Source of the DNA: Clostridium sp.
GTDB taxonomy: Bacteria; Bacillota; Clostridia; Clostridiales; Clostridiaceae
Reading direction: 5' to 3'
Assembly (NCBI RefSeq): GCF_022482905.1
Contig: NZ_JAKVOI010000001.1
Span: forward strand, 2,605,958-2,669,957
DNA: 64,000 nucleotides
The position numbers and the translations under genes are program-made. Shown here one piece after another: positions 1-64,000 of this stretch. Position 1 is the stretch's first letter. Every line of letters begins with the position of its first letter. The notes beneath the pieces were generated by a model. The model worked only from the letters and a program-made list of their open reading frames with translations, did not search any database and was not told the DNA's origin.

Positions 1-411
1 TCCTTTTTCTGCTGCGACGTCGGCCATATGAACAAATGCTATATCAATAGTCATATGAGTTACCCAAACTATAGTTCCCAACAATCCTAGCGGTATAGCA
101 AGAGTAATCGCAACATTTGGAGAAACATTCGCAGCTATTCCAAGTGCAGTTCCAAGTATGCCTGCCAATCCTGGATCTACTGGTGATGTACCTCCTGCAG
201 TTATAAAGGCTAAATATGGAAGGTTTATTGCTGCTCCAATTATACATCCTTGCACCGGATCCCCAAGAACAATCCCTACTAGTGTACCTCCAACAAGCGG
301 TCTCATAACAGTCGTGCCTCCCATAAGAGTCAACCAAGGTGTTCCAATATAACCCAAATAATAAATAATCCCTATCAATACTGCTTGCCAAAGATGAATC
401 TGCATTGACAT
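1..411 (-). CDS. PTS mannose/fructose/sorbose-family IIC component (partial)
   Basis: First 137 residues of a membrane permease subunit of a mannose-family phosphotransferase system; the rest lies beyond the left edge. The reverse strand reads MSMQIHLWQAVLIGIIYY, then a Gly-rich region (GGTLVGIVLGDPVQG) and hydrophobic helices typical of the sorbose-family IIC. The start at 411 is preceded by AAGGAGAGG; an ATG two codons in (405) has better spacing and is the alternative. It follows IIB by 10 bases, so it is the third gene of a IIA-IIB-IIC operon. The actual sugar cannot be told from sequence. Confidence 0.85.
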   Translation of the reverse strand, partial: MSMQIHLWQAVLIGIIYYLGYIGTPWLTLMGGTTVMRPLVGGTLVGIVLGDPVQGCIIGAAINLPYLAFITAGGTSPVDPGLAGILGTALGIAANVSPNVAITLAIPLGLLGTIVWVTHMTIDIAFVHMADVAAEKG

Positions 412-421
412 CCTCTCCTTT

Positions 422-895
422 TTACAAAAACTTTTCTACTTTTACCGCATTGTCTTCAGGAATAATCTGTATTCTTACATCAACTCCCTTCTGGATTACT
501 TGCTTCAATATGTCTTTTTCTTCATCAGATGCGGATATATTCTTATATAATTTCTTTCTCTTTACATTCGCTCCCATCCCTCCTATAATCAGCTCTTTAA
601 GGTGCACTCCATTTTGGATAAGCCTATATACTGTATCTGGTGTTTTAACAAGCAGTATTATTCTGTCTCCATTGTCTTCACCCATTAGAAATTTTGCACC
701 AGACTCTATGTCGAAGACATCCAACTTTACTCCGGGCGGTACTGCTACCTGTAAAATAGATTTTAAGAACGTATCTCCAGCAACCCCGTCATCAACAATG
801 ACAATTTTATTACCCTGTGTATAATGCAGCCAGGCTGTCATAACCTGTCCATGTATCAACCTGTCATCTATTCTTGTCAGCACTATATTTACCAT
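422..895 (-). CDS. PTS mannose/fructose/sorbose-family IIB component
   Basis: Cytoplasmic phosphocarrier of 157 aa that takes phosphate from IIA and passes it to the sugar during uptake. The N-terminus VLTRIDDRLIHGQV carries the family signature, with His15 as the expected phosphorylated residue. Length is normal for the family (about 160 aa). It lies 4 bases downstream of IIA and 10 bases upstream of IIC. The exact sugar is not resolved. Confidence 0.92.
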   Translation of the reverse strand: MVNIVLTRIDDRLIHGQVMTAWLHYTQGNKIVIVDDGVAGDTFLKSILQVAVPPGVKLDVFDIESGAKFLMGEDNGDRIILLVKTPDTVYRLIQNGVHLKELIIGGMGANVKRKKLYKNISASDEEKDILKQVIQKGVDVRIQIIPEDNAVKVEKFL

Positions 896-899
896 ATAA

Positions 900-1331
900 T
901 CATCTCCTATAATTTTTTATATTGGCTTTTTTCATTTCATCGAAAAATTCTTTTATACCATCCTTTCCACATTTCATCACATATTCCGCTAATTCGTCCA
1001 ACTTCATGGAATTTCTCATATTTAACGCCTCCAATATCATTGGCAAATTTATCCCACAAATAGATCTATATTTATGGTGAATTAGATATTTGCTGTTTAC
1101 CGCAGTAGTATTATATGGGCTGGCACAGTATAAATCAGAGAATACCAAAACTCCTTCTCCTTCATCCAATTCAATTATACTGTCAAGTACTTTTTTACCG
1201 AATAGCTCTATACTGTCACCATGATATAGTCCAAAACACTTGCATTTTTTTTGTTTTCCCATAATAAGCTCCACACTGTTCAACAATCCCTTTGCAAAAT
1301 CACCATGTGTTACAACCAATACTCCTATCAT
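900..1331 (-). CDS. PTS mannose/fructose-family IIA component
   Basis: A 143-aa cytoplasmic IIA protein that accepts phosphate from HPr. The start MIGVLVVTHGDFAKGL places the phosphorylated residue at His9. A GEGVLVFSDLYCASPYN segment matches the conserved core, in which the usual D-L-x-GGSP is altered to DLYCASP. The start has a strong AAAGGAGGA ribosome site. It is the first gene of the operon and lies about 40 bases below a consensus sigma-54 promoter, so expression should depend on RpoN and the LevR-type activator upstream. Confidence 0.92.
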   Translation of the reverse strand: MIGVLVVTHGDFAKGLLNSVELIMGKQKKCKCFGLYHGDSIELFGKKVLDSIIELDEGEGVLVFSDLYCASPYNTTAVNSKYLIHHKYRSICGINLPMILEALNMRNSMKLDELAEYVMKCGKDGIKEFFDEMKKANIKNYRR

Positions 1332-1371
1332 TATTTTTCTATCCTCCTTTCAATAGCTTACCTACTTTAAC

Positions 1372-1387
1372 AGCAAAAATGGTGCCA
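1372..1387 (-). promoter_or_regulatory. sigma-54 (-24/-12) promoter of the PTS operon
   Basis: The minus strand reads TGGCAC-CATTT-TTGCT, an exact fit to the RpoN consensus TGGCAC-N5-TTGCW. It lies 41 bases upstream of the IIA start, with the activator gene levR-like just upstream and rpoN itself present at 43.6-45.0 kb. Confidence 0.9.
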
Positions 1388-1451
1388 ATAAATATACTGA
1401 CAACTGTGTAAAAAGCTTACGATACATTGATTTAAACACATTTGCGCAAAT

Positions 1452-1479
1452 AAAAAACGGTCTTTTCTAAAACCGTTTT
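1452..1479 (-). terminator. Terminator of the LevR-type activator gene
   Basis: On the minus strand an ACGGTTTT/AAAAGACCGT hairpin is followed by a run of T. It separates the activator gene from the PTS operon, whose own sigma-54 promoter lies just beyond. Confidence 0.8.
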
Positions 1480-1536
1480 CACAATATATATCTTTTAATA
1501 TGTGTGTAACAATATTTTTACAATCTGTGTATAATG

Positions 1537-4158
1537 TTACTTGTATATATTTAACATTTCTACTATATATGCAAATTCTGAATCAGGTATCATAATGCCA
1601 AAAGCATTCTCTACGATCTGGAAACTCGATTTTAATATCAAAAAGGTATGCTGTCCATTTTCTTTCAAGCTAGATAATTTTCTATATTGCAGCGGTTCAC
1701 CTTTAATTACCCTTTCAAGCATACTTATACAATGAAATATAAATTTGATCTTCAAACCTTTGTCGTCCTGTATATTTAGCTTCTTTAAAATTTCAGCGTA
1801 CACCTGACTTAACAGTATATATGCTTTTCTTGGGTTTAAAAAAGTAAGTACTTCTTCCAATAGGTTCATCATTCTATCTTCATCAAAGCTAAAATAATCA
1901 GCTTCCATTTTCAAATCATTATTCTGTTCTGATTTGGATTCCCTCTCTATTTCAATTCCCTGACCTATAAAAGTACTTGCACTATTAACTTCTTCAACCA
2001 GCAAATCAAGTTTCATGTTAGGCATCATGGATTTCCTTGCTGCTTCTATAACCATAGGTGTACTTACCATTTTAACTGTTCTTGTAGGTATTCCGGTCTT
2101 TTCAGTAATTATTTCTGAAAATGTCGTAAGAGATCCCATATCTACTAAAAGCAATACTCCCTTTTTATTGTCAATTCGCTCAACCATATTCTCTGCCTTG
2201 CTTAAAATATCATTGACATTGGCCTTCAATGGCATATCTATAGCTCTGACATGGTTTATCTCAAGAAGCTCATTTGCAACTTTTGCCATGCTGCTTGCAG
2301 TGGAATCCCCATGTGCCAGTACCAATACACCTATGTAATTCTGACCATTACTTGTCTTTAAAGCATATAAAAACATAGACATAAAAGCAGCTTCTTCTTC
2401 TGGTATTTTTATATCCAAACCTTTCTCCAACCTATTTTTAATTTTTTCTGCAATTTTATACTCATCAATCAGTTTAGCAGAATCCATTGACGAAGGAGCT
2501 GCCCTTACATATTGTCCTCCCGATTTAATTCTTTCTATCAAAGTTTCTATATGAAGAGCAAGACTATACACAACCTTTTGATCAATGGATATTTCAAGAT
2601 CTTTCGATACATCTCTCAATATTTCACTTACTATATTTACTATTTTTTTTGGTACGATTTTAAATAAAATCGATTCCTGTTGTTTACCAGTAAGCTCATT
2701 TTTACTTTGATAATGCTCATTAAAATATTTCCTGACCTGACTATTGATAGTTTTCTTTATCTGCTGAATTGACTTCCCCTGTTCAAAATATTCCCTGGAA
2801 TTGTTCAATATACTTTCATAAAAATCCTCTTCGGTTCTGTAATCATCATGTATCAATATTTTTTCAAGATTACTGTCTATTTGAGAATTTACCCCATCAA
2901 AAGTTAAATCACCAAAAGCATCAATATCAAAGTTCTTTATTATTTCCTCCCTTTTTCCATTCAATGTAAAAATACCTTCCTTGAATCTATCTGTCATCTG
3001 TGACAGCTTAACATATATCTTGTTTTTGTTTTCTGTTATATACTCTACAAATGCGTTGGCACAGGCCAATTGTATATCATTTCTAAGTTGACCAATATTA
3101 CCTGTACAATTATATAGTAAAAATAACTTTAATACTTCTGTTGTTACAGTCACAGGTAGTTTTATCTTTTTCGACTCTTCTTTAAAAAAGCTGCATATGA
3201 GTTCCATTCTCTCCTTAATAGGTTTCTCCGATAATCCCGGAAGTTTTATTACACAAGGTATTCTCCGCAAAAAAGTTTTCAAGATTGTCTTGTCTGGATC
3301 TTCAGTTGTAGCTGCTATAATCAATACTCTGGCTTTATGTATGCTATTCGATTCTCCGAGTCTTCTAAATTTGCCTCTGTCAATTAGCGAAAAAAGCATT
3401 TCCTGTCCTTCAGGCGGAAGCCTGTGAACTTCATCAAGAAACAGTATCCCTCCATCTGCAGAGTCAATTAATCCTTTTTTATCTCTATCGGCCCCTGTGA
3501 AGGCACCTTTAACATGTCCAAAAAGATAGGATAGAAGCAATTGGGAATTCCCTGCATAATCAGCACAATTAAAAACTATATATGGAGAATCCGATTTCAA
3601 TCTTCCTATTTCTATAGCATATCTGTACATTATTTCTGCAAAAGTTGTCTTTCCTACACCAGTCGGCCCGATTAAAAGTGTATGAAGCCCCTGGGGTGGA
3701 TATACTATAGCTGCAATTGCCTGTTTTACCGGATTTTTAAGGCTGTACTTGGCTCCAATTATACTGTCGAATATATTATTAGGAGAACCCTTATTTACAT
3801 CTTTGATCCTCTTATCTTCAGGATAAGTATGCAAGCAGTTTCTCAAATGTTTTTTTAATTCCTCTTTGTCCACAAATACGACCTTATCTATCCTCTTATG
3901 TAACATCTGCTCCAATGCATCTTTTTGTACGTACAATACAGGTTTCCCTAAAATTTTGATTATCCTGTCCTCTTTTACCAGAATATTCAACTCCCTACTC
4001 GTATTACTCCTGTCCATATTCAAGTTCCGTGCTATTTCCGTTGCGTCAAAACCCACTTTGCCTTTTTCAAAGAAATCATCATATGAAAGATTCCCTGTAA
4101 GTTTTCCTATAAAATCATAAATACTTTTTCTTCTCGTAACCCTCAATTTCTTATGCAC
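1537..4158 (-). CDS. LevR-family sigma-54-dependent PTS operon activator
   Basis: Transcription activator of about 873 aa. Visible in order, numbered from an ATG at 4182: an N-terminal winged-helix region (residues 15-80); an AAA+ domain with Walker A GPTGVGKT near 172, the sigma-54 contact loop GAFTGA near 226 and Walker B GGILFLDE near 244; a first PRD (about 450-560); a IIA-mannose-like domain with VLVLAHGD (about 620-740); and a C-terminal PRD. PRDs are phosphorylated by PTS proteins, which couples activation to sugar supply. The chosen GTG start (4158) has AGGTG at good spacing; the ATG at 4182 lies inside the ribosome site. The obvious target is the adjacent PTS operon. Confidence 0.93.
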   Translation of the reverse strand: MHKKLRVTRRKSIYDFIGKLTGNLSYDDFFEKGKVGFDATEIARNLNMDRSNTSRELNILVKEDRIIKILGKPVLYVQKDALEQMLHKRIDKVVFVDKEELKKHLRNCLHTYPEDKRIKDVNKGSPNNIFDSIIGAKYSLKNPVKQAIAAIVYPPQGLHTLLIGPTGVGKTTFAEIMYRYAIEIGRLKSDSPYIVFNCADYAGNSQLLLSYLFGHVKGAFTGADRDKKGLIDSADGGILFLDEVHRLPPEGQEMLFSLIDRGKFRRLGESNSIHKARVLIIAATTEDPDKTILKTFLRRIPCVIKLPGLSEKPIKERMELICSFFKEESKKIKLPVTVTTEVLKLFLLYNCTGNIGQLRNDIQLACANAFVEYITENKNKIYVKLSQMTDRFKEGIFTLNGKREEIIKNFDIDAFGDLTFDGVNSQIDSNLEKILIHDDYRTEEDFYESILNNSREYFEQGKSIQQIKKTINSQVRKYFNEHYQSKNELTGKQQESILFKIVPKKIVNIVSEILRDVSKDLEISIDQKVVYSLALHIETLIERIKSGGQYVRAAPSSMDSAKLIDEYKIAEKIKNRLEKGLDIKIPEEEAAFMSMFLYALKTSNGQNYIGVLVLAHGDSTASSMAKVANELLEINHVRAIDMPLKANVNDILSKAENMVERIDNKKGVLLLVDMGSLTTFSEIITEKTGIPTRTVKMVSTPMVIEAARKSMMPNMKLDLLVEEVNSASTFIGQGIEIERESKSEQNNDLKMEADYFSFDEDRMMNLLEEVLTFLNPRKAYILLSQVYAEILKKLNIQDDKGLKIKFIFHCISMLERVIKGEPLQYRKLSSLKENGQHTFLILKSSFQIVENAFGIMIPDSEFAYIVEMLNIYK

Positions 4159-4228
4159 AATTTTAAAACACCTCCCCTCCATAAATCATAACTCTAGCCC
4201 TCCTATTTTTCCAGATCCAAACTATAAA

Positions 4229-4651
4229 TCAGGAACCCCTCTTTACAACAGTAAATTCCATAAGCATATCATGCACCTTTTCAAACAAAAGTCCTGCTAC
4301 AAACCATACCGGTATAAAATCAAGCCTTATAATGCCTCCTATGGAATAAGGACAGCTTCCGTAATTCCATGGACAAGCTCCTATCAATAATTTTATCAGA
4401 TGGCCAGTACTATATTCCATAAAAAAAATAACCAGTGTATAAACACCTCCCCGCAAGACAACCGGCCAATGCCTGATTCTATCATGTATGGGTTCAAGCA
4501 GAATCGCCATTCCGTATATGGGGAACATCCATATATATGTAAAAGCAGTCAACTTCAAATTTCCCTGAAGCAGCGATCCAAAACCAGTCCAAACTATTTC
4601 CGTACACCATCCAAGCAATCCATAAATTATAAATCTCCTTTTCATAAACAT
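4229..4651 (-). CDS. CmpB-like putative ABC-transporter type IV membrane protein
   Basis: Small integral membrane protein of 140 aa with about four hydrophobic segments and a conserved-looking RRFIIYGLLGWCTEIVWTG start, resembling the Pfam family called putative ABC-transporter type IV (CmpB). The function of the family is not established and no ATPase partner is next to it. No clear ribosome site precedes the ATG at 4651; an ATG two codons later is an alternative. Confidence 0.6.
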   Translation of the reverse strand: MFMKRRFIIYGLLGWCTEIVWTGFGSLLQGNLKLTAFTYIWMFPIYGMAILLEPIHDRIRHWPVVLRGGVYTLVIFFMEYSTGHLIKLLIGACPWNYGSCPYSIGGIIRLDFIPVWFVAGLLFEKVHDMLMEFTVVKRGS

Positions 4652-4782
4652 ATGTTTTACATTATATCAATTTATATACAAGTAAATTTTTTCATATTTA
4701 TACGAATATTACCTAAAACATGATATCATATTTATTTATATTCGGGTAACAATAAAATTGTACAAATAAGGAGGCGATATTT

Positions 4783-5016
4783 ATGACACAACAGACAATT
4801 ACTCCACGTGAATCAATGGAGCTTCATGAAATACTTTCTTCCAAAAGTCTTTGTCTTACAAAGGCAACTAGTGCGATTTCACAGGTTACTGATCCCCAGT
4901 TGAAACAGATTTTACAGGATGACATAACCAAAACAAGAACTCAAATTACGGAATTGAAAACATTGATGCAGAAATCCGATCTGGCAAAAAAGGCTCTGGC
5001 AGGAAACCCTGTATAA
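4783..5016 (+). CDS. Small helical protein, spore-coat (CotF)-like partner
   Basis: A 77-aa, mostly helical protein (LHEILSSKSLCLTKATSAI, then a Gln/Lys-rich helix) with a strong GGAGG ribosome site. It resembles the short proteins paired with Coat-F domain proteins in clostridia, and a Coat-F gene follows 30 bases downstream in the same direction. Function is inferred from that pairing only; expression in the sporulating mother cell is likely but no sporulation promoter could be fixed with confidence. Confidence 0.6.
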   Translation: MTQQTITPRESMELHEILSSKSLCLTKATSAISQVTDPQLKQILQDDITKTRTQITELKTLMQKSDLAKKALAGNPV

Positions 5017-5046
5017 CATCAGAGCAATAAGAAAAGGGGTGTAAAA

Positions 5047-5301
5047 ATGAATGATCAAATGATAGCTGCTGATTTACTGGCATTCACAAAGGCAAGTATG
5101 AAAAATTACGCTTCTGCCATTTCAGAAACAGCTTCACAGGAAGTTAGAAATGTTTTGAAAAAACAATTGGATGATGCCATATGCATGCATGAGAAAATTA
5201 CAGAATATATGGTAAGCAAAGGCTTCTATAATGCCCATGATCCAGAACGACAGTTCCAAATGGATATGCAGGCGGCAGATACTGCTTTGAATCTCAAATA
5301 G
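5047..5301 (+). CDS. Coat F domain spore coat protein
   Basis: An 84-aa protein of the Coat F family. It has the two-helix pattern with ADLLAFTKASMKNYASAI, a second helix around CMHEKITEYMVSKGFYNAHD and the usual C-terminal Q-x-D-x-Q-x-A-D-x-A stretch. Family members are spore coat components or ferritin-like helical bundles of unknown chemistry. It forms a two-gene unit with the preceding small gene and is closed by a strong hairpin terminator. Confidence 0.8.
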   Translation: MNDQMIAADLLAFTKASMKNYASAISETASQEVRNVLKKQLDDAICMHEKITEYMVSKGFYNAHDPERQFQMDMQAADTALNLK

Positions 5302-5310
5302 TCACATTCA

Positions 5311-5350
5311 AAAATACATTGGTGATTTTAATTTCACCAATGTATTTTTT
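5311..5350 (+). terminator. Terminator of the coat-protein gene pair
   Basis: A 14-15 bp stem (AAATACATTGGTGA paired with TCACCAATGTATTT) with a short AT loop, ending in six T. Confidence 0.9.
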
Positions 5351-5434
5351 ATTAATGCTGATTTCCATATTGATATATAGTATTCGCAGAATTATAATAA
5401 TATACAAATTGCCAAAATAATTTACATAGATAGG

Positions 5435-6355
5435 ATGTGCTTCAAGATGGAAAACGTAAATAATCAATTCATATTATTTTTATTGATCATAGGACTTGGC
5501 TATATATTCAAAAGATTAAATATAATCAAGGAATCAGATGGAGATGGGGTATCTAGAATCATATTCAATATTACTCTTCCCGCTTTGATAATAAGTACAT
5601 TCAATACTATGAAACTGGATATCTCTCTCATTTTTTTGGCTGTAATAAGTTTATTGTTCGGGATACTGATGTGTATAATAGCAATTCCAGTTTTCAAAAA
5701 TGAAGGTAAAAAATCAAGGGGGGCCTTTTCAATGATGCTTCCCGGTTTTAATGTAGGACTGTTTGCATATCCAGTAGTGGAAGCCCTATGGGGATACAGC
5801 GGTCTAAAATATTTTGGAATGTTTGACATGGGTAATTCAATAACCATGTTTGTAACATGCTACATCATAGCAAATTGTTTTTCCGCAAATGACAAACCTG
5901 TAAATATTAGAATTACAGCAAGAAAACTATTAACTTCAATTCCACTTATGTGTTATGCAATTACACTGATTATAAATATATGCGGTCTGCACTACCCTGA
6001 ACCGGTAGTAAATATCTGTAAAATATTAGAGAAAGGCAACATGCCACTGTCCCTGCTTCTTCTTGGTATATGTCTCAACTTCAATATAGATAAAACCTAC
6101 AGGAAAAATATACTGAAAGTATTATCTATAAGGTACATATGTGGACTAGCTATTGGAATACTATTTTTCACAATTCTGCCTTTTGACAAACTATTCAAGT
6201 ATACCGTACTCATAGGCCTTACTCTTCCCGTAGGCATGGCAGTTATACCATATGCTGTTGAATTCAATTATGACAAAAGGCTTGTAGGAACAGTTTGCAA
6301 TATAAGTTTAATACTTAGCTTCATACTTATATGGGTCATAGTCAATGTTTTATAG
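5435..6355 (+). CDS. AEC (auxin efflux carrier) family transporter
   Basis: A 306-aa membrane protein with about ten hydrophobic helices in two halves. The motifs ITLPALIISTFN (first half) and LTLPVGMAVIPYA (second half) are the conserved crossing regions of the AEC family, which moves organic anions such as malate. The second half is a shorter-looped repeat of the first. An ATG at 5447 (MENVNNQF) is an alternative start. Two more plus-strand genes follow, so it may share their operon. The substrate is unknown. Confidence 0.82.
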   Translation: MCFKMENVNNQFILFLLIIGLGYIFKRLNIIKESDGDGVSRIIFNITLPALIISTFNTMKLDISLIFLAVISLLFGILMCIIAIPVFKNEGKKSRGAFSMMLPGFNVGLFAYPVVEALWGYSGLKYFGMFDMGNSITMFVTCYIIANCFSANDKPVNIRITARKLLTSIPLMCYAITLIINICGLHYPEPVVNICKILEKGNMPLSLLLLGICLNFNIDKTYRKNILKVLSIRYICGLAIGILFFTILPFDKLFKYTVLIGLTLPVGMAVIPYAVEFNYDKRLVGTVCNISLILSFILIWVIVNVL

Positions 6356-6515
6356 CAGTTTATGAATGCTATTTTATTAATATATACCTCTTTATTGTGA
6401 TATAATAATAATTAATTTAAGCAAAAAGTATTGAACTGCATATAAATAATTTTTATAATATAAGTATCAATCCATATATGAAAATTCAGAATTATTTTTA
6501 AGGGAGGCAAATTTT

Positions 6516-7547
6516 ATGAGTAAAACTCTGGAAAGTACATTTATCACAGAAGATAACAATCTTAAAAGTCTTAACTTCATAGGCCTGACCAGCTGCCCAA
6601 TGAAACAAATTTTTAGAGAAAATTTGGAAAGCACTCTTAATGAATACAAGAATTCAACAGGGAAAAAATTAAAATGTTATATACCAACAGGATGCCACAG
6701 CAAAGAGCAGATAGAAAAAATACTGAAAACACCAAACTTTGATGAATTTCCTGATATGTTCACATGCCTGGGTTTCAAGAATATGTTCAGGAGCAATATA
6801 CTGGACAATTTTGCAGCCAAGGGACTTTTCAAATCAACTCAGATCAGCAATATAAACAATTCTCTTGAGGGACTTGGGTTAATCGATCCTGAAGGTGTAT
6901 TCTCCATGTACTCCATATCTACAGAGGTAATGCTTGTTGATAAAAACAAACTTGGTGATCTTCCAGTACCAAGAACGTGGGGAGATCTTCTAAACCCTAT
7001 ATATAAAGGTAAACTGATAATAGGAGGATGTGACGGGGATATTCATGAAGATCAGCTTCTATATTACTATAAAGAATTCGGACTTGACGGCATAAATGCA
7101 CTTGCAGAAAACTCCAAAAATACCTGGCATCCAGCTGAAATGGCCAAATCTGCAGCCATGTCAAGCAGCAGTGGTGCGGCAATTTATATAATCCCATGGT
7201 TTTTTGCAAATGCCTGCCCGAGCAAGCCTAATTTACAGATCATATGTCCGGAGGATGGCGCGATGATAGGTCCATCATGTATTGTAGCAAAGAAATCAAA
7301 ACTTGAGGAGCTAAGTGTATTGTCGGACTCCCTGCTGGGTTCTGAATTTGGAACAAAGTGTGCAGATAATATGTATCCTTCCCTGAATCCTTATGTTGAC
7401 AACAACGTACCCGACGGTTTCAAATTCAAGTGGCTTGGCTGGGACTTTATAAGATCCATAAATATGGAAGATACTATAGAAAAATTAACGGATGAGTTCA
7501 TAAAAACCTTTAACAAAACAGGCGGTGACGTTTTAATTGAAAGATAA
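6516..7547 (+). CDS. ABC-type iron/solute-binding-like protein without a signal peptide
   Basis: A 343-aa protein with the two-lobe pattern of class II solute-binding proteins of the AfuA/FbpA type; for example VPRTWGDLLNPIYKGKLIIG is the typical hinge segment. The N-terminus (MSKTLESTFITEDNN) is polar and has no hydrophobic segment or lipobox, so it is predicted cytosolic, which is unusual for this fold. The start is fixed by AGGGAGG. No ABC permease or ATPase lies nearby; its neighbours are an AEC carrier and a HAD phosphatase. It could be a cytosolic ligand store or a sensor. Confidence 0.7.
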   Translation: MSKTLESTFITEDNNLKSLNFIGLTSCPMKQIFRENLESTLNEYKNSTGKKLKCYIPTGCHSKEQIEKILKTPNFDEFPDMFTCLGFKNMFRSNILDNFAAKGLFKSTQISNINNSLEGLGLIDPEGVFSMYSISTEVMLVDKNKLGDLPVPRTWGDLLNPIYKGKLIIGGCDGDIHEDQLLYYYKEFGLDGINALAENSKNTWHPAEMAKSAAMSSSSGAAIYIIPWFFANACPSKPNLQIICPEDGAMIGPSCIVAKKSKLEELSVLSDSLLGSEFGTKCADNMYPSLNPYVDNNVPDGFKFKWLGWDFIRSINMEDTIEKLTDEFIKTFNKTGGDVLIER

Positions 7548-7637
7548 TCAATAAAATCATACTTGCACCATTCATTAAAGTTAATATATACTAATATGTA
7601 ATTAAATCTGAACTGAATGAAAGGAATAACTACAATT

Positions 7638-8321
7638 ATGACAAATCTACAATTGGTGATATTCGATATGGATGGAGTAATGTTCGATACAGAAAGACTT
7701 TTCAAGTCAGCTTACAGAAAATTCGGGAAGATAAACGGTTACGAGTTTTCAGATGAAATATTTGAAAAAATAACAGGAGCAAGCAGCAAGGCTGCCCGCA
7801 GAACTTTTTTTAATGCCTTCGGAAAGGATTTCCCCTATGAAGAAGCGGTTGCATATAGAGAGAAAAGTGCCCACGATATCATTGAAAATCGGGGAATTCC
7901 CATAAAGTATGGTTTGATGAATATAATTGCATTTCTTAAAAAGAACAATATAAAAATAGCAGTTGCTTCTTCAAGTAAAATGATCAATATAAAATACAAT
8001 CTGCAAAAGGCAGCTGTTAGAAATATAAACTTCATAATAAGCGGGGAAGATATCAAAGAGAGCAAACCAAATCCTGAAATATTTTTAAAGTGCTGCGAAA
8101 AATTCAATATATCTCCCAATAATACCATAGTACTGGAAGATTCCCTAAATGGTATAAAAGCTGCATTAAGCGCCAAAATAAAGCCCATATGGATTCCGGA
8201 TCTGATCAACATACCAGATGAATTCATGTCCAAAATATTTGCAAAAGCGGATAATCTAATACAAGTTATTGATATTATACAGGAGAACTTTAATACAAAA
8301 AAATTACGCCGTGTAGGTTAA
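7638..8321 (+). CDS. HAD-family phosphatase (beta-phosphoglucomutase-like)
   Basis: A 227-aa HAD subfamily IA hydrolase. Motif I is FDMDGVMFDTE (nucleophile Asp plus acid Asp), motif II falls in VASSSK, motif III is ESKPNPEIF and motif IV is VLEDSLNG. The helical cap between motifs I and II fits the beta-phosphoglucomutase / small phosphatase group. The ATG at 7638 has AAAGGA upstream; an in-frame ATG at 7617 is the alternative. The substrate is probably a small sugar phosphate or nucleotide and cannot be fixed from sequence. Confidence 0.85.
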   Translation: MTNLQLVIFDMDGVMFDTERLFKSAYRKFGKINGYEFSDEIFEKITGASSKAARRTFFNAFGKDFPYEEAVAYREKSAHDIIENRGIPIKYGLMNIIAFLKKNNIKIAVASSSKMINIKYNLQKAAVRNINFIISGEDIKESKPNPEIFLKCCEKFNISPNNTIVLEDSLNGIKAALSAKIKPIWIPDLINIPDEFMSKIFAKADNLIQVIDIIQENFNTKKLRRVG

Positions 8322-8327
8322 AATAAG

Positions 8328-8372
8328 AAAGGTATCTCTAAAATGGGTCAGCTTCCATCAAGAGATACCTTT
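8328..8372. terminator. Bidirectional terminator between HAD and MFS genes
   Basis: A 12-bp stem (AAAGGTATCTCT with AGAGATACCTTT) around a 21-base loop with T-rich flanks. It serves the plus-strand HAD gene and overlaps the last codons of the converging MFS gene. Confidence 0.8.
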
Positions 8373-9782
8373 TTTCTTTTCACTTTGAATTCTAACAACA
8401 GTCAGAATCATCCCCAGTATGCATATGAAGGCTGCGGACAAATACACTACCTTCATACCATACAGAAAAGCGTCCGGCCTCCCCTGTATGAACCCTGTAA
8501 CTTTATAGCCCATTTTACTGCTCATTCTGTTATAGAGAAGAGCGACAGAAAAAGTTATACCAGATACCATGCCTATATTTCTCACAAGTGCATTTATACT
8601 TCCCACTATACCCAGTTTATTCCTTGGTGCCAGGGACATAATGATAGTATTATTCGGAGACTGGAACATTCCATTTCCTACTCCAATGGCGGCAACTCCA
8701 AGGGCCATGCTCAAATAGCTTGATTCCAAATTCAGAAAAGCCATTTCACACAGACCCGCAGACATAATCAAGAGTCCAAATACCGTAAGCATCTTCGGTC
8801 CTATCTTATCAGCCGCATAACCGCTTATAGGTGCAAATATTGCCATGCTTATTGGAAGCGCCAGCATGATTATCCCGGACACAGCCGGTGATATTTTCAT
8901 GGCACTTTGAAGATAAAAAGGCTGAATTATATTTACACAGAACATGCACAAAAAAGAGATAAATGCGCAAAGTATACTTATATCAAAAAGTCTGTCATGG
9001 AACATTGACAAATCCACCATTGGATCTTTTACACGTTTTTCCGTAAAATAGAAACCTGCACCACAAATTATTCCTATAATAAAACCTAAAATTATTTTTC
9101 CGTTGTTCCATCCCAGTTCTTCTCCACTCAAAAATGCCCAGAAAACAAAAACTATGAAAATTACAAACAGAAGCGCACCTCTCGAATCGAAATTCAGAGC
9201 TTTTTCTTCTATTTTCTCCTTATGGAGTACAAATTTTCCGGCAACAAATGCAAAAATAGCTATTGGAATATTTATCAAAAATATGGACTGCCAGTTGAAT
9301 ACCTGTACCATAATTCCCCCGACCGGCGGGCCTATCATACTTCCAATAGCCACAGTACTTCCCATAATGCCAAGTGCCCTTCCTCTTTCTCCCTTTGGAA
9401 AAGTTGCAGCTATTATAGCCTGGTTTACGGACATGAACATCGCAGCCCCCAAAGCCTGAACTATTCGTGAAAAGACTAGAAAACTTATATTTTGTGAAAT
9501 TACGCACAAAAATGAACCAAGCCCGAATATAAGAAAACCATAGTCGAAAATAATCACCTTTCCAAACCTGTCAGAGAGCTTTCCAAATATGAGTATAAAA
9601 GCTGATATTACTATGAGATAACTTGTGACCACCCATTGTATGCTGTTTATTCCTACTCCCAGATGTTTTGCCATAACCGGAAGTGCTATATTTACAATAC
9701 TGCCGTCTATGGTACCCATAAAAGGTGACATCAAAACTACAGCAAGTATTTTCCATCTGTTTCTATAAATATTATCATCCAT
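8358..9782 (-). CDS. DHA2-family (EmrB/QacA-type) MFS drug exporter
   Basis: A 474-aa major facilitator protein with about fourteen membrane segments. Motif A appears as GKLSDRFGKV and motif C as GSMIGPPVGGIM in helix 5, which marks a proton-coupled exporter; the opening PFMGTIDGSIVNIALP matches the DHA2 D1 motif. The start at 9782 (MDDNIYRN) has AGGAG at eight bases; an upstream in-frame ATG lacks such a site. It is monocistronic. The drug or solute exported is unknown. Confidence 0.9.
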   Translation of the reverse strand: MDDNIYRNRWKILAVVLMSPFMGTIDGSIVNIALPVMAKHLGVGINSIQWVVTSYLIVISAFILIFGKLSDRFGKVIIFDYGFLIFGLGSFLCVISQNISFLVFSRIVQALGAAMFMSVNQAIIAATFPKGERGRALGIMGSTVAIGSMIGPPVGGIMVQVFNWQSIFLINIPIAIFAFVAGKFVLHKEKIEEKALNFDSRGALLFVIFIVFVFWAFLSGEELGWNNGKIILGFIIGIICGAGFYFTEKRVKDPMVDLSMFHDRLFDISILCAFISFLCMFCVNIIQPFYLQSAMKISPAVSGIIMLALPISMAIFAPISGYAADKIGPKMLTVFGLLIMSAGLCEMAFLNLESSYLSMALGVAAIGVGNGMFQSPNNTIIMSLAPRNKLGIVGSINALVRNIGMVSGITFSVALLYNRMSSKMGYKVTGFIQGRPDAFLYGMKVVYLSAAFICILGMILTVVRIQSEKKKGIS

Positions 9783-9864
9783 AGTATATTCTCCTGTCAA
9801 CAATACGTTATATTTAGAAATATACAAATATAAGCTCGATTTGTCAACTACATTTTATAAGTTG

Positions 9865-11253
9865 TCATATGAGAAATACCGCAAATATACTTGTCACAAC
9901 AAGTCCCAGTATTACAGGTTTTAAATTTCTCTTTGTAAGTTCGAACACATCCACCTTGCATATGGCCGCAACAGGTATTACAGCCCATGGAATTATAGTT
10001 CCCCCTCCCACATATATGGCAGCTATCTGACCCATGGCAGTCAGTACAGCTGTTCCACCGCCAAGGGGAATGGAAAACATATGAGCTACGGAACCTACCA
10101 GTGATATACCTGAAAATCCCGAACCATCAAGTCCTGTTATAGCCCCTACCAAAGTGAGGGTTCCAGATGCCATAAGTGAATTCAAAGGTACTGTATTTGA
10201 AAGTGCAACTCCAAGATCGTTTACTATACCGCTGGAGTTTTGCGGCAGTACCTTCCCGAACATTTCATTAAATGCCGAATCACCCAGATAGAAAAATGCT
10301 GCTATTGGAATAACCACTCCGAATATTTTAAAGCCGAACTGCAGACCTTCCACAATATCTCCAGTAATCATTTCAAGACATTTTCCCCTATATGCAATTG
10401 CTGAGACAAGACTCAGAATAAATACTGCAGTTCCTCCTATGAGAGCCGTAGCATCACCGCCCTGAAACTTGTAGATATACATGATAACTATATCCAAAAT
10501 AAAAGTTCCAATTACCGTAACTGCCAGTATCTTGCTCAATTTTTCCGATATCGGCAGGCCGGACTCATCATCTGCTTCATCCTCTATTTCAAATTTCATA
10601 TCCACTTTCCCATTTTTCATATCATTCTTAAGCATGTAAAAAGCACTTACCGTAGTAACAACTCCCATTACAATTGTCAGTGGAACACTTGCCCATATTA
10701 CTTTTGATACCGGTATCCCTGCAGCATCAGCCGTAAGCTTCGGAGCCGCCTGTATTATAAAATCACTGGATAGTGCTATACCATGTCCGAACAGGTTCAT
10801 TGCAACTGCTGCACCTATAGCCGGCAGTCCCACTTTTTTTGCTATTGGAAGAAACAACGCTCCTATAAGCGCTACTGCAGGTGATGGCCAGAACAGCCAG
10901 GAGAGCACCATCATAATCAATCCTATAACCCAATACGCCGCCGAAGATGACTTTATAACTTTTTCAAAAGGCTTTACCAGTTGTCTGTTTATACCTGCTG
11001 TCATAAGCACTTTGCTCATTGCTGTTATTATGGATATAATAAATATGGTGGGCATGAGTTCTTTGGTAGCATAAACAAGGCTATTGAATATTGCCATTAC
11101 GGATTTGGATACAGAGGCTGTTGCAAATATTCCAAGAATAAAGATACCAGCTATGCATATTAAAGATATATCTCTTTTCATCACCATTGCTGCAATTATT
11201 ATAATTATGAAAACAAGATATATAAAATGCAGATTTGTAAGTATAACACTCAT
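9865..11253 (-). CDS. Ion-transporter-superfamily permease (carboxylate/citrate-type)
   Basis: A 462-aa protein with about twelve membrane segments and a two-fold internal layout. Small-residue hairpins lie near FWPSPAVALIGA and at GGGTIIPWAVIPVAAI, the pattern of inward hairpin loops in the ion transporter superfamily, which carries dicarboxylates, citrate or gluconate. An acidic cytoplasmic loop (EIEDEADDESG) joins the halves. It is probably single-gene. The specific family and substrate are not assigned with confidence. Confidence 0.6.
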   Translation of the reverse strand: MSVILTNLHFIYLVFIIIIIAAMVMKRDISLICIAGIFILGIFATASVSKSVMAIFNSLVYATKELMPTIFIISIITAMSKVLMTAGINRQLVKPFEKVIKSSSAAYWVIGLIMMVLSWLFWPSPAVALIGALFLPIAKKVGLPAIGAAVAMNLFGHGIALSSDFIIQAAPKLTADAAGIPVSKVIWASVPLTIVMGVVTTVSAFYMLKNDMKNGKVDMKFEIEDEADDESGLPISEKLSKILAVTVIGTFILDIVIMYIYKFQGGDATALIGGTAVFILSLVSAIAYRGKCLEMITGDIVEGLQFGFKIFGVVIPIAAFFYLGDSAFNEMFGKVLPQNSSGIVNDLGVALSNTVPLNSLMASGTLTLVGAITGLDGSGFSGISLVGSVAHMFSIPLGGGTAVLTAMGQIAAIYVGGGTIIPWAVIPVAAICKVDVFELTKRNLKPVILGLVVTSIFAVFLI

Positions 11254-11334
11254 ATACTTTCCCCCGGATTAATCGATATATTAATAAAATATGCATGTAA
11301 GATTCCGCGGTGATATAAAAATCTCAAATATTTT

Positions 11335-11363
11335 TTGACATATTGCTGATTAGATGTTATAAT
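11335..11363 (+). promoter_or_regulatory. Sigma-A promoter of the tmRNA gene
   Basis: TTGACA and TATAAT separated by 17 bases, both perfect consensus, about 45 bases upstream of the mature tmRNA 5' end. This is the very strong promoter expected for ssrA. Confidence 0.9.
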
Positions 11364-11408
11364 TAAAAACTGCACTGGATATTCAATCGGTGCAACACCT
11401 TTTTACAT

Positions 11409-11769
11409 GGGGGCGTATTTGGCTTCGACGGGGGCAAGTTGGGTCTGAGAAGCGAGTCGAGGGAACCTGTGGACCCGCGTTAAAAAACTATGGGATTAAA
11501 TATAAACGCAAACAATAACGAAGAATTAGCTTTAGCAGCATAGTCTGCTAACCGTCAGTCCAGATTTCCCGCGATCTGGAACCTGGCGCCGACAGCGGGG
11601 TACCGAGTCCGGGAAAGCTTTGACCCGGAAACGGAATTTATGAAGCTACTGAATTCAGAAGCCTGTCCTTAGGCGTCTGAAAGAGGGAATTTTAAATTAA
11701 GGACTGCACTCGGAGATGCTCAGGCGTTTCTGCTTTCGGACAGGGGTTCGACTCCCCTCGCCTCCACCA
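11409..11769 (+). ncRNA. ssrA: Transfer-messenger RNA (tmRNA)
   Basis: Rescues stalled ribosomes by acting first as alanyl-tRNA and then as mRNA for a degradation tag. The 5' end GGGGGCG pairs with CGCCTCC before an encoded CCA, and the T-arm GGTTCGACTCC is present. The tag frame begins at GCA (11508) and ends with TAG (11541-11543), giving a tag of A-NNNEELALAA, with the C-terminal ALAA expected for proteolysis. The length of 361 bases is normal. Its protein partner smpB is also in the window (33.3 kb) but not adjacent. Confidence 0.97.
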
Positions 11770-11790
11770 TTGAAACCCACGATACATAAT

Positions 11791-11821
11791 GACCGTATTG
11801 GAGAAATCCAGTACGGTTTTT
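11791..11821 (+). terminator. Terminator of tmRNA
   Basis: ACCGTATTGGA and TCCAGTACGGT form an imperfect stem around GAAA, followed by six T, 22 bases after the encoded CCA. Confidence 0.88.
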
Positions 11822-11945
11822 TGCTTAGAGCCGTATAAATTGAAGAACTGAAGTTGCATATAAGGGGCAGCTAAAGACTAACCTAATAATTAGTAGAAAA
11901 AATAAATACATACATAGAGGAACAATATAAAAGGTTATCGTTTAT

Positions 11946-11981
11946 AAAGACCGCGTTGAAGTAATATTCAACGTGGCTTTT
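11946..11981. repeat. Inverted repeat downstream of tmRNA
   Basis: GCGTTGAA-GTAATA-TTCAACGT with further G-U and A-T pairing outward and a TTTT end. It may be an orphan terminator left from a lost gene, since no intact gene ends here. The remainder of 11.8-12.3 kb holds only fragmentary coding-like sequence. Confidence 0.5.
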
Positions 11982-12028
11982 AACTTTTGCAGGAAAAAGA
12001 GGTTGATAGTTATATTGATAGAATAATT

Positions 12029-12151
12029 ATGTTTATGGAAATGTGTGAAGATATTCAAGAGTTTAAAAGTAAATTTCCAAAAGTATTTAAAGACAGGTTA
12101 GACATAGTAGAAAAGATGCGTCATGACTTTAAAGAAGAATTACAGTTGTAA
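12029..12151 (+). pseudogene. Short coding remnant of unknown origin
   Basis: An ORF of 40 codons (MFMEMCEDIQEFKSKFPKVF onward), open upstream to 11984 without a start codon or ribosome site. It has the composition of a real charged helical C-terminus. I do not recognise the family. Its place between tmRNA and another broken gene suggests debris of an old insertion at the tmRNA 3' end. Confidence 0.3.
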
Positions 12152-12290
12152 ATGATTATTATAGATTTAAAGATAGTTATATAAAACAGATAATATTTGA
12201 TTTAATAAGTTACTTATGATAATATTAAAGGATTTTAATCAATATTTATTTGGGTATGAAGGAGATACCTCAAGTTTAAGGGGGATATTA

Positions 12291-13555
12291 ATGAATATAG
12301 AGTTTTTAAAAGTATTATAATATGGAGATGGGTAAGTACCATCAATATTTTGAAGAATTTATAACATTAATTCAAGATTTAAACACATTAGAAGTAGTAT
12401 CATATTTCTCATTTCAAAGGGCAATATGATGATGGTAAATACTTTTTCCCAATAACAGAAGCGTTTCTTGGAAGAATTAAAGAAATTTTAGAATATTTAA
12501 TAGAAGATAAACAATCCTTAATGGAAAAGTATAACAAATATAAGGGCGCTTTTTTGGAGGATGAGATATTAAAACTTTTTAAATCAAAGTTTACTAGTTG
12601 TGAGATATTTTCCAATAGCTATTGGAAAAGTAGTGAGGGTGATATAAATAATGCTAAAAAAAATATGGCAAAGCTTATTTTAAAATCAGCTAAGCAGGCA
12701 AATGGATTCAAAAAATTTCTAATGGAGAATAAAGGCAAACAAATATCGCTAAAAAAGAAGCATGGTGCAAATAACGATATATCTTTATTAAATATAAACC
12801 AATATGTATGCTTAAGTGTTTCTATTAATGGAATGGAGAGTCTAGGAAATTCGCAATTACAATGGTTTCAAGAATTAAATGGAGACAAAAAAGATATAAT
12901 TATTCCACATATACAATTATGTCATTTAGCGGTAATATTTGATATTTTAGATATGGAGGCTGAAGTTATACATTACTTAAGGCAGAGAACAATAATTGAT
13001 AGAAATCTTAAATATACGGCGGATGAATTAGACTTGCTAGGAATGTACTTAAAATCGGGTTTAAATTTAAATTTTGATAATAAAGAGCATGTGGCTCCTT
13101 TTATGGGAATTTCTAAGGAAATTGATGAATACTATTTTAATAAATTAATAAAACCAAAATGTAATAGAACTAAGTTATTTATGGATGGAATTTAGAAATT
13201 CAGGAAAATTTCTCCTAATTCTATTGATGAGGAGATTTCATTACTAGATATATCATATAAAGGGCAGCAGGGGATAGAAAAACAAATTAAACATTTTAAA
13301 GATAAAATGTTTAATGAAAAAGCAACTAATCCAATTACTATAGAAATAATTGGAGATGATTGCAGATGCATAGTTGGAGTTTTATACTGGTATTATTATA
13401 GTGCTGAACAAGTTAAAGACGCAGTAAGAAAAAATAAATTTTATGATATTCTCAAGGGGCAGAGAGATGAGATTTATATACTAGGAATAGAAATAGATTC
13501 GCATAACAATTATTCATGTGGATTTATTGATAAAATTAGTTTGAAAAATCTATAA
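12291..13555 (+). pseudogene. Broken gene for an unknown, possibly NERD/PDDEXK-nuclease-like protein
   Basis: A single ancestral frame can be pieced together. It starts at ATG 12291 after AAGGGGG (MNIEFLKVL, then stop), continues in the next frame from about 12322 (MEMGKYHQYFEEFITL), shifts again near 12410 into the frame of 12521, and runs to TAG at 13193-13195. After that the same frame stays open to 13555. Two frameshifts and one nonsense codon (probably a former CAG) mark it as inactive. The YKGAFLEDEILKLFKSKF stretch recalls the first helix of NERD-like nucleases and the QLCHLAVIFDILDM segment recalls their partner domain; this assignment is tentative. Confidence 0.6.
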
Positions 13556-13833
13556 AGTAAATCTGAAAAATGTAGTGAATTTCAAAGGTAACGCTTCGCC
13601 TCACCAAATTTACCACTTTCCACAAATTGTTTTTTGAAAATACCAAAAAAGACAGTACTACAACAAACAGTACCGCCTGCAGTTAAAATCTTATATATTT
13701 CATTTAACTAATTACCATTAATATTCAGACAAAATGACTGAAATACTTATTGCCATGCATGTTCTTGTATTTGAATACATAAAAATAACCGTACCTTGAT
13801 TCGATTCATACAAATCCAGATACATCCCAATTT

Positions 13834-14859
13834 CTAAAAATATTTCTCAAGTTGTTCCATCTTATCAATATCAAATATATCTGTAGCTATAACATCCAAA
13901 GTTTCATCCGGCAAATTGCTTATTTTATCAGCATACCCATCAGGAAGATTTTTGAACTTCTTTATAAGTATTTTAATAATCAGTTCTGATTTACCCTCTT
14001 TTCTGCCCTCTTTTCTTCCTTGCTTTCTACCTTCCTCAAGTCCTGTCTTTTTACCTTCCCTTATAATATTATCTATAGTTTTTCCCAGATTAGATACCAT
14101 GGAATCCACCTCCTCCTGGCCTGATTTTTCTAATATTTCCTCTATTTTTATTTTAGATTCACTGTCTAATCTTGGCCTCATTATGCCTTTTAACCATGTC
14201 TTTAATATATCAAATTGCTCAGGAGTTATCTTCTTCAACACATATGCAGTCAGCCTGAGTCTCCTGATAAGATCCTCCCTGCTTATTTCCTTGTCAAGCA
14301 AAAATACTGTAGAGACCATATTTGCCATATTTTCAAGATACCTTTCATCATATCTATAAATATCAAACAGCATATACCTGAAATCTACTACATTTTCTTC
14401 AAAAAGTTTGCTGCCGCTCAATACATCTTTAAAATTTCTATAAGCAGTCCATGTGTTCTTTCCGTTATAAAGCACCATTGGAATAATTGAAGGGAGCTTG
14501 AAGTCTTTTTTTCTTCTGTCATTTCTGGGAGTATTTTTCAATATCTCCCTCCATATCTCCACTATATAAAACAGCAGTCTCATTGGCATTCTATAATCTA
14601 CACTTGACTGAAACTCAAGCAGTATATAAAATATTACATCCTGACCCTGTACATTTACCCTATACACTATATCTGATTCCTCTTCGCTGAAATCTTCAAG
14701 TATATACGACTTGTCAATTAACATCAAATCTTCACTTTTTATTAAATTAACCCAGTCCTTTTTGACAAAACCATGCAGCAGTTCCAGAAATGTTTCCTTG
14801 TGAGAAAATATATACTTGTAGCCTACGTCATGTTCATGATGGACTCTATCTTCCGGCAT
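13834..14859 (-). CDS. Rpn-family recombination-promoting nuclease / putative transposase
   Basis: A 341-aa member of the YhgA/Rpn PD-(D/E)XK nuclease family, formerly called transposase_31. The N-terminal HDVGYKYIFSHKETFLELLH signature is present, and ESDIVYRV with YILLEFQSS provides the acidic residue and E-x-Q of the nuclease core. The C-terminus carries an EGRK/QGRK/EGRK/EGKS tandem repeat before a helical tail. Family members nick DNA and promote recA-independent recombination. It stands alone with GGAGG upstream, next to the decayed patch after tmRNA. Confidence 0.88.
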   Translation of the reverse strand: MPEDRVHHEHDVGYKYIFSHKETFLELLHGFVKKDWVNLIKSEDLMLIDKSYILEDFSEEESDIVYRVNVQGQDVIFYILLEFQSSVDYRMPMRLLFYIVEIWREILKNTPRNDRRKKDFKLPSIIPMVLYNGKNTWTAYRNFKDVLSGSKLFEENVVDFRYMLFDIYRYDERYLENMANMVSTVFLLDKEISREDLIRRLRLTAYVLKKITPEQFDILKTWLKGIMRPRLDSESKIKIEEILEKSGQEEVDSMVSNLGKTIDNIIREGKKTGLEEGRKQGRKEGRKEGKSELIIKILIKKFKNLPDGYADKISNLPDETLDVIATDIFDIDKMEQLEKYF

Positions 14860-15011
14860 ATCATCTTCCTCCTAATAACATCTTACTTTATTATTAGTAT
14901 TTACCAGAACATAGGTTCTTATTCATTAAAAACATGTTTATTATATACATTTTATCAAAATATTTTGTGTTGGTCTATTCATTCTTCATAAATGAGATGC
15001 ATAAATTGTTT

Positions 15012-15040
15012 TTGACACAGTTTTTAAGAAATAGTATAAT
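15012..15040 (+). promoter_or_regulatory. Perfect consensus promoter with no gene downstream
   Basis: TTGACA-N17-TATAAT with both hexamers exact. It points rightward into the 3' end of the minus-strand MFS pseudogene, so a transcript would be antisense to it. No ORF or clear RNA element follows within 100 bases. Confidence 0.6.
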
Positions 15041-15105
15041 CATTTCATTTAGTTGTTTTATTAATTGTAACTAAAATATAAATTCAGTTAATAACTTACA
15101 TTTTT

Positions 15106-16300
15106 TTATCCATGTTTTATACCTAATATATGAATTATCACTGCAATTATTTGAAAGATTATTCCAATAGAACATACTCCAGTCCATCCCCAAAATCCCC
15201 AAAAGAACGTCCCTAAAAATGAACCCAAAGCACCACCACAAAAGTAAAAAGTCATGTATACGGCATTATTACGATTACGAGCTGTGGCATCTAAATCATT
15301 AATACGAGCTTGATTGGAAACTTGACCAGATTGAATACCTAAATCAAGTAATACTACTCCAATAATCAGTCCCCACATTTGGTATCCAAAAAATAAAAAA
15401 CAAATATATGATAAAGCAGAGATTGAAATAGCTATAGATAAGGTGAAACGAGGATTTCTTTTATCAGCAATTCTTCCTACTACAGAAGCAGCTAAAGCTC
15501 CTATAATTCCTACTAATCCAAATATTCCTGCAGTTTGAGCACCTAAATTGTATACAGGTGATTTAAGGAAAAAAGAAAGTGTAGTCCAAAAAGCACTAAA
15601 AGTAGCAAACATCATTGCACCAATTAGTGATGTTTCCTGTAAAGTTGGCTGAGTTCGTAATAGGACAAAAAGAGATTTAAGTAATTTTCTATAACTCATT
15701 ACTGTATTAGGGACAGATTTTGGAAAACATAAATTGAATATAAGGATCAGTAATATCATCATTGCAGCAGCTATTCTGTAAACATCTTGCCATCCTAAAA
15801 TGGATCCTATGATTCCGCTAAACATACGAGATAATAAAATACCGATTAATAGCCCACTCATGGACATTCCCAATTACTTGACCCCTTTTTACTGGTTTTG
15901 CTAAATGAGCTGCCAGCGCAACAATTAACATCGGAGTAATAGAAGTTATTCCAACGAGTAAAGAACTAACTGACAACCACCATACATTTGTAGAAAATGA
16001 GAGACTGAATAGTGCTGTTGCCGAACAAAATAGCATAATCATTATTAAGCTACGGCGTTCTTTAATGTCTCCTAATGGAACTAGAAAAACTAATCCCAAC
16101 GCATAACCAATTTGAATCATCATAGCTGTAATTCCGATCGTTGCCGACGGTACATTAAAGAATCTAGAAAGTTCTTCTAATAAAGGCTGAGAATAATACA
16201 AGTTAGCCACAGTAACTCCACTGGCTATTGACATTAGTACAATTAAAAAACGGCTAATCTCAAGTTCTTTAGATATAGTCATATTTGTATTCTGATTCAT
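15106..16300 (-). pseudogene. Frameshifted MFS (DHA1-type) transporter
   Basis: Two overlapping frames make one transporter of about 400 aa. The first part runs from ATG 16300 (MNQNTNMTISKELEISRF) through the motif-A-like GDIKERRSLI to VKRGQVIGNV; the second resumes with MSGLLIGILLSRMFSG and runs to 15106. The shift is explained by one extra G on the plus strand at 15862-15863 (GTCC where GTC is expected). The adjacent MerR gene and similar palindromes in front of both genes suggest a regulator-efflux pair. It is inactive unless frameshifting or a sequencing error is involved. Confidence 0.8.
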
Positions 16301-16333
16301 AAAGATCAATCCTCCAATTATATAATATACATT

Positions 16334-16347
16334 TTACGTAAACGTAA
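16334..16347. promoter_or_regulatory. Palindrome upstream of the MFS gene, candidate MerR operator
   Basis: TTACGT-AA-ACGTAA on the plus strand, between the merR stop and the MFS ribosome site. It resembles the ACGTTAACGT core found at the merR promoter. Confidence 0.5.
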
Positions 16348-16377
16348 GGTTTTAATTAAAAAATACTTTCAAATTTT

Positions 16378-16779
16378 CTACTTTTTATTTTTATTTTCTA
16401 TTTTAGAATTCTTAATAATTGATTCTATCCTGAAAATACTTGCTTGGCTTTCTGTTTTAAACATATTTAATTCTTCTATTTTTTCTTCTGCTGCTGCAAT
16501 ATGATTTCTTAAAATTTCAACTACCTGACGTTTACCTTCTAGAAGTTGAGCATCAGTAAAATACAATTCAATGACTTTACCTATTTCTTCTAAAGTAAGT
16601 CCTAGATCTTTCAACATCTGTATTTTCTTTAAGCGTTTAATATCATCATTATCAAACAATCGAGATTGTCCGCGAGATCTATTCTTTCTAGTTCCTAATA
16701 AGCCAAGTCCTTCATAATATCGAATTGTTCGAGTCGTTAAATTGGTAAGTTTAGCGATTTCACCAATTTTATAGCTCAT
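16378..16779 (-). CDS. MerR-family transcriptional regulator
   Basis: A 133-aa regulator with the MerR winged helix at the N-terminus (YKIGEIAKLTNLTTRTIRYY, then EGLGLL) and a long dimer helix (residues about 80-120). There is no Cys cluster typical of metal sensors, so a drug or small-molecule ligand is likelier. It lies upstream of the frameshifted MFS transporter in the same direction, the usual arrangement for MerR-controlled efflux. Its own promoter overlaps a perfect palindrome, suggesting autoregulation. Confidence 0.9.
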   Translation of the reverse strand: MSYKIGEIAKLTNLTTRTIRYYEGLGLLGTRKNRSRGQSRLFDNDDIKRLKKIQMLKDLGLTLEEIGKVIELYFTDAQLLEGKRQVVEILRNHIAAAEEKIEELNMFKTESQASIFRIESIIKNSKIENKNKK

Positions 16780-16795
16780 ATATTTCGCCCCTTTA

Positions 16796-16813
16796 TTTAA
16801 CGTTAACGTTAAA
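16796..16813. promoter_or_regulatory. Perfect 18-bp palindrome at the merR start site
   Basis: TTTAACGTTAACGTTAAA is its own reverse complement. It starts three bases downstream of the merR -10 element and would cover the transcription start, where a bound regulator would block transcription. Confidence 0.7.
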
Positions 16814-16816
16814 ATT

Positions 16817-16845
16817 ATAATATCATATACTCTTTAGTTAGTCAA
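16817..16845 (-). promoter_or_regulatory. Promoter of the merR gene
   Basis: The minus strand reads TTGACT-N17-TATTAT. The spacing is normal sigma-A spacing rather than the 19 bases of MerR-activated promoters, which fits repression rather than activation at this site. Confidence 0.7.
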
Positions 16846-16928
16846 CTTCTTATTTGTCATATTAAGCTCGTAATATAGGCAGTCATAAGAATTTCGACAC
16901 ATTTGCACATCCAATCGTCATACTATTG

Positions 16929-16957
16929 TTGACTAGGAAACTAAATAGTTATATAAT
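16929..16957 (+). promoter_or_regulatory. Promoter/operator of the marR gene
   Basis: TTGACT-N17-TATAAT. The segment GTTGACTAGGAAACTAAA over the -35 region recurs almost unchanged before the next gene (17488), so it is a candidate operator for this MarR protein. Confidence 0.75.
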
Positions 16958-16990
16958 ACGATTAAGCGCCAACAGATTGGAGGAAAAGCA

Positions 16991-17470
16991 ATGAGCAAGG
17001 AAGAACAGGCAATGAGAGGATTATGGGACATATTTAAAAAGAGAATATGGCTTGATAGCCTTAAGATGAAAGACAGGCTTAAGGGTTATAATCCGTCTGA
17101 AATACATTGTATAGCTTATATCGGAGAAGATGAAGCCTCCAACGTAACAAAGCTTGCGGAATCCTTTGGGATGACCAGAGGTGCCATAAGCAAACTAACT
17201 AAGAAGCTTATAAAGAAGGGGCTTATAGAAAGCTATCAGAAGCCCAATAACAATAAAGAAGTCTATTTTAAGCTCACCGAGCAAGGAAAAGTAATTTATG
17301 ACGTCCATGAGGAAATACACAGAGAGTTTACTGATAGAGATCAACCCTTTTTCGAGCAGGTAACCGAAGAACAGCTTGATGTTATACTTGACTTCGCGGA
17401 GAAATATAATGTTCATTTGAACGCGGAAATAAATAAATTGGGTGTAGATATGAAATCTGACAACCTATAG
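16991..17470 (+). CDS. MarR-family transcriptional regulator
   Basis: A 159-aa winged-helix repressor. The DNA-binding core is SNVTKLAESFGMTRGAISKL, followed by the beta-wing around SYQKPNNNKEVYFKLT. The start follows GGAGG at good spacing. The FMN reductase gene is 59 bases downstream in the same direction, and a shared promoter motif suggests that this protein controls both itself and the reductase. Confidence 0.9.
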   Translation: MSKEEQAMRGLWDIFKKRIWLDSLKMKDRLKGYNPSEIHCIAYIGEDEASNVTKLAESFGMTRGAISKLTKKLIKKGLIESYQKPNNNKEVYFKLTEQGKVIYDVHEEIHREFTDRDQPFFEQVTEEQLDVILDFAEKYNVHLNAEINKLGVDMKSDNL

Positions 17471-17488
17471 AATGCTAAACCGGCTATG

Positions 17489-17517
17489 TTGACAAGGAAA
17501 CAAACCCAATATATAAA
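17489..17517 (+). promoter_or_regulatory. Promoter-like operator before the FMN reductase gene
   Basis: TTGACA-N17-TATAAA, with GTTGACAAGGAAACAAAC matching the marR promoter motif. The -10 element abuts the GGAGGA ribosome site, so a transcript from here would be almost leaderless. It may therefore be mainly an operator. Confidence 0.55.
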
Positions 17518-17529
17518 GGAGGAAAAATC

Positions 17530-18108
17530 ATGAATATCATCGGAATTATCGCAAGTCAGCGTAAAGAAGGCAATACTACCTTTATCGTAAACAAAATACT
17601 CGAAGGTGCGAAGAAACAGGGTGCCAAAACAAACACCTTCAGTTTCAGCAATCTTGATATCAAACCGTGCCAGGGTTGTTGGGCCTGTCACAAGGGCGAT
17701 CAGGGCTGTGTTGTCAAAGACGACATGCAGAAAATTTATAATGCGCTTGTGCATGCAGATGCCATTGTTTTAGGTTTACCGATTTATATGGGTCAGATGA
17801 GTGCCCAGGGGAAGATATTCACCGATAGGCTTTTTGCACGGTTTTCCCCGCGATTCTCTCCATTTTTCAAGGAAAATGCCGTGAAACAAAAGCTGATCCT
17901 TTCATTTAATCAGGGTAATCCGGATGCTGGCCTGTTCAAATCGTATATTGATTATACGAAACACATATTCGAAGTGCTGGAATTTGATGTTAAAGAAGTA
18001 CCTGTCGTTACCGGTTTGCGAAATGGACCAGCGCATGAAAGAGATGATCTGCGCACGAGCTTGATGGATTTTGGTTCAGCGTTGGTTTTGGAAGAATACC
18101 AAAAATAG
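17530..18108 (+). CDS. Flavodoxin-fold NAD(P)H-dependent FMN reductase
   Basis: A 192-aa iron-sulfur-flavoprotein/NADPH-dependent FMN reductase family protein. The N-terminal IIGIIASQRKEGNTTFIVNK is the phosphate-binding loop for FMN, and CQGCWACHKGDQGC gives the clustered cysteines usual in clostridial members. The family moves electrons to quinones, nitro compounds or other acceptors. It is the second gene after marR and is probably induced by the electrophile that the regulator senses. Confidence 0.87.
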   Translation: MNIIGIIASQRKEGNTTFIVNKILEGAKKQGAKTNTFSFSNLDIKPCQGCWACHKGDQGCVVKDDMQKIYNALVHADAIVLGLPIYMGQMSAQGKIFTDRLFARFSPRFSPFFKENAVKQKLILSFNQGNPDAGLFKSYIDYTKHIFEVLEFDVKEVPVVTGLRNGPAHERDDLRTSLMDFGSALVLEEYQK

Positions 18109-18285
18109 TTTGGTATCTATTGTCTATGAGAGGCACCGTATAAAACTGAATGGATCTCCTTTAATCCACACTGAACCTTTATTCTCGGTATAATTTCCCC
18201 AATTTTATCGGTAGTTCATTTGGAATCAGCAGATTCAATAAAATTCAGAAATTTTTCATACTTATGTATACAGATCCTTATATAT

Positions 18286-19059
18286 TTATTTCGCAACATA
18301 TATGATATTCAAATACGATAATATCAACACTAATATTCCTACAAATATCCTATATACTGCAAAAACTTTCATAGGCTTTTTCTTCAAAAATCCTATGAAC
18401 TTATCCACAACCACCAGTGCCACTAAAAATGAAATTATAAATCCTATAGCAAGTCCAATTATCTGAATGGAGTTCATGGATATTTGAACTTTTATGAGAG
18501 ACCAGCCGGACGCAGCTATCATAGTAGGTATTGCCAGGAAAAACGAAAATTCCGCTGCCGCTACATTGGTAAGCCCGCTTACCCAGCCTCCGATTATGGT
18601 AGAAGCCGATCTGGACATTCCCGGCCATAGTGACAGACACTGGAAACACCCAATTTTAAATGCCTGTACAATATTTACATCTTCAATTTTTACGGTACTG
18701 TTCCCTTTTCTATATTTATTCTCCATGTATATCATGAGTACACCTCCGAATACAAGAGCACAGGAAACAGTAATGGGATTGAACAATTTTTCCTGAACAA
18801 TATCATTAAGAAGAACTCCAATAACTGCCGAAGGTATAAAAGCAATTAAAATGCTTGTCCAAAGCTTGAAACCCCACTTTCCGGGCATAAGATTTTTAAG
18901 AGAATTAAATATCTTTTCCCGGTAAAGGACCACTATAGCTAATATTGCTCCAAGCTGAATCACGACTTCAAGCATGTCTATGTAAGCATTGTTATAGACA
19001 TGTACATTTTCTAGCCACTCCTTTTCAATTAATTCATACCATGCTTTTTTCCCTGACAA
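18286..19059 (-). pseudogene. uppP: Undecaprenyl-diphosphatase UppP/BacA, 5'-truncated
   Basis: UppP recycles the C55 lipid carrier by removing a phosphate from undecaprenyl diphosphate. The 257 codons cover the family from about residue 37 to the end, including MLEVVIQLGAILAIVVLY and the catalytic PGMSRSAST motif. The first helix with the essential E-x-x-x-E and ISSTGH motif is missing. The only start is a TTG inside the dedA gene, and two TAA codons lie about 40 bases upstream in frame. It looks like a deletion fusing the end of dedA to the body of uppP, so activity is doubtful. Confidence 0.75.
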
Positions 19060-19672
19060 ATGTAATAACAGCAGGAATAAGCGAAATTATTATAATGCAT
19101 ATTACAACATAAGAAAAATTCTGCTTTACAATAGGTAAACTCCCAAAAAAATATCCTCCACATAAAAATAAAAACACCCATAAAAATCCACCTATCATAT
19201 TATAAGTTATAAACTTTGTGTAACTCATTTCTCCAATTCCAGCTATAAATGGTATGAAGGTCCTTATTATTGGAATAAACCTTCCCATCACTATCGCCAT
19301 AGAGCCATGTTTTTCATAAAACTTATGTGCCTTGTGGATATAATCCTTATTTACCCATTTAACATTCTTCTTGCTTAAAATATCATTTCCTACTTTTTTG
19401 CCTGCACAATAATTAACTGTATCACCTATTACAGCTGCCAAAAAAAATATAATAAATAATGTAAAGATCTCCATTATTCCTTCTGAAGCAATAGCCCCAG
19501 CTGCAAAAATAATAGAGTCACCAGGTAAAAATGGTGTAACCACCAGACCTGTTTCACAAAATACAATGAAAAATACTATAATATATGACAGAGCCCCGTA
19601 ATTTTGTACTATACCATTTAAGTATTTATCAATATGAAGTACAATGTTGATTAAATTTGCAATATTATTCAT
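19034..19672 (-). CDS. DedA-family membrane protein
   Basis: A 212-aa SNARE-associated/DedA family protein with about five membrane segments. The conserved E-x-x-x-x-x-PFLPGDSIIF and GRFIPIIRTFIPFIAG motifs are both visible; the second holds the two arginines required in the family. DedA proteins include undecaprenyl-phosphate flippases. The ATG at 19672 follows AAGGAGA. The last codons overlap the truncated uppP by 26 bases in another frame, and its C-terminus may have been trimmed by the same event. It lies downstream of the two-component genes. Confidence 0.87.
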   Translation of the reverse strand: MNNIANLINIVLHIDKYLNGIVQNYGALSYIIVFFIVFCETGLVVTPFLPGDSIIFAAGAIASEGIMEIFTLFIIFFLAAVIGDTVNYCAGKKVGNDILSKKNVKWVNKDYIHKAHKFYEKHGSMAIVMGRFIPIIRTFIPFIAGIGEMSYTKFITYNMIGGFLWVFLFLCGGYFFGSLPIVKQNFSYVVICIIIISLIPAVITFVREKSMV

Positions 19673-19828
19673 AGCTGGTCTCCTTTTCGTCCAAAATCTA
19701 AATACTTTCATAATAACACCACATATGTTATACGTTCAAAATTAGAAATGGATTAAAAAAAGATTAAAATTGAAAAAAATCTTACCTTCTCAATCTTAAT
19801 CTTTTCACATACATTACACGTATTCAGT

Positions 19829-21226
19829 TTATTTTTCATTTTTTATAACATCGTCTGGCATACATACAATATCCAGAATCACAATTATTTTGGTACCTTT
19901 TCCCTCTTCACTTTCAATGTCAATTTTTCCATTATACATATACACAATTTGTTTGGCAATAGATAATCCCAGTCCACTTCCACCAGTGTCTCTAGATCTG
20001 GATTTATCTACACAATAAAATCTATCGAATATTTTATGAATTTCATTTTTCGGAATTCCTATGCCGGTATCGCTTACCGATATGCTAACGCATTTCCCTA
20101 ATTTAACGAAACTTATATCTATTTTCCCGTTCTCTGGAGTAAATTTTACACTATTATCTACAATTATTCTAACCAGCTGCTTTATAAGCTTATAATCTGC
20201 AATAACCTGCACATTTTCATTATGAGTGTTTGACACTGTATGTTTTTTATCTATCATTCTAGTCTCATCAATAATTTCATCCATTAATCCATTGAGATAG
20301 AAAATATTTTTCTCCATTTTGGGGGAATTATTGTCACTGCGAGCCAAAAAAAGTAATTTTTCTACTAATTCTCCCATATTATGTGATTCGGATTTAATGG
20401 CTTCAATAGATTTATCAAGAGCTTCTCTGTCATTTTTCCCCCATCTATCCAGAAGATTGGCATATCCCTGAATTATAGCTATTGGTGTTCTGAGTTCATG
20501 GGATGCATCTGAAACAAATTGTACCTGCCTGTTAAAAGATGTCTGAAGCCTGTCAATCATATTATTCAACGTGTTTGCCAGTCTTTTAAGTTCATCGTTA
20601 GGTCCTTTTATACTTATTCTTTCTTTTAAATTGTTTATGCTTATTTCATCTGCAGTTTTTGTAATATTGTCAATTGGATTAAGCATTTTTTTACTTATAA
20701 TATACCCCAACAAGATAGATAAGGCTATTCCAAATAGATCCGCTGCAGCCATGAAAAAAAATAATATCTTCAAAAAATCATATTCATTATCCATGTCTTT
20801 AATTATCTGTATATATAGAGTCCCATAGGTATTATCCAATATTTTAGTATTTAAATAAGCAAAATGCTTTTCCTGCTTTTCTATATGTTTTACTTTACCA
20901 TAGGGTTCAGAAATTTTCAGATCATAGTTAAATTTATCTGATATATTTATTGTTCTCCCATTTTTATCTATTATTTTTATATATATATTTTCATTTGGCA
21001 TTATATCAGAAAACAGTTTATTACTTGAGAGCTGTTTCAATTTCAATCTGTCGAATATTATTTGATTCACATCCTCCAAACGCTTATCTGCCTGATTATA
21101 CATGTAGCGCCTTACTCCATGCAATACATAAGCATTGGATACTGCAAGCATTATGGAAAGCATAAAAGCAAATATTCCAGTTAATTTGATAGATATCTTT
21201 GCATTTCTTATAATACTTAAGTTCAT
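19829..21226 (-). CDS. Sensor histidine kinase
   Basis: A 465-aa membrane kinase. Two transmembrane helices (about 15-35 and 150-172) flank an extracellular sensor domain. HAMP follows (ISKKMLNPIDNITKTADEI), then the HisKA box SDASHELRTPIAIIQGYANL with the phospho-His, and an HATPase domain with DNSVKFTP (N box), DTGIGIP and GGSGLGLSI. It lies 3 bases after the response regulator gene with the ribosome site inside that gene's end. The signal is unknown; location before dedA and uppP hints at envelope stress. Confidence 0.92.
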   Translation of the reverse strand: MNLSIIRNAKISIKLTGIFAFMLSIMLAVSNAYVLHGVRRYMYNQADKRLEDVNQIIFDRLKLKQLSSNKLFSDIMPNENIYIKIIDKNGRTINISDKFNYDLKISEPYGKVKHIEKQEKHFAYLNTKILDNTYGTLYIQIIKDMDNEYDFLKILFFFMAAADLFGIALSILLGYIISKKMLNPIDNITKTADEISINNLKERISIKGPNDELKRLANTLNNMIDRLQTSFNRQVQFVSDASHELRTPIAIIQGYANLLDRWGKNDREALDKSIEAIKSESHNMGELVEKLLFLARSDNNSPKMEKNIFYLNGLMDEIIDETRMIDKKHTVSNTHNENVQVIADYKLIKQLVRIIVDNSVKFTPENGKIDISFVKLGKCVSISVSDTGIGIPKNEIHKIFDRFYCVDKSRSRDTGGSGLGLSIAKQIVYMYNGKIDIESEEGKGTKIIVILDIVCMPDDVIKNEK

Positions 21227-21229
21227 AGC

Positions 21230-21910
21230 CTAGTCTCCTTTTATTGTATATCCAACTCCCCTTATAGTTATGATTAACTTATTTTCAAATCCATCATCGA
21301 TTTTACTTCTAAGATACCTTATAAAAACACTGACCACATTGGTGTCATTAAAATAATCATATCCCCAGACTTTATCCATCAACTGATCTCTTGTCATAAC
21401 TACATTTTTATTGACTAAAAGGGTCTCCAAAAGATCATATTCCTTTTTAGTAAGTTCAATGTACCTTCCATTTCTTGTTACTTCATGGGTTCTAGTATTC
21501 ATTACGAGATCATCTACTTCATATTTATGGTTCTCTGAGTTTTCATCATTATTTCTTCTTATGACACGTATCCTGGCTAAAAGCTCTTCTATGGCAAATG
21601 GTTTTGTAATATAATCGTTAGCTCCTGTATCAAGCCCCATTACCTTATCTATTACATCATCTTTGGCAGTTATCATTATGATTGGTACTTTCGAAAACTG
21701 CCTTACTCTCCTGCAAAGCTCCATTCCATTTAATCCAGGGAGCATTATATCCAAAAGTATCAGATTATAGCTTTCATTTTGTATTTTTCTAAGTCCATCT
21801 TTTCCATTATATTCAGCATCAGTATCATATCCTTCATGATTGAGTTCCATTTGAAGAAACATTGACATTTTTTTTTCATCCTCAATTACAAGTATTCTAT
21901 AGTTTTTCAA
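21230..21910 (-). CDS. OmpR-family response regulator
   Basis: A 226-aa regulator. The receiver domain has the acidic pair in VIEDEKK, the phospho-acceptor Asp in NLILLDIMLPGLNG and Lys in ITKPFAIEELL. A winged-helix DNA-binding domain ends in FIRYLRSKIDDG and IRGVGYTIKG. The start codon is TTG after GAGGTGA. It is the first gene of a kinase pair that may extend to dedA. Confidence 0.93.
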   Translation of the reverse strand: MKNYRILVIEDEKKMSMFLQMELNHEGYDTDAEYNGKDGLRKIQNESYNLILLDIMLPGLNGMELCRRVRQFSKVPIIMITAKDDVIDKVMGLDTGANDYITKPFAIEELLARIRVIRRNNDENSENHKYEVDDLVMNTRTHEVTRNGRYIELTKKEYDLLETLLVNKNVVMTRDQLMDKVWGYDYFNDTNVVSVFIRYLRSKIDDGFENKLIITIRGVGYTIKGD

Positions 21911-22034
21911 AAAATCACCTCAACTCAAGTATAAGTTATTAATAGCACTTTTATTAAAAAATACGTCATCAAGATTAAAATCAGATTAAAACAATACCAA
22001 TTTTTTTAAAAAGACAATCCTTACTTTTTTGCAC

Positions 22035-22060
22035 AAAAAATAAAGCCCCTTTTTGGGGGC
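22035..22060 (-). terminator. Terminator of the lipoprotein gene
   Basis: GCCCCC/GGGGC stem with an A-rich loop followed by TTTATTTTTT on the minus strand, 20 bases after the lipoprotein stop codon. Confidence 0.88.
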
Positions 22061-22079
22061 AATAATGACTCTTTCTCTC

Positions 22080-22580
22080 TCACGCTATAGATTTAACTTG
22101 ATAATATGCCAACTTATGTGTAATTACTTTATCACTTATCTTATCGCCATTAAATTGCACAATATCCACTCTGTGCTTACCAGCTTTAAGATTATTATCT
22201 TTCAAATTAATAGTTGCACTGTTATCTGAAAGCTGTTCTTTTGTATTTAGAACTCCATCTACGAATATATAACTCAGATGTTTCCCATCGAAATTCCTGG
22301 TATTTACACTGGCTTGCAAAAGCTTGGTATCTTTTTTAGCATATATTGTAGGGACTTCTTCTTTCTCAGATGTTCCAGATGAGGTTGTTATATAAAAAGT
22401 ACCTGTTCCCATATCTGCTTCTTTAATGTCTTCTGGAATTTTAGTTAAATCATTCTTAACCTGCTTAGGAGCATTTTCCGCCTTATTTTTTATCTCATTT
22501 GCCTGCTTTTGACTTCCACATGCACCCAGACCCAATGTCATAAGAAGGGTCAATATAACTACTGAAATCCTCTTTATCAT
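22080..22580 (-). CDS. Secreted lipoprotein of unknown function
   Basis: A 166-aa protein with a lipoprotein signal: basic MIKR, a hydrophobic stretch and the lipobox LGLGAC. A charged linker follows, then a beta-rich domain (GTGTFYITTSSGTSEKEEV and later NLKAGKHRVDIVQFNGDK) that looks like an Ig-type fold. The ATG at 22580 has AAGGAG at nine bases; the ATG three codons earlier is too close to it. It sits upstream of a two-component pair but has its own terminator. Function unknown. Confidence 0.78.
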   Translation of the reverse strand: MIKRISVVILTLLMTLGLGACGSQKQANEIKNKAENAPKQVKNDLTKIPEDIKEADMGTGTFYITTSSGTSEKEEVPTIYAKKDTKLLQASVNTRNFDGKHLSYIFVDGVLNTKEQLSDNSATINLKDNNLKAGKHRVDIVQFNGDKISDKVITHKLAYYQVKSIA

Positions 22581-22751
22581 AATATGCATCTCCTTAAAAT
22601 AAATTTAAATACATTGTTATTTTTCACATTTTCAAAAATAATATTAATTTTAGGGAAAATTAAATTTGTTAAGCCAAGTACATACTTTAAGAAAATATTA
22701 AGGAAACGGATTTAGAATTATAGTAAAAATACTGAAAGGAGGTTCTTTACA

Positions 22752-23048
22752 ATGAGTATTTCTGCAATTTCATCTTCAACAGCTATTGGAATATCATCGA
22801 ACAATAATTCAACTAACATTCAAAAAGAAATAGAAAATATCCAAGAACAGATAAAGCAAGAAGAAGCAAGTAAAGATAATGATGAAACAAAGAAAAACAG
22901 AATTCAACAATTAGAGAACAGACTGCAACAGCTTCAGTCGCAGCTTAATCAAAACCAAAAAGGACAGACACAAGAAAAAGAAGACACAAAGATTATTGAT
23001 GATAATAATACTGCTAATTCCAATAATATAATCAATTCATATGCATAA
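22752..23048 (+). CDS. FlxA-like coiled-coil protein
   Basis: A 98-aa hydrophilic protein. The Ser-rich N-terminus (MSISAISSSTAIGISS) is followed by a coiled coil of about 50 residues rich in Gln, Glu and Lys (IQKEIENIQEQIKQEE), as in the FlxA-like family, whose role is not known. The start has AAAGGAGG. A second Asn/Ser-rich gene follows 67 bases downstream. Confidence 0.72.
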   Translation: MSISAISSSTAIGISSNNNSTNIQKEIENIQEQIKQEEASKDNDETKKNRIQQLENRLQQLQSQLNQNQKGQTQEKEDTKIIDDNNTANSNNIINSYA

Positions 23049-23115
23049 ACTCAATAGCCATGGCAGGGGGCTCACAATACCTTGTAAACTGTATATATAA
23101 AAAGGAAGTGTAATT

Positions 23116-23649
23116 ATGTCCAATGATATTAGTTCATTAATTCCATATCTCTACAGCATAAACTCAAATAATCAAGTTTCCCAAAACCCGCTTTTGATTT
23201 CAGATGATGATTCAGATACAGATGATTCAATTTCAAATTTAGGGCTTGATTCAATCCAACTCAGCCCCGAAGCATTGAGCACCTTAAATTCACTGCAGGC
23301 TTCCAATAACAATAATATATTCAATTCCACTCTAGATAGTTTAGTAGAAAACAATACTATTACTCAAGATCAGGAAGCTGCTATTAAAAATACTCTTTAC
23401 TCATTGAATACTGTTTCTTCAACTTCTTCAACATATTCAAATACCATCTCACAATCACCATTGGATAAACTGGTATCAAGTAATATTATTACTCAAGATC
23501 AGGAAGATTCCATTAAAAACGCCTTATTATCTTCCCGTAATGAGGAAATACAAAAACAAGCCAAATTAATATCCGAAAATCCTATATTATCAAATAATCC
23601 TGAGTTATATTTAAATTCAAGTTTATATCAGCAGAACAATAATTTATAG
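23116..23649 (+). CDS. Asn/Ser-rich protein with two ITQDQE repeats
   Basis: A 177-aa soluble protein of unknown function without signal peptide. It contains two near-copies of a module of about 26 residues: LDSLVENNTITQDQEAAIKN and LDKLVSSNIITQDQEDSIKN, joined by a Ser/Thr linker. The N-terminal part is Asp/Ser-rich and acidic. Similar ITQDQ-type helical hairpin modules occur singly in other Firmicute proteins. It forms a likely operon with the FlxA-like gene and is closed by a strong terminator. Confidence 0.7.
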   Translation: MSNDISSLIPYLYSINSNNQVSQNPLLISDDDSDTDDSISNLGLDSIQLSPEALSTLNSLQASNNNNIFNSTLDSLVENNTITQDQEAAIKNTLYSLNTVSSTSSTYSNTISQSPLDKLVSSNIITQDQEDSIKNALLSSRNEEIQKQAKLISENPILSNNPELYLNSSLYQQNNNL

Positions 23650-23665
23650 GAATGATAAAATCATT

Positions 23666-23713
23666 GGAGTGTTGTAAAACCATCTTAAGGTAGTTTTACA
23701 ACACTCCTTTTTT
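23666..23713. terminator. Strong terminator, probably bidirectional
   Basis: A 19-bp stem (GGAGTGTTGTAAAACCATC with its near-perfect complement) around TTAA, then six T. It separates the plus-strand repeat protein from the converging DUF362 gene. Confidence 0.93.
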
Positions 23714-23725
23714 CATACACTTAGT

Positions 23726-24859
23726 TCATTTGATTACGATCATCTCATAGTCTCGAGTACCTAAACCGATTTTCTCTGCATGATCCAAGCAGCTGCGCCA
23801 TTCGGATTCAGGTGTAGAATTGATGAAGTGATCATGATTATCAACAAAATCCGGCTTTGACATATTGTCAGACAATTGGCTTCCAGGAAGCGGTGCAGCT
23901 TTCAAACAGGCATCTGCACAGGCTTGATCCAGTGCCAACGGGTCAAAAGACGCAAACATGCCCAGATTAGGGAGGATAGGTGTGTCGTTTTCTCCGTGAC
24001 AGTCACAATTTGGTGATACATCCACCACCAGGGAAATATGAAAACTAGGGCGACCATCTACTACCGCTTTAGTATACTCCGCCATACGACAGTTCAACAG
24101 CTCATTGGCAGCATCATTGTCAAATACAATAGCATCGAAATTACACGCACCCAGGCATCGACCACAGCCAACACAATTCTCGTGATTGACTATCATCTTT
24201 TTGCTGGCATCATCAAACTCCAGACCGCCATTGGCACATTCCTGCTGACATCTGCGGCATCCCCTGCACAGTGCCTTATCGATATGTGGCTTGCCACTGC
24301 TGTGCTGGTCTGTTTTCCCGGCACGAGAACCGCAGCCCATACCGATATTTTTGATGGCACCTCCAAAGCCGGTCATTTCGTGTCCCTTGAAATGTGTCAA
24401 ACTAATGAACACATCCGCATCCATAATGACACGTCCGATTCTGGCTTCTTTTACATATTCACCTCCTGCTACAGGTACTGCAATATCGTCGGTACCCTTC
24501 AGTCCGTCCCCAATCAGAACAGGACATCCTACAGTCAGTGGTGTAAAACCATTCTCCCATGCACATTCTAAATGTTCCAGAGCATTTTTTCGGCTGCCTG
24601 GATACATGGTGTTACAATCAGTTAAAAAAGGCTTGCCGCCTAATTCCTTCACCACATCAGTCACGGCCCTGGCATAATTTGGACGCAGATAGCTGATGTT
24701 CCCCAATTCACCAAAATGCATCTTGATAGCAACGAACTTTCCATCCATGTCGATCTGCCCAATACCCGCCTTTTTAATTAATTTTTTAAGCTTGGTAGGC
24801 AGTCCGTCTCCGAAGGCCACCGTGCGGAAATCCGTAAAATAAACTTTTGCTTTTTCCAT
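23726..24859 (-). CDS. DUF362 protein with two [4Fe-4S] ferredoxin clusters
   Basis: A 377-aa protein with a DUF362 domain split around a ferredoxin insert. The N-terminal part includes IKMHFGELGNISYLRP and ISLTHFKGHEMTGFGGAIKN. Two clusters follow: CRGCRRCQQEC (about residue 197) and CVGCGRCLGAC (about 229). The family is probably redox active, but its reaction is unknown. It is a single gene behind a promoter with a 19-base spacer and a MerR-type dyad, so it is likely induced by a stress sensed by a MerR protein encoded elsewhere. Confidence 0.87.
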   Translation of the reverse strand: MEKAKVYFTDFRTVAFGDGLPTKLKKLIKKAGIGQIDMDGKFVAIKMHFGELGNISYLRPNYARAVTDVVKELGGKPFLTDCNTMYPGSRKNALEHLECAWENGFTPLTVGCPVLIGDGLKGTDDIAVPVAGGEYVKEARIGRVIMDADVFISLTHFKGHEMTGFGGAIKNIGMGCGSRAGKTDQHSSGKPHIDKALCRGCRRCQQECANGGLEFDDASKKMIVNHENCVGCGRCLGACNFDAIVFDNDAANELLNCRMAEYTKAVVDGRPSFHISLVVDVSPNCDCHGENDTPILPNLGMFASFDPLALDQACADACLKAAPLPGSQLSDNMSKPDFVDNHDHFINSTPESEWRSCLDHAEKIGLGTRDYEMIVIK

Positions 24860-24933
24860 TTTTCATTCACTCCCGCTTTCAAATCATCGTATACATTAAA
24901 AGGAGCGCTGTGATTCATCGTTCCTTGAATAAT

Positions 24934-24964
24934 ATTATACTCTCTAGAGTTAACTATAGGTCAA
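24934..24964 (-). promoter_or_regulatory. MerR-type promoter with 19-base spacer
   Basis: The minus strand reads TTGACC-N19-TATAAT. Within the spacer lies the dyad CTATAGTTAACTCTAG, centred on GTTAAC. Over-long spacers with a central dyad are the hallmark of promoters twisted open by MerR-family activators, and a GTTAAC core is typical of the AdhR-like subgroup. Confidence 0.75.
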
Positions 24965-24977
24965 TAGTTTGATGAAT

Positions 24978-25644
24978 TTAATTTTTATGTGCAAACTTGG
25001 GCTCTCCATTGACAAACTCAATATTTTCAGGGGGAGTCAGGACTTCCAGATTTGGATTTTCAACAGCGTCCTGCAAGAGAGGTTCACTTATAATAATTTT
25101 TTCCAGCTCCATTGTATTTTTAATCCATATAATTCACTGTTCTGATTCTCCACACCAATGCAGGTCTTAACCGCTATTTTTATTGCATCTTCTGAATTCG
25201 ACGCTACCATGGGTATTTTATTTTACACGGCTCACTGTAATTGCTTGTAAAACAGTTTGTATACATAGCCTTAAAATCTATACTGTCAAATAATTTTCTT
25301 GTAATAACATCTGATACGCCTATTCCATTGGCATTTCCATTCTCCGTAGCTCCTCCATGGCTTCCCATGGCAGGTACTATAAAGGGCTTCGCCCCTATCT
25401 CTTTCAGACAGTCTATGACAGTCTTTGCTATTATATTTATATTGCAGATGCCACGACTTCCTATTCCAAGCGCAATCCTTTTGTTTTTTAAATTGTTTAT
25501 ATATGGTTTAATACCCTGTCTTATTTCAACATCAACATTCTCAATGCATTCATTTTTAAATTTCTGCCTGACTTTAAAAAATCTCGGCAGCTGTATATCT
25601 GGAAATTTATCTAAATCAATGGATTCCACATCATACACCTCCAT
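24978..25644 (-). pseudogene. LarA/DUF2088-like (lactate racemase family) remnant
   Basis: The first 147 codons (MEVYDVESIDLDKFPDIQLP to KIKYPW) begin like the DUF2088 family and contain IALGIGSRGI and PAMGSHGGAT. After GGATENG the sequence jumps directly to what looks like the family C-terminus (NANGIGVSDVITRKLF), so a central block of roughly 200 residues seems deleted. A frameshift at KIKYP continues with PMVASNSEDAIKIAVKTCIG, and a second shift near LKI leads into TMELEKIIISEPLLQDAVEN and a stop at 24978. It is the last gene of the transporter operon and is inactive. Confidence 0.7.
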
Positions 25645-25710
25645 AAATCCAAACTCATTAAAAATATCAACTCATCCACAATTATAGGATGAGTTGATAC
25701 TTTTGATATA

Positions 25711-26709
25711 TTAATTTATTCCGGCATCTTTCAAGTAAGTCTTGTCTATGAGATCATCCACTTTTACATCTTTCCTGATCGTATTATTCTGTCTCAGAGT
25801 TTTAATTGTTGAGGAAAGTGATTTTGTAACCTCGTCAGTCAATCTTATATTGAAATCTTCTTTTGCAAGACCTTTTTGCACAATATTCTTCTTCAATTTG
25901 AGTTCCTTGGATATAATATCTGCAGCCTGATCAGGATTCGACTTAGCCCATTTTTCAGTTTTTTCATAGACCTTTAGAACCCTTTTAACAATATCAGAAT
26001 TCTTTTTGGCAAATTCATTATCGGCTATGATGAAATTTACATCATATTTCAGGTTAGTTCCATCTCCTATCTGATAAGCTGTCTTCTCATCTTCTATTGA
26101 AGATGCATATGGCTCCCAAACAAGCCCGGCATCAATATTTTTAGATGAAAATGACGTTTTTATATCAGGTGGTTGTAAATTAACAAGCTGTATATCACTC
26201 TGCTTCAATCCCGCTGATTCCAGGTATCTTGCAAGAAGCATATGGGCAGATGAACCAACTGTAACTGCAACTTTCTTGCCTTTCAAATCCTTGGCTGACT
26301 TTATATTAGAACCAGTTGCTGCAAGTATGGAGTTCAATTTATACCCTGCTGCATAGACTCCAATAGCCTTTATATCTATGCTATTTGCTCTTGCCTGTAT
26401 GGCCGGCTGATCTCCAACTTCTCCTATATCAAGCTTCCCACCTGCAAATGCTTCGATCATAGGAGGCCCTGAAACAAAACTTTGAAAATTAATTTTTATA
26501 TTGTCTTTCTTGAATTCCTGAGTAAACCATCCTTTATTCTTTGCAATAATTAAGAGTGAATGATTTATTCCCGGTTGATAACCTATATTTATTTCTTTTG
26601 GTTTCGATGAATCCTCTTTACTGCCTCCTGAACCAGTTGTTTGCCCGCATCCTGAAAGAGCAAACAAACTTATTAAAAATATTGAAATTACAGGAAATAT
26701 CTTTTTCAT
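25711..26709 (-). CDS. Sulfonate/nitrate/taurine-type ABC transporter binding lipoprotein
   Basis: A 332-aa SsuA/TauA-like solute-binding protein. It has a lipoprotein signal (MKKIFPVISIFLISLFALSG then Cys) and a NMT1-type two-lobe fold: INIGYQPGINHSLLIIAKNK, KLDIGEVGDQPAIQA and AGLVWEPYASSIED are the typical ligand-cleft segments. The ATG at 26709 follows AAGAGG; upstream ATGs at 26718 and 26730 are less well placed. It is unusual in lying last in its operon, after the ATPase and two PLP-enzyme genes. The substrate is probably a sulfonate or related sulfur compound, judged from the leader. Confidence 0.87.
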   Translation of the reverse strand: MKKIFPVISIFLISLFALSGCGQTTGSGGSKEDSSKPKEINIGYQPGINHSLLIIAKNKGWFTQEFKKDNIKINFQSFVSGPPMIEAFAGGKLDIGEVGDQPAIQARANSIDIKAIGVYAAGYKLNSILAATGSNIKSAKDLKGKKVAVTVGSSAHMLLARYLESAGLKQSDIQLVNLQPPDIKTSFSSKNIDAGLVWEPYASSIEDEKTAYQIGDGTNLKYDVNFIIADNEFAKKNSDIVKRVLKVYEKTEKWAKSNPDQAADIISKELKLKKNIVQKGLAKEDFNIRLTDEVTKSLSSTIKTLRQNNTIRKDVKVDDLIDKTYLKDAGIN

Positions 26710-26740
26710 ATTAAACATCCTCTTAAACATCCTCCTCTTT

Positions 26741-27940
26741 TTAAATATCTGTATCAATCTCAATTACTGGAAGTTCCTCTTTAACCAAATTAGGGTATTT
26801 CAATCCACTACCAGTATTTAAAATTACAACTTTTTCATCCGACTTCAAGAAACCGGTTCCATACAACTTTTCTACTGCAGCAATTAATGACGCTCCTTCA
26901 GGACATATGAACAGTCCTTCAGTCTTTGCAAGCAAATTAAGCGAATCAAGAATTTCCGAATCTTTTACTTCAACTGCAGTACCACCACTTTTTCTAATCG
27001 CATCAAGCACTATAAAATCTCCCAGAGCTTTTGGAACTCGTATTCCTCCCGCTATGGTATTTGCCGTTTTACAAAACTCCGAATCCTTCCTTCCTTCATT
27101 AAATGCCTTTACAATAGGATTGCAGCCTTCTGCCTGAACTGAAATAAGCTTTGGAACCTTGCCCTTTATCCATCCAAGCTCTTTAAGCTCCTGAAAGGCC
27201 TTCCATATTCCAATTATTCCTACGCCTCCCCCGGTAGGATAGAGTATGGCATCCGGGAATTCCCAGCCGAAGTACTCGGCGATCTCAAGTCCCATGGTCT
27301 TTTTACCTTCTATTCTGTAAGGTTCTTTCAAAGTAGCCGCATCAAACCAGCCATATTTTTTTACTCCCTTGGCTATTATTTTTCCTGCATCAGATATAAG
27401 ACCCTTTACAAGATAAGTTTTTGAACCGTATATATAAGCTTCTTTCTTGGCAAGATCCGGTGCATCATAAGGCATGGCAACTACAAGTTCTATTCCAGCC
27501 TTTGCTGAATATGCCGACCAGGCACCTCCTGCATTTCCAGCTGTTGGCATAGCTATAGTTTTTATTCCAAGTTCTTTTGCCTTTGAAACACCTACAGCAG
27601 CTCCCCTTGCCTTAAAAGTACCCGTAGGATTCAATCCTTCATCTTTTATATAGAGATTTTCAATGCCTATTTTCCTCCCTAGTTTTCCAGCCTTAATTAC
27701 AGGTGTATCACCTTCACCCAGTGTAACTATATTTTCCTCGTTCTTTACAGGCAATAGTTCCTTGAATCTAAACAGTCCCCTTCTTCTGGATTTGAATACA
27801 TTCCTATCTATATTTTCCTTTATTTTGGAAAGATCATATCTTACAAGTAACGGACCACCGCAGTGACATAAATTATGCGGCTCATCTGTTGAATACCTTT
27901 CACCGCATTTTGAACACTCAAGATAACTAACATAACTCAT
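26741..27940 (-). CDS. Threonine-synthase-family PLP enzyme, paralogue 1
   Basis: A 399-aa fold-type II PLP enzyme of the threonine synthase family, which normally converts O-phosphohomoserine to threonine. An N-terminal zinc-ribbon-like C9-x2-C12-x12-C25-x-C27 is followed by the PLP lysine K110 in NPTGTFKARG and the phosphate loop PTGGGVG. This architecture also matches archaeal threonine and cysteate synthases. A near-twin lies 28 bases upstream, and both sit between ABC transporter genes under a SAM/T-box leader. The reaction may therefore involve sulfur; family membership is sure, substrate is not. Confidence 0.88.
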   Translation of the reverse strand: MSYVSYLECSKCGERYSTDEPHNLCHCGGPLLVRYDLSKIKENIDRNVFKSRRRGLFRFKELLPVKNEENIVTLGEGDTPVIKAGKLGRKIGIENLYIKDEGLNPTGTFKARGAAVGVSKAKELGIKTIAMPTAGNAGGAWSAYSAKAGIELVVAMPYDAPDLAKKEAYIYGSKTYLVKGLISDAGKIIAKGVKKYGWFDAATLKEPYRIEGKKTMGLEIAEYFGWEFPDAILYPTGGGVGIIGIWKAFQELKELGWIKGKVPKLISVQAEGCNPIVKAFNEGRKDSEFCKTANTIAGGIRVPKALGDFIVLDAIRKSGGTAVEVKDSEILDSLNLLAKTEGLFICPEGASLIAAVEKLYGTGFLKSDEKVVILNTGSGLKYPNLVKEELPVIEIDTDI

Positions 27941-27968
27941 AAATCATTTCTCCTTTATTTGAATATTT

Positions 27969-29159
27969 TTAAATAGTTTCAATCAACGGAAGCTTCTCAT
28001 CAATCAAATCAGGATATTTTAAACCACTTCCGGTATTCAAAAGTACAATTTTCCATTCGGGTTTTAAAAATCCGTCTTCAAACAATTTTTTTACTGCTGC
28101 AACTAATGCACCTCCTTCAGGGCATACAAGCAGTCCCTCGGTCTTTGCAAGCAAATCAAGTGAATCAAGAATTTCTGAGTCTTTTACTTCAACTGCAGTA
28201 CCACCGCTTTTTCTGATTGCATCTAAAACCATAAAATCTCCCAGAGCTTTTGGAACTCGTATTCCTCTCGCTATAGTATTTTGATTTTTGCATAATTCTG
28301 AAATTTCTTTATTCTCTTTAAATGCTTTTACAATGGGAGCACACCCTTCTGCCTGAACGGCAATAATTTTTGGAACTTTGCCATTTATCCATCCAAGTTC
28401 CCTGAGCTCCTGAAAAGCCTTCCATATTCCAATTATTCCTACACCTCCTCCCGTTGGATAGAGTATGGCATCCGGAAATTCCCAGTCGAAGTACTCGGCA
28501 ATTTCCAGTCCCATAGTCTTTTTTCCCTCTATTCTATAGGGTTCCTTTAGAGTGACCGCCTCAAACCATCCATATTTTTTTATAGCTTTATTTATTATCT
28601 TATCTGCATCAGATATAAGACCTTTTACAAGATAAGTTTTTGACCCATATACAAAAGCCTGCTTCTTAGCCAGAACTGCAGCATCATCAGACATGACAAC
28701 CACGAGTTTGATTCCTGCTCTGGCCGAATACGCTGACCAAGCACTTCCTGCGTTTCCAGAAGTGGACATGGCTATGGTTTTTATTCCAAGTTCTTTTGCT
28801 TTTGAAACACCTACAGCAGCACCTCTTGCCTTAAAAGTGCCCGTAGGATTCAATCCTTCATCTTTTATATAGAGATTTTCAGCACCAATTTTTTTTCCCA
28901 GCTTTTTAATCTTGATTACAGGTGTATCGCCTTCACCCATTGTAACCATATTTTTTCCCTCTTTTATGGGTAGAAGTTCTCTAAATCTAAAAATACCTTT
29001 TCTTCTTGTTTTAAAAACATCTTTATTTATATTTTTCCTTATTTTATCAAGATCATATTGTGCAAGCAGCGGCCCATTGCACCGACATAAGTTCTGCGGT
29101 TGATCAGCCGAATATATCTTCCCGCATTTTGAACATTCCAGATACTTTAAATAAGTCAT
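27969..29159 (-). CDS. Threonine-synthase-family PLP enzyme, paralogue 2
   Basis: A 396-aa close homologue of the gene downstream; most residues match, including the CSKC...CRC zinc-ribbon-like start, the PLP-lysine motif NPTGTFKARG and PTGGGVG. Differences cluster around residues 130-160 (STSGNAGSAWSAYSARAG against PTAGNAGGAWSAYSAKAG), near the expected active site, and around IARGIRVPK against IAGGIRVPK. ATG 29159 has GGAGGAG at eight bases; longer in-frame extensions run into the ATPase gene. Tandem duplication followed by divergence suggests two related substrates. Confidence 0.87.
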   Translation of the reverse strand: MTYLKYLECSKCGKIYSADQPQNLCRCNGPLLAQYDLDKIRKNINKDVFKTRRKGIFRFRELLPIKEGKNMVTMGEGDTPVIKIKKLGKKIGAENLYIKDEGLNPTGTFKARGAAVGVSKAKELGIKTIAMSTSGNAGSAWSAYSARAGIKLVVVMSDDAAVLAKKQAFVYGSKTYLVKGLISDADKIINKAIKKYGWFEAVTLKEPYRIEGKKTMGLEIAEYFDWEFPDAILYPTGGGVGIIGIWKAFQELRELGWINGKVPKIIAVQAEGCAPIVKAFKENKEISELCKNQNTIARGIRVPKALGDFMVLDAIRKSGGTAVEVKDSEILDSLDLLAKTEGLLVCPEGGALVAAVKKLFEDGFLKPEWKIVLLNTGSGLKYPDLIDEKLPLIETI

Positions 29160-29190
29160 GGGAACAATCTCCTCCATCCAAAATCTTATA

Positions 29191-29982
29191 TTATATGTTA
29201 TATGAAAATGGATTTTCCACTTTTGTAAAGAACTCATCATATATTTGACTTTTAATACGTGTAAAATCATAGCTGCTTCTGTCTCTGGGCCTAGGTAAAC
29301 CAACAGGTATAATCTTCTTGACTCTGCCGGGTCTACTGGACAATACAACCACCCTGTCTCCAAGATAAACTGCTTCATCTATATCATGGGTTACAAGTAT
29401 CATGGTAGTATTTTCCTTCTTCCATATTTTAAGAATTTCCTGCTGCATATTAATGCGTGTCATAGCATCCAGTGCACCAAAAGGCTCATCCAGCAGCAAC
29501 AGTTTTGGTTTGTTTATAAGTGACCTGGCAATACTTATTCTCTGTTTCATCCCTCCTGATAGCTGGGAAGGATAGGACTTCGCAAAATTAGTTAATTCAA
29601 CCAGGTCCAACTGTTCATAAACCAGCTTTCTCTTTTCTTCTTTGGACATCTTCTTGCTTATTCCGAATTCTATATTTTTTTCTACTGTAAGCCATGGGAA
29701 AAGTCTGGATTCCTGAAACACCATTCCTCTGTCTATTCCAGGACCATCGACAGCCTTACCATAGGAAAGTATATTACCTACATAATCTCTATCCAGACCG
29801 ACTATTATTCTAAGCAGAGTACTTTTCCCGCATCCACTTGATCCAACAATACTTAAAAACTCTCCCTGTTTAACTGATAAATTTATATTGTTTAAAACAT
29901 TGAGATCACCACCTTCTTTTTTAAAAGTTTTATTCAAATTTTCTATTTCAATAGCACCTGGTTTCTCCTGTACCACGGACAT
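29191..29982 (-). CDS. SsuB/TauB-type ABC transporter ATPase
   Basis: A 263-aa ATPase of the nitrate/sulfonate/taurine importer group. Walker A GSSGCGKST is at about residue 53, the signature is LSGGMKQRISIA, Walker B is LLLLDEPFGALD and the switch His is in VTHDIDEA. It is 28 bases downstream of the permease gene and 31 bases upstream of threonine-synthase paralogue 2, and is co-transcribed with them. Confidence 0.93.
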   Translation of the reverse strand: MSVVQEKPGAIEIENLNKTFKKEGGDLNVLNNINLSVKQGEFLSIVGSSGCGKSTLLRIIVGLDRDYVGNILSYGKAVDGPGIDRGMVFQESRLFPWLTVEKNIEFGISKKMSKEEKRKLVYEQLDLVELTNFAKSYPSQLSGGMKQRISIARSLINKPKLLLLDEPFGALDAMTRINMQQEILKIWKKENTTMILVTHDIDEAVYLGDRVVVLSSRPGRVKKIIPVGLPRPRDRSSYDFTRIKSQIYDEFFTKVENPFSYNI

Positions 29983-30010
29983 GATTTCTCAACTCCCTAA
30001 TTAATCAATC

Positions 30011-30799
30011 TTAGCTACCTGAATCCCATCTTACAACTAAAATTTGCAGCTTCTTTATTATATAATCTATCAAGAATCCAATTACACCTATTGAAGCAAC
30101 CCCTACCAGCATTATATCCGGTTGTGATAATTCTCTTGCATAGGATATTGAATATCCTATACCTGAAGTTGCTGCAATTATCTCTGCTGTAATTACACTC
30201 ATCCATGCACTTCCAATTCCAATGCGCAGGCCTGTAAAAATAGATGGCAGTGCTGATGGAAAAACTATTTTTTCAAGTGTCTCAAGCTTACTTTTTTCTA
30301 ATATTTCAGAAACTTCCAAATACTTTTTGTCTGCTCCCTTTATTCCATAAATAGTATTTATAAGTATCGGCCAAAAACTTCCGATTACTATTACCGTTAT
30401 TTTAGAAGCTTCACCTATTCCCATCCATAGTATAAGAACGGGAACCCATGCCACAATAGGAATTGGTCTTAAAAACCCTATAAGCAGGTCAACAGCATTT
30501 TCTGCTATTCTGAACAATCCAATGAATATACCACATATTATTCCTAAAGATGCACCTATACAATAGCCTTTTATAACTCTCAGTATACTTATAGACAAAT
30601 TTCTCGCCAGATCTCCACTTTTAACCATATCTATAAATGCCAGAAATATGGTATGAGGAGACGGTAGTACGGACTGTTTAATAAGTCCTCTATCACTTAA
30701 AATTTGCCACAGTATAATAAGTATTATCGGAACTATAAGTGCAATACCTATTCTACCAATAAATTTAATTTTTTTACTAAAGCCGGACTTTACGTTCAT
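30011..30799 (-). CDS. SsuC/TauC-type ABC transporter permease
   Basis: A 262-aa permease with six membrane helices. The EAA-type ATPase-contact loop is visible around EKIVFPSALPSIFTGLRIGI, and PIPIVAWVPVLILWMGIG is typical of the sulfonate/taurine group. The ATG at 30799 follows GAGGTG; an ATG five codons earlier is poorly placed. It is the first structural gene of the operon, directly after the SAM riboswitch terminator. Confidence 0.92.
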   Translation of the reverse strand: MNVKSGFSKKIKFIGRIGIALIVPIILIILWQILSDRGLIKQSVLPSPHTIFLAFIDMVKSGDLARNLSISILRVIKGYCIGASLGIICGIFIGLFRIAENAVDLLIGFLRPIPIVAWVPVLILWMGIGEASKITVIVIGSFWPILINTIYGIKGADKKYLEVSEILEKSKLETLEKIVFPSALPSIFTGLRIGIGSAWMSVITAEIIAATSGIGYSISYARELSQPDIMLVGVASIGVIGFLIDYIIKKLQILVVRWDSGS

Positions 30800-30832
30800 C
30801 TTTACACACCTCATATTTTGACTTAATTAAGA

Positions 30833-30862
30833 AAGCTGTTTTTCAAATAAGAAAAACAGCTT
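30833..30862 (-). terminator. Riboswitch-controlled terminator
   Basis: A 12-bp stem AAGCTGTTTTTC / GAAAAACAGCTT followed by TTCTTAATT on the minus strand, between the SAM aptamer and the permease gene. It is the expected expression platform. Confidence 0.8.
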
Positions 30863-30899
30863 GAATTCAATCTAAAACATTTCAAAATCAACTATTTTT

Positions 30900-31010
30900 C
30901 TTATCTCTCAGAATAGTAAATACTCTGCAGGAATTAACACCATTGCATTCTAATGAAAAATGCTGGTTGTCGGGCTTCATAGGGCCAGTCCCTCTGCCTC
31001 TCGTGATAAG
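30900..31010 (-). promoter_or_regulatory. SAM-I (S-box) riboswitch aptamer
   Basis: On the minus strand CTTATC (31010) pairs with GATAAG (30900) as P1. The conserved core follows: GAGAGGCAGAGGGACTGGCC, CTATGAAGCCCGACAACC, AATGGTGTTAATTCCTGCAG and CTGAGAGATAAG. These are the hallmark segments of SAM-I aptamers, which bind S-adenosylmethionine and stop transcription. It controls the transporter/threonine-synthase-like operon downstream. Confidence 0.95.
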
Positions 31011-31026
31011 AGAATATACAGTTTTC

Positions 31027-31056
31027 AACATATAATTATATATTCCACTTTGTCAA
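31027..31056 (-). promoter_or_regulatory. Promoter in front of the SAM riboswitch
   Basis: TTGACA-N18-TATGTT on the minus strand, between the T-box terminator and the SAM aptamer. It would give a transcript controlled by the S-box alone. Confidence 0.55.
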
Positions 31057-31089
31057 TAATCCACTATTAAATTTTCTATAAATTATGCA

Positions 31090-31318
31090 AATACAAAAAA
31101 TCCTGTTCTCTTAATGCAGAGGCAGAATTTATCCGCGGTCCCACTCTGTTTACTGTAAATAGATTCTCATACAGCAACTCTATAATTAATGCTCAAGAAT
31201 GCACTTCAGTTAATTCCGTTCAGGACTTCTCACAGCTTACAAAAATCCCTCTCTTCGAACTTTTCTCAACCTACTCTTCTCCATCATTGCAAATATTTCT
31301 TTTATATTTCTTCAACTT
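31090..31318 (-). promoter_or_regulatory. T-box leader (tRNA-sensing, probably Cys)
   Basis: The minus strand has the full T-box order: the AGTA bulge and AGAGAGGG in stem I, a stem I return strand with AACTGAAGTGCATTC, the T-box AGAGTGGGACCGCGG (31147-31133), then a hairpin with TTTTTT (31130-31090). The specifier is best read as TGC (Cys, 31203-31201), which leaves the conserved purine A just after it. GTG (Val) is the alternative register. Uncharged tRNA would favour readthrough into the S-box leader and operon. Confidence 0.9.
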
Positions 31319-31326
31319 TGTGTATT

Positions 31327-31355
31327 ATTATATCAAAGAAAATAATATATTACAA
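31327..31355 (-). promoter_or_regulatory. Promoter of the T-box leader
   Basis: TTGTAA-N17-TATAAT on the minus strand, placing the start near 31318, about ten bases before stem I. It is divergent from the LysR gene. Confidence 0.7.
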
Positions 31356-31413
31356 ATACCAAAAACATATCTAATTTATAGCTATAAGATATAAATTATG
31401 AAGGGTGATTATC

Positions 31414-32274
31414 ATGGATATAAGACAACTCAAGTACTTTCTTACAATAGTAGAAAAGGGAAGTATAACTAAAGCTGCACGACAACTTCACATAGCACAG
31501 CCTCCATTAAGTCAGCAGCTCAAACTGCTGGAAAAAGAGCTTGGAATTAAATTGATAGAAAGAAATACAAGAAAGCTGCAAATAACTGATGCGGGAAGGA
31601 TACTTCAATACCGTTCCAAACAAATTCTTGAACTGACTAAAAATACAAAAAAAGAACTTGAAAATTTAAAGGACGGATTTAAGGGTATACTATCTATAGG
31701 TACAGTAGCATCTTCCGGTACTACAATACTGCTGAAAAAATTAAATGATTTTCATGAAAAGTATCCCCACATAAACTTTACTATAAGAGAAAGCAGCACC
31801 TCTGAAATTCTCAAACTCCTCAATACAGGAATTATAGAAGTTGGTATAGTATTTACTCCTTTTAATTCTGAAAAGTTTGAATCATTGCTGCTTCCAAGTG
31901 AATCAATGGTTGCAGTTGTAAAACAGGGTTCCTATTTTGACAGTCTCAAAAATAAAATCAGTTTAGACGGTTTAATAAACAAGCCGTTGATAGTAGACCA
32001 CAAATTTAAAGATATGCTAATTTCATCCTGTCATCAAATTGGTTTCGAACCTAGAATACTATGTGAAAATGAAGATGCAAGGTCGGTTTTACTATGGGCT
32101 GCTACTGGTATTGGTATAGGTGTGGTTCCAAAATCTGCTTCAGAGCTGATTCCCCGACTAAGTTTAAAATATATTGAAATAAACGAATTATCCCTCAAAA
32201 CTCGTCCTGCAGTAGTATGGGTTAGAAATAGGTATTTATCCGATATAGCCAAAGACTTTATAAATACATTTTGA
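31414..32274 (+). CDS. LysR-family transcriptional regulator
   Basis: A 286-aa LysR regulator. The N-terminal helix-turn-helix is MDIRQLKYFLTIVEKGSITK followed by AARQLHIAQPPLSQQLKLLE. The effector domain begins near residue 92 (ILSIGTVASSGTTIL). The ATG at 31414 is preferred over an upstream GTG because of AAGGGTG spacing. It is divergent from the T-box/S-box operon, a common arrangement for LysR regulators of sulfur genes, and a 12-bp palindrome (TTATAGCTATAA, 31376-31387) lies in between. Its ligand is not known. Confidence 0.9.
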   Translation: MDIRQLKYFLTIVEKGSITKAARQLHIAQPPLSQQLKLLEKELGIKLIERNTRKLQITDAGRILQYRSKQILELTKNTKKELENLKDGFKGILSIGTVASSGTTILLKKLNDFHEKYPHINFTIRESSTSEILKLLNTGIIEVGIVFTPFNSEKFESLLLPSESMVAVVKQGSYFDSLKNKISLDGLINKPLIVDHKFKDMLISSCHQIGFEPRILCENEDARSVLLWAATGIGIGVVPKSASELIPRLSLKYIEINELSLKTRPAVVWVRNRYLSDIAKDFINTF

Positions 32275-32347
32275 ATATCTTTAAATATGCTATATTCACA
32301 AGTTATCAACATATTATCAACATATATTGTGGATAAGTTTATAAAGA

Positions 32348-32370
32348 GGAGGTACCTACCTCCCCTTTTT
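32348..32370 (+). terminator. Terminator after the LysR gene
   Basis: GGAGGTA-CC-TACCTCC stem followed by CC and five T. Confidence 0.8.
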
Positions 32371-32544
32371 CTACTTGTCTACTTTGTTTTTGATTATCCT
32401 GCTATATTCATTTAGCAATGAATCCAACATCTTACTTGCTGCAATTACTTCCGGATTTAATAAATTGTTTTTCTGTTTGACTAAATCATTCAGATGTTTT
32501 CTCAATTCCTGCATTTCCAACAGAATATCTTTTATATTAGACAT
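32371..32544 (-). CDS. Spo0E-like aspartyl-phosphate phosphatase
   Basis: A short gene of 57 codons on the minus strand beginning MSNIKDILLEMQELRKHLND and ending with SKMLDSLLNEYSRIIKNKVD. The S-K-M-L-D signature within the second helix is that of Spo0E-type phosphatases, which dephosphorylate Spo0A~P and delay sporulation. A strong GGAGG lies eight bases before the ATG. Size and two-helix hairpin fit the family. Confidence 0.85.
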   Translation of the reverse strand: MSNIKDILLEMQELRKHLNDLVKQKNNLLNPEVIAASKMLDSLLNEYSRIIKNKVDK

Positions 32545-32751
32545 GTTTCTTCCCTCCTTCCCTAATAATTACTATAAAGGAAGAAACATTCTAAAAAATA
32601 TTAATTTTGTATAAAACAAGATATCTGGGATTCAATAAAATGGACAATTCCAAAAAAGTTTAATTATTTTACTGATAATTTTTCAATTTGTATTGTAATT
32701 TTAACGGTAATTGTAGTAGCATTATTATAATAACATTTTTACTATAGGAAG

Positions 32752-33240
32752 GTGAGTACAATATCACTAATAGAAAATCAGCCTCCATGCCCAGATGATA
32801 AACTGTTTTCAATACAGGCGGACAAAATAATAAATATATTCAAAAACATACAGCGATCTTTAACTACAAAGTTCAAAAAAAGTGCAAATAAATATGGCTT
32901 TACAGTGCCGCAGCTTTCGGTTATATTTCATTTGTACAAAATGCCTTATGTAACCTTGAATGAATTAAGCGAATGCATGATGCTTACTAAAAGTACTGTT
33001 TCAGGCATAATAGACAGGCTTGAAAAGCAGGGCATAGTAATCAGGGAAATCCCTGAAGACAATCGCAGAATTGTCAGGCTTTCTCTTTCCAACGATTTCA
33101 AAGAAAAACATGATATTTCCTCTATGAAAAAGGAATTCATTTCCGATTGTATTCTTGACATTATAAAAGATATGGGACCCGTGGAAACAGACAATTTCAT
33201 TTCTTCATTGGAACACTTTAATTCACTTATAAAAAAATAG
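32752..33240 (+). CDS. MarR-family transcriptional regulator
   Basis: A 162-aa winged-helix protein; LNELSECMMLTKSTVSGIID is the recognition region and REIPEDNRRIVRLSL the wing. The GTG at 32752 overlaps its own ribosome site, and the better-spaced codon after GGAAGGTGAG is an ATA at 32761, possibly a rare start or a mutated ATG. It is a single gene with its own terminator; no target gene can be named. Confidence 0.82.
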   Translation: MSTISLIENQPPCPDDKLFSIQADKIINIFKNIQRSLTTKFKKSANKYGFTVPQLSVIFHLYKMPYVTLNELSECMMLTKSTVSGIIDRLEKQGIVIREIPEDNRRIVRLSLSNDFKEKHDISSMKKEFISDCILDIIKDMGPVETDNFISSLEHFNSLIKK

Positions 33241-33241
33241 C

Positions 33242-33279
33242 AGCAGTGAACCAGAATTTAAAACTGGTTCACTACTGCT
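33242..33279. terminator. Terminator between marR and smpB
   Basis: AGTGAACCAG and CTGGTTCACT arms (with an outer AGC/GCT extension) around an A-rich loop. It separates converging genes. Confidence 0.75.
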
Positions 33280-33285
33280 TGTATT

Positions 33286-33756
33286 TCATCTGTATCTTTC
33301 TTTAAGCTGCCTGTCTATATCTCTCTTAGCAGCTTTTTCCATAAGCACATTTCTCTTGTCATAGTCTTTTTTACCCTTTCCAACTGCCAGGTTTACCTTT
33401 ACCATTCCATGTTTAAGGTACAGTGCAAGCGGCACTAAAGTATATCCTCTCTGTGCCGTATATCCCAGTAATTTACTTATCTCGGATTTATGCAGAAGCA
33501 GTTTTCTTGTTCTGAGCGGATCTTTATTATATATATTCCCCTTTTCATAAGGACTTATATGCATGTTTCTGACAAAGATTTCACCGTTTATTATATCCGC
33601 ATAACTATCCTTTAAATTGGCTTTGCCTTCTCGTATGGATTTTACCTCTGTCCCTACAAGTTCTATACCGGCTTCCATTGATTCTTCTATGAAGTAGTCA
33701 TGTCTTGCCTTCCTATTTTCAGCAAGAGTTTTGCTTCCAGTTTTGTTTTTTGCCAT
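33286..33756 (-). CDS. smpB: SsrA-binding protein SmpB
   Basis: A 156-aa partner of tmRNA that delivers it to stalled ribosomes. Typical segments are [40 protein letters not shown] and a basic C-terminal tail ([13 protein letters not shown]) that probes the empty mRNA channel. The ATG at 33756 follows GGGGTGA. It lies 14 bases after rnr, the usual Firmicute order; the usual next gene, ssrA, is absent here and lies 22 kb away in the opposite direction. Confidence 0.96.
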
Positions 33757-33770
33757 AAATCTCACCCCTT

Positions 33771-35927
33771 TTAAGCTTCAAAATCCAGAGTTTCCACATC
33801 TGCTATCTGTTCCTCCTGCTGTTTTACCAGTTCAAAATAAATTTCATGAGCGGCTAAATCCACCTTCAATACCTGTATCCTTACCTCGTCACCCAATTTG
33901 TAGATTTTCCTGGACTTTTCTCCCATAAGTGAAAGATGCCTGTCATCATATATATAATAATCATCCGTCATAGTGCTCAAGTGCACCAGGCCTTCTATTG
34001 TATTTTCAAGTTCCACGAACATCCCGAAGTTGGTTACAGATGATACTATTCCATTATACTCTTCACCTATTCTCTTGCTCATATACTCCGCCTTTTTCAG
34101 ATCATCCACTTCTCTTTCGGCATCCTGGGCGATTCTTTCCATTTCAGAAGACTGCCTTGCTGCATAATCCACTTTTACATCAAGACTTTTTATCTCTTTT
34201 TCATCCAGTTTTCCATTTATAAATTCTTTGATTATCCTGTGGATAATGAGATCAGGATATCTTCTTATAGGTGAAGTAAAATGACAGTAGTACTTTGCGG
34301 CCAGGCCAAAGTGCCCGGTACATTTTGGAGAATATCTGGCCTGCTTCATGGATCTCAAAAGCAGCGTACTGACTACAGTTTCTTCCTTTTGGCCCTTTAC
34401 TTTTTCTAAAATTCCCTGAAGCACTTTTGGATTTACTTCCTGTCCCCATTTTATAGTATACCCCAGGTTGTGAACAAATTCATTGAAATGCATGAGCTTT
34501 TCCTCGTCGGGATCTTCATGTATCCTGTATACAAAAGGCATATTTGTCCAGAACATATGCTCCGCTATAGTTTCATTGCATACAAGCATGAATTCCTCTA
34601 TTATGTGGTTTGAAATTCCTCTTTCAGCAGGTTTTATTTCTACAGGTCTTCCCAGTTCATCAAGTTTTATACTGCATTCCGTGAAGTCAAAATCCACAGC
34701 ACCCCTGAGCATTCTCTTCTTGTAGAGTATCTTGGCAAGTTCCTCCATAAGCTTAAAGGTGGATACAAGATAACCGTATCTTCCCATTACCCTTTCATCT
34801 TCACCTTCCAGTATTTTGGTCACATCCGTATATGTCATTCTTTCACTCGTTCTTATTATACTCTCTACAATCTTATGATCTATAACCTTGCCTGTATCGT
34901 TTATTTCCATGAGGCAGCTGAGAGTAAGTCTGTCAATCTTGGGATTCAAGCTGCATATTCCATTGGACAACTTTTTAGGCAGCATAGGTATGACCCTGTC
35001 AATCAGATACACAGATGTACCCCTTCTCAGTGCTTCCCTGTCAAGGGGACTTTTATCCTTCACGTAATTGGATACATCCGCTATATGAACACCCAAATAA
35101 AAATTTCCATTGGGGAGTCTTTCAAGAGATACTGCATCGTCCAGATCCTTTGCATCTTCACCATCTATCGTAACTATGGTAAGATCCCTCAGATCCTCCC
35201 TCCTCTCGTATTCTTCCTCCGGAATTTTATCCGGTATGGATTCAGCATAACTTTCAACCTTTGCCGGAAATTCTTCCGGAAGATCATTCTTTTTGATTAT
35301 AGTCAGAATGTCTATTCCCTTTTCACTTTTCTTTCCAAGTACATTTATTATCTTGCCCTCCGGATTTCTTCTTCCGTCAGGCCATTCAGTTATCTCTACA
35401 ATCACTACATCTCCTGTAGATGCAGTTTTTTTACAATTTTTAGGGATGAATATATCCTGGTATATCCTCTTTTCCTCCGGTACTACAAAGCCAAAATTTC
35501 TGCTGTCCTCAAAAGTACCTACAACTGTTTTATTGGCCCGTTCAATTATCCTTATTATTTCTCCTTCACACTTTTTGCCGTTGTTTTCCTTTTTCAAAAT
35601 CCTGACTATGACTTTATCACCGTTCATAGCCCCGTTCAGGCCAGAAATGGGAATAAATACATCCACTCCATCCTCGGGTATGACAAAGCCAAAACCCTTC
35701 TGGTGGCCCTGAAATTTTCCTATTACAAGTCCCATCCTTTCAGGTACTCCATATCTGCTTGTTCTGGTCTTTACTATATAACCTTCTTTTTCCATATTCC
35801 TGAGTATTTTCTTGAATTCCTTCTTCTCATCCTTTCTTATTGCAAAAACTTTTTCAAGTTCTTTTATATCCATAGGCTTATATGCCTTTTCTTTCATAAA
35901 ATTTAAAATTGTTTCCGTTATATTCAT
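33771..35927 (-). CDS. rnr: Ribonuclease R
   Basis: A 718-aa 3'-to-5' exoribonuclease. The N-terminal winged helix is followed by cold-shock domains ([16 protein letters not shown] and [15 protein letters not shown]), the RNB catalytic domain with the metal-binding aspartates in [15 protein letters not shown], and a C-terminal S1 domain ([17 protein letters not shown]). RNase R degrades structured RNA and works with tmRNA-SmpB on non-stop mRNA, which fits its place before smpB. The ATG at 35927 follows AGGTGG. Confidence 0.96.
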
Positions 35928-36042
35928 ATATTTCACCACCTTTTAATATATTGATGTAAATTACACAAAAATATTCAATAATTTCTCAATTGCATAAAAA
36001 TAAATACAGCAGGAACACTCATCTACTGTATTTTAAAAGCAA

Positions 36043-36276
36043 CTATTTTATCAAATTTTGAACTACACATAATACAGCAAATATTATGGCTAGAAAAACA
36101 GTTAACCTGGATAACATTGCTTCAGAAGTTCTGGATTTATTTCTGGAATAAAAGCTCTCAGTTGTCCCGCCAGATATAAATCCACTCAATCCATTTGTCT
36201 TTCCTGGTTGAACAAGTACAACCGCTATCAACAGTATGGATACTATAATCTGCAATATTAAAAGAAAATTATGCAC
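36043..36276 (-). CDS. secG: Preprotein translocase subunit SecG
   Basis: A 77-aa membrane protein with two helices flanking the conserved GLSGFISGGTTESFYSRN loop. SecG joins SecYE to assist protein export. The order secG-rnr-smpB downstream of eno is the classic Firmicute arrangement. Confidence 0.94.
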   Translation of the reverse strand: MHNFLLILQIIVSILLIAVVLVQPGKTNGLSGFISGGTTESFYSRNKSRTSEAMLSRLTVFLAIIFAVLCVVQNLIK

Positions 36277-36365
36277 TAAAATGACCTCCTAATGTTCAAC
36301 ATGGAATATATTTTATCATATATGCGCTTTAATTTCAATTTCCGTGAATTTTCAAATTTCAACAA

Positions 36366-36389
36366 TAGAGCAGGTATAGCACCTGCTCT
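36366..36389 (-). terminator. Hairpin after eno
   Basis: AGAGCAGGT and ACCTGCTCT arms with a five-base loop, 12 bases below the eno stop codon. The T tract is weak, so partial readthrough into secG is possible. Confidence 0.65.
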
Positions 36390-36400
36390 ATTTGTAAATT

Positions 36401-37741
<1,341 letters not shown>

Positions 37742-37765
37742 CTAATACAGAATTTTAATACATAT

Positions 37766-39295
37766 CTATTTAATAAGGCTCTTACCAGTCATCTCCTGCG
37801 GCTTTGCAAGCTTCATTGCATGAAGAATGGTAGGCGCTATGTCTGCAAGTACACCGCCATCTCTCAGCTTAGAGGCATTTTTTGAAACATATACAAATGG
37901 CACTGGATTCGTAGTATGAGCCGTCATAGGCTTCTTAGTAACATAGTCTATTTCCTCTTCTGAATTTCCGTGGTCCGCAGTTATGAACAATGTTCCATTT
38001 TTCTCTAATATCTTGCCCGCAATTTTGCCAAGGCATACATCTACAGCTTCAATTGCCTTTTTTGCAGCCTCAAATATTCCAGTATGTCCAACCATATCAG
38101 GATTTGCAAAATTCAATATAATCATGTCATATTTATCTTCATCAAGCTTTTTCAGAAGTTGATCTGTAACCTCATAGACACTCATTTCAGGCTGCAGATC
38201 ATAGGTTGCAACCTTTGGAGACGGTATGAGAACTCTGTCCTCGTTCTTGTTGGGTTCTTCCACCCCACCATTGAAAAAGAAAGTTACATGTGCATATTTT
38301 TCAGTTTCAGCTATTCTGAGCTGATTTTTTCCCAGACTGCTTACATATTCGCCCAGGGTGTTTTTATAGTGTTCATTTTTAAAGGCCACATCCACATTTT
38401 TGATTTCAGAGTCATACTCGGTCATGGTTACAAATTCCAGATCTAGATTCTCTCTCCTGAATCCGTCAAATTCCCTGTCTACCATAGCTCTTGTAAGCTG
38501 TCTTGCCCTATCCGGCCTGAAATTGAAGAATATGACTGAATCTTCATTTTTTATAGTAGCTACGGGTTTCCCATGTTTTTTTATTACTGCAGGAACTATA
38601 AATTCATCAGTTTTCCCATTTTTATATGAATTATCTATTGCCTCACAAGCACTGTCAGCTTCAGCACCTTTTCCAAGGACAAGTGCATTATATGCGAGTT
38701 CAACTCTCTCCCATCTCCTGTCTCTGTCCATTGCATAGTATCTTCCTGAAACTGAAGCTATCTCACCTATTCCTGTTTGCTTCATATAGTTCTCAATTTC
38801 TTTTATATACTCTTTTGCAGAAGACGGCGGAACATCTCTCCCATCGGTAAAAGCATGAACATATACCTTTTTAAGTCCCCTCTGTTTTGCAAACTTCAAA
38901 AGTCCCTTTAAATGTTCCGAATGTGAATGAACCCCTCCAGGTGATACGAGTCCCATGAGATGAAAATCCGAATTGTTTTCAAGTGCCTGGTCTGCAGCTT
39001 TATTCAAAGCCCAGTTGTGGAAAAAATCTCCGTCTTCTATTGACTTGGTTATCTTGGTAAGGGCCTGGTATATTATTCTTCCCGCACCTATATTCAAATG
39101 ACCGACTTCAGAATTGCCCATCTGTCCATCCGGCAATCCCACACTTAGTCCGCTTGCTCCAAGCTGGGTATGAGGATAGTTGTTGTAGTATTTGTCAAAA
39201 TTTGGTTTGTTCGCTGCTTTAACTGCATTTCCCTCTGTTTTGTCAGAAATACCAAAACCATCAAGTATCATAAGCATTACTGGTGTTTTTTTCAT
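37766..39295 (-). CDS. gpmI: 2,3-bisphosphoglycerate-independent phosphoglycerate mutase
   Basis: A 509-aa two-manganese enzyme interconverting 3- and 2-phosphoglycerate. The phosphatase-domain start [11 protein letters not shown] and the nucleophile serine in [20 protein letters not shown] are visible, as are the metal ligands in [12 protein letters not shown] and [12 protein letters not shown] 39295 follows GGAGG. It lies 24 bases after tpiA. Confidence 0.97.
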
Positions 39296-39319
39296 ATTTA
39301 CCTCCAAATTGTATTGCGA

Positions 39320-40066
39320 TTAATAATTGACTATTTTCGAGAAGTCCTGTGCTTTTAGACTTGCTCCTCCAATCAATCCTCCGTCTATGTCGGGCTGTGC
39401 CATCTGAGCCTTTATTGTAGCAGGTTTAACGGAACCGCCATATTGAATTCTGGTTTTATCTGCAGTATCTTTTCCATAGAGTTTTGCAATTACACTTCTT
39501 ATGTAGGCTATAGTAGTATTGGCCTGCTCATCCGTAGCTGTCTTTCCCGTACCTATAGCCCATATCGGTTCGTAAGCCACAACCAATTTCTCAACCTGTG
39601 ATTTTTCAAGCCCTGCGAGGTCAAGTTTGATCTGCTTCCCGAGAACCTCTGCAGTTACATCTGCTTCTCTCTCCTCCAGAGTTTCACCGCAGCAGACTAT
39701 TGGAATCAAATTGTGTTCAAAGGCTTTCTTTACCTTTTTGTTTATGGCTTCATCTGTTTCATTGAAATACTGTCTTCTCTCACTGTGTCCAAGTATTACA
39801 TATTCCACACCCATTGTATCCAGCATGGCAGGTGAAACTTCTCCTGTATACGCACCGCTCTCCTCAAAGTGCATATTCTGGGCACCGACCTTTATGTTGG
39901 TACCCTCTGCAGCTTTAATAACTGCATCAAGACACACATAGGGTGGACACACAACTACATCTGCTTTAGCATCCTTTACAAGCGGTTTTAGTTCCTCTAT
40001 TAATTTTGCTGCTTCATCAACAGTTTTGTTCATCTTCCAGTTTCCTGCAATTATTGCCTTTCTCAT
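39320..40066 (-). CDS. tpiA: Triosephosphate isomerase
   Basis: A 248-aa TIM barrel. Substrate lysine in GNWKMNKT, catalytic His in ILGHSERR, the catalytic Glu in [17 protein letters not shown] and the phosphate loop IQYGGSVKP are all present. It lies 32 bases after pgk. Confidence 0.97.
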
Positions 40067-40098
40067 TTACACCGATCCCCTTTTATTTTAAATTTTGA

Positions 40099-41295
40099 TT
40101 ACCTGTCATTAAGTGCTGCTATTCCCGGAAGTTCCTTTCCCTCAAGGAATTCAAGTGAAGCTCCGCCACCAGTTGATATATGCGTCATCTTGTCTCCATA
40201 TCCAAGCTGATTGACTGCAGCCGCACTGTCTCCTCCGCCTATTATTGTAGTAGCACCTGATTCTGCCATGGCCTTTGCAACATCATTTGTTCCTTTTGCA
40301 AATTTAGGGAATTCAAATACTCCCATAGGACCATTCCATACAACAGTCTTTGCATTTTTTATTTCATCTGTAAACAGTTCAACAGTTTTAGGTCCTATAT
40401 CCAATCCCATATATCCATCCTTTATATTAGGATCTTCCGTTGTAACAGCTTCTGCATCTGCATCAAACTTATCTGCCGTTACAGTATCCAACGGAAGAAG
40501 CATTTTTACATTTTTTTCTTTTGCCTTGTTGATCATTTCCTTTGCATAATCGATTTTATCTGCTTCAAGCAGAGAATTTCCTATGCTGTATCCAAGCGCC
40601 TTTTCAAAAGTATAGGCCATTCCACCTCCAATTATAAGGGTATCTACTTTTTCAAGCAAATTATTTATAACATTTATCTTGTCTGAAACTTTTGCACCTC
40701 CAAGTATTGCAACAAAAGGTCTTACTGGATTTTCAACTGCATTTCCGAGAAATTTAAGTTCTTTCTGAATCAAGTACCCGCATACAGCTGTATCCAGGAA
40801 TTTTGTAACACCGACAGTGGAACAGTGTGCCCTGTGAGCTGTTCCAAAGGCATCATTTACAAACACATCTGCAAGTGATGCAAGTTCTTCCGAAAAATTG
40901 TCCTTGTTTTTGGTCTCCTCAATTCTATATCTTGTATTCTGGAGCAGTATTACATCTCCATCCTTCATTTTTGCAGCTGCAGCCTTTGCGTTCTCTCCTA
41001 CTACATTATCATCTGCAGCAAATACCACTTCTTTTCCAAGCATTTCAGAGAGTCTTTTAGCAACAGGCGCAAGTGAAAGTTCATGCTTTGGCTCTCCCTT
41101 TGGCTTTCCAAGATGTGAGCACAATATAACCTTAGCACCCTTCTCCACAAGATATTTTATTGTAGGAAGTGCTCCTACCAATCTGTTTTCATCAGTTATC
41201 TTTCCATCCTGAAGCGGTACATTGAAATCACACCTGACGAGCAATTTTTTCCCTTTTACATCTATATCCTCAATTGTCTTCTTGTTAAAAGCCAT
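40099..41295 (-). CDS. pgk: Phosphoglycerate kinase
   Basis: A 398-aa two-domain kinase making ATP from 1,3-bisphosphoglycerate. The N-terminal substrate loop [20 protein letters not shown] and the nucleotide site [13 protein letters not shown] are intact, and GGAKVSDKI links the domains. It is the third gene of the operon, about 107 bases after gap. Confidence 0.97.
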
Positions 41296-41402
41296 AATTA
41301 CACCTCTTTAAAATTTTTTATTTATTTTTGATTTTAACATTAAAGGCCCGGCATCATAGCCTCAACTACAAAACCAGACCTTTCACTATGTTATGCGTTT
41401 AA

Positions 41403-42407
<1,005 letters not shown>

Positions 42408-42452
42408 TTAAACTCCTCCTAAATAATTAAATATTTATAATAAATAAAAAAT

Positions 42453-43484
42453 TTATTGACTGTTTATAAACTCTAAAAGTCTCTTTGCAGCACCCTCATC
42501 CGTAATAAGCACACTGTTATGATTATTTATTTCAGTAGAGAGTATTGCCTCTGCCTTGCCTGATCCCCCTGCAACAGCTATCAGAGTATTTATCTCGTTT
42601 ATTCTGCTGTTCTTTATTCCTATACTTGGAGTTGTATATACTATGTTTCCATTTTTGTTGAAGTAGTATCCGAAGGCTTCACCGACTCCGCCCTTGTCTT
42701 CTATCTCCTTTATCCTGGCATCGCTCAGTCCTCTTCTTCTCGCCATCTTATTGGCTCTTCCCACACCATGTATCAGTATATCTGCGTTATAAATACACTC
42801 CAATACATCCCTTATTGATTTCTCTTTTATCATGGTGCTTATTGCCGATTCACTCAAGTTGTCAGGTACATGAAGCAATTTATATTTTCCATATATTTTT
42901 GTAGCCAGCCTGGCTGCAAGGGTATTTGCCTGAGTTTCAACATTTGCTCCCATGCCGCCCCTTGCCGGCACTACAAGGATATCTTTTACGGAGTTGGTTA
43001 CAGGCATGTTGTCCACTACCTGTTTCATAGTAGAACCCCCTGTAATTGCAATTATATTTCCTTTTTGAAGTATACTTTTCAAATACTTTGCAGCTGCTCT
43101 TCCAATCTCATTCATTATAGTCCTGTCTTCATCACAGTCTCCGGGAACAATTATAACTTTCTTCAACTGAAAGTTTGTCTTTATAGCATCTTCAACTTCT
43201 GAAAGGCCCCTCAATTCATGTATGGATTCTTTAAGTTTCCCTATGATTTCCTCTCCATCCCTCGTTATGGTCATTCCAGAAGTATTTATTTCGATAAATC
43301 CCTGGGTTTTCAAAAAATTAATTTCTGTTCTTACTATCCTTTCACCAATACCCAGATCATTGGCAAGTGTTCTCCTACCAACAGGCTGATTATAGTAGAT
43401 AGTTCTTAAAATATTATATCTCTTTTCCAATAATTCAACTAATTCTGGCACTATTCTCTTCTGTAATTTAAGTACTTCTTCCAC
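42453..43484 (-). CDS. cggR: Central glycolytic genes regulator CggR
   Basis: A 343-aa repressor of the SorC family. It has an N-terminal DNA-binding domain (NQPVGRRTLANDLGIGERIV) and a sugar-phosphate-binding domain with ITGGSTMKQVVDNMP and VVPARGGMGANVETQ. In Bacillus, fructose-1,6-bisphosphate releases it from DNA. The start is a GTG at 43484, seven bases after GGAGG; longer in-frame extensions pass through the operator. It heads the gap-pgk-tpiA-gpmI-eno operon and should regulate itself. Confidence 0.95.
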   Translation of the reverse strand: MEEVLKLQKRIVPELVELLEKRYNILRTIYYNQPVGRRTLANDLGIGERIVRTEINFLKTQGFIEINTSGMTITRDGEEIIGKLKESIHELRGLSEVEDAIKTNFQLKKVIIVPGDCDEDRTIMNEIGRAAAKYLKSILQKGNIIAITGGSTMKQVVDNMPVTNSVKDILVVPARGGMGANVETQANTLAARLATKIYGKYKLLHVPDNLSESAISTMIKEKSIRDVLECIYNADILIHGVGRANKMARRRGLSDARIKEIEDKGGVGEAFGYYFNKNGNIVYTTPSIGIKNSRINEINTLIAVAGGSGKAEAILSTEINNHNSVLITDEGAAKRLLEFINSQ

Positions 43485-43498
43485 AACATCACCTCCTG

Positions 43499-43534
43499 GC
43501 ACGTTATCGTCCCAGCGATATACACATTGTCCCA
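43499..43534 (-). promoter_or_regulatory. CggR operator (two 20-base repeats)
   Basis: The minus strand has TGGGAC at 43534 and again at 43514, exactly 20 bases apart, each followed by ten bases and a second half-site position (TATA, then GTGC). This matches the layout of the Bacillus operator CGGGAC-N6-TGTC-N4 in tandem. It lies between a TATAAT at 43545-43540 and the cggR start. Confidence 0.8.
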
Positions 43535-43614
43535 CTACTATTATAAAACATATACATTTTTTTTTAAATAGTATTTTGAAAAAATATCAAAAAATATGCT
43601 GACTTGAGGAATCT

Positions 43615-44985
43615 TTAGAATCTTTTCCTGCCTTTTGATGATTTTATCCCAAGTTCTTCCCTGTATTTTGCCACAGTTCTTCTTGAAATATTCATATTCT
43701 TTTTATTAATTAGGTTGCATATTGCCTGGTCGGACAGAGGCTTGCTTTTATCTTCACTGTCTATTATTCCTTTAATACTCTTCTTGATGATATATGCAGA
43801 AACATTTTCTTCCCTTGAAGATGTGGAAATACCTGTCGTAAACAAATCCTTTATTTTAACTGTTCCCCTGCTTGTATATATATATTTGTCCCTTATGGCC
43901 CTGCTTATAGTTGACTCATGCATACCAAGACTGTCGGATATGCCTTTTAAAGTCATAGGTTTCAGGTAGTCATCTCCATAATCAAAATAATCCCTCTGAA
44001 GTTGAATTATTCTTTCAAGCACCCTGTATATAGTACTTTTTCTGTGCTGTATGCTTTTCAATAAAAATACCGCACTGTTCAGTTTATCCTTTACATAATC
44101 CACCGCACTTTTATCTTCACTTTTTATTATATTCCTATAGGTAGGATTTATGGTAAGCTTCGGTAATAAATCGTCATTCATAATTATATAGTATTCGTCA
44201 TCAATTTTTTTTATATAAGCATCTGGCATTATATATTTTACTTCCTCGCCAGTATAAAACCCCCTGGATGGTTTGGGGTCCAGCTTTTTTATTATATCCC
44301 CGCATTCCTGGGCCGTCTTTACATCTATATTCAATTTTTTCGCTATTATATTGTACTTGTTCTCGGCAAGCAGTTCCAAATAATTATCTATAATCGCAAT
44401 TACACTTTCATTGTCTATATTCCTTTTTACCAGCTGAATTTTAAGACATTCTTTTAGATCTCTTGCTGCTATACCATCAGGTTCGAGAGATTGTACCAAT
44501 TTTATGCAATAATCGGCAAGTTTATCCGAAATATTAAGTTCATTTTGAATCTCACCTTCCGATATAACCAGGTATCCCCTTCCGTCCACATTTTCTATAA
44601 TATACATGCATATTGCCTTTACGTAATCCTTTTCATCCAAATCTCTTATCTGTTCAATCAAATATTCCTTCAACGATTCTTTTTTTGAAATAAAATTAAA
44701 GGGTGAAACTTCCTCAGTGTTACTTTTTTCATAGCTATGATGGCTGTAATTATCAAATTCAAGATTTTTTATAATTTCTTTATAATCAAGTCTGGTTTTT
44801 TCTCTATCATCATTTTTAAATTCAGCTTCTTTAAAATCAAGAATTGGATTTTCCTGTACTTCTTTTTCAATGTATTCTTGAAGCTCAAAACTTGACATCT
44901 GGAGAAGCCTTACTGAGAGCTGCATCTGTTGTGTCATTACCAATTTCTGTTCCTGAGTTAAATTAAGTCCAAAATTCAGTCCCAT
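43615..44985 (-). CDS. rpoN: RNA polymerase sigma-54 factor
   Basis: A 456-aa sigma factor. The Gln/Leu-rich region I (QEQKLVMTQQMQLSVRLLQM) that contacts activators is at the start; the core-binding and DNA-binding regions follow, and the RpoN box is present as SRRTVAKYREELGIKSS near the end. It is needed for the PTS promoter at 1.4 kb. The ATG at 44985 follows GGAGG. Confidence 0.96.
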   Translation of the reverse strand: MGLNFGLNLTQEQKLVMTQQMQLSVRLLQMSSFELQEYIEKEVQENPILDFKEAEFKNDDREKTRLDYKEIIKNLEFDNYSHHSYEKSNTEEVSPFNFISKKESLKEYLIEQIRDLDEKDYVKAICMYIIENVDGRGYLVISEGEIQNELNISDKLADYCIKLVQSLEPDGIAARDLKECLKIQLVKRNIDNESVIAIIDNYLELLAENKYNIIAKKLNIDVKTAQECGDIIKKLDPKPSRGFYTGEEVKYIMPDAYIKKIDDEYYIIMNDDLLPKLTINPTYRNIIKSEDKSAVDYVKDKLNSAVFLLKSIQHRKSTIYRVLERIIQLQRDYFDYGDDYLKPMTLKGISDSLGMHESTISRAIRDKYIYTSRGTVKIKDLFTTGISTSSREENVSAYIIKKSIKGIIDSEDKSKPLSDQAICNLINKKNMNISRRTVAKYREELGIKSSKGRKRF

Positions 44986-45034
44986 AACTCGCACCTCCAA
45001 CCAACTATTTTAATTATATTATATCATGAAGCTG

Positions 45035-45074
45035 CAAAAAAATTTGCACCATGTAAAAAATCAAAGTGCAAATT
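45035..45074 (-). terminator. Terminator of the degV/trmL unit
   Basis: AATTTGCAC and GTGCAAATT arms, followed on the minus strand by a run of T. It lies between degV and rpoN. Confidence 0.8.
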
Positions 45075-45087
45075 ACAATTGAGCATC

Positions 45088-45927
45088 TCAATAATCCTCC
45101 ACAAAAAACAGTCCGCAGGCGTCTGCCCCGGAGTGTACTCCAACTACACATCCAACTTCACTTTCTATGAAATTGACATTTCGTCTTATCAGCTCATTCC
45201 TAAGAGGATCAAGTATTTCAGTTTTACCCACATGCAGCAATATGGAAACCTCACCTTCTTTTATTCCTTTTCTGTCTATATAGTCCAGCATTGCTTTGAG
45301 AACTTTTTTACTTCCTCTTACCTTATCGGCTACGGCCATCTCTCCATTTTTAGCCTCTATTATTATTTTTATTCCCAGTATATTTCCTATAATGCCTGCT
45401 GTCTTTGACAACCGCCCGCCTTTTACCAGATTATCGAGACTGTTGAATTCAAGAGTGCTTTTGACATGGGGTGAAATTTCCAGAACTTTTTTCTCTATCT
45501 GTTCTATCGTATAGCCGTCCCTTATAAGTTTGGCCGCCTTGATAACCTGAATTCCAAGTCCGGAAGTTACATTAAAGCTGTCTATAACAACTATATCCTT
45601 CATTTCCAGAGCATCTCTGGCAATACAGGCAGACTGATATGTACCACTCATCCTGGAAGACAAGTGAATGGATATTATCTTGCAACCTTCATCAAGATAT
45701 TTTTTATAGCATTTAATGAATATTTGCGGATTTACCTGGGCCGTTGCAGGAAATTCATCACTATTTTTCATTTTTTCAAGAAGCACCGGAAGCTTTATGT
45801 CAATTCCATCCCTATAGGTTGTTTTATCAATAATTACAAATAGGGGAAGCACCTCTATATCATATTTCTCTATTATAAAATCCGGCAGATCAGCTGTACT
45901 ATCAGTAATTAATTTTATTTTGTCCAT
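45088..45927 (-). CDS. DegV-family fatty-acid-binding protein
   Basis: A 279-aa DegV protein. The start KLITDSTADLPDFIIEKYDI and the lipid-carboxylate site SSRMSGTYQSA are typical. Family members (FakB-like) present a bound fatty acid to a kinase for phosphorylation and phospholipid synthesis; the kinase is not nearby. The start follows AAAGGAGGTG, and it lies 16 bases after trmL. Confidence 0.92.
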   Translation of the reverse strand: MDKIKLITDSTADLPDFIIEKYDIEVLPLFVIIDKTTYRDGIDIKLPVLLEKMKNSDEFPATAQVNPQIFIKCYKKYLDEGCKIISIHLSSRMSGTYQSACIARDALEMKDIVVIDSFNVTSGLGIQVIKAAKLIRDGYTIEQIEKKVLEISPHVKSTLEFNSLDNLVKGGRLSKTAGIIGNILGIKIIIEAKNGEMAVADKVRGSKKVLKAMLDYIDRKGIKEGEVSILLHVGKTEILDPLRNELIRRNVNFIESEVGCVVGVHSGADACGLFFVEDY

Positions 45928-45943
45928 AAAATTAACACCTCCT

Positions 45944-46411
45944 TTATTTCATTACAGGAAACTTCATCTGTCTCAATGCCTCATAGGCAACTATTGCAAC
46001 AGTATTTGACAAATTCAAAGAACGGGTGGAAGTATTTATCATGGGAACTCTTATACAATTCTCGCTATTTTCTTCCCTGATGTAGTCAGGAAGGCCACAG
46101 GTTTCTCTACCAAATACTATGAAATCTCCATCTTTATATTCAACATCATGATAATAATTTTTACCATGAGTAGTAGAAAAATAGAATCTACCGTTTTTAT
46201 AATTTTCCCTCAATTCCTCATAGGAATCATACAATGTCAAATCCAAATAAGGCCAGTAATCAAGACCTGCCCTCCTCAAATGTTTTTCATCCAGACTGAA
46301 TCCAAGTGGTTTTATTAAATGAAGCCTGGAACCTGTAAGGACACAGGTCCTGGCTATATTCCCAGTATTTTGAGGTATTTCCGGCTGAAACAGTACTATA
46401 TTTAGGCTCAA
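45944..46411 (-). CDS. trmL: tRNA (cytidine/uridine-34-2'-O)-methyltransferase TrmL
   Basis: A 155-aa SPOUT methyltransferase that methylates the wobble base of leucine tRNAs. The N-terminal LFQPEIPQNTGNIARTC and the knot motifs IVFGRETCGLP and IPM-type VPMINTSTRSLNLSNTVAIV are all present. The start codon is TTG after AGGAGG. Co-transcribed with degV. Confidence 0.94.
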   Translation of the reverse strand: MSLNIVLFQPEIPQNTGNIARTCVLTGSRLHLIKPLGFSLDEKHLRRAGLDYWPYLDLTLYDSYEELRENYKNGRFYFSTTHGKNYYHDVEYKDGDFIVFGRETCGLPDYIREENSENCIRVPMINTSTRSLNLSNTVAIVAYEALRQMKFPVMK

Positions 46412-46504
46412 AATTTTTCCTCCTTTAAAAGTGCAAAACTTGTACCGGACAGTATAAAGTCCTATTAAATATATTACTATATTACAATTATTCAGTCAAA
46501 AAAT

Positions 46505-46545
46505 AAAAAAGATGCTGCTATACAGCCTTGCTCTGCAGCAACATC
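46505..46545 (-). terminator. Terminator overlapping the nucleotidase 3' end
   Basis: On the minus strand GATG-TTGCTGC pairs with GCAGCATC across a loop, then TTTTTTATTTTTT. The stop codon lies within the hairpin. Confidence 0.75.
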
Positions 46546-47105
46546 TCTTCTACCATTTCACGTATCTCATTCCAGCTGAAAACTCTTGTTATATTTTCAT
46601 TCAATGGCTTTCTATTATAATTTGTATCAATCAAAAGAACCTTGAAACCGTATTTTGAAAGCTGGACTGCGTTTTCATAACTATCTTCTATAAAAATATC
46701 ACTTTTAAGTTCCCTCGCCTTGTCAACCTTGTACGGAGTTCCTAAAACAAATACATCATCATAGGGTATTCCATATCTATACAGATAATGATAAGTCAGA
46801 ATTTCCAAATCCTTATCTCTTGCAGTAACAAAATATATATTGTTCTTATTGAACAATTCTTTTATGATACCTACAGCTTCCTCTCTTATAGGTTCGGCAT
46901 CATGAATTTCAAACTTGTTTGTCTCGTAAAATTCAAGATATTCATCTCTTGATACTCCCATAATTCTATCTACATTGTATATTGTAACTTCTTCAGGTTT
47001 TACATTTTTATTAAAATACCTATTTGCACTATCGAGCCAGTAATACGGGTCTGTAATTGTTCCATCAATATCTATACATAAATTAAGACTCTTCAATTTA
47101 TACAT
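46518..47105 (-). CDS. HAD-family 5'-nucleotidase-like hydrolase
   Basis: A 195-aa HAD phosphatase. Motif I is LCIDIDGTITDP, the second conserved element is YFVTARDK, and the acidic motif is DIFIEDSYENA. Length and layout match the YqfW / NT5C deoxynucleotidase-like group. The ATG at 47105 is close to AAGGAG. It has its own terminator and is probably a single gene. Confidence 0.82.
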   Translation of the reverse strand: MYKLKSLNLCIDIDGTITDPYYWLDSANRYFNKNVKPEEVTIYNVDRIMGVSRDEYLEFYETNKFEIHDAEPIREEAVGIIKELFNKNNIYFVTARDKDLEILTYHYLYRYGIPYDDVFVLGTPYKVDKARELKSDIFIEDSYENAVQLSKYGFKVLLIDTNYNRKPLNENITRVFSWNEIREMVEEMLLQSKAV

Positions 47106-47261
47106 CCACTCCTTAAAATCAATTTTAACATATTTTTCGTGCAATAGTACATAATAGTCTACCTGTATAGTAAATGTTACTTACATAGTATATATTATAA
47201 TAAAAGTATTAAAGGAATATTAAACTGAGGTTAGGTTTTTGATAACAATAATTCGGGCAAG

Positions 47262-47289
47262 AAAAAAGACACGTGGCGGTGTCTTTTTT
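47262..47289. repeat. Hairpin, possible terminator
   Basis: AAAAAAGACAC and GTGTCTTTTTT arms with a six-base loop, in the 519-base gap between the nucleotidase and di-Mop genes. No plus-strand gene ends here. The gap holds no ORF I can support; besides this hairpin and the one at 47431-47479 it is plain AT-rich sequence. Confidence 0.5.
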
Positions 47290-47430
47290 CCCCTCTAAGC
47301 TTTTAAACTTAGGACGCATTTTTTTCATTAAGGGATTGGTTTTTTAATAAATATCTAATATATTTTATATATTACTACTAATATTATAAAAAATCAATAC
47401 TTTTTTTGATAAATTAATAAGAAAACTATA

Positions 47431-47479
47431 AAAAAAATAAGCACTAACAATTGTAGCCAATAATTGTTAGTGCTTATTT
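47431..47479 (-). terminator. Terminator of the di-Mop protein gene
   Basis: An 18-bp perfect stem (AAATAAGCACTAACAATT and its complement) with a nine-base loop, followed on the minus strand by eight T. Confidence 0.85.
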
Positions 47480-47624
47480 CGGGAAAATGAAACAAATAAA
47501 TCATCAATGTTAATGGTATTGATAAATCAATAACGTTATATTAATTTTAATACTGTTTTGTTGATAAATCAAGTAGTTTTTTAATGTTTTATTACGTCAT
47601 GTCATGTATCTATTAAATTTGGTA

Positions 47625-48206
47625 TTAGTTTCGACTCATTATCATAACTTCCGTTGCCTTTATATCTGTACTTACCTTCGAACCAGCCTTGATGCAAAGA
47701 TTGTCTATTGATGTGGTGGGAATTATCGCCGAAACAATGTGTCCACATCCAATATCTACAACTACTTTGCCAAGTATATCACCCTTTTTTATCTGAGTAA
47801 CCGTTCCACTAAACCTATTTCTTGCGCTAAAGCCACTGTCAGCCCCCTGCTTTCTTATCATTACAGCAGTTGCTATAAAGACAACATCAACTCTTGAACC
47901 CGGCCTGAGATTAAGATTCCTTATTGATGCGGCTGTAATTATGGCAGATGCCAGATGATTACAGCCCAGATCAACCTGAACTTCCCCAACAACACCAGTC
48001 ACATTCACTGATGTAATCACTCCCGAAAACTGATTCAATGCACTCAATGTCATATCTGAATTATTGCATTTATCAGACTCAGACATAACCTTACTATCAT
48101 TATCAGGAGAATATTCATATCTATATGGATAATATCCTCCATATGCTCCCGGATAATAATAGTCTGCAGGTGTATTATAGTACTGCTCTCCGTAGTTTAT
48201 ATACAT
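47625..48206 (-). CDS. Di-Mop (TOBE) molybdate-binding-like protein with Tyr-rich N-terminus
   Basis: A 193-aa protein. Residues 1-35 are a Tyr/Gly/Pro-rich extension (NYGEQYYNTPADYYYPGAYG). After an acidic linker come two tandem Mop domains (about 58-122 and 127-193), each beginning N-x-F-S-G and ending in A-T-x-V-M-I. Mop pairs bind molybdate or tungstate oligomerically (molbindin). The Tyr-rich extension is not part of known molbindins and recalls cross-linked spore coat proteins. It is a single gene with a strong terminator. Confidence 0.8.
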   Translation of the reverse strand: MYINYGEQYYNTPADYYYPGAYGGYYPYRYEYSPDNDSKVMSESDKCNNSDMTLSALNQFSGVITSVNVTGVVGEVQVDLGCNHLASAIITAASIRNLNLRPGSRVDVVFIATAVMIRKQGADSGFSARNRFSGTVTQIKKGDILGKVVVDIGCGHIVSAIIPTTSIDNLCIKAGSKVSTDIKATEVMIMSRN

Positions 48207-48386
48207 TGTTTAATCCTCCAATAATATTGTACACACAATTATCTTATATATATTCAAAGAATTTTGTTACTAAAATTATTTAATCTTATTTTTATTGAGA
48301 AAATACTAATAAATTATCGTATTATATAGATTTACAGATATAAATATAATATAATTAACAATAATAAAGGAAAAAGGGGGAAATAA

Positions 48387-49493
48387 ATGAAAAATAGGAT
48401 CTTAACAGCAATTTTTTTCAGTGCCTTTTTATTGATTGCATCCAATAATACTGTACAAGCAGCAAGTTTCAAGGATAATCAAATGGTACCTGCTGACAAG
48501 ACCTGGACCATTGTATTCAACAGCGATGTAGGACTTGACAACGGACAAATACAGGGTCTGAGTGTAACAGACAGTAAGAGCAATACCATAACAGTAGATG
48601 TCAAACTAGGTAACAATAATAAAACAGTTATAGTAACTCCTCCGGCAAGTGGCTATAAACCGGGAGAAAGCTATACATTAAATTTGGGAAATAAGCTTCA
48701 TTCTATAAAAGGCAAACCATTAAAAAAAGAATACAAATTACATTTTAATATTCAAAATGACTATACAGTAACTTTCAAAGACAGTAACTTGGAAAAAGCA
48801 GTAAGAGATGCAATAAACAAGCCAACTGGAGATATCTACAAAAGTGATGTTGAAAAAATCACAGAGCTTAACGCTGAATGGATGGGAATACAGGATCTTA
48901 GTGGAATTGAGAACTTAACCAGCCTGCGATCACTCCATCTATATAATTCAAACCTCAATGACATTAGTCCATTGAAAAATTTAACTAATTTACAGGACCT
49001 GGACTTATGTTATACGGGAATCAGTGACATTACTCAATTAAAAAACCTGACTAATTTGGAAAAACTTAATTTAGGTGTAAACCAAATTAGTGATATAAGC
49101 GCACTAAAAGAATTAAAGAATTTAAAAACCCTTGATTTAGGTGAAAATGAAATCAATGATATAAGCCCATTGGAAGGACTGACCAATTTAAAAAACCTCG
49201 ATTTGAACTATAATCAAATCCAAGATATTACTCCATTAAAGAACTTAACCAATTTAACATTACTTATTCTATATGAGAATCAAATCAGTGATATTACTCC
49301 ACTAAAAAAATTAACTAAGCTGTACTTCCTCGATGTAACAGATAATCAAATCAGTAATATCAATACACTGAAAGGATTGACCAATTTAAAAACTCTTTAT
49401 CTGGATAATAAACAGATTAGTGCTGATGATTTGCAGGCATTAGAAAGCTCACTGCCAAATTGTAATATCAAATATGAAAGAGACTATAAATAA
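48387..49493 (+). CDS. Secreted leucine-rich-repeat (internalin-like) protein
   Basis: A 368-aa secreted protein. A signal peptide (cleavage likely near VQAASF, residue 25) leads to an Ig-like SbsA-type domain (about 27-118, with IVTPPASGYKPGESYTL), then a cap and eight 22-residue LRRs (about 170-350) of the type LTNLKNLDLNYNQIQDITPL. This is the internalin class. There is no LPXTG, S-layer or choline-binding anchor, so it is released or held by charge. The ligand is unknown. It has its own terminator. Confidence 0.87.
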   Translation: MKNRILTAIFFSAFLLIASNNTVQAASFKDNQMVPADKTWTIVFNSDVGLDNGQIQGLSVTDSKSNTITVDVKLGNNNKTVIVTPPASGYKPGESYTLNLGNKLHSIKGKPLKKEYKLHFNIQNDYTVTFKDSNLEKAVRDAINKPTGDIYKSDVEKITELNAEWMGIQDLSGIENLTSLRSLHLYNSNLNDISPLKNLTNLQDLDLCYTGISDITQLKNLTNLEKLNLGVNQISDISALKELKNLKTLDLGENEINDISPLEGLTNLKNLDLNYNQIQDITPLKNLTNLTLLILYENQISDITPLKKLTKLYFLDVTDNQISNINTLKGLTNLKTLYLDNKQISADDLQALESSLPNCNIKYERDYK

Positions 49494-49511
49494 GAAAATT
49501 AAAAAAGAACA

Positions 49512-49545
49512 CGGCAGTCCTTTTGTACAGAAGGATTGCCGATTT
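49512..49545 (+). terminator. Terminator of the LRR gene
   Basis: CGGCAGTCCTT and AAGGATTGCCG arms with an eight-base loop, then ATTTTATTT. It may also serve the converging L,D-transpeptidase gene. Confidence 0.85.
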
Positions 49546-49553
49546 TATTTGAA

Positions 49554-50390
49554 TCATCGTATTAAAATACCTGAACCTATAGGCACATTATCATAAATAT
49601 ATTTTGCATTTTCAAGAGCCAGTCTTATACAGCCATGGGAAGCGGATCTCCCGAGAGTACCGTCTATCAAATTCCCATTTTCGTCAAATAAAACACTGTG
49701 AAATAAATAATTCCCTTTAAACTGTGTAAAGTACTTAAGTATGGCTCCACTTTCCGATTTAAACTGAGCCCCTTTTATTCCTACAAAGAACTGACCCTTG
49801 ACTGTGGGTGTACCTCCCGTTCCCGACGCACACTGAAATAAATTTATCAATTTCCATTCATGTGGTCGTCCATTAAAGATATACACCATCTGCTCTGATG
49901 TACTGACCATAATATAGTAATCAGTATAACTCTGGGTATCCAGTTTGTTTATTATACCTTCAGGATAAGCTGAATTAAAATTAGAAACTACCTCAGCCGT
50001 AGGCTTGTACATCATATCTTCTGTAGGTTTCTTTTTTAAATCTGCCAATGTAGCATCTTTTACTATTCCATCTGTTGTAAGACCATGTTTATGCTGAAAA
50101 TCCATCACGGCATAAACTGTTTGTTCCCCAAAGTCTCCATCTTCATCTACAGTATAACCAAATTTTTTGAGTTTCTTCTGAATATCTTTTACATCATTTC
50201 CCTTGTCTCCCGCCTTAAGAATATTTCTAGGTGGTATCTGTTTTTTTTCTTTTGGATGTGAAGTTATATTACCTACAACATTCACCTTTTGAGTATTTTT
50301 CTTATTATCTGTACTAAATAAACTACTGCATGCAGAAAAACTAAAGATTATTATCACAACTATAATTTCAGTCAATAAAACTCGTTTCAT
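49554..50390 (-). CDS. L,D-transpeptidase lipoprotein with peptidoglycan-binding domain
   Basis: A 278-aa extracytoplasmic enzyme that makes 3-3 peptide cross-links in the cell wall. The signal peptide ends in a lipobox-like IFSFSAC. A PG_binding_1 domain (about 60-110, GDKGNDVKDIQKKLKKFGYT) precedes a YkuD catalytic domain with the active-site motif SASHGCIRL holding the nucleophile Cys. Single gene. The N-terminal anchor and linker length are ordinary for clostridial members. Confidence 0.92.
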   Translation of the reverse strand: MKRVLLTEIIVVIIIFSFSACSSLFSTDNKKNTQKVNVVGNITSHPKEKKQIPPRNILKAGDKGNDVKDIQKKLKKFGYTVDEDGDFGEQTVYAVMDFQHKHGLTTDGIVKDATLADLKKKPTEDMMYKPTAEVVSNFNSAYPEGIINKLDTQSYTDYYIMVSTSEQMVYIFNGRPHEWKLINLFQCASGTGGTPTVKGQFFVGIKGAQFKSESGAILKYFTQFKGNYLFHSVLFDENGNLIDGTLGRSASHGCIRLALENAKYIYDNVPIGSGILIR

Positions 50391-50565
50391 ATGATTCTAC
50401 CATCCCTCTTACTGCTTAAATATTACTCCATATAGATATTATTATAGCATGGAATAACATTATTTCTCATAGTTTTGAAAAGAATAATAAATTTAGTCCT
50501 CATATATTTTTTATCTATTATAATATATAATAAGATTAAAATACATATTAGAAAAGGTGAAAGTT

Positions 50566-50841
50566 ATGAAACAATGTATGGATTCTGACAATTTGCACAG
50601 ACGTATAAAAAAAATAATAGGTCAAATTAAGGCCATAGATAAAATGATTGATGAAGATATTCCATGTGAAGATGTTCTAATACAGATCAATGCAGTTAAA
50701 AGTGCTGTTCATAAGGTTGGACAAATAGTTTTGGAAGGTCATTTAAATCATTGTGTCAGAGATGGAATTCAACATGGAGATGCAGAAAAAACAATAGCAC
50801 AATTCGCAAAAGCACTGGAGCATTTTTCACGGATGTCTTGA
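50566..50841 (+). CDS. csoR: CsoR/RcnR-family metal-sensing repressor
   Basis: A 91-aa four-helix repressor. It starts HRRIKKIIGQIKAIDKMIDE, and the Cys-His-Cys metal ligands lie in DIPCEDVL and EGHLNHCV, the set used by copper sensors (CsoR). The ATG at 50566 follows AAAGGTG. A P-type metal ATPase gene follows after a terminator, with an operator-like palindrome in its promoter, so this protein probably controls that gene. Confidence 0.87.
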   Translation: MKQCMDSDNLHRRIKKIIGQIKAIDKMIDEDIPCEDVLIQINAVKSAVHKVGQIVLEGHLNHCVRDGIQHGDAEKTIAQFAKALEHFSRMS

Positions 50842-50848
50842 ATATCTC

Positions 50849-50880
50849 AAACTGTTTATATAAAAATAAACAGTTTTTTT
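50849..50880 (+). terminator. Terminator of csoR
   Basis: AAACTGTTTAT and ATAAACAGTTT arms followed by a run of T. The ATPase therefore depends on its own promoter. Confidence 0.85.
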
Positions 50881-50882
50881 AT

Positions 50883-50931
50883 TTGACAAAAAAATAATCA
50901 GGCTATATTATACATATAGGGGTATATGTAT
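50883..50931 (+). promoter_or_regulatory. Promoter and CsoR-type operator of the P-type ATPase gene
   Basis: TTGACA-N17-TATTAT (50883-50911) is followed by ATACATATA-GGGG-TATATGTAT (50910-50931), a perfect inverted repeat around four G. G-tracts flanked by an AT-rich dyad are the operator type of CsoR/RcnR repressors, and it overlaps the -10 and start site. Confidence 0.85.
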
Positions 50932-50954
50932 AATATAAAAATAAAGGAGTGCTT

Positions 50955-52820
50955 ATGGAAAAAGTAAAAAATTTTTTTAAGGATGAAGAAAAACGTGTTA
51001 TTCTGTTTATGCTTTTGTCGGGTATATCGCTTGTTGTCAGTTTCTTTGATATCGGCAAATTACCTCTGGATGCCGCATGGCTTTCAATTATTCTATGTGG
51101 AGTACCAATTGTAAAAGAAGCTATTATCGGGCTTGTCACAAGTTTTGATATCAAAGCTGATTTATTGGTCTCCATAGCATTGATTGCCTCTATTATAATC
51201 AATCAAATATTTGCTGCCGGAGAAGTTGCTTTTATCATGACTATAGGTGCATTCCTTGAGGAAAGAACCGTCAATAAAGCTCGTGCTGGTATTGAAAAGC
51301 TTGTACATCTTACTCCTCAAGTTGCAAGAGTTATAAGAAATGGCATAGAGCAGATGATTCCTGCAGATAAAATCCAGATAGGAGACATTATAAAAGTTCT
51401 GGCAGGAGAAATCGTAGCTGTGGACGGAACAATCATAAGTGGTAAAACTTCTATTGATCAGTCAGTAATGACAGGCGAATCACTCCCCGTTGATAAAGAA
51501 ACCGGAGACCAAGTATTCAGTGGAACCTTGAACCAATTTGGAACTTTTAACATGAAAGCTACAAAACTCGGTGAGGACAGCTCTCTGCAGAGAATGATAA
51601 AACTTGTAAAGTCAGCTGATGCAAGTAAAGCAAAGATCGTCGGAATTGCAGACAGATGGGCAACCTGGATTGTTGCCGGTGCCTTGAGCACGGCAATTCT
51701 TACCTGGTTTGCTACAGGTGAAATAATACGTTCTGTAACAATATTGGTTGTATTTTGTCCATGTGCATTAGTCCTTGCAACTCCTACAGCCATAATGGCA
51801 GGCATAGGCAATGCAACAAAATACGGTATCCTGATACGTGAGGGAGATGCCCTTGAAAGGTTGGCAAATGTACGAAGAATATCTTTTGATAAAACAGGTA
51901 CACTTACATATGGACAACTGTCCGTTACAGCAGTCGAAAATTTTAATACAAGCATATCCAAGGAAACACTATTACAATTGACGGCATCAGCAGAAATTCG
52001 CTCAGAGCATCCTCTCGGCAAGGCAATAATTAAATATATAAAGAATATTCCTAATATTTCAATTAATGAACCTGATGAATTCAAGGTAATTGCCGGAAGA
52101 GGTGTACAAGCTAAAATAAACAATTATTCAATTCTTGCTGGGAATATTGAAATGATGGCAGACAATAATATTTCAATACCAGAACGAATGGATAAAAAGG
52201 CCTCTAGATATAAAGGTGCCGGATGTACAATTATGTATATATCAATTAATGGTAATGCATCAGGATTTATAGCACTTTCTGATACTCTCAGGGAAGATGC
52301 CATTGACATGATTAAAGCTATTGAAAGAACTAAAGTAAAAAGCATTTTACTTACAGGAGACAACCGCCAGGCAGCATGTCATATCGCAAAACTCGTCGGA
52401 ATAGATGACATATGTTCTAATTGCCTGCCGGAAGATAAAATATCTGCAATAGAAAAATATCAAAGCAAAAATGAACCGGTATGTATGGTTGGTGACGGTG
52501 TCAATGATGCTCTGGCACTAAAAAAAGCCTATGTAGGAATAGCCATGGGTGGAATTGGCAGTGACATTGCAATTGATGCAGCTGATATTGCACTTATTAG
52601 AGATGATATAAAATGCATACCCCACTTGTTAAGCCTGGCCAAAAAAGTAACAAAAACCATCAAGTTAAATTTAACATTCTCCATGGCATTAAATTTTATA
52701 GCTGTTGTTCTGGCTATATTAGGAATATTGGGTCCAGTAGTAGGTGCACTTGTACATAATGCTGGATCGGTATTGGTTATTCTAAATTCATCATTATTAT
52801 TAAATTGGAAGGGGAGATAA
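50955..52820 (+). CDS. Heavy-metal-exporting P1B-type ATPase
   Basis: A 621-aa metal pump. Visible are eight membrane helices, the membrane metal site CPCALVLATPT, the phosphorylation motif FDKTGTLT, the actuator TGES and the hinge GDGVNDALAL. There is no N-terminal HMA or His-rich metal-binding domain. The last helix ends HNAGSVLVILNSSLLL, which is neither the Asp-Gly of zinc pumps nor the Met-Ser-Ser of typical copper pumps. The nearby CsoR points to copper, but the motif leaves the metal open. ATG 50955 follows AAAGGAG. Confidence 0.9.
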   Translation: MEKVKNFFKDEEKRVILFMLLSGISLVVSFFDIGKLPLDAAWLSIILCGVPIVKEAIIGLVTSFDIKADLLVSIALIASIIINQIFAAGEVAFIMTIGAFLEERTVNKARAGIEKLVHLTPQVARVIRNGIEQMIPADKIQIGDIIKVLAGEIVAVDGTIISGKTSIDQSVMTGESLPVDKETGDQVFSGTLNQFGTFNMKATKLGEDSSLQRMIKLVKSADASKAKIVGIADRWATWIVAGALSTAILTWFATGEIIRSVTILVVFCPCALVLATPTAIMAGIGNATKYGILIREGDALERLANVRRISFDKTGTLTYGQLSVTAVENFNTSISKETLLQLTASAEIRSEHPLGKAIIKYIKNIPNISINEPDEFKVIAGRGVQAKINNYSILAGNIEMMADNNISIPERMDKKASRYKGAGCTIMYISINGNASGFIALSDTLREDAIDMIKAIERTKVKSILLTGDNRQAACHIAKLVGIDDICSNCLPEDKISAIEKYQSKNEPVCMVGDGVNDALALKKAYVGIAMGGIGSDIAIDAADIALIRDDIKCIPHLLSLAKKVTKTIKLNLTFSMALNFIAVVLAILGILGPVVGALVHNAGSVLVILNSSLLLNWKGR

Positions 52821-52835
52821 ACTTTATGAAATCAA

Positions 52836-52884
52836 AAGGAGTTATCTTTTTCAGAGCTTGATTTGCCATCTAAGATAACTCCTT
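52836..52884. terminator. Terminator between the P-type ATPase and the lipoprotein gene
   Basis: AAGGAGTTATCTT pairs with AAGATAACTCCTT across a 23-base loop, with T-rich flanks. It separates converging genes. Confidence 0.8.
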
Positions 52885-52889
52885 ATATA

Positions 52890-54020
52890 TTATTTTTTCA
52901 GCAGAAGACTGTCAGCTATTTTAATGGCGTCATCCAAAGACATCTTTGGATCTTGAAGTAAAATATTGTAGTTGAGCCCATCTTCACTCCAGCTTACAGT
53001 TTTTATAGTATCATCCATTACACTTCCCTTTTTACCACGTACCTGCATTTCCTTTTCACCAGGTAGTTTTGCATCATCTGATTTTTCTCCGGTATCCTTT
53101 GGATTTACTGCAGTGAGCACAAATGCTACGGCACCATCTTTTTCATAGCTCTGATTTATTTCATTTACTCCTTTTGATTCATCATAATGCAGGGATTTAA
53201 CATCTTTAAGTTTATATGCTCCTCCTTCCGGAAGATAAAGTATGGGTTTCCCAACAAGCTTTACTGCCTCGTTGAGGGTTATAACATTTTCTGAATTTTT
53301 GATTTGATTATCCATATCTTCAACTTTTATATTATCAGGAAGCTTCTGGGAGAACAAACTGCTGTCCAGCTTAGGTGAAAAATCAAGCTTTGAATACTGT
53401 ATCTCTGTTTTACTATTTTTTGAAGTAATTACAGCCTTTGAAACAATCCAGCTCTCTTCATCCACCCAGTAGTCCAAAGTGCCTAGAATAGTATCCTTTT
53501 GTTTTGGCTCCGCCTTGATATGATAGGTTTTCCTATCTAACACATTCTCTTCGCCCTGAAAAGTAATATTGTGGGTTTTACTCATGCTTGCCAGTTGTTT
53601 CAACAATTGATTTTTGTAGTTTCCTCCCAGTACATCATCTGCACCGTTTGCCGTGGAGCTTTCAAGATTCATAGTCATAGCCTGCTTTTGTTCTTTCATA
53701 TATACTATAATATTTTTACCATCATTTGTTGATATGGTCGTTCCAGATGAATTGTCCTTTAATTCTACACGCCTTTTCACCACATCATTGGAATTATCAA
53801 TCCATTCTCTGGCAGATACAGTCTCTTTTATTTTATTGTTTTCATAAATCTTCATTTTATATTCACCATAATAGGACTTGGGTTTTTCACTGGCACTGAC
53901 AGCCTTTTTTATCACATCCTCCGGAATAATGGTTTTCTTATCCAGACTGCATCCTCCAAATAAGCCAGTTATAGACAATATTCCCACAACAGGTATTATA
54001 AATATTTTTTTAATTGACAT
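52890..54020 (-). CDS. LolA-like / DUF4367 lipoprotein
   Basis: A 376-aa envelope lipoprotein. The signal (MSIKKIFIIPVVGILSITGL) ends at a Cys in FGGCS. A LolA/LppX-like beta half-barrel (about 30-225, including WVDEESWIVSKAVI) is followed by a second domain like DUF4367 (about 250-375). It begins one base after the kinase stop codon, so it is translated with the two-component system. A role as accessory sensor or envelope-stress effector is an inference. Confidence 0.77.
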   Translation of the reverse strand: MSIKKIFIIPVVGILSITGLFGGCSLDKKTIIPEDVIKKAVSASEKPKSYYGEYKMKIYENNKIKETVSAREWIDNSNDVVKRRVELKDNSSGTTISTNDGKNIIVYMKEQKQAMTMNLESSTANGADDVLGGNYKNQLLKQLASMSKTHNITFQGEENVLDRKTYHIKAEPKQKDTILGTLDYWVDEESWIVSKAVITSKNSKTEIQYSKLDFSPKLDSSLFSQKLPDNIKVEDMDNQIKNSENVITLNEAVKLVGKPILYLPEGGAYKLKDVKSLHYDESKGVNEINQSYEKDGAVAFVLTAVNPKDTGEKSDDAKLPGEKEMQVRGKKGSVMDDTIKTVSWSEDGLNYNILLQDPKMSLDDAIKIADSLLLKK

Positions 54021-54021
54021 T

Positions 54022-55482
54022 TCAATCCTCTCCTTTACTATATATAGGAAACCAGCATACAAATGCCGTGCTATTTTCATCTGAAAATAGCTTTATTTCA
54101 CCACAATGCTTTTTTATAACCAACTTTACAATACTCAGCCCCAAACCGACTTCATTCTGTGAAGTTTTATTTCTTGCCTTGTCCACTTGATAGAAAGGCA
54201 TAAATATTTTTTTTCGTTCATTTTCTGGAATTCCATTTCCGTCATTTTTGACAACTACAATGCATCCTTTTTCTCTCCAGCTTATAATATCCTTTTGAAA
54301 ATCTTTTTTTATCCAGGGAGGAAGTCCTTTTTCCAATGAAAATGCACCAAGCCATATGCGGCCATTTTGGGGAGTATATTTCAATGCATTTGCCATCAGA
54401 TTATCAATTACCCTGGTCATCTGTTTTACATCCACCTTTATGGTGTAGTCGGCATCTGTATCTACTTCAAGTTTTATACTGCGCTTTTCACAATTTTGCT
54501 CATAACCTGAAAATAACATTTCAAAAAACTCATTTCCCCATACTTCCACAAAATTCACTTTATAATCGGATGTAAGTACAGTATACAGCATGAGATCGTC
54601 TATCATCTTTTTCATGTAATCACTTTTATTCAATATAATTGAAGACCTGCTCTTTATTTTTGGCATATCGAGATCTCTTTCATTGTAAATTGACTCGGCA
54701 TATGCTCTTATTGATGTAAGGGGGGTCTTTAGATCATGCGAAACTGCCGATATCATATACTGTTTTGTTTTACGCTGGAAATCTATTACTTCCTGTTTTC
54801 TCTCTATATCTTTTTTCATGCCGTTGAAATTTCTTATAAGTTCTCCTATTTCATCCTTGCTCTTATATTTCACCGATTTTTTACCGCCTTCAGCAAAATC
54901 GTTCATACCCTCTATCAACAACTTTATGGGCCTGTTAAACTTTCTATTTAAAAGAATTATAACTGTCAAAAAAACCAGAAGGATTATGGCTGCAAACATT
55001 CCCGCAATAATAATAGTTCTTATATTTATCTGTTTTATGAAATCTCCACGATATATTATTATCTCGTAAAATCCAACCAATTCACCTCTATAAAATACAG
55101 GTTTTTTCAAGCTGTACAAATTATATTTTGTAACTATTTCGTAGAGATGTGAATAGATTTCCTCCCTGCTCTTTGTATAGTCTGAATTCTCATCGGGAGC
55201 ATGAATCTCCTGTCCACTTCCATTGTATAAATTGATTTTAACGTCGTCTTTATCCTGATAATCCACAGCAGTATCCTTGTTTTCCATATCGGCCTCAGTA
55301 TAGATTTTATAATTGCCCAGTTTTTCTTCATAATATTTGAATTTGGCCACTGCATTCATATATTCTGTAAACTGAACCTTTTTATTGTAGGTTAAAATCA
55401 ACATATACAGCAAAAGCGATGAAACTATAGGAGTAATGACTACAGCCAGGTGGGATAATATAAGCCATTTTTTGAGTCTCAT
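54022..55482 (-). CDS. Sensor histidine kinase
   Basis: A 486-aa kinase with two transmembrane helices (about 8-30 and 160-185) around an extracellular domain. Then come HAMP (NRPIKLLIEGMNDFAEGG), the HisKA box SAVSHDLKTPLTSIRAYAES and an HATPase domain with NLMANALKYTP and GLGLSIVK. It overlaps the regulator gene by four bases (ATGA) and is followed at once by the lipoprotein gene, forming a three-gene operon. Confidence 0.93.
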   Translation of the reverse strand: MRLKKWLILSHLAVVITPIVSSLLLYMLILTYNKKVQFTEYMNAVAKFKYYEEKLGNYKIYTEADMENKDTAVDYQDKDDVKINLYNGSGQEIHAPDENSDYTKSREEIYSHLYEIVTKYNLYSLKKPVFYRGELVGFYEIIIYRGDFIKQINIRTIIIAGMFAAIILLVFLTVIILLNRKFNRPIKLLIEGMNDFAEGGKKSVKYKSKDEIGELIRNFNGMKKDIERKQEVIDFQRKTKQYMISAVSHDLKTPLTSIRAYAESIYNERDLDMPKIKSRSSIILNKSDYMKKMIDDLMLYTVLTSDYKVNFVEVWGNEFFEMLFSGYEQNCEKRSIKLEVDTDADYTIKVDVKQMTRVIDNLMANALKYTPQNGRIWLGAFSLEKGLPPWIKKDFQKDIISWREKGCIVVVKNDGNGIPENERKKIFMPFYQVDKARNKTSQNEVGLGLSIVKLVIKKHCGEIKLFSDENSTAFVCWFPIYSKGED

Positions 55483-56180
55483 TTCTTTTCACCCAGGAAC
55501 TTGTACCCTATTCCCCACACCGTTTGAATAAACACAGGATTTTTCACACCGTCGTGAAGCTTTTCCCTCAATGCCTTCACGTGCACAGTAACCGTGTTAT
55601 TTCCATCAATATCCACATTGTTCCACACATTTTCATAAATTTCCTTCTTTGAAAACACCTTATTGGGATTTTGAGCCATCAAAAGAAGAAGCTGAAATTC
55701 TTTAACGGTAAGCTGAATTTCATTACTGCCACGGACAACCTTCTTCTCATTTAAAAATATATTTAGATCTGGTTTAACGGAGATTATATCGTCATTTTGT
55801 TTCAAATTCTCATCTCTCATATATCTTCTCAGATGTGCCTCAACCCGTGCAGATATCTCCACAAGACTGAAAGGTTTAGTTATATAATCATCAGCTCCCA
55901 GTTTAAGTCCCTTCACCTTATCCAGATCTGCCTGTTTTGCACTTATTATTACAATGGGTACATTGCTTATCCATCTTATATTTCTGCATAGAGAAAATCC
56001 ATCCATTTCAGGCAGCATGAGATCCAGCATAACCAGATCAAATTTCTGTTTTTTAAAATCTTCCAGGCCTTCCAAGCCTGTAGATGACCAGAATACTTCA
56101 TAACCTTCCATCTCAAGATGTTCCTTTACTATAGCTGCAATAGATTCTTCATCTTCAACTATTAGAAGCTTTCCCCTCAT
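55479..56180 (-). CDS. OmpR-family response regulator
   Basis: A 233-aa regulator. The receiver has acidic residues in IVEDEES, the phospho-acceptor Asp in DLVMLDLMLPEMDG and Lys in YITKPFSLVE; the C-terminal winged helix ends with TVHVKALREKLHDG and VWGIGYKFLG. The ATG at 56180 follows GGAGGAAA. First gene of the operon with the overlapping kinase and the lipoprotein. Confidence 0.93.
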   Translation of the reverse strand: MRGKLLIVEDEESIAAIVKEHLEMEGYEVFWSSTGLEGLEDFKKQKFDLVMLDLMLPEMDGFSLCRNIRWISNVPIVIISAKQADLDKVKGLKLGADDYITKPFSLVEISARVEAHLRRYMRDENLKQNDDIISVKPDLNIFLNEKKVVRGSNEIQLTVKEFQLLLLMAQNPNKVFSKKEIYENVWNNVDIDGNNTVTVHVKALREKLHDGVKNPVFIQTVWGIGYKFLGEKK

Positions 56181-56290
56181 TCTTTTCCTCCTTACAATTT
56201 ACATTATAAATTCCTGTAATAAAATTTTATCATAGTTAATACTTTCTTTATAAATTAATGTCATGTACCAAGATACAAGATACCGAAGAG

Positions 56291-56340
56291 AAAACTACCA
56301 CTATCCGCATGATTACGGGATTAATAAAAACAACTGACTT
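56291..56340 (+). pseudogene. Short remnant of a BcrA-like ABC ATPase gene
   Basis: Forty bases here match the Walker A region of the ABC ATPase gene at 57921-57960 with only three differences. The next ten bases (CAACTGACTT) match 58000-58009, so about 39 bases are missing in between. The 256-base gap around it contains no ORF. It is a fossil of a second copy of the downstream exporter. Confidence 0.65.
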
Positions 56341-56436
56341 AGAAACAAAAGAAAAGTACTAAAAAAGCCCTCTAGAAATGGAGTTCATTCTTAGAGAAGC
56401 TCTTAAAAATGCAAATTTAACTATAATTGTTTGATT

Positions 56437-56898
56437 TTATTCAGATATTCCCTTTCTTCTAAGGTTATACGCTATTTTTTTCATAAGTTTCAACAGTTCT
56501 TCCCTCTCCTCACTGGTATCCAGACATTCCATTACTCTGGCATAAAAATTTTTTTCAAATTCAACATGTTCCTTCTGTGCCTGTATTCCCTCTTCAGTAA
56601 GCACCAATCTATAAGAACGCCTATCCCTGCTGCTTATGGTCCTTTCAATAAACCTTCGTTTTTCCAATCTGTTTATTACGCTTGTGAGGGTACTTTTAGG
56701 TATTTTTAAAATATCAACTATATCCTTTATAATGACATCCTCTTTTTCGGAGATAATTCTCAGAACTCCTATTTCAGCAGTGCTCAATCCATGTATTCTT
56801 GAAAATTGAGATTCTACACTTTTATAACCAGGCTCCATTATCATGGAATGCCATATTCTGCTGAGTTCTTCAACCTGCCCCTTATATTTTTTATCCAA
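56437..56898 (-). CDS. MarR-family transcriptional regulator
   Basis: A 153-aa winged-helix repressor; KDIVDILKIPKSTLTSVINR is the recognition region and SSRDRRSYRLVLTEEG the wing. The likely start is TTG at 56898, five bases after GGGGTGA. It is 20 bases after the methyltransferase gene, in the same direction, and a long palindrome over the operon promoter is its probable binding site. Confidence 0.87.
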   Translation of the reverse strand: MDKKYKGQVEELSRIWHSMIMEPGYKSVESQFSRIHGLSTAEIGVLRIISEKEDVIIKDIVDILKIPKSTLTSVINRLEKRRFIERTISSRDRRSYRLVLTEEGIQAQKEHVEFEKNFYARVMECLDTSEEREELLKLMKKIAYNLRRKGISE

Positions 56899-56918
56899 AC
56901 AATCACCCCACAATTATT

Positions 56919-57539
56919 TCAAGCAGATGCACTTATGACAAAACTTTTATAATTTATCTTTCTAAATTTAAAAGGTTTAAACCCGCATGTCTCCAAAAGT
57001 TTTTTCATCTCTTTTGGAGAATATATTCTATAGTCTCCATTATTGCATATATGCAACATAAAATTCAATACCTGCCTTATTAAAGGTGGAGCAGTGGGAT
57101 CCCCTATGATCAATTTCCCTGATGGCTTCAGCACTCTCTTCATTTCCAGAAGAACTTTTTCAGGATTGGGATAATGATGAAATGAAGCATTACACAGTAC
57201 TATATCAAAATAATTCTCCGGCCAGGGTATAAATTCCGCATCTCCCACTTTCAATAAAATATCCTCGGGGAGATTTCTTCTGGCCAACTTAATCATCTTA
57301 TGTGAAATATCAAGTCCGCATAGCTTGAATTTCTTATCTTTATACAGTCGTGACAATATATTTCCTGTTCCACAGCCTGCCTCCAGCAAAATTCCACCTT
57401 CAAACCCATTTAAACTTTCAATAACTTTATCATACATTTTGCTTACAAACCTTCCATCTGAACTCCGGTCATAGCTTTCCGCATGTTTATCAAAATTCTT
57501 CCTGGAATTTTCTTTAAAAACATCTTTATTGTCCGGCAT
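56919..57539 (-). CDS. Class I SAM-dependent methyltransferase
   Basis: A 206-aa enzyme of the Methyltransf_11/UbiE-like group. Motif I is LLEAGCGTGNIL, followed by LCGLDISHKMI, the acidic LKVGDAEFIPW and LCNASFHHYPNP. The N-terminal DKHAESYDRS is usual for the family. Substrate unknown. First gene of a two-gene operon with a MarR regulator, so it may modify or respond to a small toxic compound. Confidence 0.88.
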   Translation of the reverse strand: MPDNKDVFKENSRKNFDKHAESYDRSSDGRFVSKMYDKVIESLNGFEGGILLEAGCGTGNILSRLYKDKKFKLCGLDISHKMIKLARRNLPEDILLKVGDAEFIPWPENYFDIVLCNASFHHYPNPEKVLLEMKRVLKPSGKLIIGDPTAPPLIRQVLNFMLHICNNGDYRIYSPKEMKKLLETCGFKPFKFRKINYKSFVISASA

Positions 57540-57558
57540 ATAAATTCCTCCTATACTA

Positions 57559-57605
57559 GTACCATATTAATAAAATACGTTATACGTACTTTATTAATAT
57601 GGTAC
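57559..57605. promoter_or_regulatory. 47-base palindrome over the methyltransferase-marR promoter
   Basis: Perfect 16-base arms (GTACCATATTAATAAA and its complement) flank a centre that is itself nearly symmetric. On the minus strand TTGACA lies 17 bases upstream of TACCAT inside the first arm, so a protein on this site would block the -10 region. Likely the operator of the adjacent MarR. Confidence 0.8.
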
Positions 57606-57688
57606 TATTCTTTGAATCAGCTGTCAAATTCTCATAAAACATGTTATCAGATAAAAAATAATGAACCAACCTTTTAATTTAACTTACA

Positions 57689-57721
57689 TTTACTGTCCGT
57701 TTACCGTCCATTTACTTTCGC
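57689..57721 (+). promoter_or_regulatory. Three 11-base direct repeats upstream of the BcrA-like operon
   Basis: TTTACTGTCCG, TTTACCGTCCA and TTTACTTTCGC follow each other with exact 11-base period, ending five bases before a TATAAT at 57726-57731. Tandem repeats at helical period beside the -35 position are typical binding sites of OmpR-type regulators; one is encoded in this same cluster. Confidence 0.7.
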
Positions 57722-57788
57722 TTTTTATAATCTTATTAAAATACAGATAAGGTATTTTGAATTTGGCACAGAAAGGACAGTTATATAT

Positions 57789-58715
57789 ATGAATGAAAAA
57801 CCAGTTGTGGAATTAAAACACGTATCAAAAAAAATCGGCAAAAAGGAAATTATTCATGACCTGTCGTTTACAATTCCAGCCGGAGAAATATTCGGATTTC
57901 TAGGGCCCAATGGAGCAGGCAAAACTACCACTATCCGTATGATTACGGGACTGATAAAAATAACCGAAGGAGATATTTTTATTAAAGGACACAGCATTAC
58001 AACCGACTTTAAAAAAGCAATTCAGAATGTTGGCGGTATTGTTGAAAATCCAGATTTATATAGATATCTTACGGGTTATCAAAATTTGAAGCACTATGCC
58101 AGAATGTCACCCGGCATCAGCAAAAAACGTATTTATGAAATGGCTGAAATTGTCGGACTCAAAGACAAAATGCAGGACAAAGTACGAACTTATTCACTTG
58201 GTATGCGTCAGAGGCTTGGGCTTGCACAGGCACTATTACACCGTCCATCTCTCGTGATACTGGATGAACCAACAAACGGACTTGATCCGGAGGGAATCCA
58301 CGAGCTGCGTAACTATCTAAAGAAAATAGCTCATGAGGAAGGTGCTGCAGTTCTGGTATCAAGCCATTTGCTCTCAGAAATGCAGTTGATGTGTGACAGA
58401 GTGGGTGTTTTGCAGCACGGAAAGTTAGTAACTATTCAGCGTATAGATGATTTTGTCAAATCCGGCGGTTCAATGCAGGTGGAGCTTATTGTAAGCCCCT
58501 CACAAATTGCACAGACAAAAAATTTACTTCACACCATGCGGAAAAATGTACTTTCTTCCAGTCCAGCCGGGCATATTATAATTCAGATGACAAAAGAGGA
58601 AATTCCGTCACTGAACAAACATTTAATGAAATGCGGAATTGAAATTTATAGTATTCAGATGAAAGAAGAAACTCTGGAAGACAAATTTTTGGAAATTACG
58701 GAGGAACAGAAATGA
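57789..58715 (+). CDS. BcrA-type ABC exporter ATPase
   Basis: A 308-aa ATPase of the bacitracin/lantibiotic-resistance group. Walker A GPNGAGKTT is near residue 41, the signature is YSLGMRQRLGLAQA, Walker B is LVILDEPTNGLDPEG and the switch His is in VSSHLLSE. A C-terminal accessory domain of about 90 residues follows. Its end overlaps the permease gene by four bases. A response regulator and kinase follow, making a self-regulating peptide-antibiotic detoxification module. Confidence 0.9.
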   Translation: MNEKPVVELKHVSKKIGKKEIIHDLSFTIPAGEIFGFLGPNGAGKTTTIRMITGLIKITEGDIFIKGHSITTDFKKAIQNVGGIVENPDLYRYLTGYQNLKHYARMSPGISKKRIYEMAEIVGLKDKMQDKVRTYSLGMRQRLGLAQALLHRPSLVILDEPTNGLDPEGIHELRNYLKKIAHEEGAAVLVSSHLLSEMQLMCDRVGVLQHGKLVTIQRIDDFVKSGGSMQVELIVSPSQIAQTKNLLHTMRKNVLSSSPAGHIIIQMTKEEIPSLNKHLMKCGIEIYSIQMKEETLEDKFLEITEEQK

Positions 58716-59665
58716 TCAATTTAGTGAAAAATGAGTTAATGAAAATATTCAGCGGCCGATTGACAAAAATCCTTTTCCTTTTACTGATTATTGTCGCCGT
58801 TAGTTTTTCAGTCTTTGCAAAAATCGCAATAAATAAGGAAACTGCAGGGAATTGGAGAACGGGACAGGAGCAAATTATAGAAAAAAATAATGGACGTTTA
58901 CAGGCTGCAGATCTATCACCACAGTTGCAGGCAGAGGCGAAAAATAAAGTGGCAATTGCCGAGTACCGTTTGAAGAACAATATAGCTCCACAAGAAAATA
59001 ACCTCTGGTATACGTTACTGCACTCATCGGGATTGTTTGAATGGGTTGTCATTTTTACAATTATTATTGCTGCCAACATTGTTGCAAGAGAATATACGGA
59101 TGGAACAATGAAGCTGTTATTGATTCGCCCACACAGCCGGGGTGCAATTCTATTTTCAAAATACACAGCAGTTGTCATATATGCTGTATTTTCACTGATA
59201 CTCACCATAGGGGCAGCATATATAACCATTGATGTCTTATATGGCTTTGGAAGCGGAATACGCACTTTGGGAGCGGCAGAGCTTTTTATCAATTCACAAG
59301 GACAGATAGAATCATTAAATATTTTCAGGCAGTGTGTAAAAATGTATTGTCTGGATATTTTCCCAATTATGAGCTATGTGACCATTTCCTTTGCTGTCTC
59401 AACCATTTTGAAAAGCAGTGCAGTAGCGGTGGTCAGCTCTCTTCTGCTTATGATTTTAGGAAATTCAATGATTGAAGCCACATCAAAGCTGACATGGCTG
59501 AAATTTCTTCCCTTTGCAAATAGCGACATGAGTTTGTATATCTTTCATTTACAGCCCCGGGAAGAAATGACAATAGGCTTTTCGGTATCTGTATTGCTGA
59601 TATATATAATTGTTTTATTTGGTGCCAGCTTTGCAATATTTAAAAAACGGGATGTATCTATCTAA
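58712..59665 (+). CDS. ABC-2 type exporter permease (BcrB-like)
   Basis: A 317-aa membrane protein with six predicted helices, the first at about 17-37, then an extracellular loop of about 70 residues and the group around VVIFTIIIAANIVAREYTDG. The REYTDGTMKLLLIRP segment is the ABC-2 coupling motif. It is translationally coupled to the ATPase. Substrate is likely a cell-wall-active peptide. Confidence 0.87.
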   Translation: MINLVKNELMKIFSGRLTKILFLLLIIVAVSFSVFAKIAINKETAGNWRTGQEQIIEKNNGRLQAADLSPQLQAEAKNKVAIAEYRLKNNIAPQENNLWYTLLHSSGLFEWVVIFTIIIAANIVAREYTDGTMKLLLIRPHSRGAILFSKYTAVVIYAVFSLILTIGAAYITIDVLYGFGSGIRTLGAAELFINSQGQIESLNIFRQCVKMYCLDIFPIMSYVTISFAVSTILKSSAVAVVSSLLLMILGNSMIEATSKLTWLKFLPFANSDMSLYIFHLQPREEMTIGFSVSVLLIYIIVLFGASFAIFKKRDVSI

Positions 59666-59734
59666 TGACTGCTTTTTCAATCTGTTATATAATGAAAATT
59701 AAAGTGCAGGAAATGCAGAAAGGGGATATAACAG

Positions 59735-60448
59735 GTGACTATGCAGAGAATATTACTTGTTGATGATGAACTTGGAATCATAAAAATGCTGAAAACCATC
59801 TTACACAAAGAAGGTTACACAAACATCGACAGTGCTTCAACAGGGAAAGAAACTATGACAAAAATCATGAAAAATACCTATGATTTAATTGTACTGGATG
59901 TTATGCTGCCGGATATTGATGGCTTCAAGCTGTGTCAGAAAATCCGCCAGCATACATTTATGCCAATTCTTTTCCTCACTGCCCGAACCGGTGATTTAGA
60001 CAAATTAACAGGCCTCGGTATAGGCGGAGATGATTATATTACTAAGCCTTTTAATCCTCTAGAAGTTGCTGCAAGAATCAACGTACAGTTCAGGAGGATG
60101 AAACAGTACCGGCAAAATTCAATGAAGCAGGAGATCTATCATTTCGGCACTGTCACTGTAAATAAGAAAGAAGCAAAACTTCTTGTGGATAACAGGGAAA
60201 TAAGCTGTCCGGCGAAAGAATTTGAATTGCTGCTGTTTTTAGTGGAACACCCAAATCAGGTGTTTACCGCAGGACAGTTATATGAAAATGTATGGGGGTA
60301 TGAAAGTATGGGAGATGAACAAACTGTAAAAGTGCATATTAACCGATTACGTAAAAAAGTGGAACCAGACTTGAAGAACCCCTCTTACATTATAAATATC
60401 CGTGGAATTGGATATAAATTCTCATTTTCGGAGGGTGGGCAAATATGA
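59735..60448 (+). CDS. OmpR-family response regulator of the exporter cluster
   Basis: A 237-aa regulator. Receiver acidic residues are in LLVDDELG, phospho-Asp in DLIVLDVMLPDIDG and Lys in YITKPFNPLE; the winged helix ends with VHINRLRKKVEPD and IRGIGYKFSF. The start may be GTG 59735 or the ATG two codons later. It overlaps the kinase start by four bases and probably binds the 11-base repeats at 57689. Confidence 0.92.
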   Translation: MTMQRILLVDDELGIIKMLKTILHKEGYTNIDSASTGKETMTKIMKNTYDLIVLDVMLPDIDGFKLCQKIRQHTFMPILFLTARTGDLDKLTGLGIGGDDYITKPFNPLEVAARINVQFRRMKQYRQNSMKQEIYHFGTVTVNKKEAKLLVDNREISCPAKEFELLLFLVEHPNQVFTAGQLYENVWGYESMGDEQTVKVHINRLRKKVEPDLKNPSYIINIRGIGYKFSFSEGGQI

Positions 60449-61536
60449 AAGTAGATCTTACCAATGGACGTTTGACAGTCCGTTTTACCATCAATTTCAT
60501 AGTACATCAGATTTTACTCTGGTTATTAATGGGAATCCCGGGGATTTACTGGATGCTGGTACTACAACACCAGTCACAAAACGAGACAGAAATTGCAATT
60601 CTTGCCTGGGTGACAATTTTTATCGGATTGTCTTACTGTCTGTTTTATGGTTATTACGTTGCACGCCCTCTAGTGGATATTTTGATGAATATACAAAAAT
60701 TGTCAAGAGGTGAATATCTGGACTTACCCGGAAAGAGAATACGTTTGAGTTTTTTCTCAAAAAGACTTTACAGAGAAGTGTATGATAATCTGAAAACATT
60801 GTCTGATATTTTACAGCATAACGAAAAAAAGCGAAAAGAATTTGACGAAATGCGCCGAACCTGGGCGGCTGGAATTACACATGATTTAAAAACACCGCTA
60901 TCCTATATTTCAGGGTATGCGGATATGCTTTTATCCGATAAACACAAATGGAGTCTGGAAGAAAAGAAAGAGTTTCTACAGATTATCAGCGATAAATCTG
61001 CTCATATAGAGGAACTTATCAACGATCTGGGTACGGCGTTCCGTATGGATGAATTTACAGGTCTAAAGATGAATCTCCAAAAGATAGAATTATCGGAATT
61101 AGTTCGCAGAGTGACGGCAGAAACAGCGAATATGCCCATTGCAAAGAAAAATCATTTTGAGATGACAGGGGAAGAAAAAGAGTTATTCGTTTCGGGTGAT
61201 GCTGAATTACTGAAACGGGCATTTTCAAATCTGTTAGTAAATGCAGTAGTACACAACCCGGAAGATACATCAGTCACTGTGAAATTAAGCCGTGAATCTT
61301 ATGTTGAAGTAGAAATCTGTGATAATGGCAGCGGAATGAATGAATACGATATAAATCACATGTTTGACCGCTACTACAGAGGTACTTCTACAGATTCTCC
61401 AACAGGAAGTACAGGACTCGGCATGACCATTGTAAAACAGATTATTACTGCCCACCATGGAACTATCAGTGTAAAAAGCAAGATAAACTGCGGCACAAAA
61501 ATAACTGTTAAACTTCCTCCTTATTCAGATATTTAA
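60445..61536 (+). CDS. Sensor histidine kinase of the exporter cluster
   Basis: A 363-aa kinase with two closely spaced transmembrane helices (about 20-40 and 52-72) and almost no extracellular domain, as in intramembrane-sensing kinases that read the state of their ABC transporter. The HisKA box is AGITHDLKTPLSYISGYADM; the HATPase shows NLLVNAVVHNP and GLGMTIVKQI. Its 3' end is 11 bases from the converging FtsX-like permease with no terminator between. Confidence 0.9.
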   Translation: MKVDLTNGRLTVRFTINFIVHQILLWLLMGIPGIYWMLVLQHQSQNETEIAILAWVTIFIGLSYCLFYGYYVARPLVDILMNIQKLSRGEYLDLPGKRIRLSFFSKRLYREVYDNLKTLSDILQHNEKKRKEFDEMRRTWAAGITHDLKTPLSYISGYADMLLSDKHKWSLEEKKEFLQIISDKSAHIEELINDLGTAFRMDEFTGLKMNLQKIELSELVRRVTAETANMPIAKKNHFEMTGEEKELFVSGDAELLKRAFSNLLVNAVVHNPEDTSVTVKLSRESYVEVEICDNGSGMNEYDINHMFDRYYRGTSTDSPTGSTGLGMTIVKQIITAHHGTISVKSKINCGTKITVKLPPYSDI

Positions 61537-61547
61537 CTTGTGGGTTA

Positions 61548-62985
61548 TCATTCGCTGCTGTACCGGGCGATATAAGCTGCCGGAGATTCTTGAAGTGAGC
61601 GGCGCACAGTCAGCCAAGAAATGCCTGTTGAAACCGGCAAAAGCACAATCAATATGAACAGCCATTGTTTCCACGGCACTGCGAAACCAACCAGTCCAAG
61701 TGCTTTATACATACCAACCGCAAATATGGAAGTCACCAACATACTTGCTATAAAAGCAAGCACCGCTGCTGTTACGGCTGTTATCAGTCCGTCAAAGGCA
61801 GCAATCATAGAAAGCTGCCGCGGTTCCGCGCCGGCCACGGACAGCAATGCCAGATCCAGTCCCCGCCCGTAAGTTGATATGAGATACCCTGCCAATACAC
61901 CTGTTAATACCAGCAATAACGCCGGTCCAAGCAATGCAAGAATTCTAACGAATCCGGGTACTTCCCACTCGGCGGCAAGATTTCTCGGCATCATCACAAG
62001 TGTTGCTCTAAAAATCTGTGTCAGTCCTGTATATGACATCACTAAAATCATTCCGGCAACCAGCGGAATAACAGTAGACGTCGACCTGCGGGCACGAGAC
62101 ACTGCCTGCCCACACGCGATACGCCATGACGGCAAATGAAACGGAAGGACTGCTGTCCATGTACGGGACAGTCCCTGCCAGGACAGCAGGGCCAGCAAAA
62201 CAGATAGCTGCAACAAACAGGACAGCAGCCAACACGCAGCAATAAAACAGCGGAGATAATGTGGAAAAGGATAATTGTTGTATCTGTTCAATATTCACAT
62301 GTTTTGTAATAAACATGCTGCAGGTAACGACAGCAATGCTCCCTGCCAATGCAGCTAATGCCAATACACGTTTTGGAAGGCTTACTGTTTTGGGAGTGCT
62401 GGCTGCTTGGCGTAATGCCTCAACCGGAGAAATACGGGAAACTGTACGAATTGTTAAAAATGCTCCTACCACTGCGACAACAAATCCGATACCTATACCA
62501 TAACTCCAGGACAGTAACATACGAGAGATTCCAACAGCCGCATACGGAAGTCCGGGAGCTTCAAGTTGTACCGCAAAGAAAGAGAACAGTAAACGAGCCA
62601 GCTGCGGCGAAAAAAAAAGAGAACCCACGCTTGCTGACACATCCAGCAGCAATACCTGCGCACATGTCCGCAAAGTCAACTGCATTGGTGTGGCCCCCTG
62701 CAGGGAAAACAGTGCCAAATCACTTCGACGTTGTTGAATGGAAGCTGATACCACCATCATGATAACCAGTACACCAGCAAACAATGTTACGGGATAGGTC
62801 AATCCGCTCATCGAGCCCACAAACCATCCAGCTTTTTCGCCCCAAACTATATTCCCCCGTGAAGCTGCAGCATTTGACATCATAATCCGCATGGTAGGAA
62901 TCAAAATCTGTACCACAGCCAGCAGTAAAAACACTCCGCCCCATACCACAGGAGCATCTTTGAAATCTTTTATTAAGCCGCGCAT
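61548..62985 (-). pseudogene. Frameshifted FtsX/BceB-like ABC permease
   Basis: Two overlapping frames make one permease of about 480 aa. The first runs from ATG 62985 (MRGLIKDFKDAPVVWGGVFL) through SRISPVEALRQAA to SFAVMAYR. The second resumes with CGQAVSRARRSTSTVIPLVA and ends at 61548 with RRSLQESPAAYIARYSSE. The two ISPVEALR/ESPAAYIA-type motifs of FtsX permeases are both present. The frame changes near 62112-62120. It follows its ATPase gene by a few bases. Either a true pseudogene or a sequencing error. Confidence 0.78.
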
Positions 62986-62992
62986 CAGATCC

Positions 62993-63685
62993 TCACCTGC
63001 CCTTCGTTGACAGATATAATTTCCCATCACGCATTTGAATTACCCCATCGCATTGAGCTGCAACCTCAGGACTGTGTGTAACCATTACAACTGCATGATC
63101 AGATTGCGCCGCAATTTTCTTTAGTTCACTTACGACACGGGAAACTGATTCTGTGTCCAGTGCGCCAGTTGGCTCATCTGCAAAAATAACTTGCAGATTT
63201 GCAATCAAAACTCGTGCCAGTGCGACGCGCTGCTGTTCGCCGCCGGACAATAATGTCACATTCTTCTTCAGCAATTTAGAAATATTCAGCCTCTGCAATG
63301 TCTGCGAAGCGGCAGCACGAGGATATTTCCTGCCGCGTAATGTAAACGGCAGTTTAAGATTATCTTCTACTGTTATTGATGGCACCAAATTATAGGACTG
63401 AAACACAAATCCTAAATGGCTTCTACGAAACTTTGCTGATTGAGCGCGGCTCATCTTCGCAACATTTTCTTCCAACACTTGCACTGTGCCGGAGGATACC
63501 GGCTCCAAACCTGCCAGACAATACAGCAAGGTTGATTTACCTGAGCCGGACGGGCCAACGATACCCGTCATTTTGCCTGATGCAATAGAAAGATTAATAT
63601 TACGAAGTATGGGAACTGTTTCGTCCTGCCTGACGTTAAAATCTTTACACAGATTTTCAGCTATAATTATTTTATCAGATAACAT
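62993..63685 (-). CDS. BceA/MacB-type ABC transporter ATPase
   Basis: A 230-aa ATPase. Walker A GPSGSGKST, signature LLSGGEQQRVALA, Walker B LQVIFADEPTGALD and switch His in VMVTHSPE are intact. This group works with FtsX-type permeases in antibiotic-peptide resistance. ATG 63685 follows AAGGAGG; the in-frame extension upstream is not supported. G+C is higher than in the rest of the window, which suggests acquisition by transfer. Confidence 0.9.
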   Translation of the reverse strand: MLSDKIIIAENLCKDFNVRQDETVPILRNINLSIASGKMTGIVGPSGSGKSTLLYCLAGLEPVSSGTVQVLEENVAKMSRAQSAKFRRSHLGFVFQSYNLVPSITVEDNLKLPFTLRGRKYPRAAASQTLQRLNISKLLKKNVTLLSGGEQQRVALARVLIANLQVIFADEPTGALDTESVSRVVSELKKIAAQSDHAVVMVTHSPEVAAQCDGVIQMRDGKLYLSTKGR

Positions 63686-63798
63686 TTCTGTGTTACCTCC
63701 TTTTTTATTCTTTACTCCTGTAACTGTGAAAATAATAGCATAAAAAAGGAGGCACATTTAAAATGTGTCGCCAGATGTATCTACAGGAGAGCCAAATG

Positions 63799-64000
63799 TT
63801 AAATTGGAAGCATAATTTCCAAACGAAACAGCCCGGTTTCTGTTGTAATGGTCATGATGCCCCCGTTCTGTTCCACGTTATCCCGGATGCTTCGCAGGCC
63901 AAATCCATGATTCAACCGGTCTTGTTTTGTTGTCTGTCCGGTATAGGGAAGATCAGCCATCATCGGATTTTCCATGGAGATCATGTAGTAGAAATCGCTT
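63799..64000 (-). CDS. Agr-type (GHKL) sensor kinase, C-terminal part
   Basis: The last 66 residues of a kinase whose start lies beyond the right edge. NHGFGLRSIRDNVEQNGG is the G-box of GHKL-type HATPase_c_5 domains, used by Agr/quorum-type kinases. The frame is open to the window end. It is oriented toward the ABC transporter genes and probably belongs to the same acquired resistance cluster. Confidence 0.8.
   Translation of the reverse strand, partial: SDFYYMISMENPMMADLPYTGQTTKQDRLNHGFGLRSIRDNVEQNGGIMTITTETGLFRLEIMLPI

Follow-up and report, generated by a model that had tools for sequence, protein, structure and literature searches.

The window analysed here (a stretch of 64,000 nt) carries an operon of five genes, all on the minus strand, which encode in this order an SsuC-like ABC permease (30011..30799; PF00528, family BPD_transp_1), an SsuB-like ABC ATPase (29191..29982; PF00005, family ABC_tran), a diverged PRK08197-type PLP enzyme of 396 aa (PLP-A, 27969..29159; PALP), a conserved PRK08197-type PLP enzyme of 399 aa (PLP-B, 26741..27940; PALP) and a substrate-binding lipoprotein of the SsuA family (25711..26709 with the start ATG at 26709, or 26718; NMT1, TIGR01728). 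The intergenic gaps are 28, 31, 28 and then 22 or 31 bases. The gene set, its order, the single direction and the gaps of about 30 bases are thus as described in the original prediction. An alternative upstream ATG at 30814 is possible for the permease. Downstream of the lipoprotein gene, a broken LarA-family remnant (nickel-pincer isomerase group 22; 24993..25638, minus strand) is fragmented over three frames and has lost a large internal part, and its intact counterpart is found in 5 of the 8 relatives.

Both parts of the proposed T-box/S-box leader were found ahead of the operon on the minus strand. The T-box (31115..31296) matches RF00230 over the full length of the model (positions 1-219) with 75.6 bits and an E-value of 1.4e-16 in 605 bases, a score which is below the Rfam gathering score of 93 and is the weakest among the 34 T-boxes listed for the genome. 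Its core sequence AGAGUGGGACCGCGG is present together with a readable specifier. The specifier stretch GAAGTGC (GAAG-UGC-A) is identical to the string at the genome's own cysK T-box and at the T-boxes of two relatives, suggesting that the operon T-box most likely reads Cys (UGC); a GUG (Val) specifier is formally possible because the offset after GAA varies from 0 to 2 among T-boxes. The SAM riboswitch aptamer (S box, 30898..31012) is well above its gathering score (RF00162, 88.9 bits against 44.4) and is followed on its 3' side by a terminator-like hairpin (30833..30862) with a 12-bp stem and a T-rich tail (1 observed against 0.2 expected; fold z -2.55). A weak promoter-like site between the T-box and the SAM aptamer (31027..31056, minus strand; TTGACA-18-TATGTT, 10/12) is not significant, since 6 such sites were found against 3.4 expected (sd 2.0). 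Of the 8 relatives, 5 also have a T-box and/or a SAM riboswitch ahead of the operon or of the cluster that contains it, with T-box scores of 72.9 bits in L112 (below the gathering score of 93) and 105.2 bits in L111 (above it). The SAM riboswitch and the T-box most likely specific for Cys support the sulfur-type control that had been suggested earlier.

Judged from its protein families, the importer is SsuABC-like and of the sulfonate type, which agrees with the predicted link between its substrate and sulfonates. The lipoprotein passes the cut-off of the SsuA family (TIGR01728, 251.7 bits against 163.5) and its best solved chain is the aliphatic sulphonate-binding protein 2x26 (134 bits). The permease scores below the cut-offs of SaoP (182.4 against 295) and SsuC (PRK11365, 175 bits), and the ATPase below those of SaoA (264.6 against 360) and SsuB (PRK11247, 218 bits). 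With SaoX at 55.6 against 300, all components of the SaoXAP transporter are below cut-off.

Both PLP enzymes belong to NCBIfam PRK08197 (NF006050; 611 bits for PLP-B and 579 bits for PLP-A, cut-off 303), a bacterial and archaeal group that carries the annotation threonine synthase and whose cut-off is passed in 2 of 14 control genomes. Their closest folds are of the ThrC type (predicted model of PLP-B, pLDDT 94.2). Cysteate synthase, named in the original prediction as a member of their family, is ruled out as an assignment, as TIGR03844 (solved example CapA2, 9k3c) gives 99.1 and 94.3 bits, far under its cut-off of 324.9. The threonine synthase model TIGR00260 is passed by both enzymes (178.7 and 195.6 bits, cut-off 167.1); nonetheless, we reject canonical ThrC because of their motifs, the tree and the presence of a separate ThrC. 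In the tree, 43 rows form one clade (support 100/100, branch 1.02) with the three solved ThrCs outside, while the deeper order is unsure because long branches meet there, as the program warned. The motifs FKDRG, STGNT, NSVNP.R.EGQKT and VGNAGN, which the three solved bacterial ThrC rows retain, are replaced in PLP-A, in PLP-B and across the 43 clade rows, all of which carry FK[AS]RG for FKDRG, EPYR for NPYR and GGG[VT]G for GNAGN. We take the replaced motifs to be contacts of the substrate phosphate; no report on the phosphate-binding residues of ThrC was found in the open-access literature. The canonical ThrC of this genome is a 497-aa protein encoded at 2.209 Mb (TIGR00260, 238.6 bits against 167.1). 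The idea that the enzymes are something other than ordinary threonine synthases therefore stands, because they fall outside the solved ThrCs and are not the only thrC genes in the genome.

The two enzymes had been called near-identical, which is too strong a description as they share 78% amino acid and 78.4% DNA identity. PLP-B is the conserved copy, being 75-87% identical to 8 single-copy orthologues, whereas PLP-A differs at 26 positions that are invariant in PLP-B and these 8 orthologues and has the loop STSGN against P[TS][AN]GN in the clade. Among the positions at which the two copies differ are 132, 134, 139, 155, 157 and 202. Two copies are present only in this genome; the eight family relatives have the importer with a single copy.

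A survey of gene neighbourhoods, which had been suggested for the same mix of genes, revealed importer matches wherever the PRK08197 enzyme occurs in the family (nine of nine genomes, counting the present one), though in L102 the permease and ATPase genes lie 5-6 kb away, adjoining a second binding protein. In its smallest form (L089) the operon holds just the importer and a single PLP enzyme, with no further desulfonating gene. In G002 the operon adjoins ThiF, JAB, sulfite/nitrite reductase-TusA and MetY-like genes; in the present genome, the equivalents of these neighbours lie 3' of a SAM riboswitch. Nitrogenase-like and radical-SAM genes adjoin the operon in 2 of the 8 relatives, called in L093 by family scan and in L102 by similarity (H and radical SAM) or by eye (D and K); the best solved match of the L093 D subunit is a chain of 9FMG, described as the MarDK complex (PMC12552129). 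An Aliarcobacter cluster carries ssuD. RidA, a protein that deals with enamines, is the immediate neighbour of the PRK08197 gene at 10 of the 20 other loci from Bacillota (family confirmed by scan for two loci), which suggests a beta-elimination. Most of the distant relatives are without a sulfur link. On the whole, the gene context of relatives points to sulfonates, and of the two activities envisaged at the outset, the neighbours favour removal of sulfur groups and not their addition.

Several other markers were followed among the relatives. PRK08197 matches occur in 21 of 398 genomes (own included) and CuyB in 77, with both in three (G438, G466 and G486); as CuyB is adjacent to the PRK08197 gene only in G466, their co-localisation is a weak general test. 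A sulfolactate route, in which LarA and Ldh_2 lead to sulfopyruvate, was demoted to an optional add-on. The top profile of the L090 Ldh_2 is L-sulfolactate dehydrogenase, yet its score is under the cut-off (257/500), and its best solved match is malate dehydrogenase (297 bits) with sulfolactate dehydrogenase at 211. LarA group 22 is found in 86 of 398 Bacillota genomes. In the present genome the LarA of the operon is broken, but Ldh_2 is intact at the proS locus, as is a LarA22 copy at 2.58 Mb. The reading of SAF/UxaA-type genes adjoining some relatives as SuyAB is not proven; the one solved match is galactarate dehydratase, and the L140 gene is annotated as UxaA family hydrolase in 23 of the 25 plasmid records listed.

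We propose, with a probability somewhat under one half, that the operon scavenges sulfur from a small organosulfonate and that its PLP enzyme eliminates a beta substituent, most likely converting cysteate to sulfite. Transcription would pass the T-box when tRNA-Cys is uncharged and the riboswitch when SAM is low, so that the operon would be on when both are scarce; should the intervening promoter-like site be genuine, low SAM alone would be sufficient. The SsuABC-type importer would take up the sulfonate, and PLP-B, with its ThrC fold and lyase-like active site, would form an external aldimine and then eliminate the beta substituent. With cysteate, the products would be sulfite and 2-aminoacrylate, the latter giving pyruvate and ammonium. 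The sulfite could then enter a sulfite/nitrite reductase operon, which is present elsewhere in the genome 3' of a SAM riboswitch. PLP-A appears to be a duplicate in which the substrate loop has changed and which may act on a second substrate.

The main rival, which we regard as unlikely, is a MetM-like homocysteine synthase. With O-phosphohomoserine as one substrate and sulfide or a sulfur carrier as the other, such an enzyme would yield homocysteine or a different sulfur amino acid; the importer would bring in the sulfur source, and another enzyme would free the sulfur. MetM of Streptomyces albulus is, like the present enzymes, a ThrC homologue with a SAM riboswitch upstream, and its product is homocysteine; no sulfonate importer is mentioned in the account of it given in PMC12172450 (citing Hasebe et al.). 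The ThrC fold of the enzymes and the unusual loop of PLP-A would fit such a role. However, the smallest operon has no separate desulfonating gene, and the presumed phosphate contacts are swapped throughout the clade. A homocysteine-making role is also not needed, because MetA (NF047918, 507 bits, above cut-off) and two MetY-like enzymes (TIGR01326, 678 bits, above the cut-off of 495, and 458 bits, below it) are already present, each with a SAM riboswitch upstream of its gene. Slightly less probable still is a lyase acting on another substrate or leaving group, by gamma-elimination of homocysteate, on S-sulfocysteine or with release of a thiol. The first stage of ThrC chemistry is a gamma-elimination and an SsuA-type binding protein leaves the identity of the sulfonate undefined, but none of our findings points specifically to any of these three.

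Alternatively, the enzymes might act on a substrate free of sulfur, as a general amino-acid lyase or an ammonia-lyase for threonine or serine that is carried in the operon to supply keto acids. We consider this improbable in view of the Cys-type T-box, the SAM riboswitch and a separate IlvA gene with its own T-box, even though some distant relatives adjoin RidA, a glutamate/dicarboxylate-type symporter and a YheO-like regulator (the last identified by eye), and ThrC of Microcystis also deaminates threonine (PMC12172450). That PLP-A and PLP-B are merely a second and third threonine synthase seems very improbable. The curated family name, the TIGR00260 scores and the closest folds would agree with it; the canonical ThrC encoded elsewhere, the motifs swapped in 43 of 43 clade rows, the sulfur-type control and the conserved linkage to a sulfonate-type importer argue against it.

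CuyA, the cysteate lyase that occurs with the racemase CuyB, belongs to a different PLP subfamily, unlike the ThrC-fold PRK08197 enzymes described here, and CuyB adjoins one relative only. The PLP-dependent conversion of cysteate to sulfite, ammonia and pyruvate reported for CuyA (PMC11382572) is the reaction we propose. The same kinds of leader and importer are known from ssuABC operons of Bacillota: among the contiguous riboswitches recorded for ssuA, ssuB and ssuC, 8% are of the T-box SAM type (Table 2 of PMC12452182); that source treats these operons as hydroxymethylpyrimidine transporters, and its sections cited here tie no ThrC-like enzyme to them. In Rhodobacter capsulatus the nitrogenase-like genes isrBHDK assimilate isethionate together with ssuCAB (PMC11423573), an O2-free sulfonate assimilation via an Ssu importer that is reminiscent of the two relatives with similar nitrogenase-like genes next to the operon. 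However, desulfonation there is by the nitrogenase-like enzyme, and the text of PMC11423573 mentions threonine synthase and cysteate 0 times. Among the titles and abstract openings listed from the open-licence literature, none described a sulfonate operon with a ThrC homologue.

More tentatively, PRK08197 may stand apart as a family of PLP lyases that act by beta-elimination. The branch used in the sulfur-starvation operons of Clostridium would then be an O2-independent sulfo-lyase for an amino sulfonate (cysteate), of an origin other than CuyA, and the duplicate in this genome would be diverging toward a second sulfur substrate. The oxygen-dependent SsuD/TauD route to sulfonate sulfur is unusable by strict anaerobes. 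If tested and true, our proposal would add a new O2-free route of sulfur scavenging and would explain how some Clostridia use sulfonates. The curated name threonine synthase would then be wrong for a large group of proteins and would mislead pathway prediction.

The genome of Clostridium sp. is a single contig of 3.57 Mb, in which the window occupies positions 2,605,958-2,669,957. Gene calls, family scans and the sequence itself bear out the five genes of the original prediction and their families, namely permease, ATPase, two threonine synthase (ThrC) family paralogues (PLP-A and PLP-B) and binding lipoprotein. Compared by PLP protein, Clostridium algifaecis, Clostridiaceae bacterium BL-3 and C. 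tyrobutyricum are the closest named relatives, at 87%, 84% and 75%, respectively. A LysR-family regulator at 31405-32274 (best NCBIfam match CidR, under cut-off) is divergent from the operon, and a LysR-type gene divergent from the permease is also seen in five of the eight family relatives (loci L089, L090, L091, L092 and L100).

After the lipoprotein gene comes a LarA-family gene (24993-25638) that is broken, having lost a large internal segment and changed frame, and a DUF362-ferredoxin protein, assigned by family scan, is encoded on the same strand further downstream (23726-24859). LarA22 (nickel-pincer isomerase group 22) is intact in 5/8 relatives and Ldh_2 is present in 4/8, there following LarA. 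An intact Ldh_2, 79% identical to that of C. algifaecis, is located at 2.38 Mb in our genome. It adjoins a proS-like gene (named by eye), as it does in C. algifaecis, so the operon has probably been moved or split.

The leader consists of a full-length T-box (75.6 bits, below gathering score) closely followed by a SAM riboswitch (88.9 bits) and a 12-bp terminator-like hairpin. The specifier of the T-box is most likely UGC (cysteine), judging from its sequence. Of the genome's 34 T-boxes, 30 were read at the same position, the operon's own being among the four left out. Ten of these precede a gene that could be named by eye and carry, 0 to 2 bases past GAA, a codon that fits it (Leu, Val, Phe, Ile, Ala, Ser, Pro, Trp, Asn or Thr), which is a soft test because this offset is free. 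The string GAAGTGC, present in two of the 30 checked T-boxes, one of them that of cysK (named by profile scan), and in T-boxes of relatives L111 and L112, supports a cysteine specifier more firmly. Transcription of the operon would require both low cysteine and low SAM. Between T-box and SAM riboswitch there is a promoter-like site, but sites of this kind are expected by chance.

One or both elements precede the operon or its cluster in 5/8 relatives (nine stretches searched for eight genomes): a SAM riboswitch in G004, BL-3 and C. tyrobutyricum (there before a nifH-like gene), a T-box in G135, and both in C. algifaecis. None was found at E 0.01 in the three g23 genomes.

Gene neighbours were surveyed by tblastn (E 1e-8, within 7 kb) with the proteins of these loci as queries. 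Permease, ATPase and binding-protein matches lie on the same strand in 9/9 family genomes (own included), 1/20 other Bacillota (L147, 26-48% identity), 0/11 contig loci and 1/8 plasmid loci (L103). RidA is matched in 0/9, 10/20, 1/11 and 0/8 of these groups, respectively; the rows are related, so these counts are not independent events. Among the 20 Bacillota loci, L153 and L154 fall outside the 43-row clade of the enzyme. Permease and ATPase matches occur at three Azospirillum plasmid loci, and in C. tyrobutyricum (L102) permease and ATPase lie 5-6 kb away, adjoining a second binding protein. Against SsuA_fam, the binding protein of L105 reaches 81 bits, which is below the cut-off. In Aliarcobacter the order is ssuA (product over the PRK11553 cut-off), ssuD, permease, ATPase, amidohydrolase and then the PRK08197 gene. 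The sulfur context is therefore consistent in Clostridiaceae and present in Aliarcobacter; it is not seen in most distant relatives. Nitrogenase-like genes lie near the operon in 2/8 relatives (L102 and L093), accompanied by variant radical-SAM genes. A PRK08197 gene at L140 is adjoined by Ldh_2, by what look by eye like TRAP-type transporter genes, and by SAF and UxaA-type genes; this row (3642-9311) may serve the use of sulfolactate or of a sugar acid.

Sulfite could be used elsewhere in the genome. NIR_SIR exceeds its cut-off in one place, with a weak second match inside the same protein, which has 776 aa, two NIR_SIR_ferr stretches, one NIR_SIR and one TusA domain; NirA and nitrite reductase models score highest, all below cut-off, so that by score the protein may reduce either sulfite or nitrite. 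It belongs to a row of ThiF, JAB, reductase-TusA and MetY-like Cys/Met-PLP genes (L158 1500-6865, i.e. 3,275,500-3,280,865), whose first gene starts some 420 bases downstream of a SAM riboswitch and which resembles the thiocarboxylate homocysteine route of Wolinella. In BL-3, JAB and ThiF of the corresponding operon lie divergently next to the importer operon, with the reductase slightly further off. Two other loci are of note. L094 (4763-15560; 1,060,763-1,071,560) carries a T-box with GAAGTGC and three SAM riboswitches. Farther along come importer genes, identified by eye, and the gene of a variant radical-SAM protein (202 bits), then a MetK-like gene preceded by a SAM riboswitch; the whole is a possible second sulfonate locus. 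L160 (1884-7063; 48,884-54,063), a possible further sulfur-source operon, has a SAM riboswitch ahead of importer genes (by eye), the gene of a fumarate-reductase/AprA-like flavoprotein that exceeds the NF006131 cut-off with 631 bits, and a ferredoxin-like gene.

Among 206 family genomes searched at E 1e-90, nine, ours included, contain the enzyme gene. Two copies occur in our genome alone; they share 78% of residues and 78.4% of bases. Their dN/dS is 0.15 against each other and, against three orthologues, 0.05-0.065 for PLP-B and 0.11-0.12 for PLP-A, values indicative of purifying selection on both. PLP-A departs at 26 positions that do not vary among PLP-B and eight orthologues (25 changes plus the lack of the last residue), PLP-B at three in the same kind of comparison, and position 132 of the GN loop, proline in 42/43 clade rows, is serine in PLP-A only. 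Therefore, PLP-B probably retains the old job while PLP-A is changing.

In our opinion the PLP enzymes are very probably not ordinary threonine synthases. The strongest rival to a lyase is a homocysteine synthase like MetM of Streptomyces, because MetM is likewise homologous to ThrC and its gene is preceded by a SAM riboswitch (PMC12172450). We favour a putative sulfur-releasing lyase of a sulfonate-scavenging operon, whatever its substrate (probability about 0.6), with cysteate in particular as a tentative candidate.
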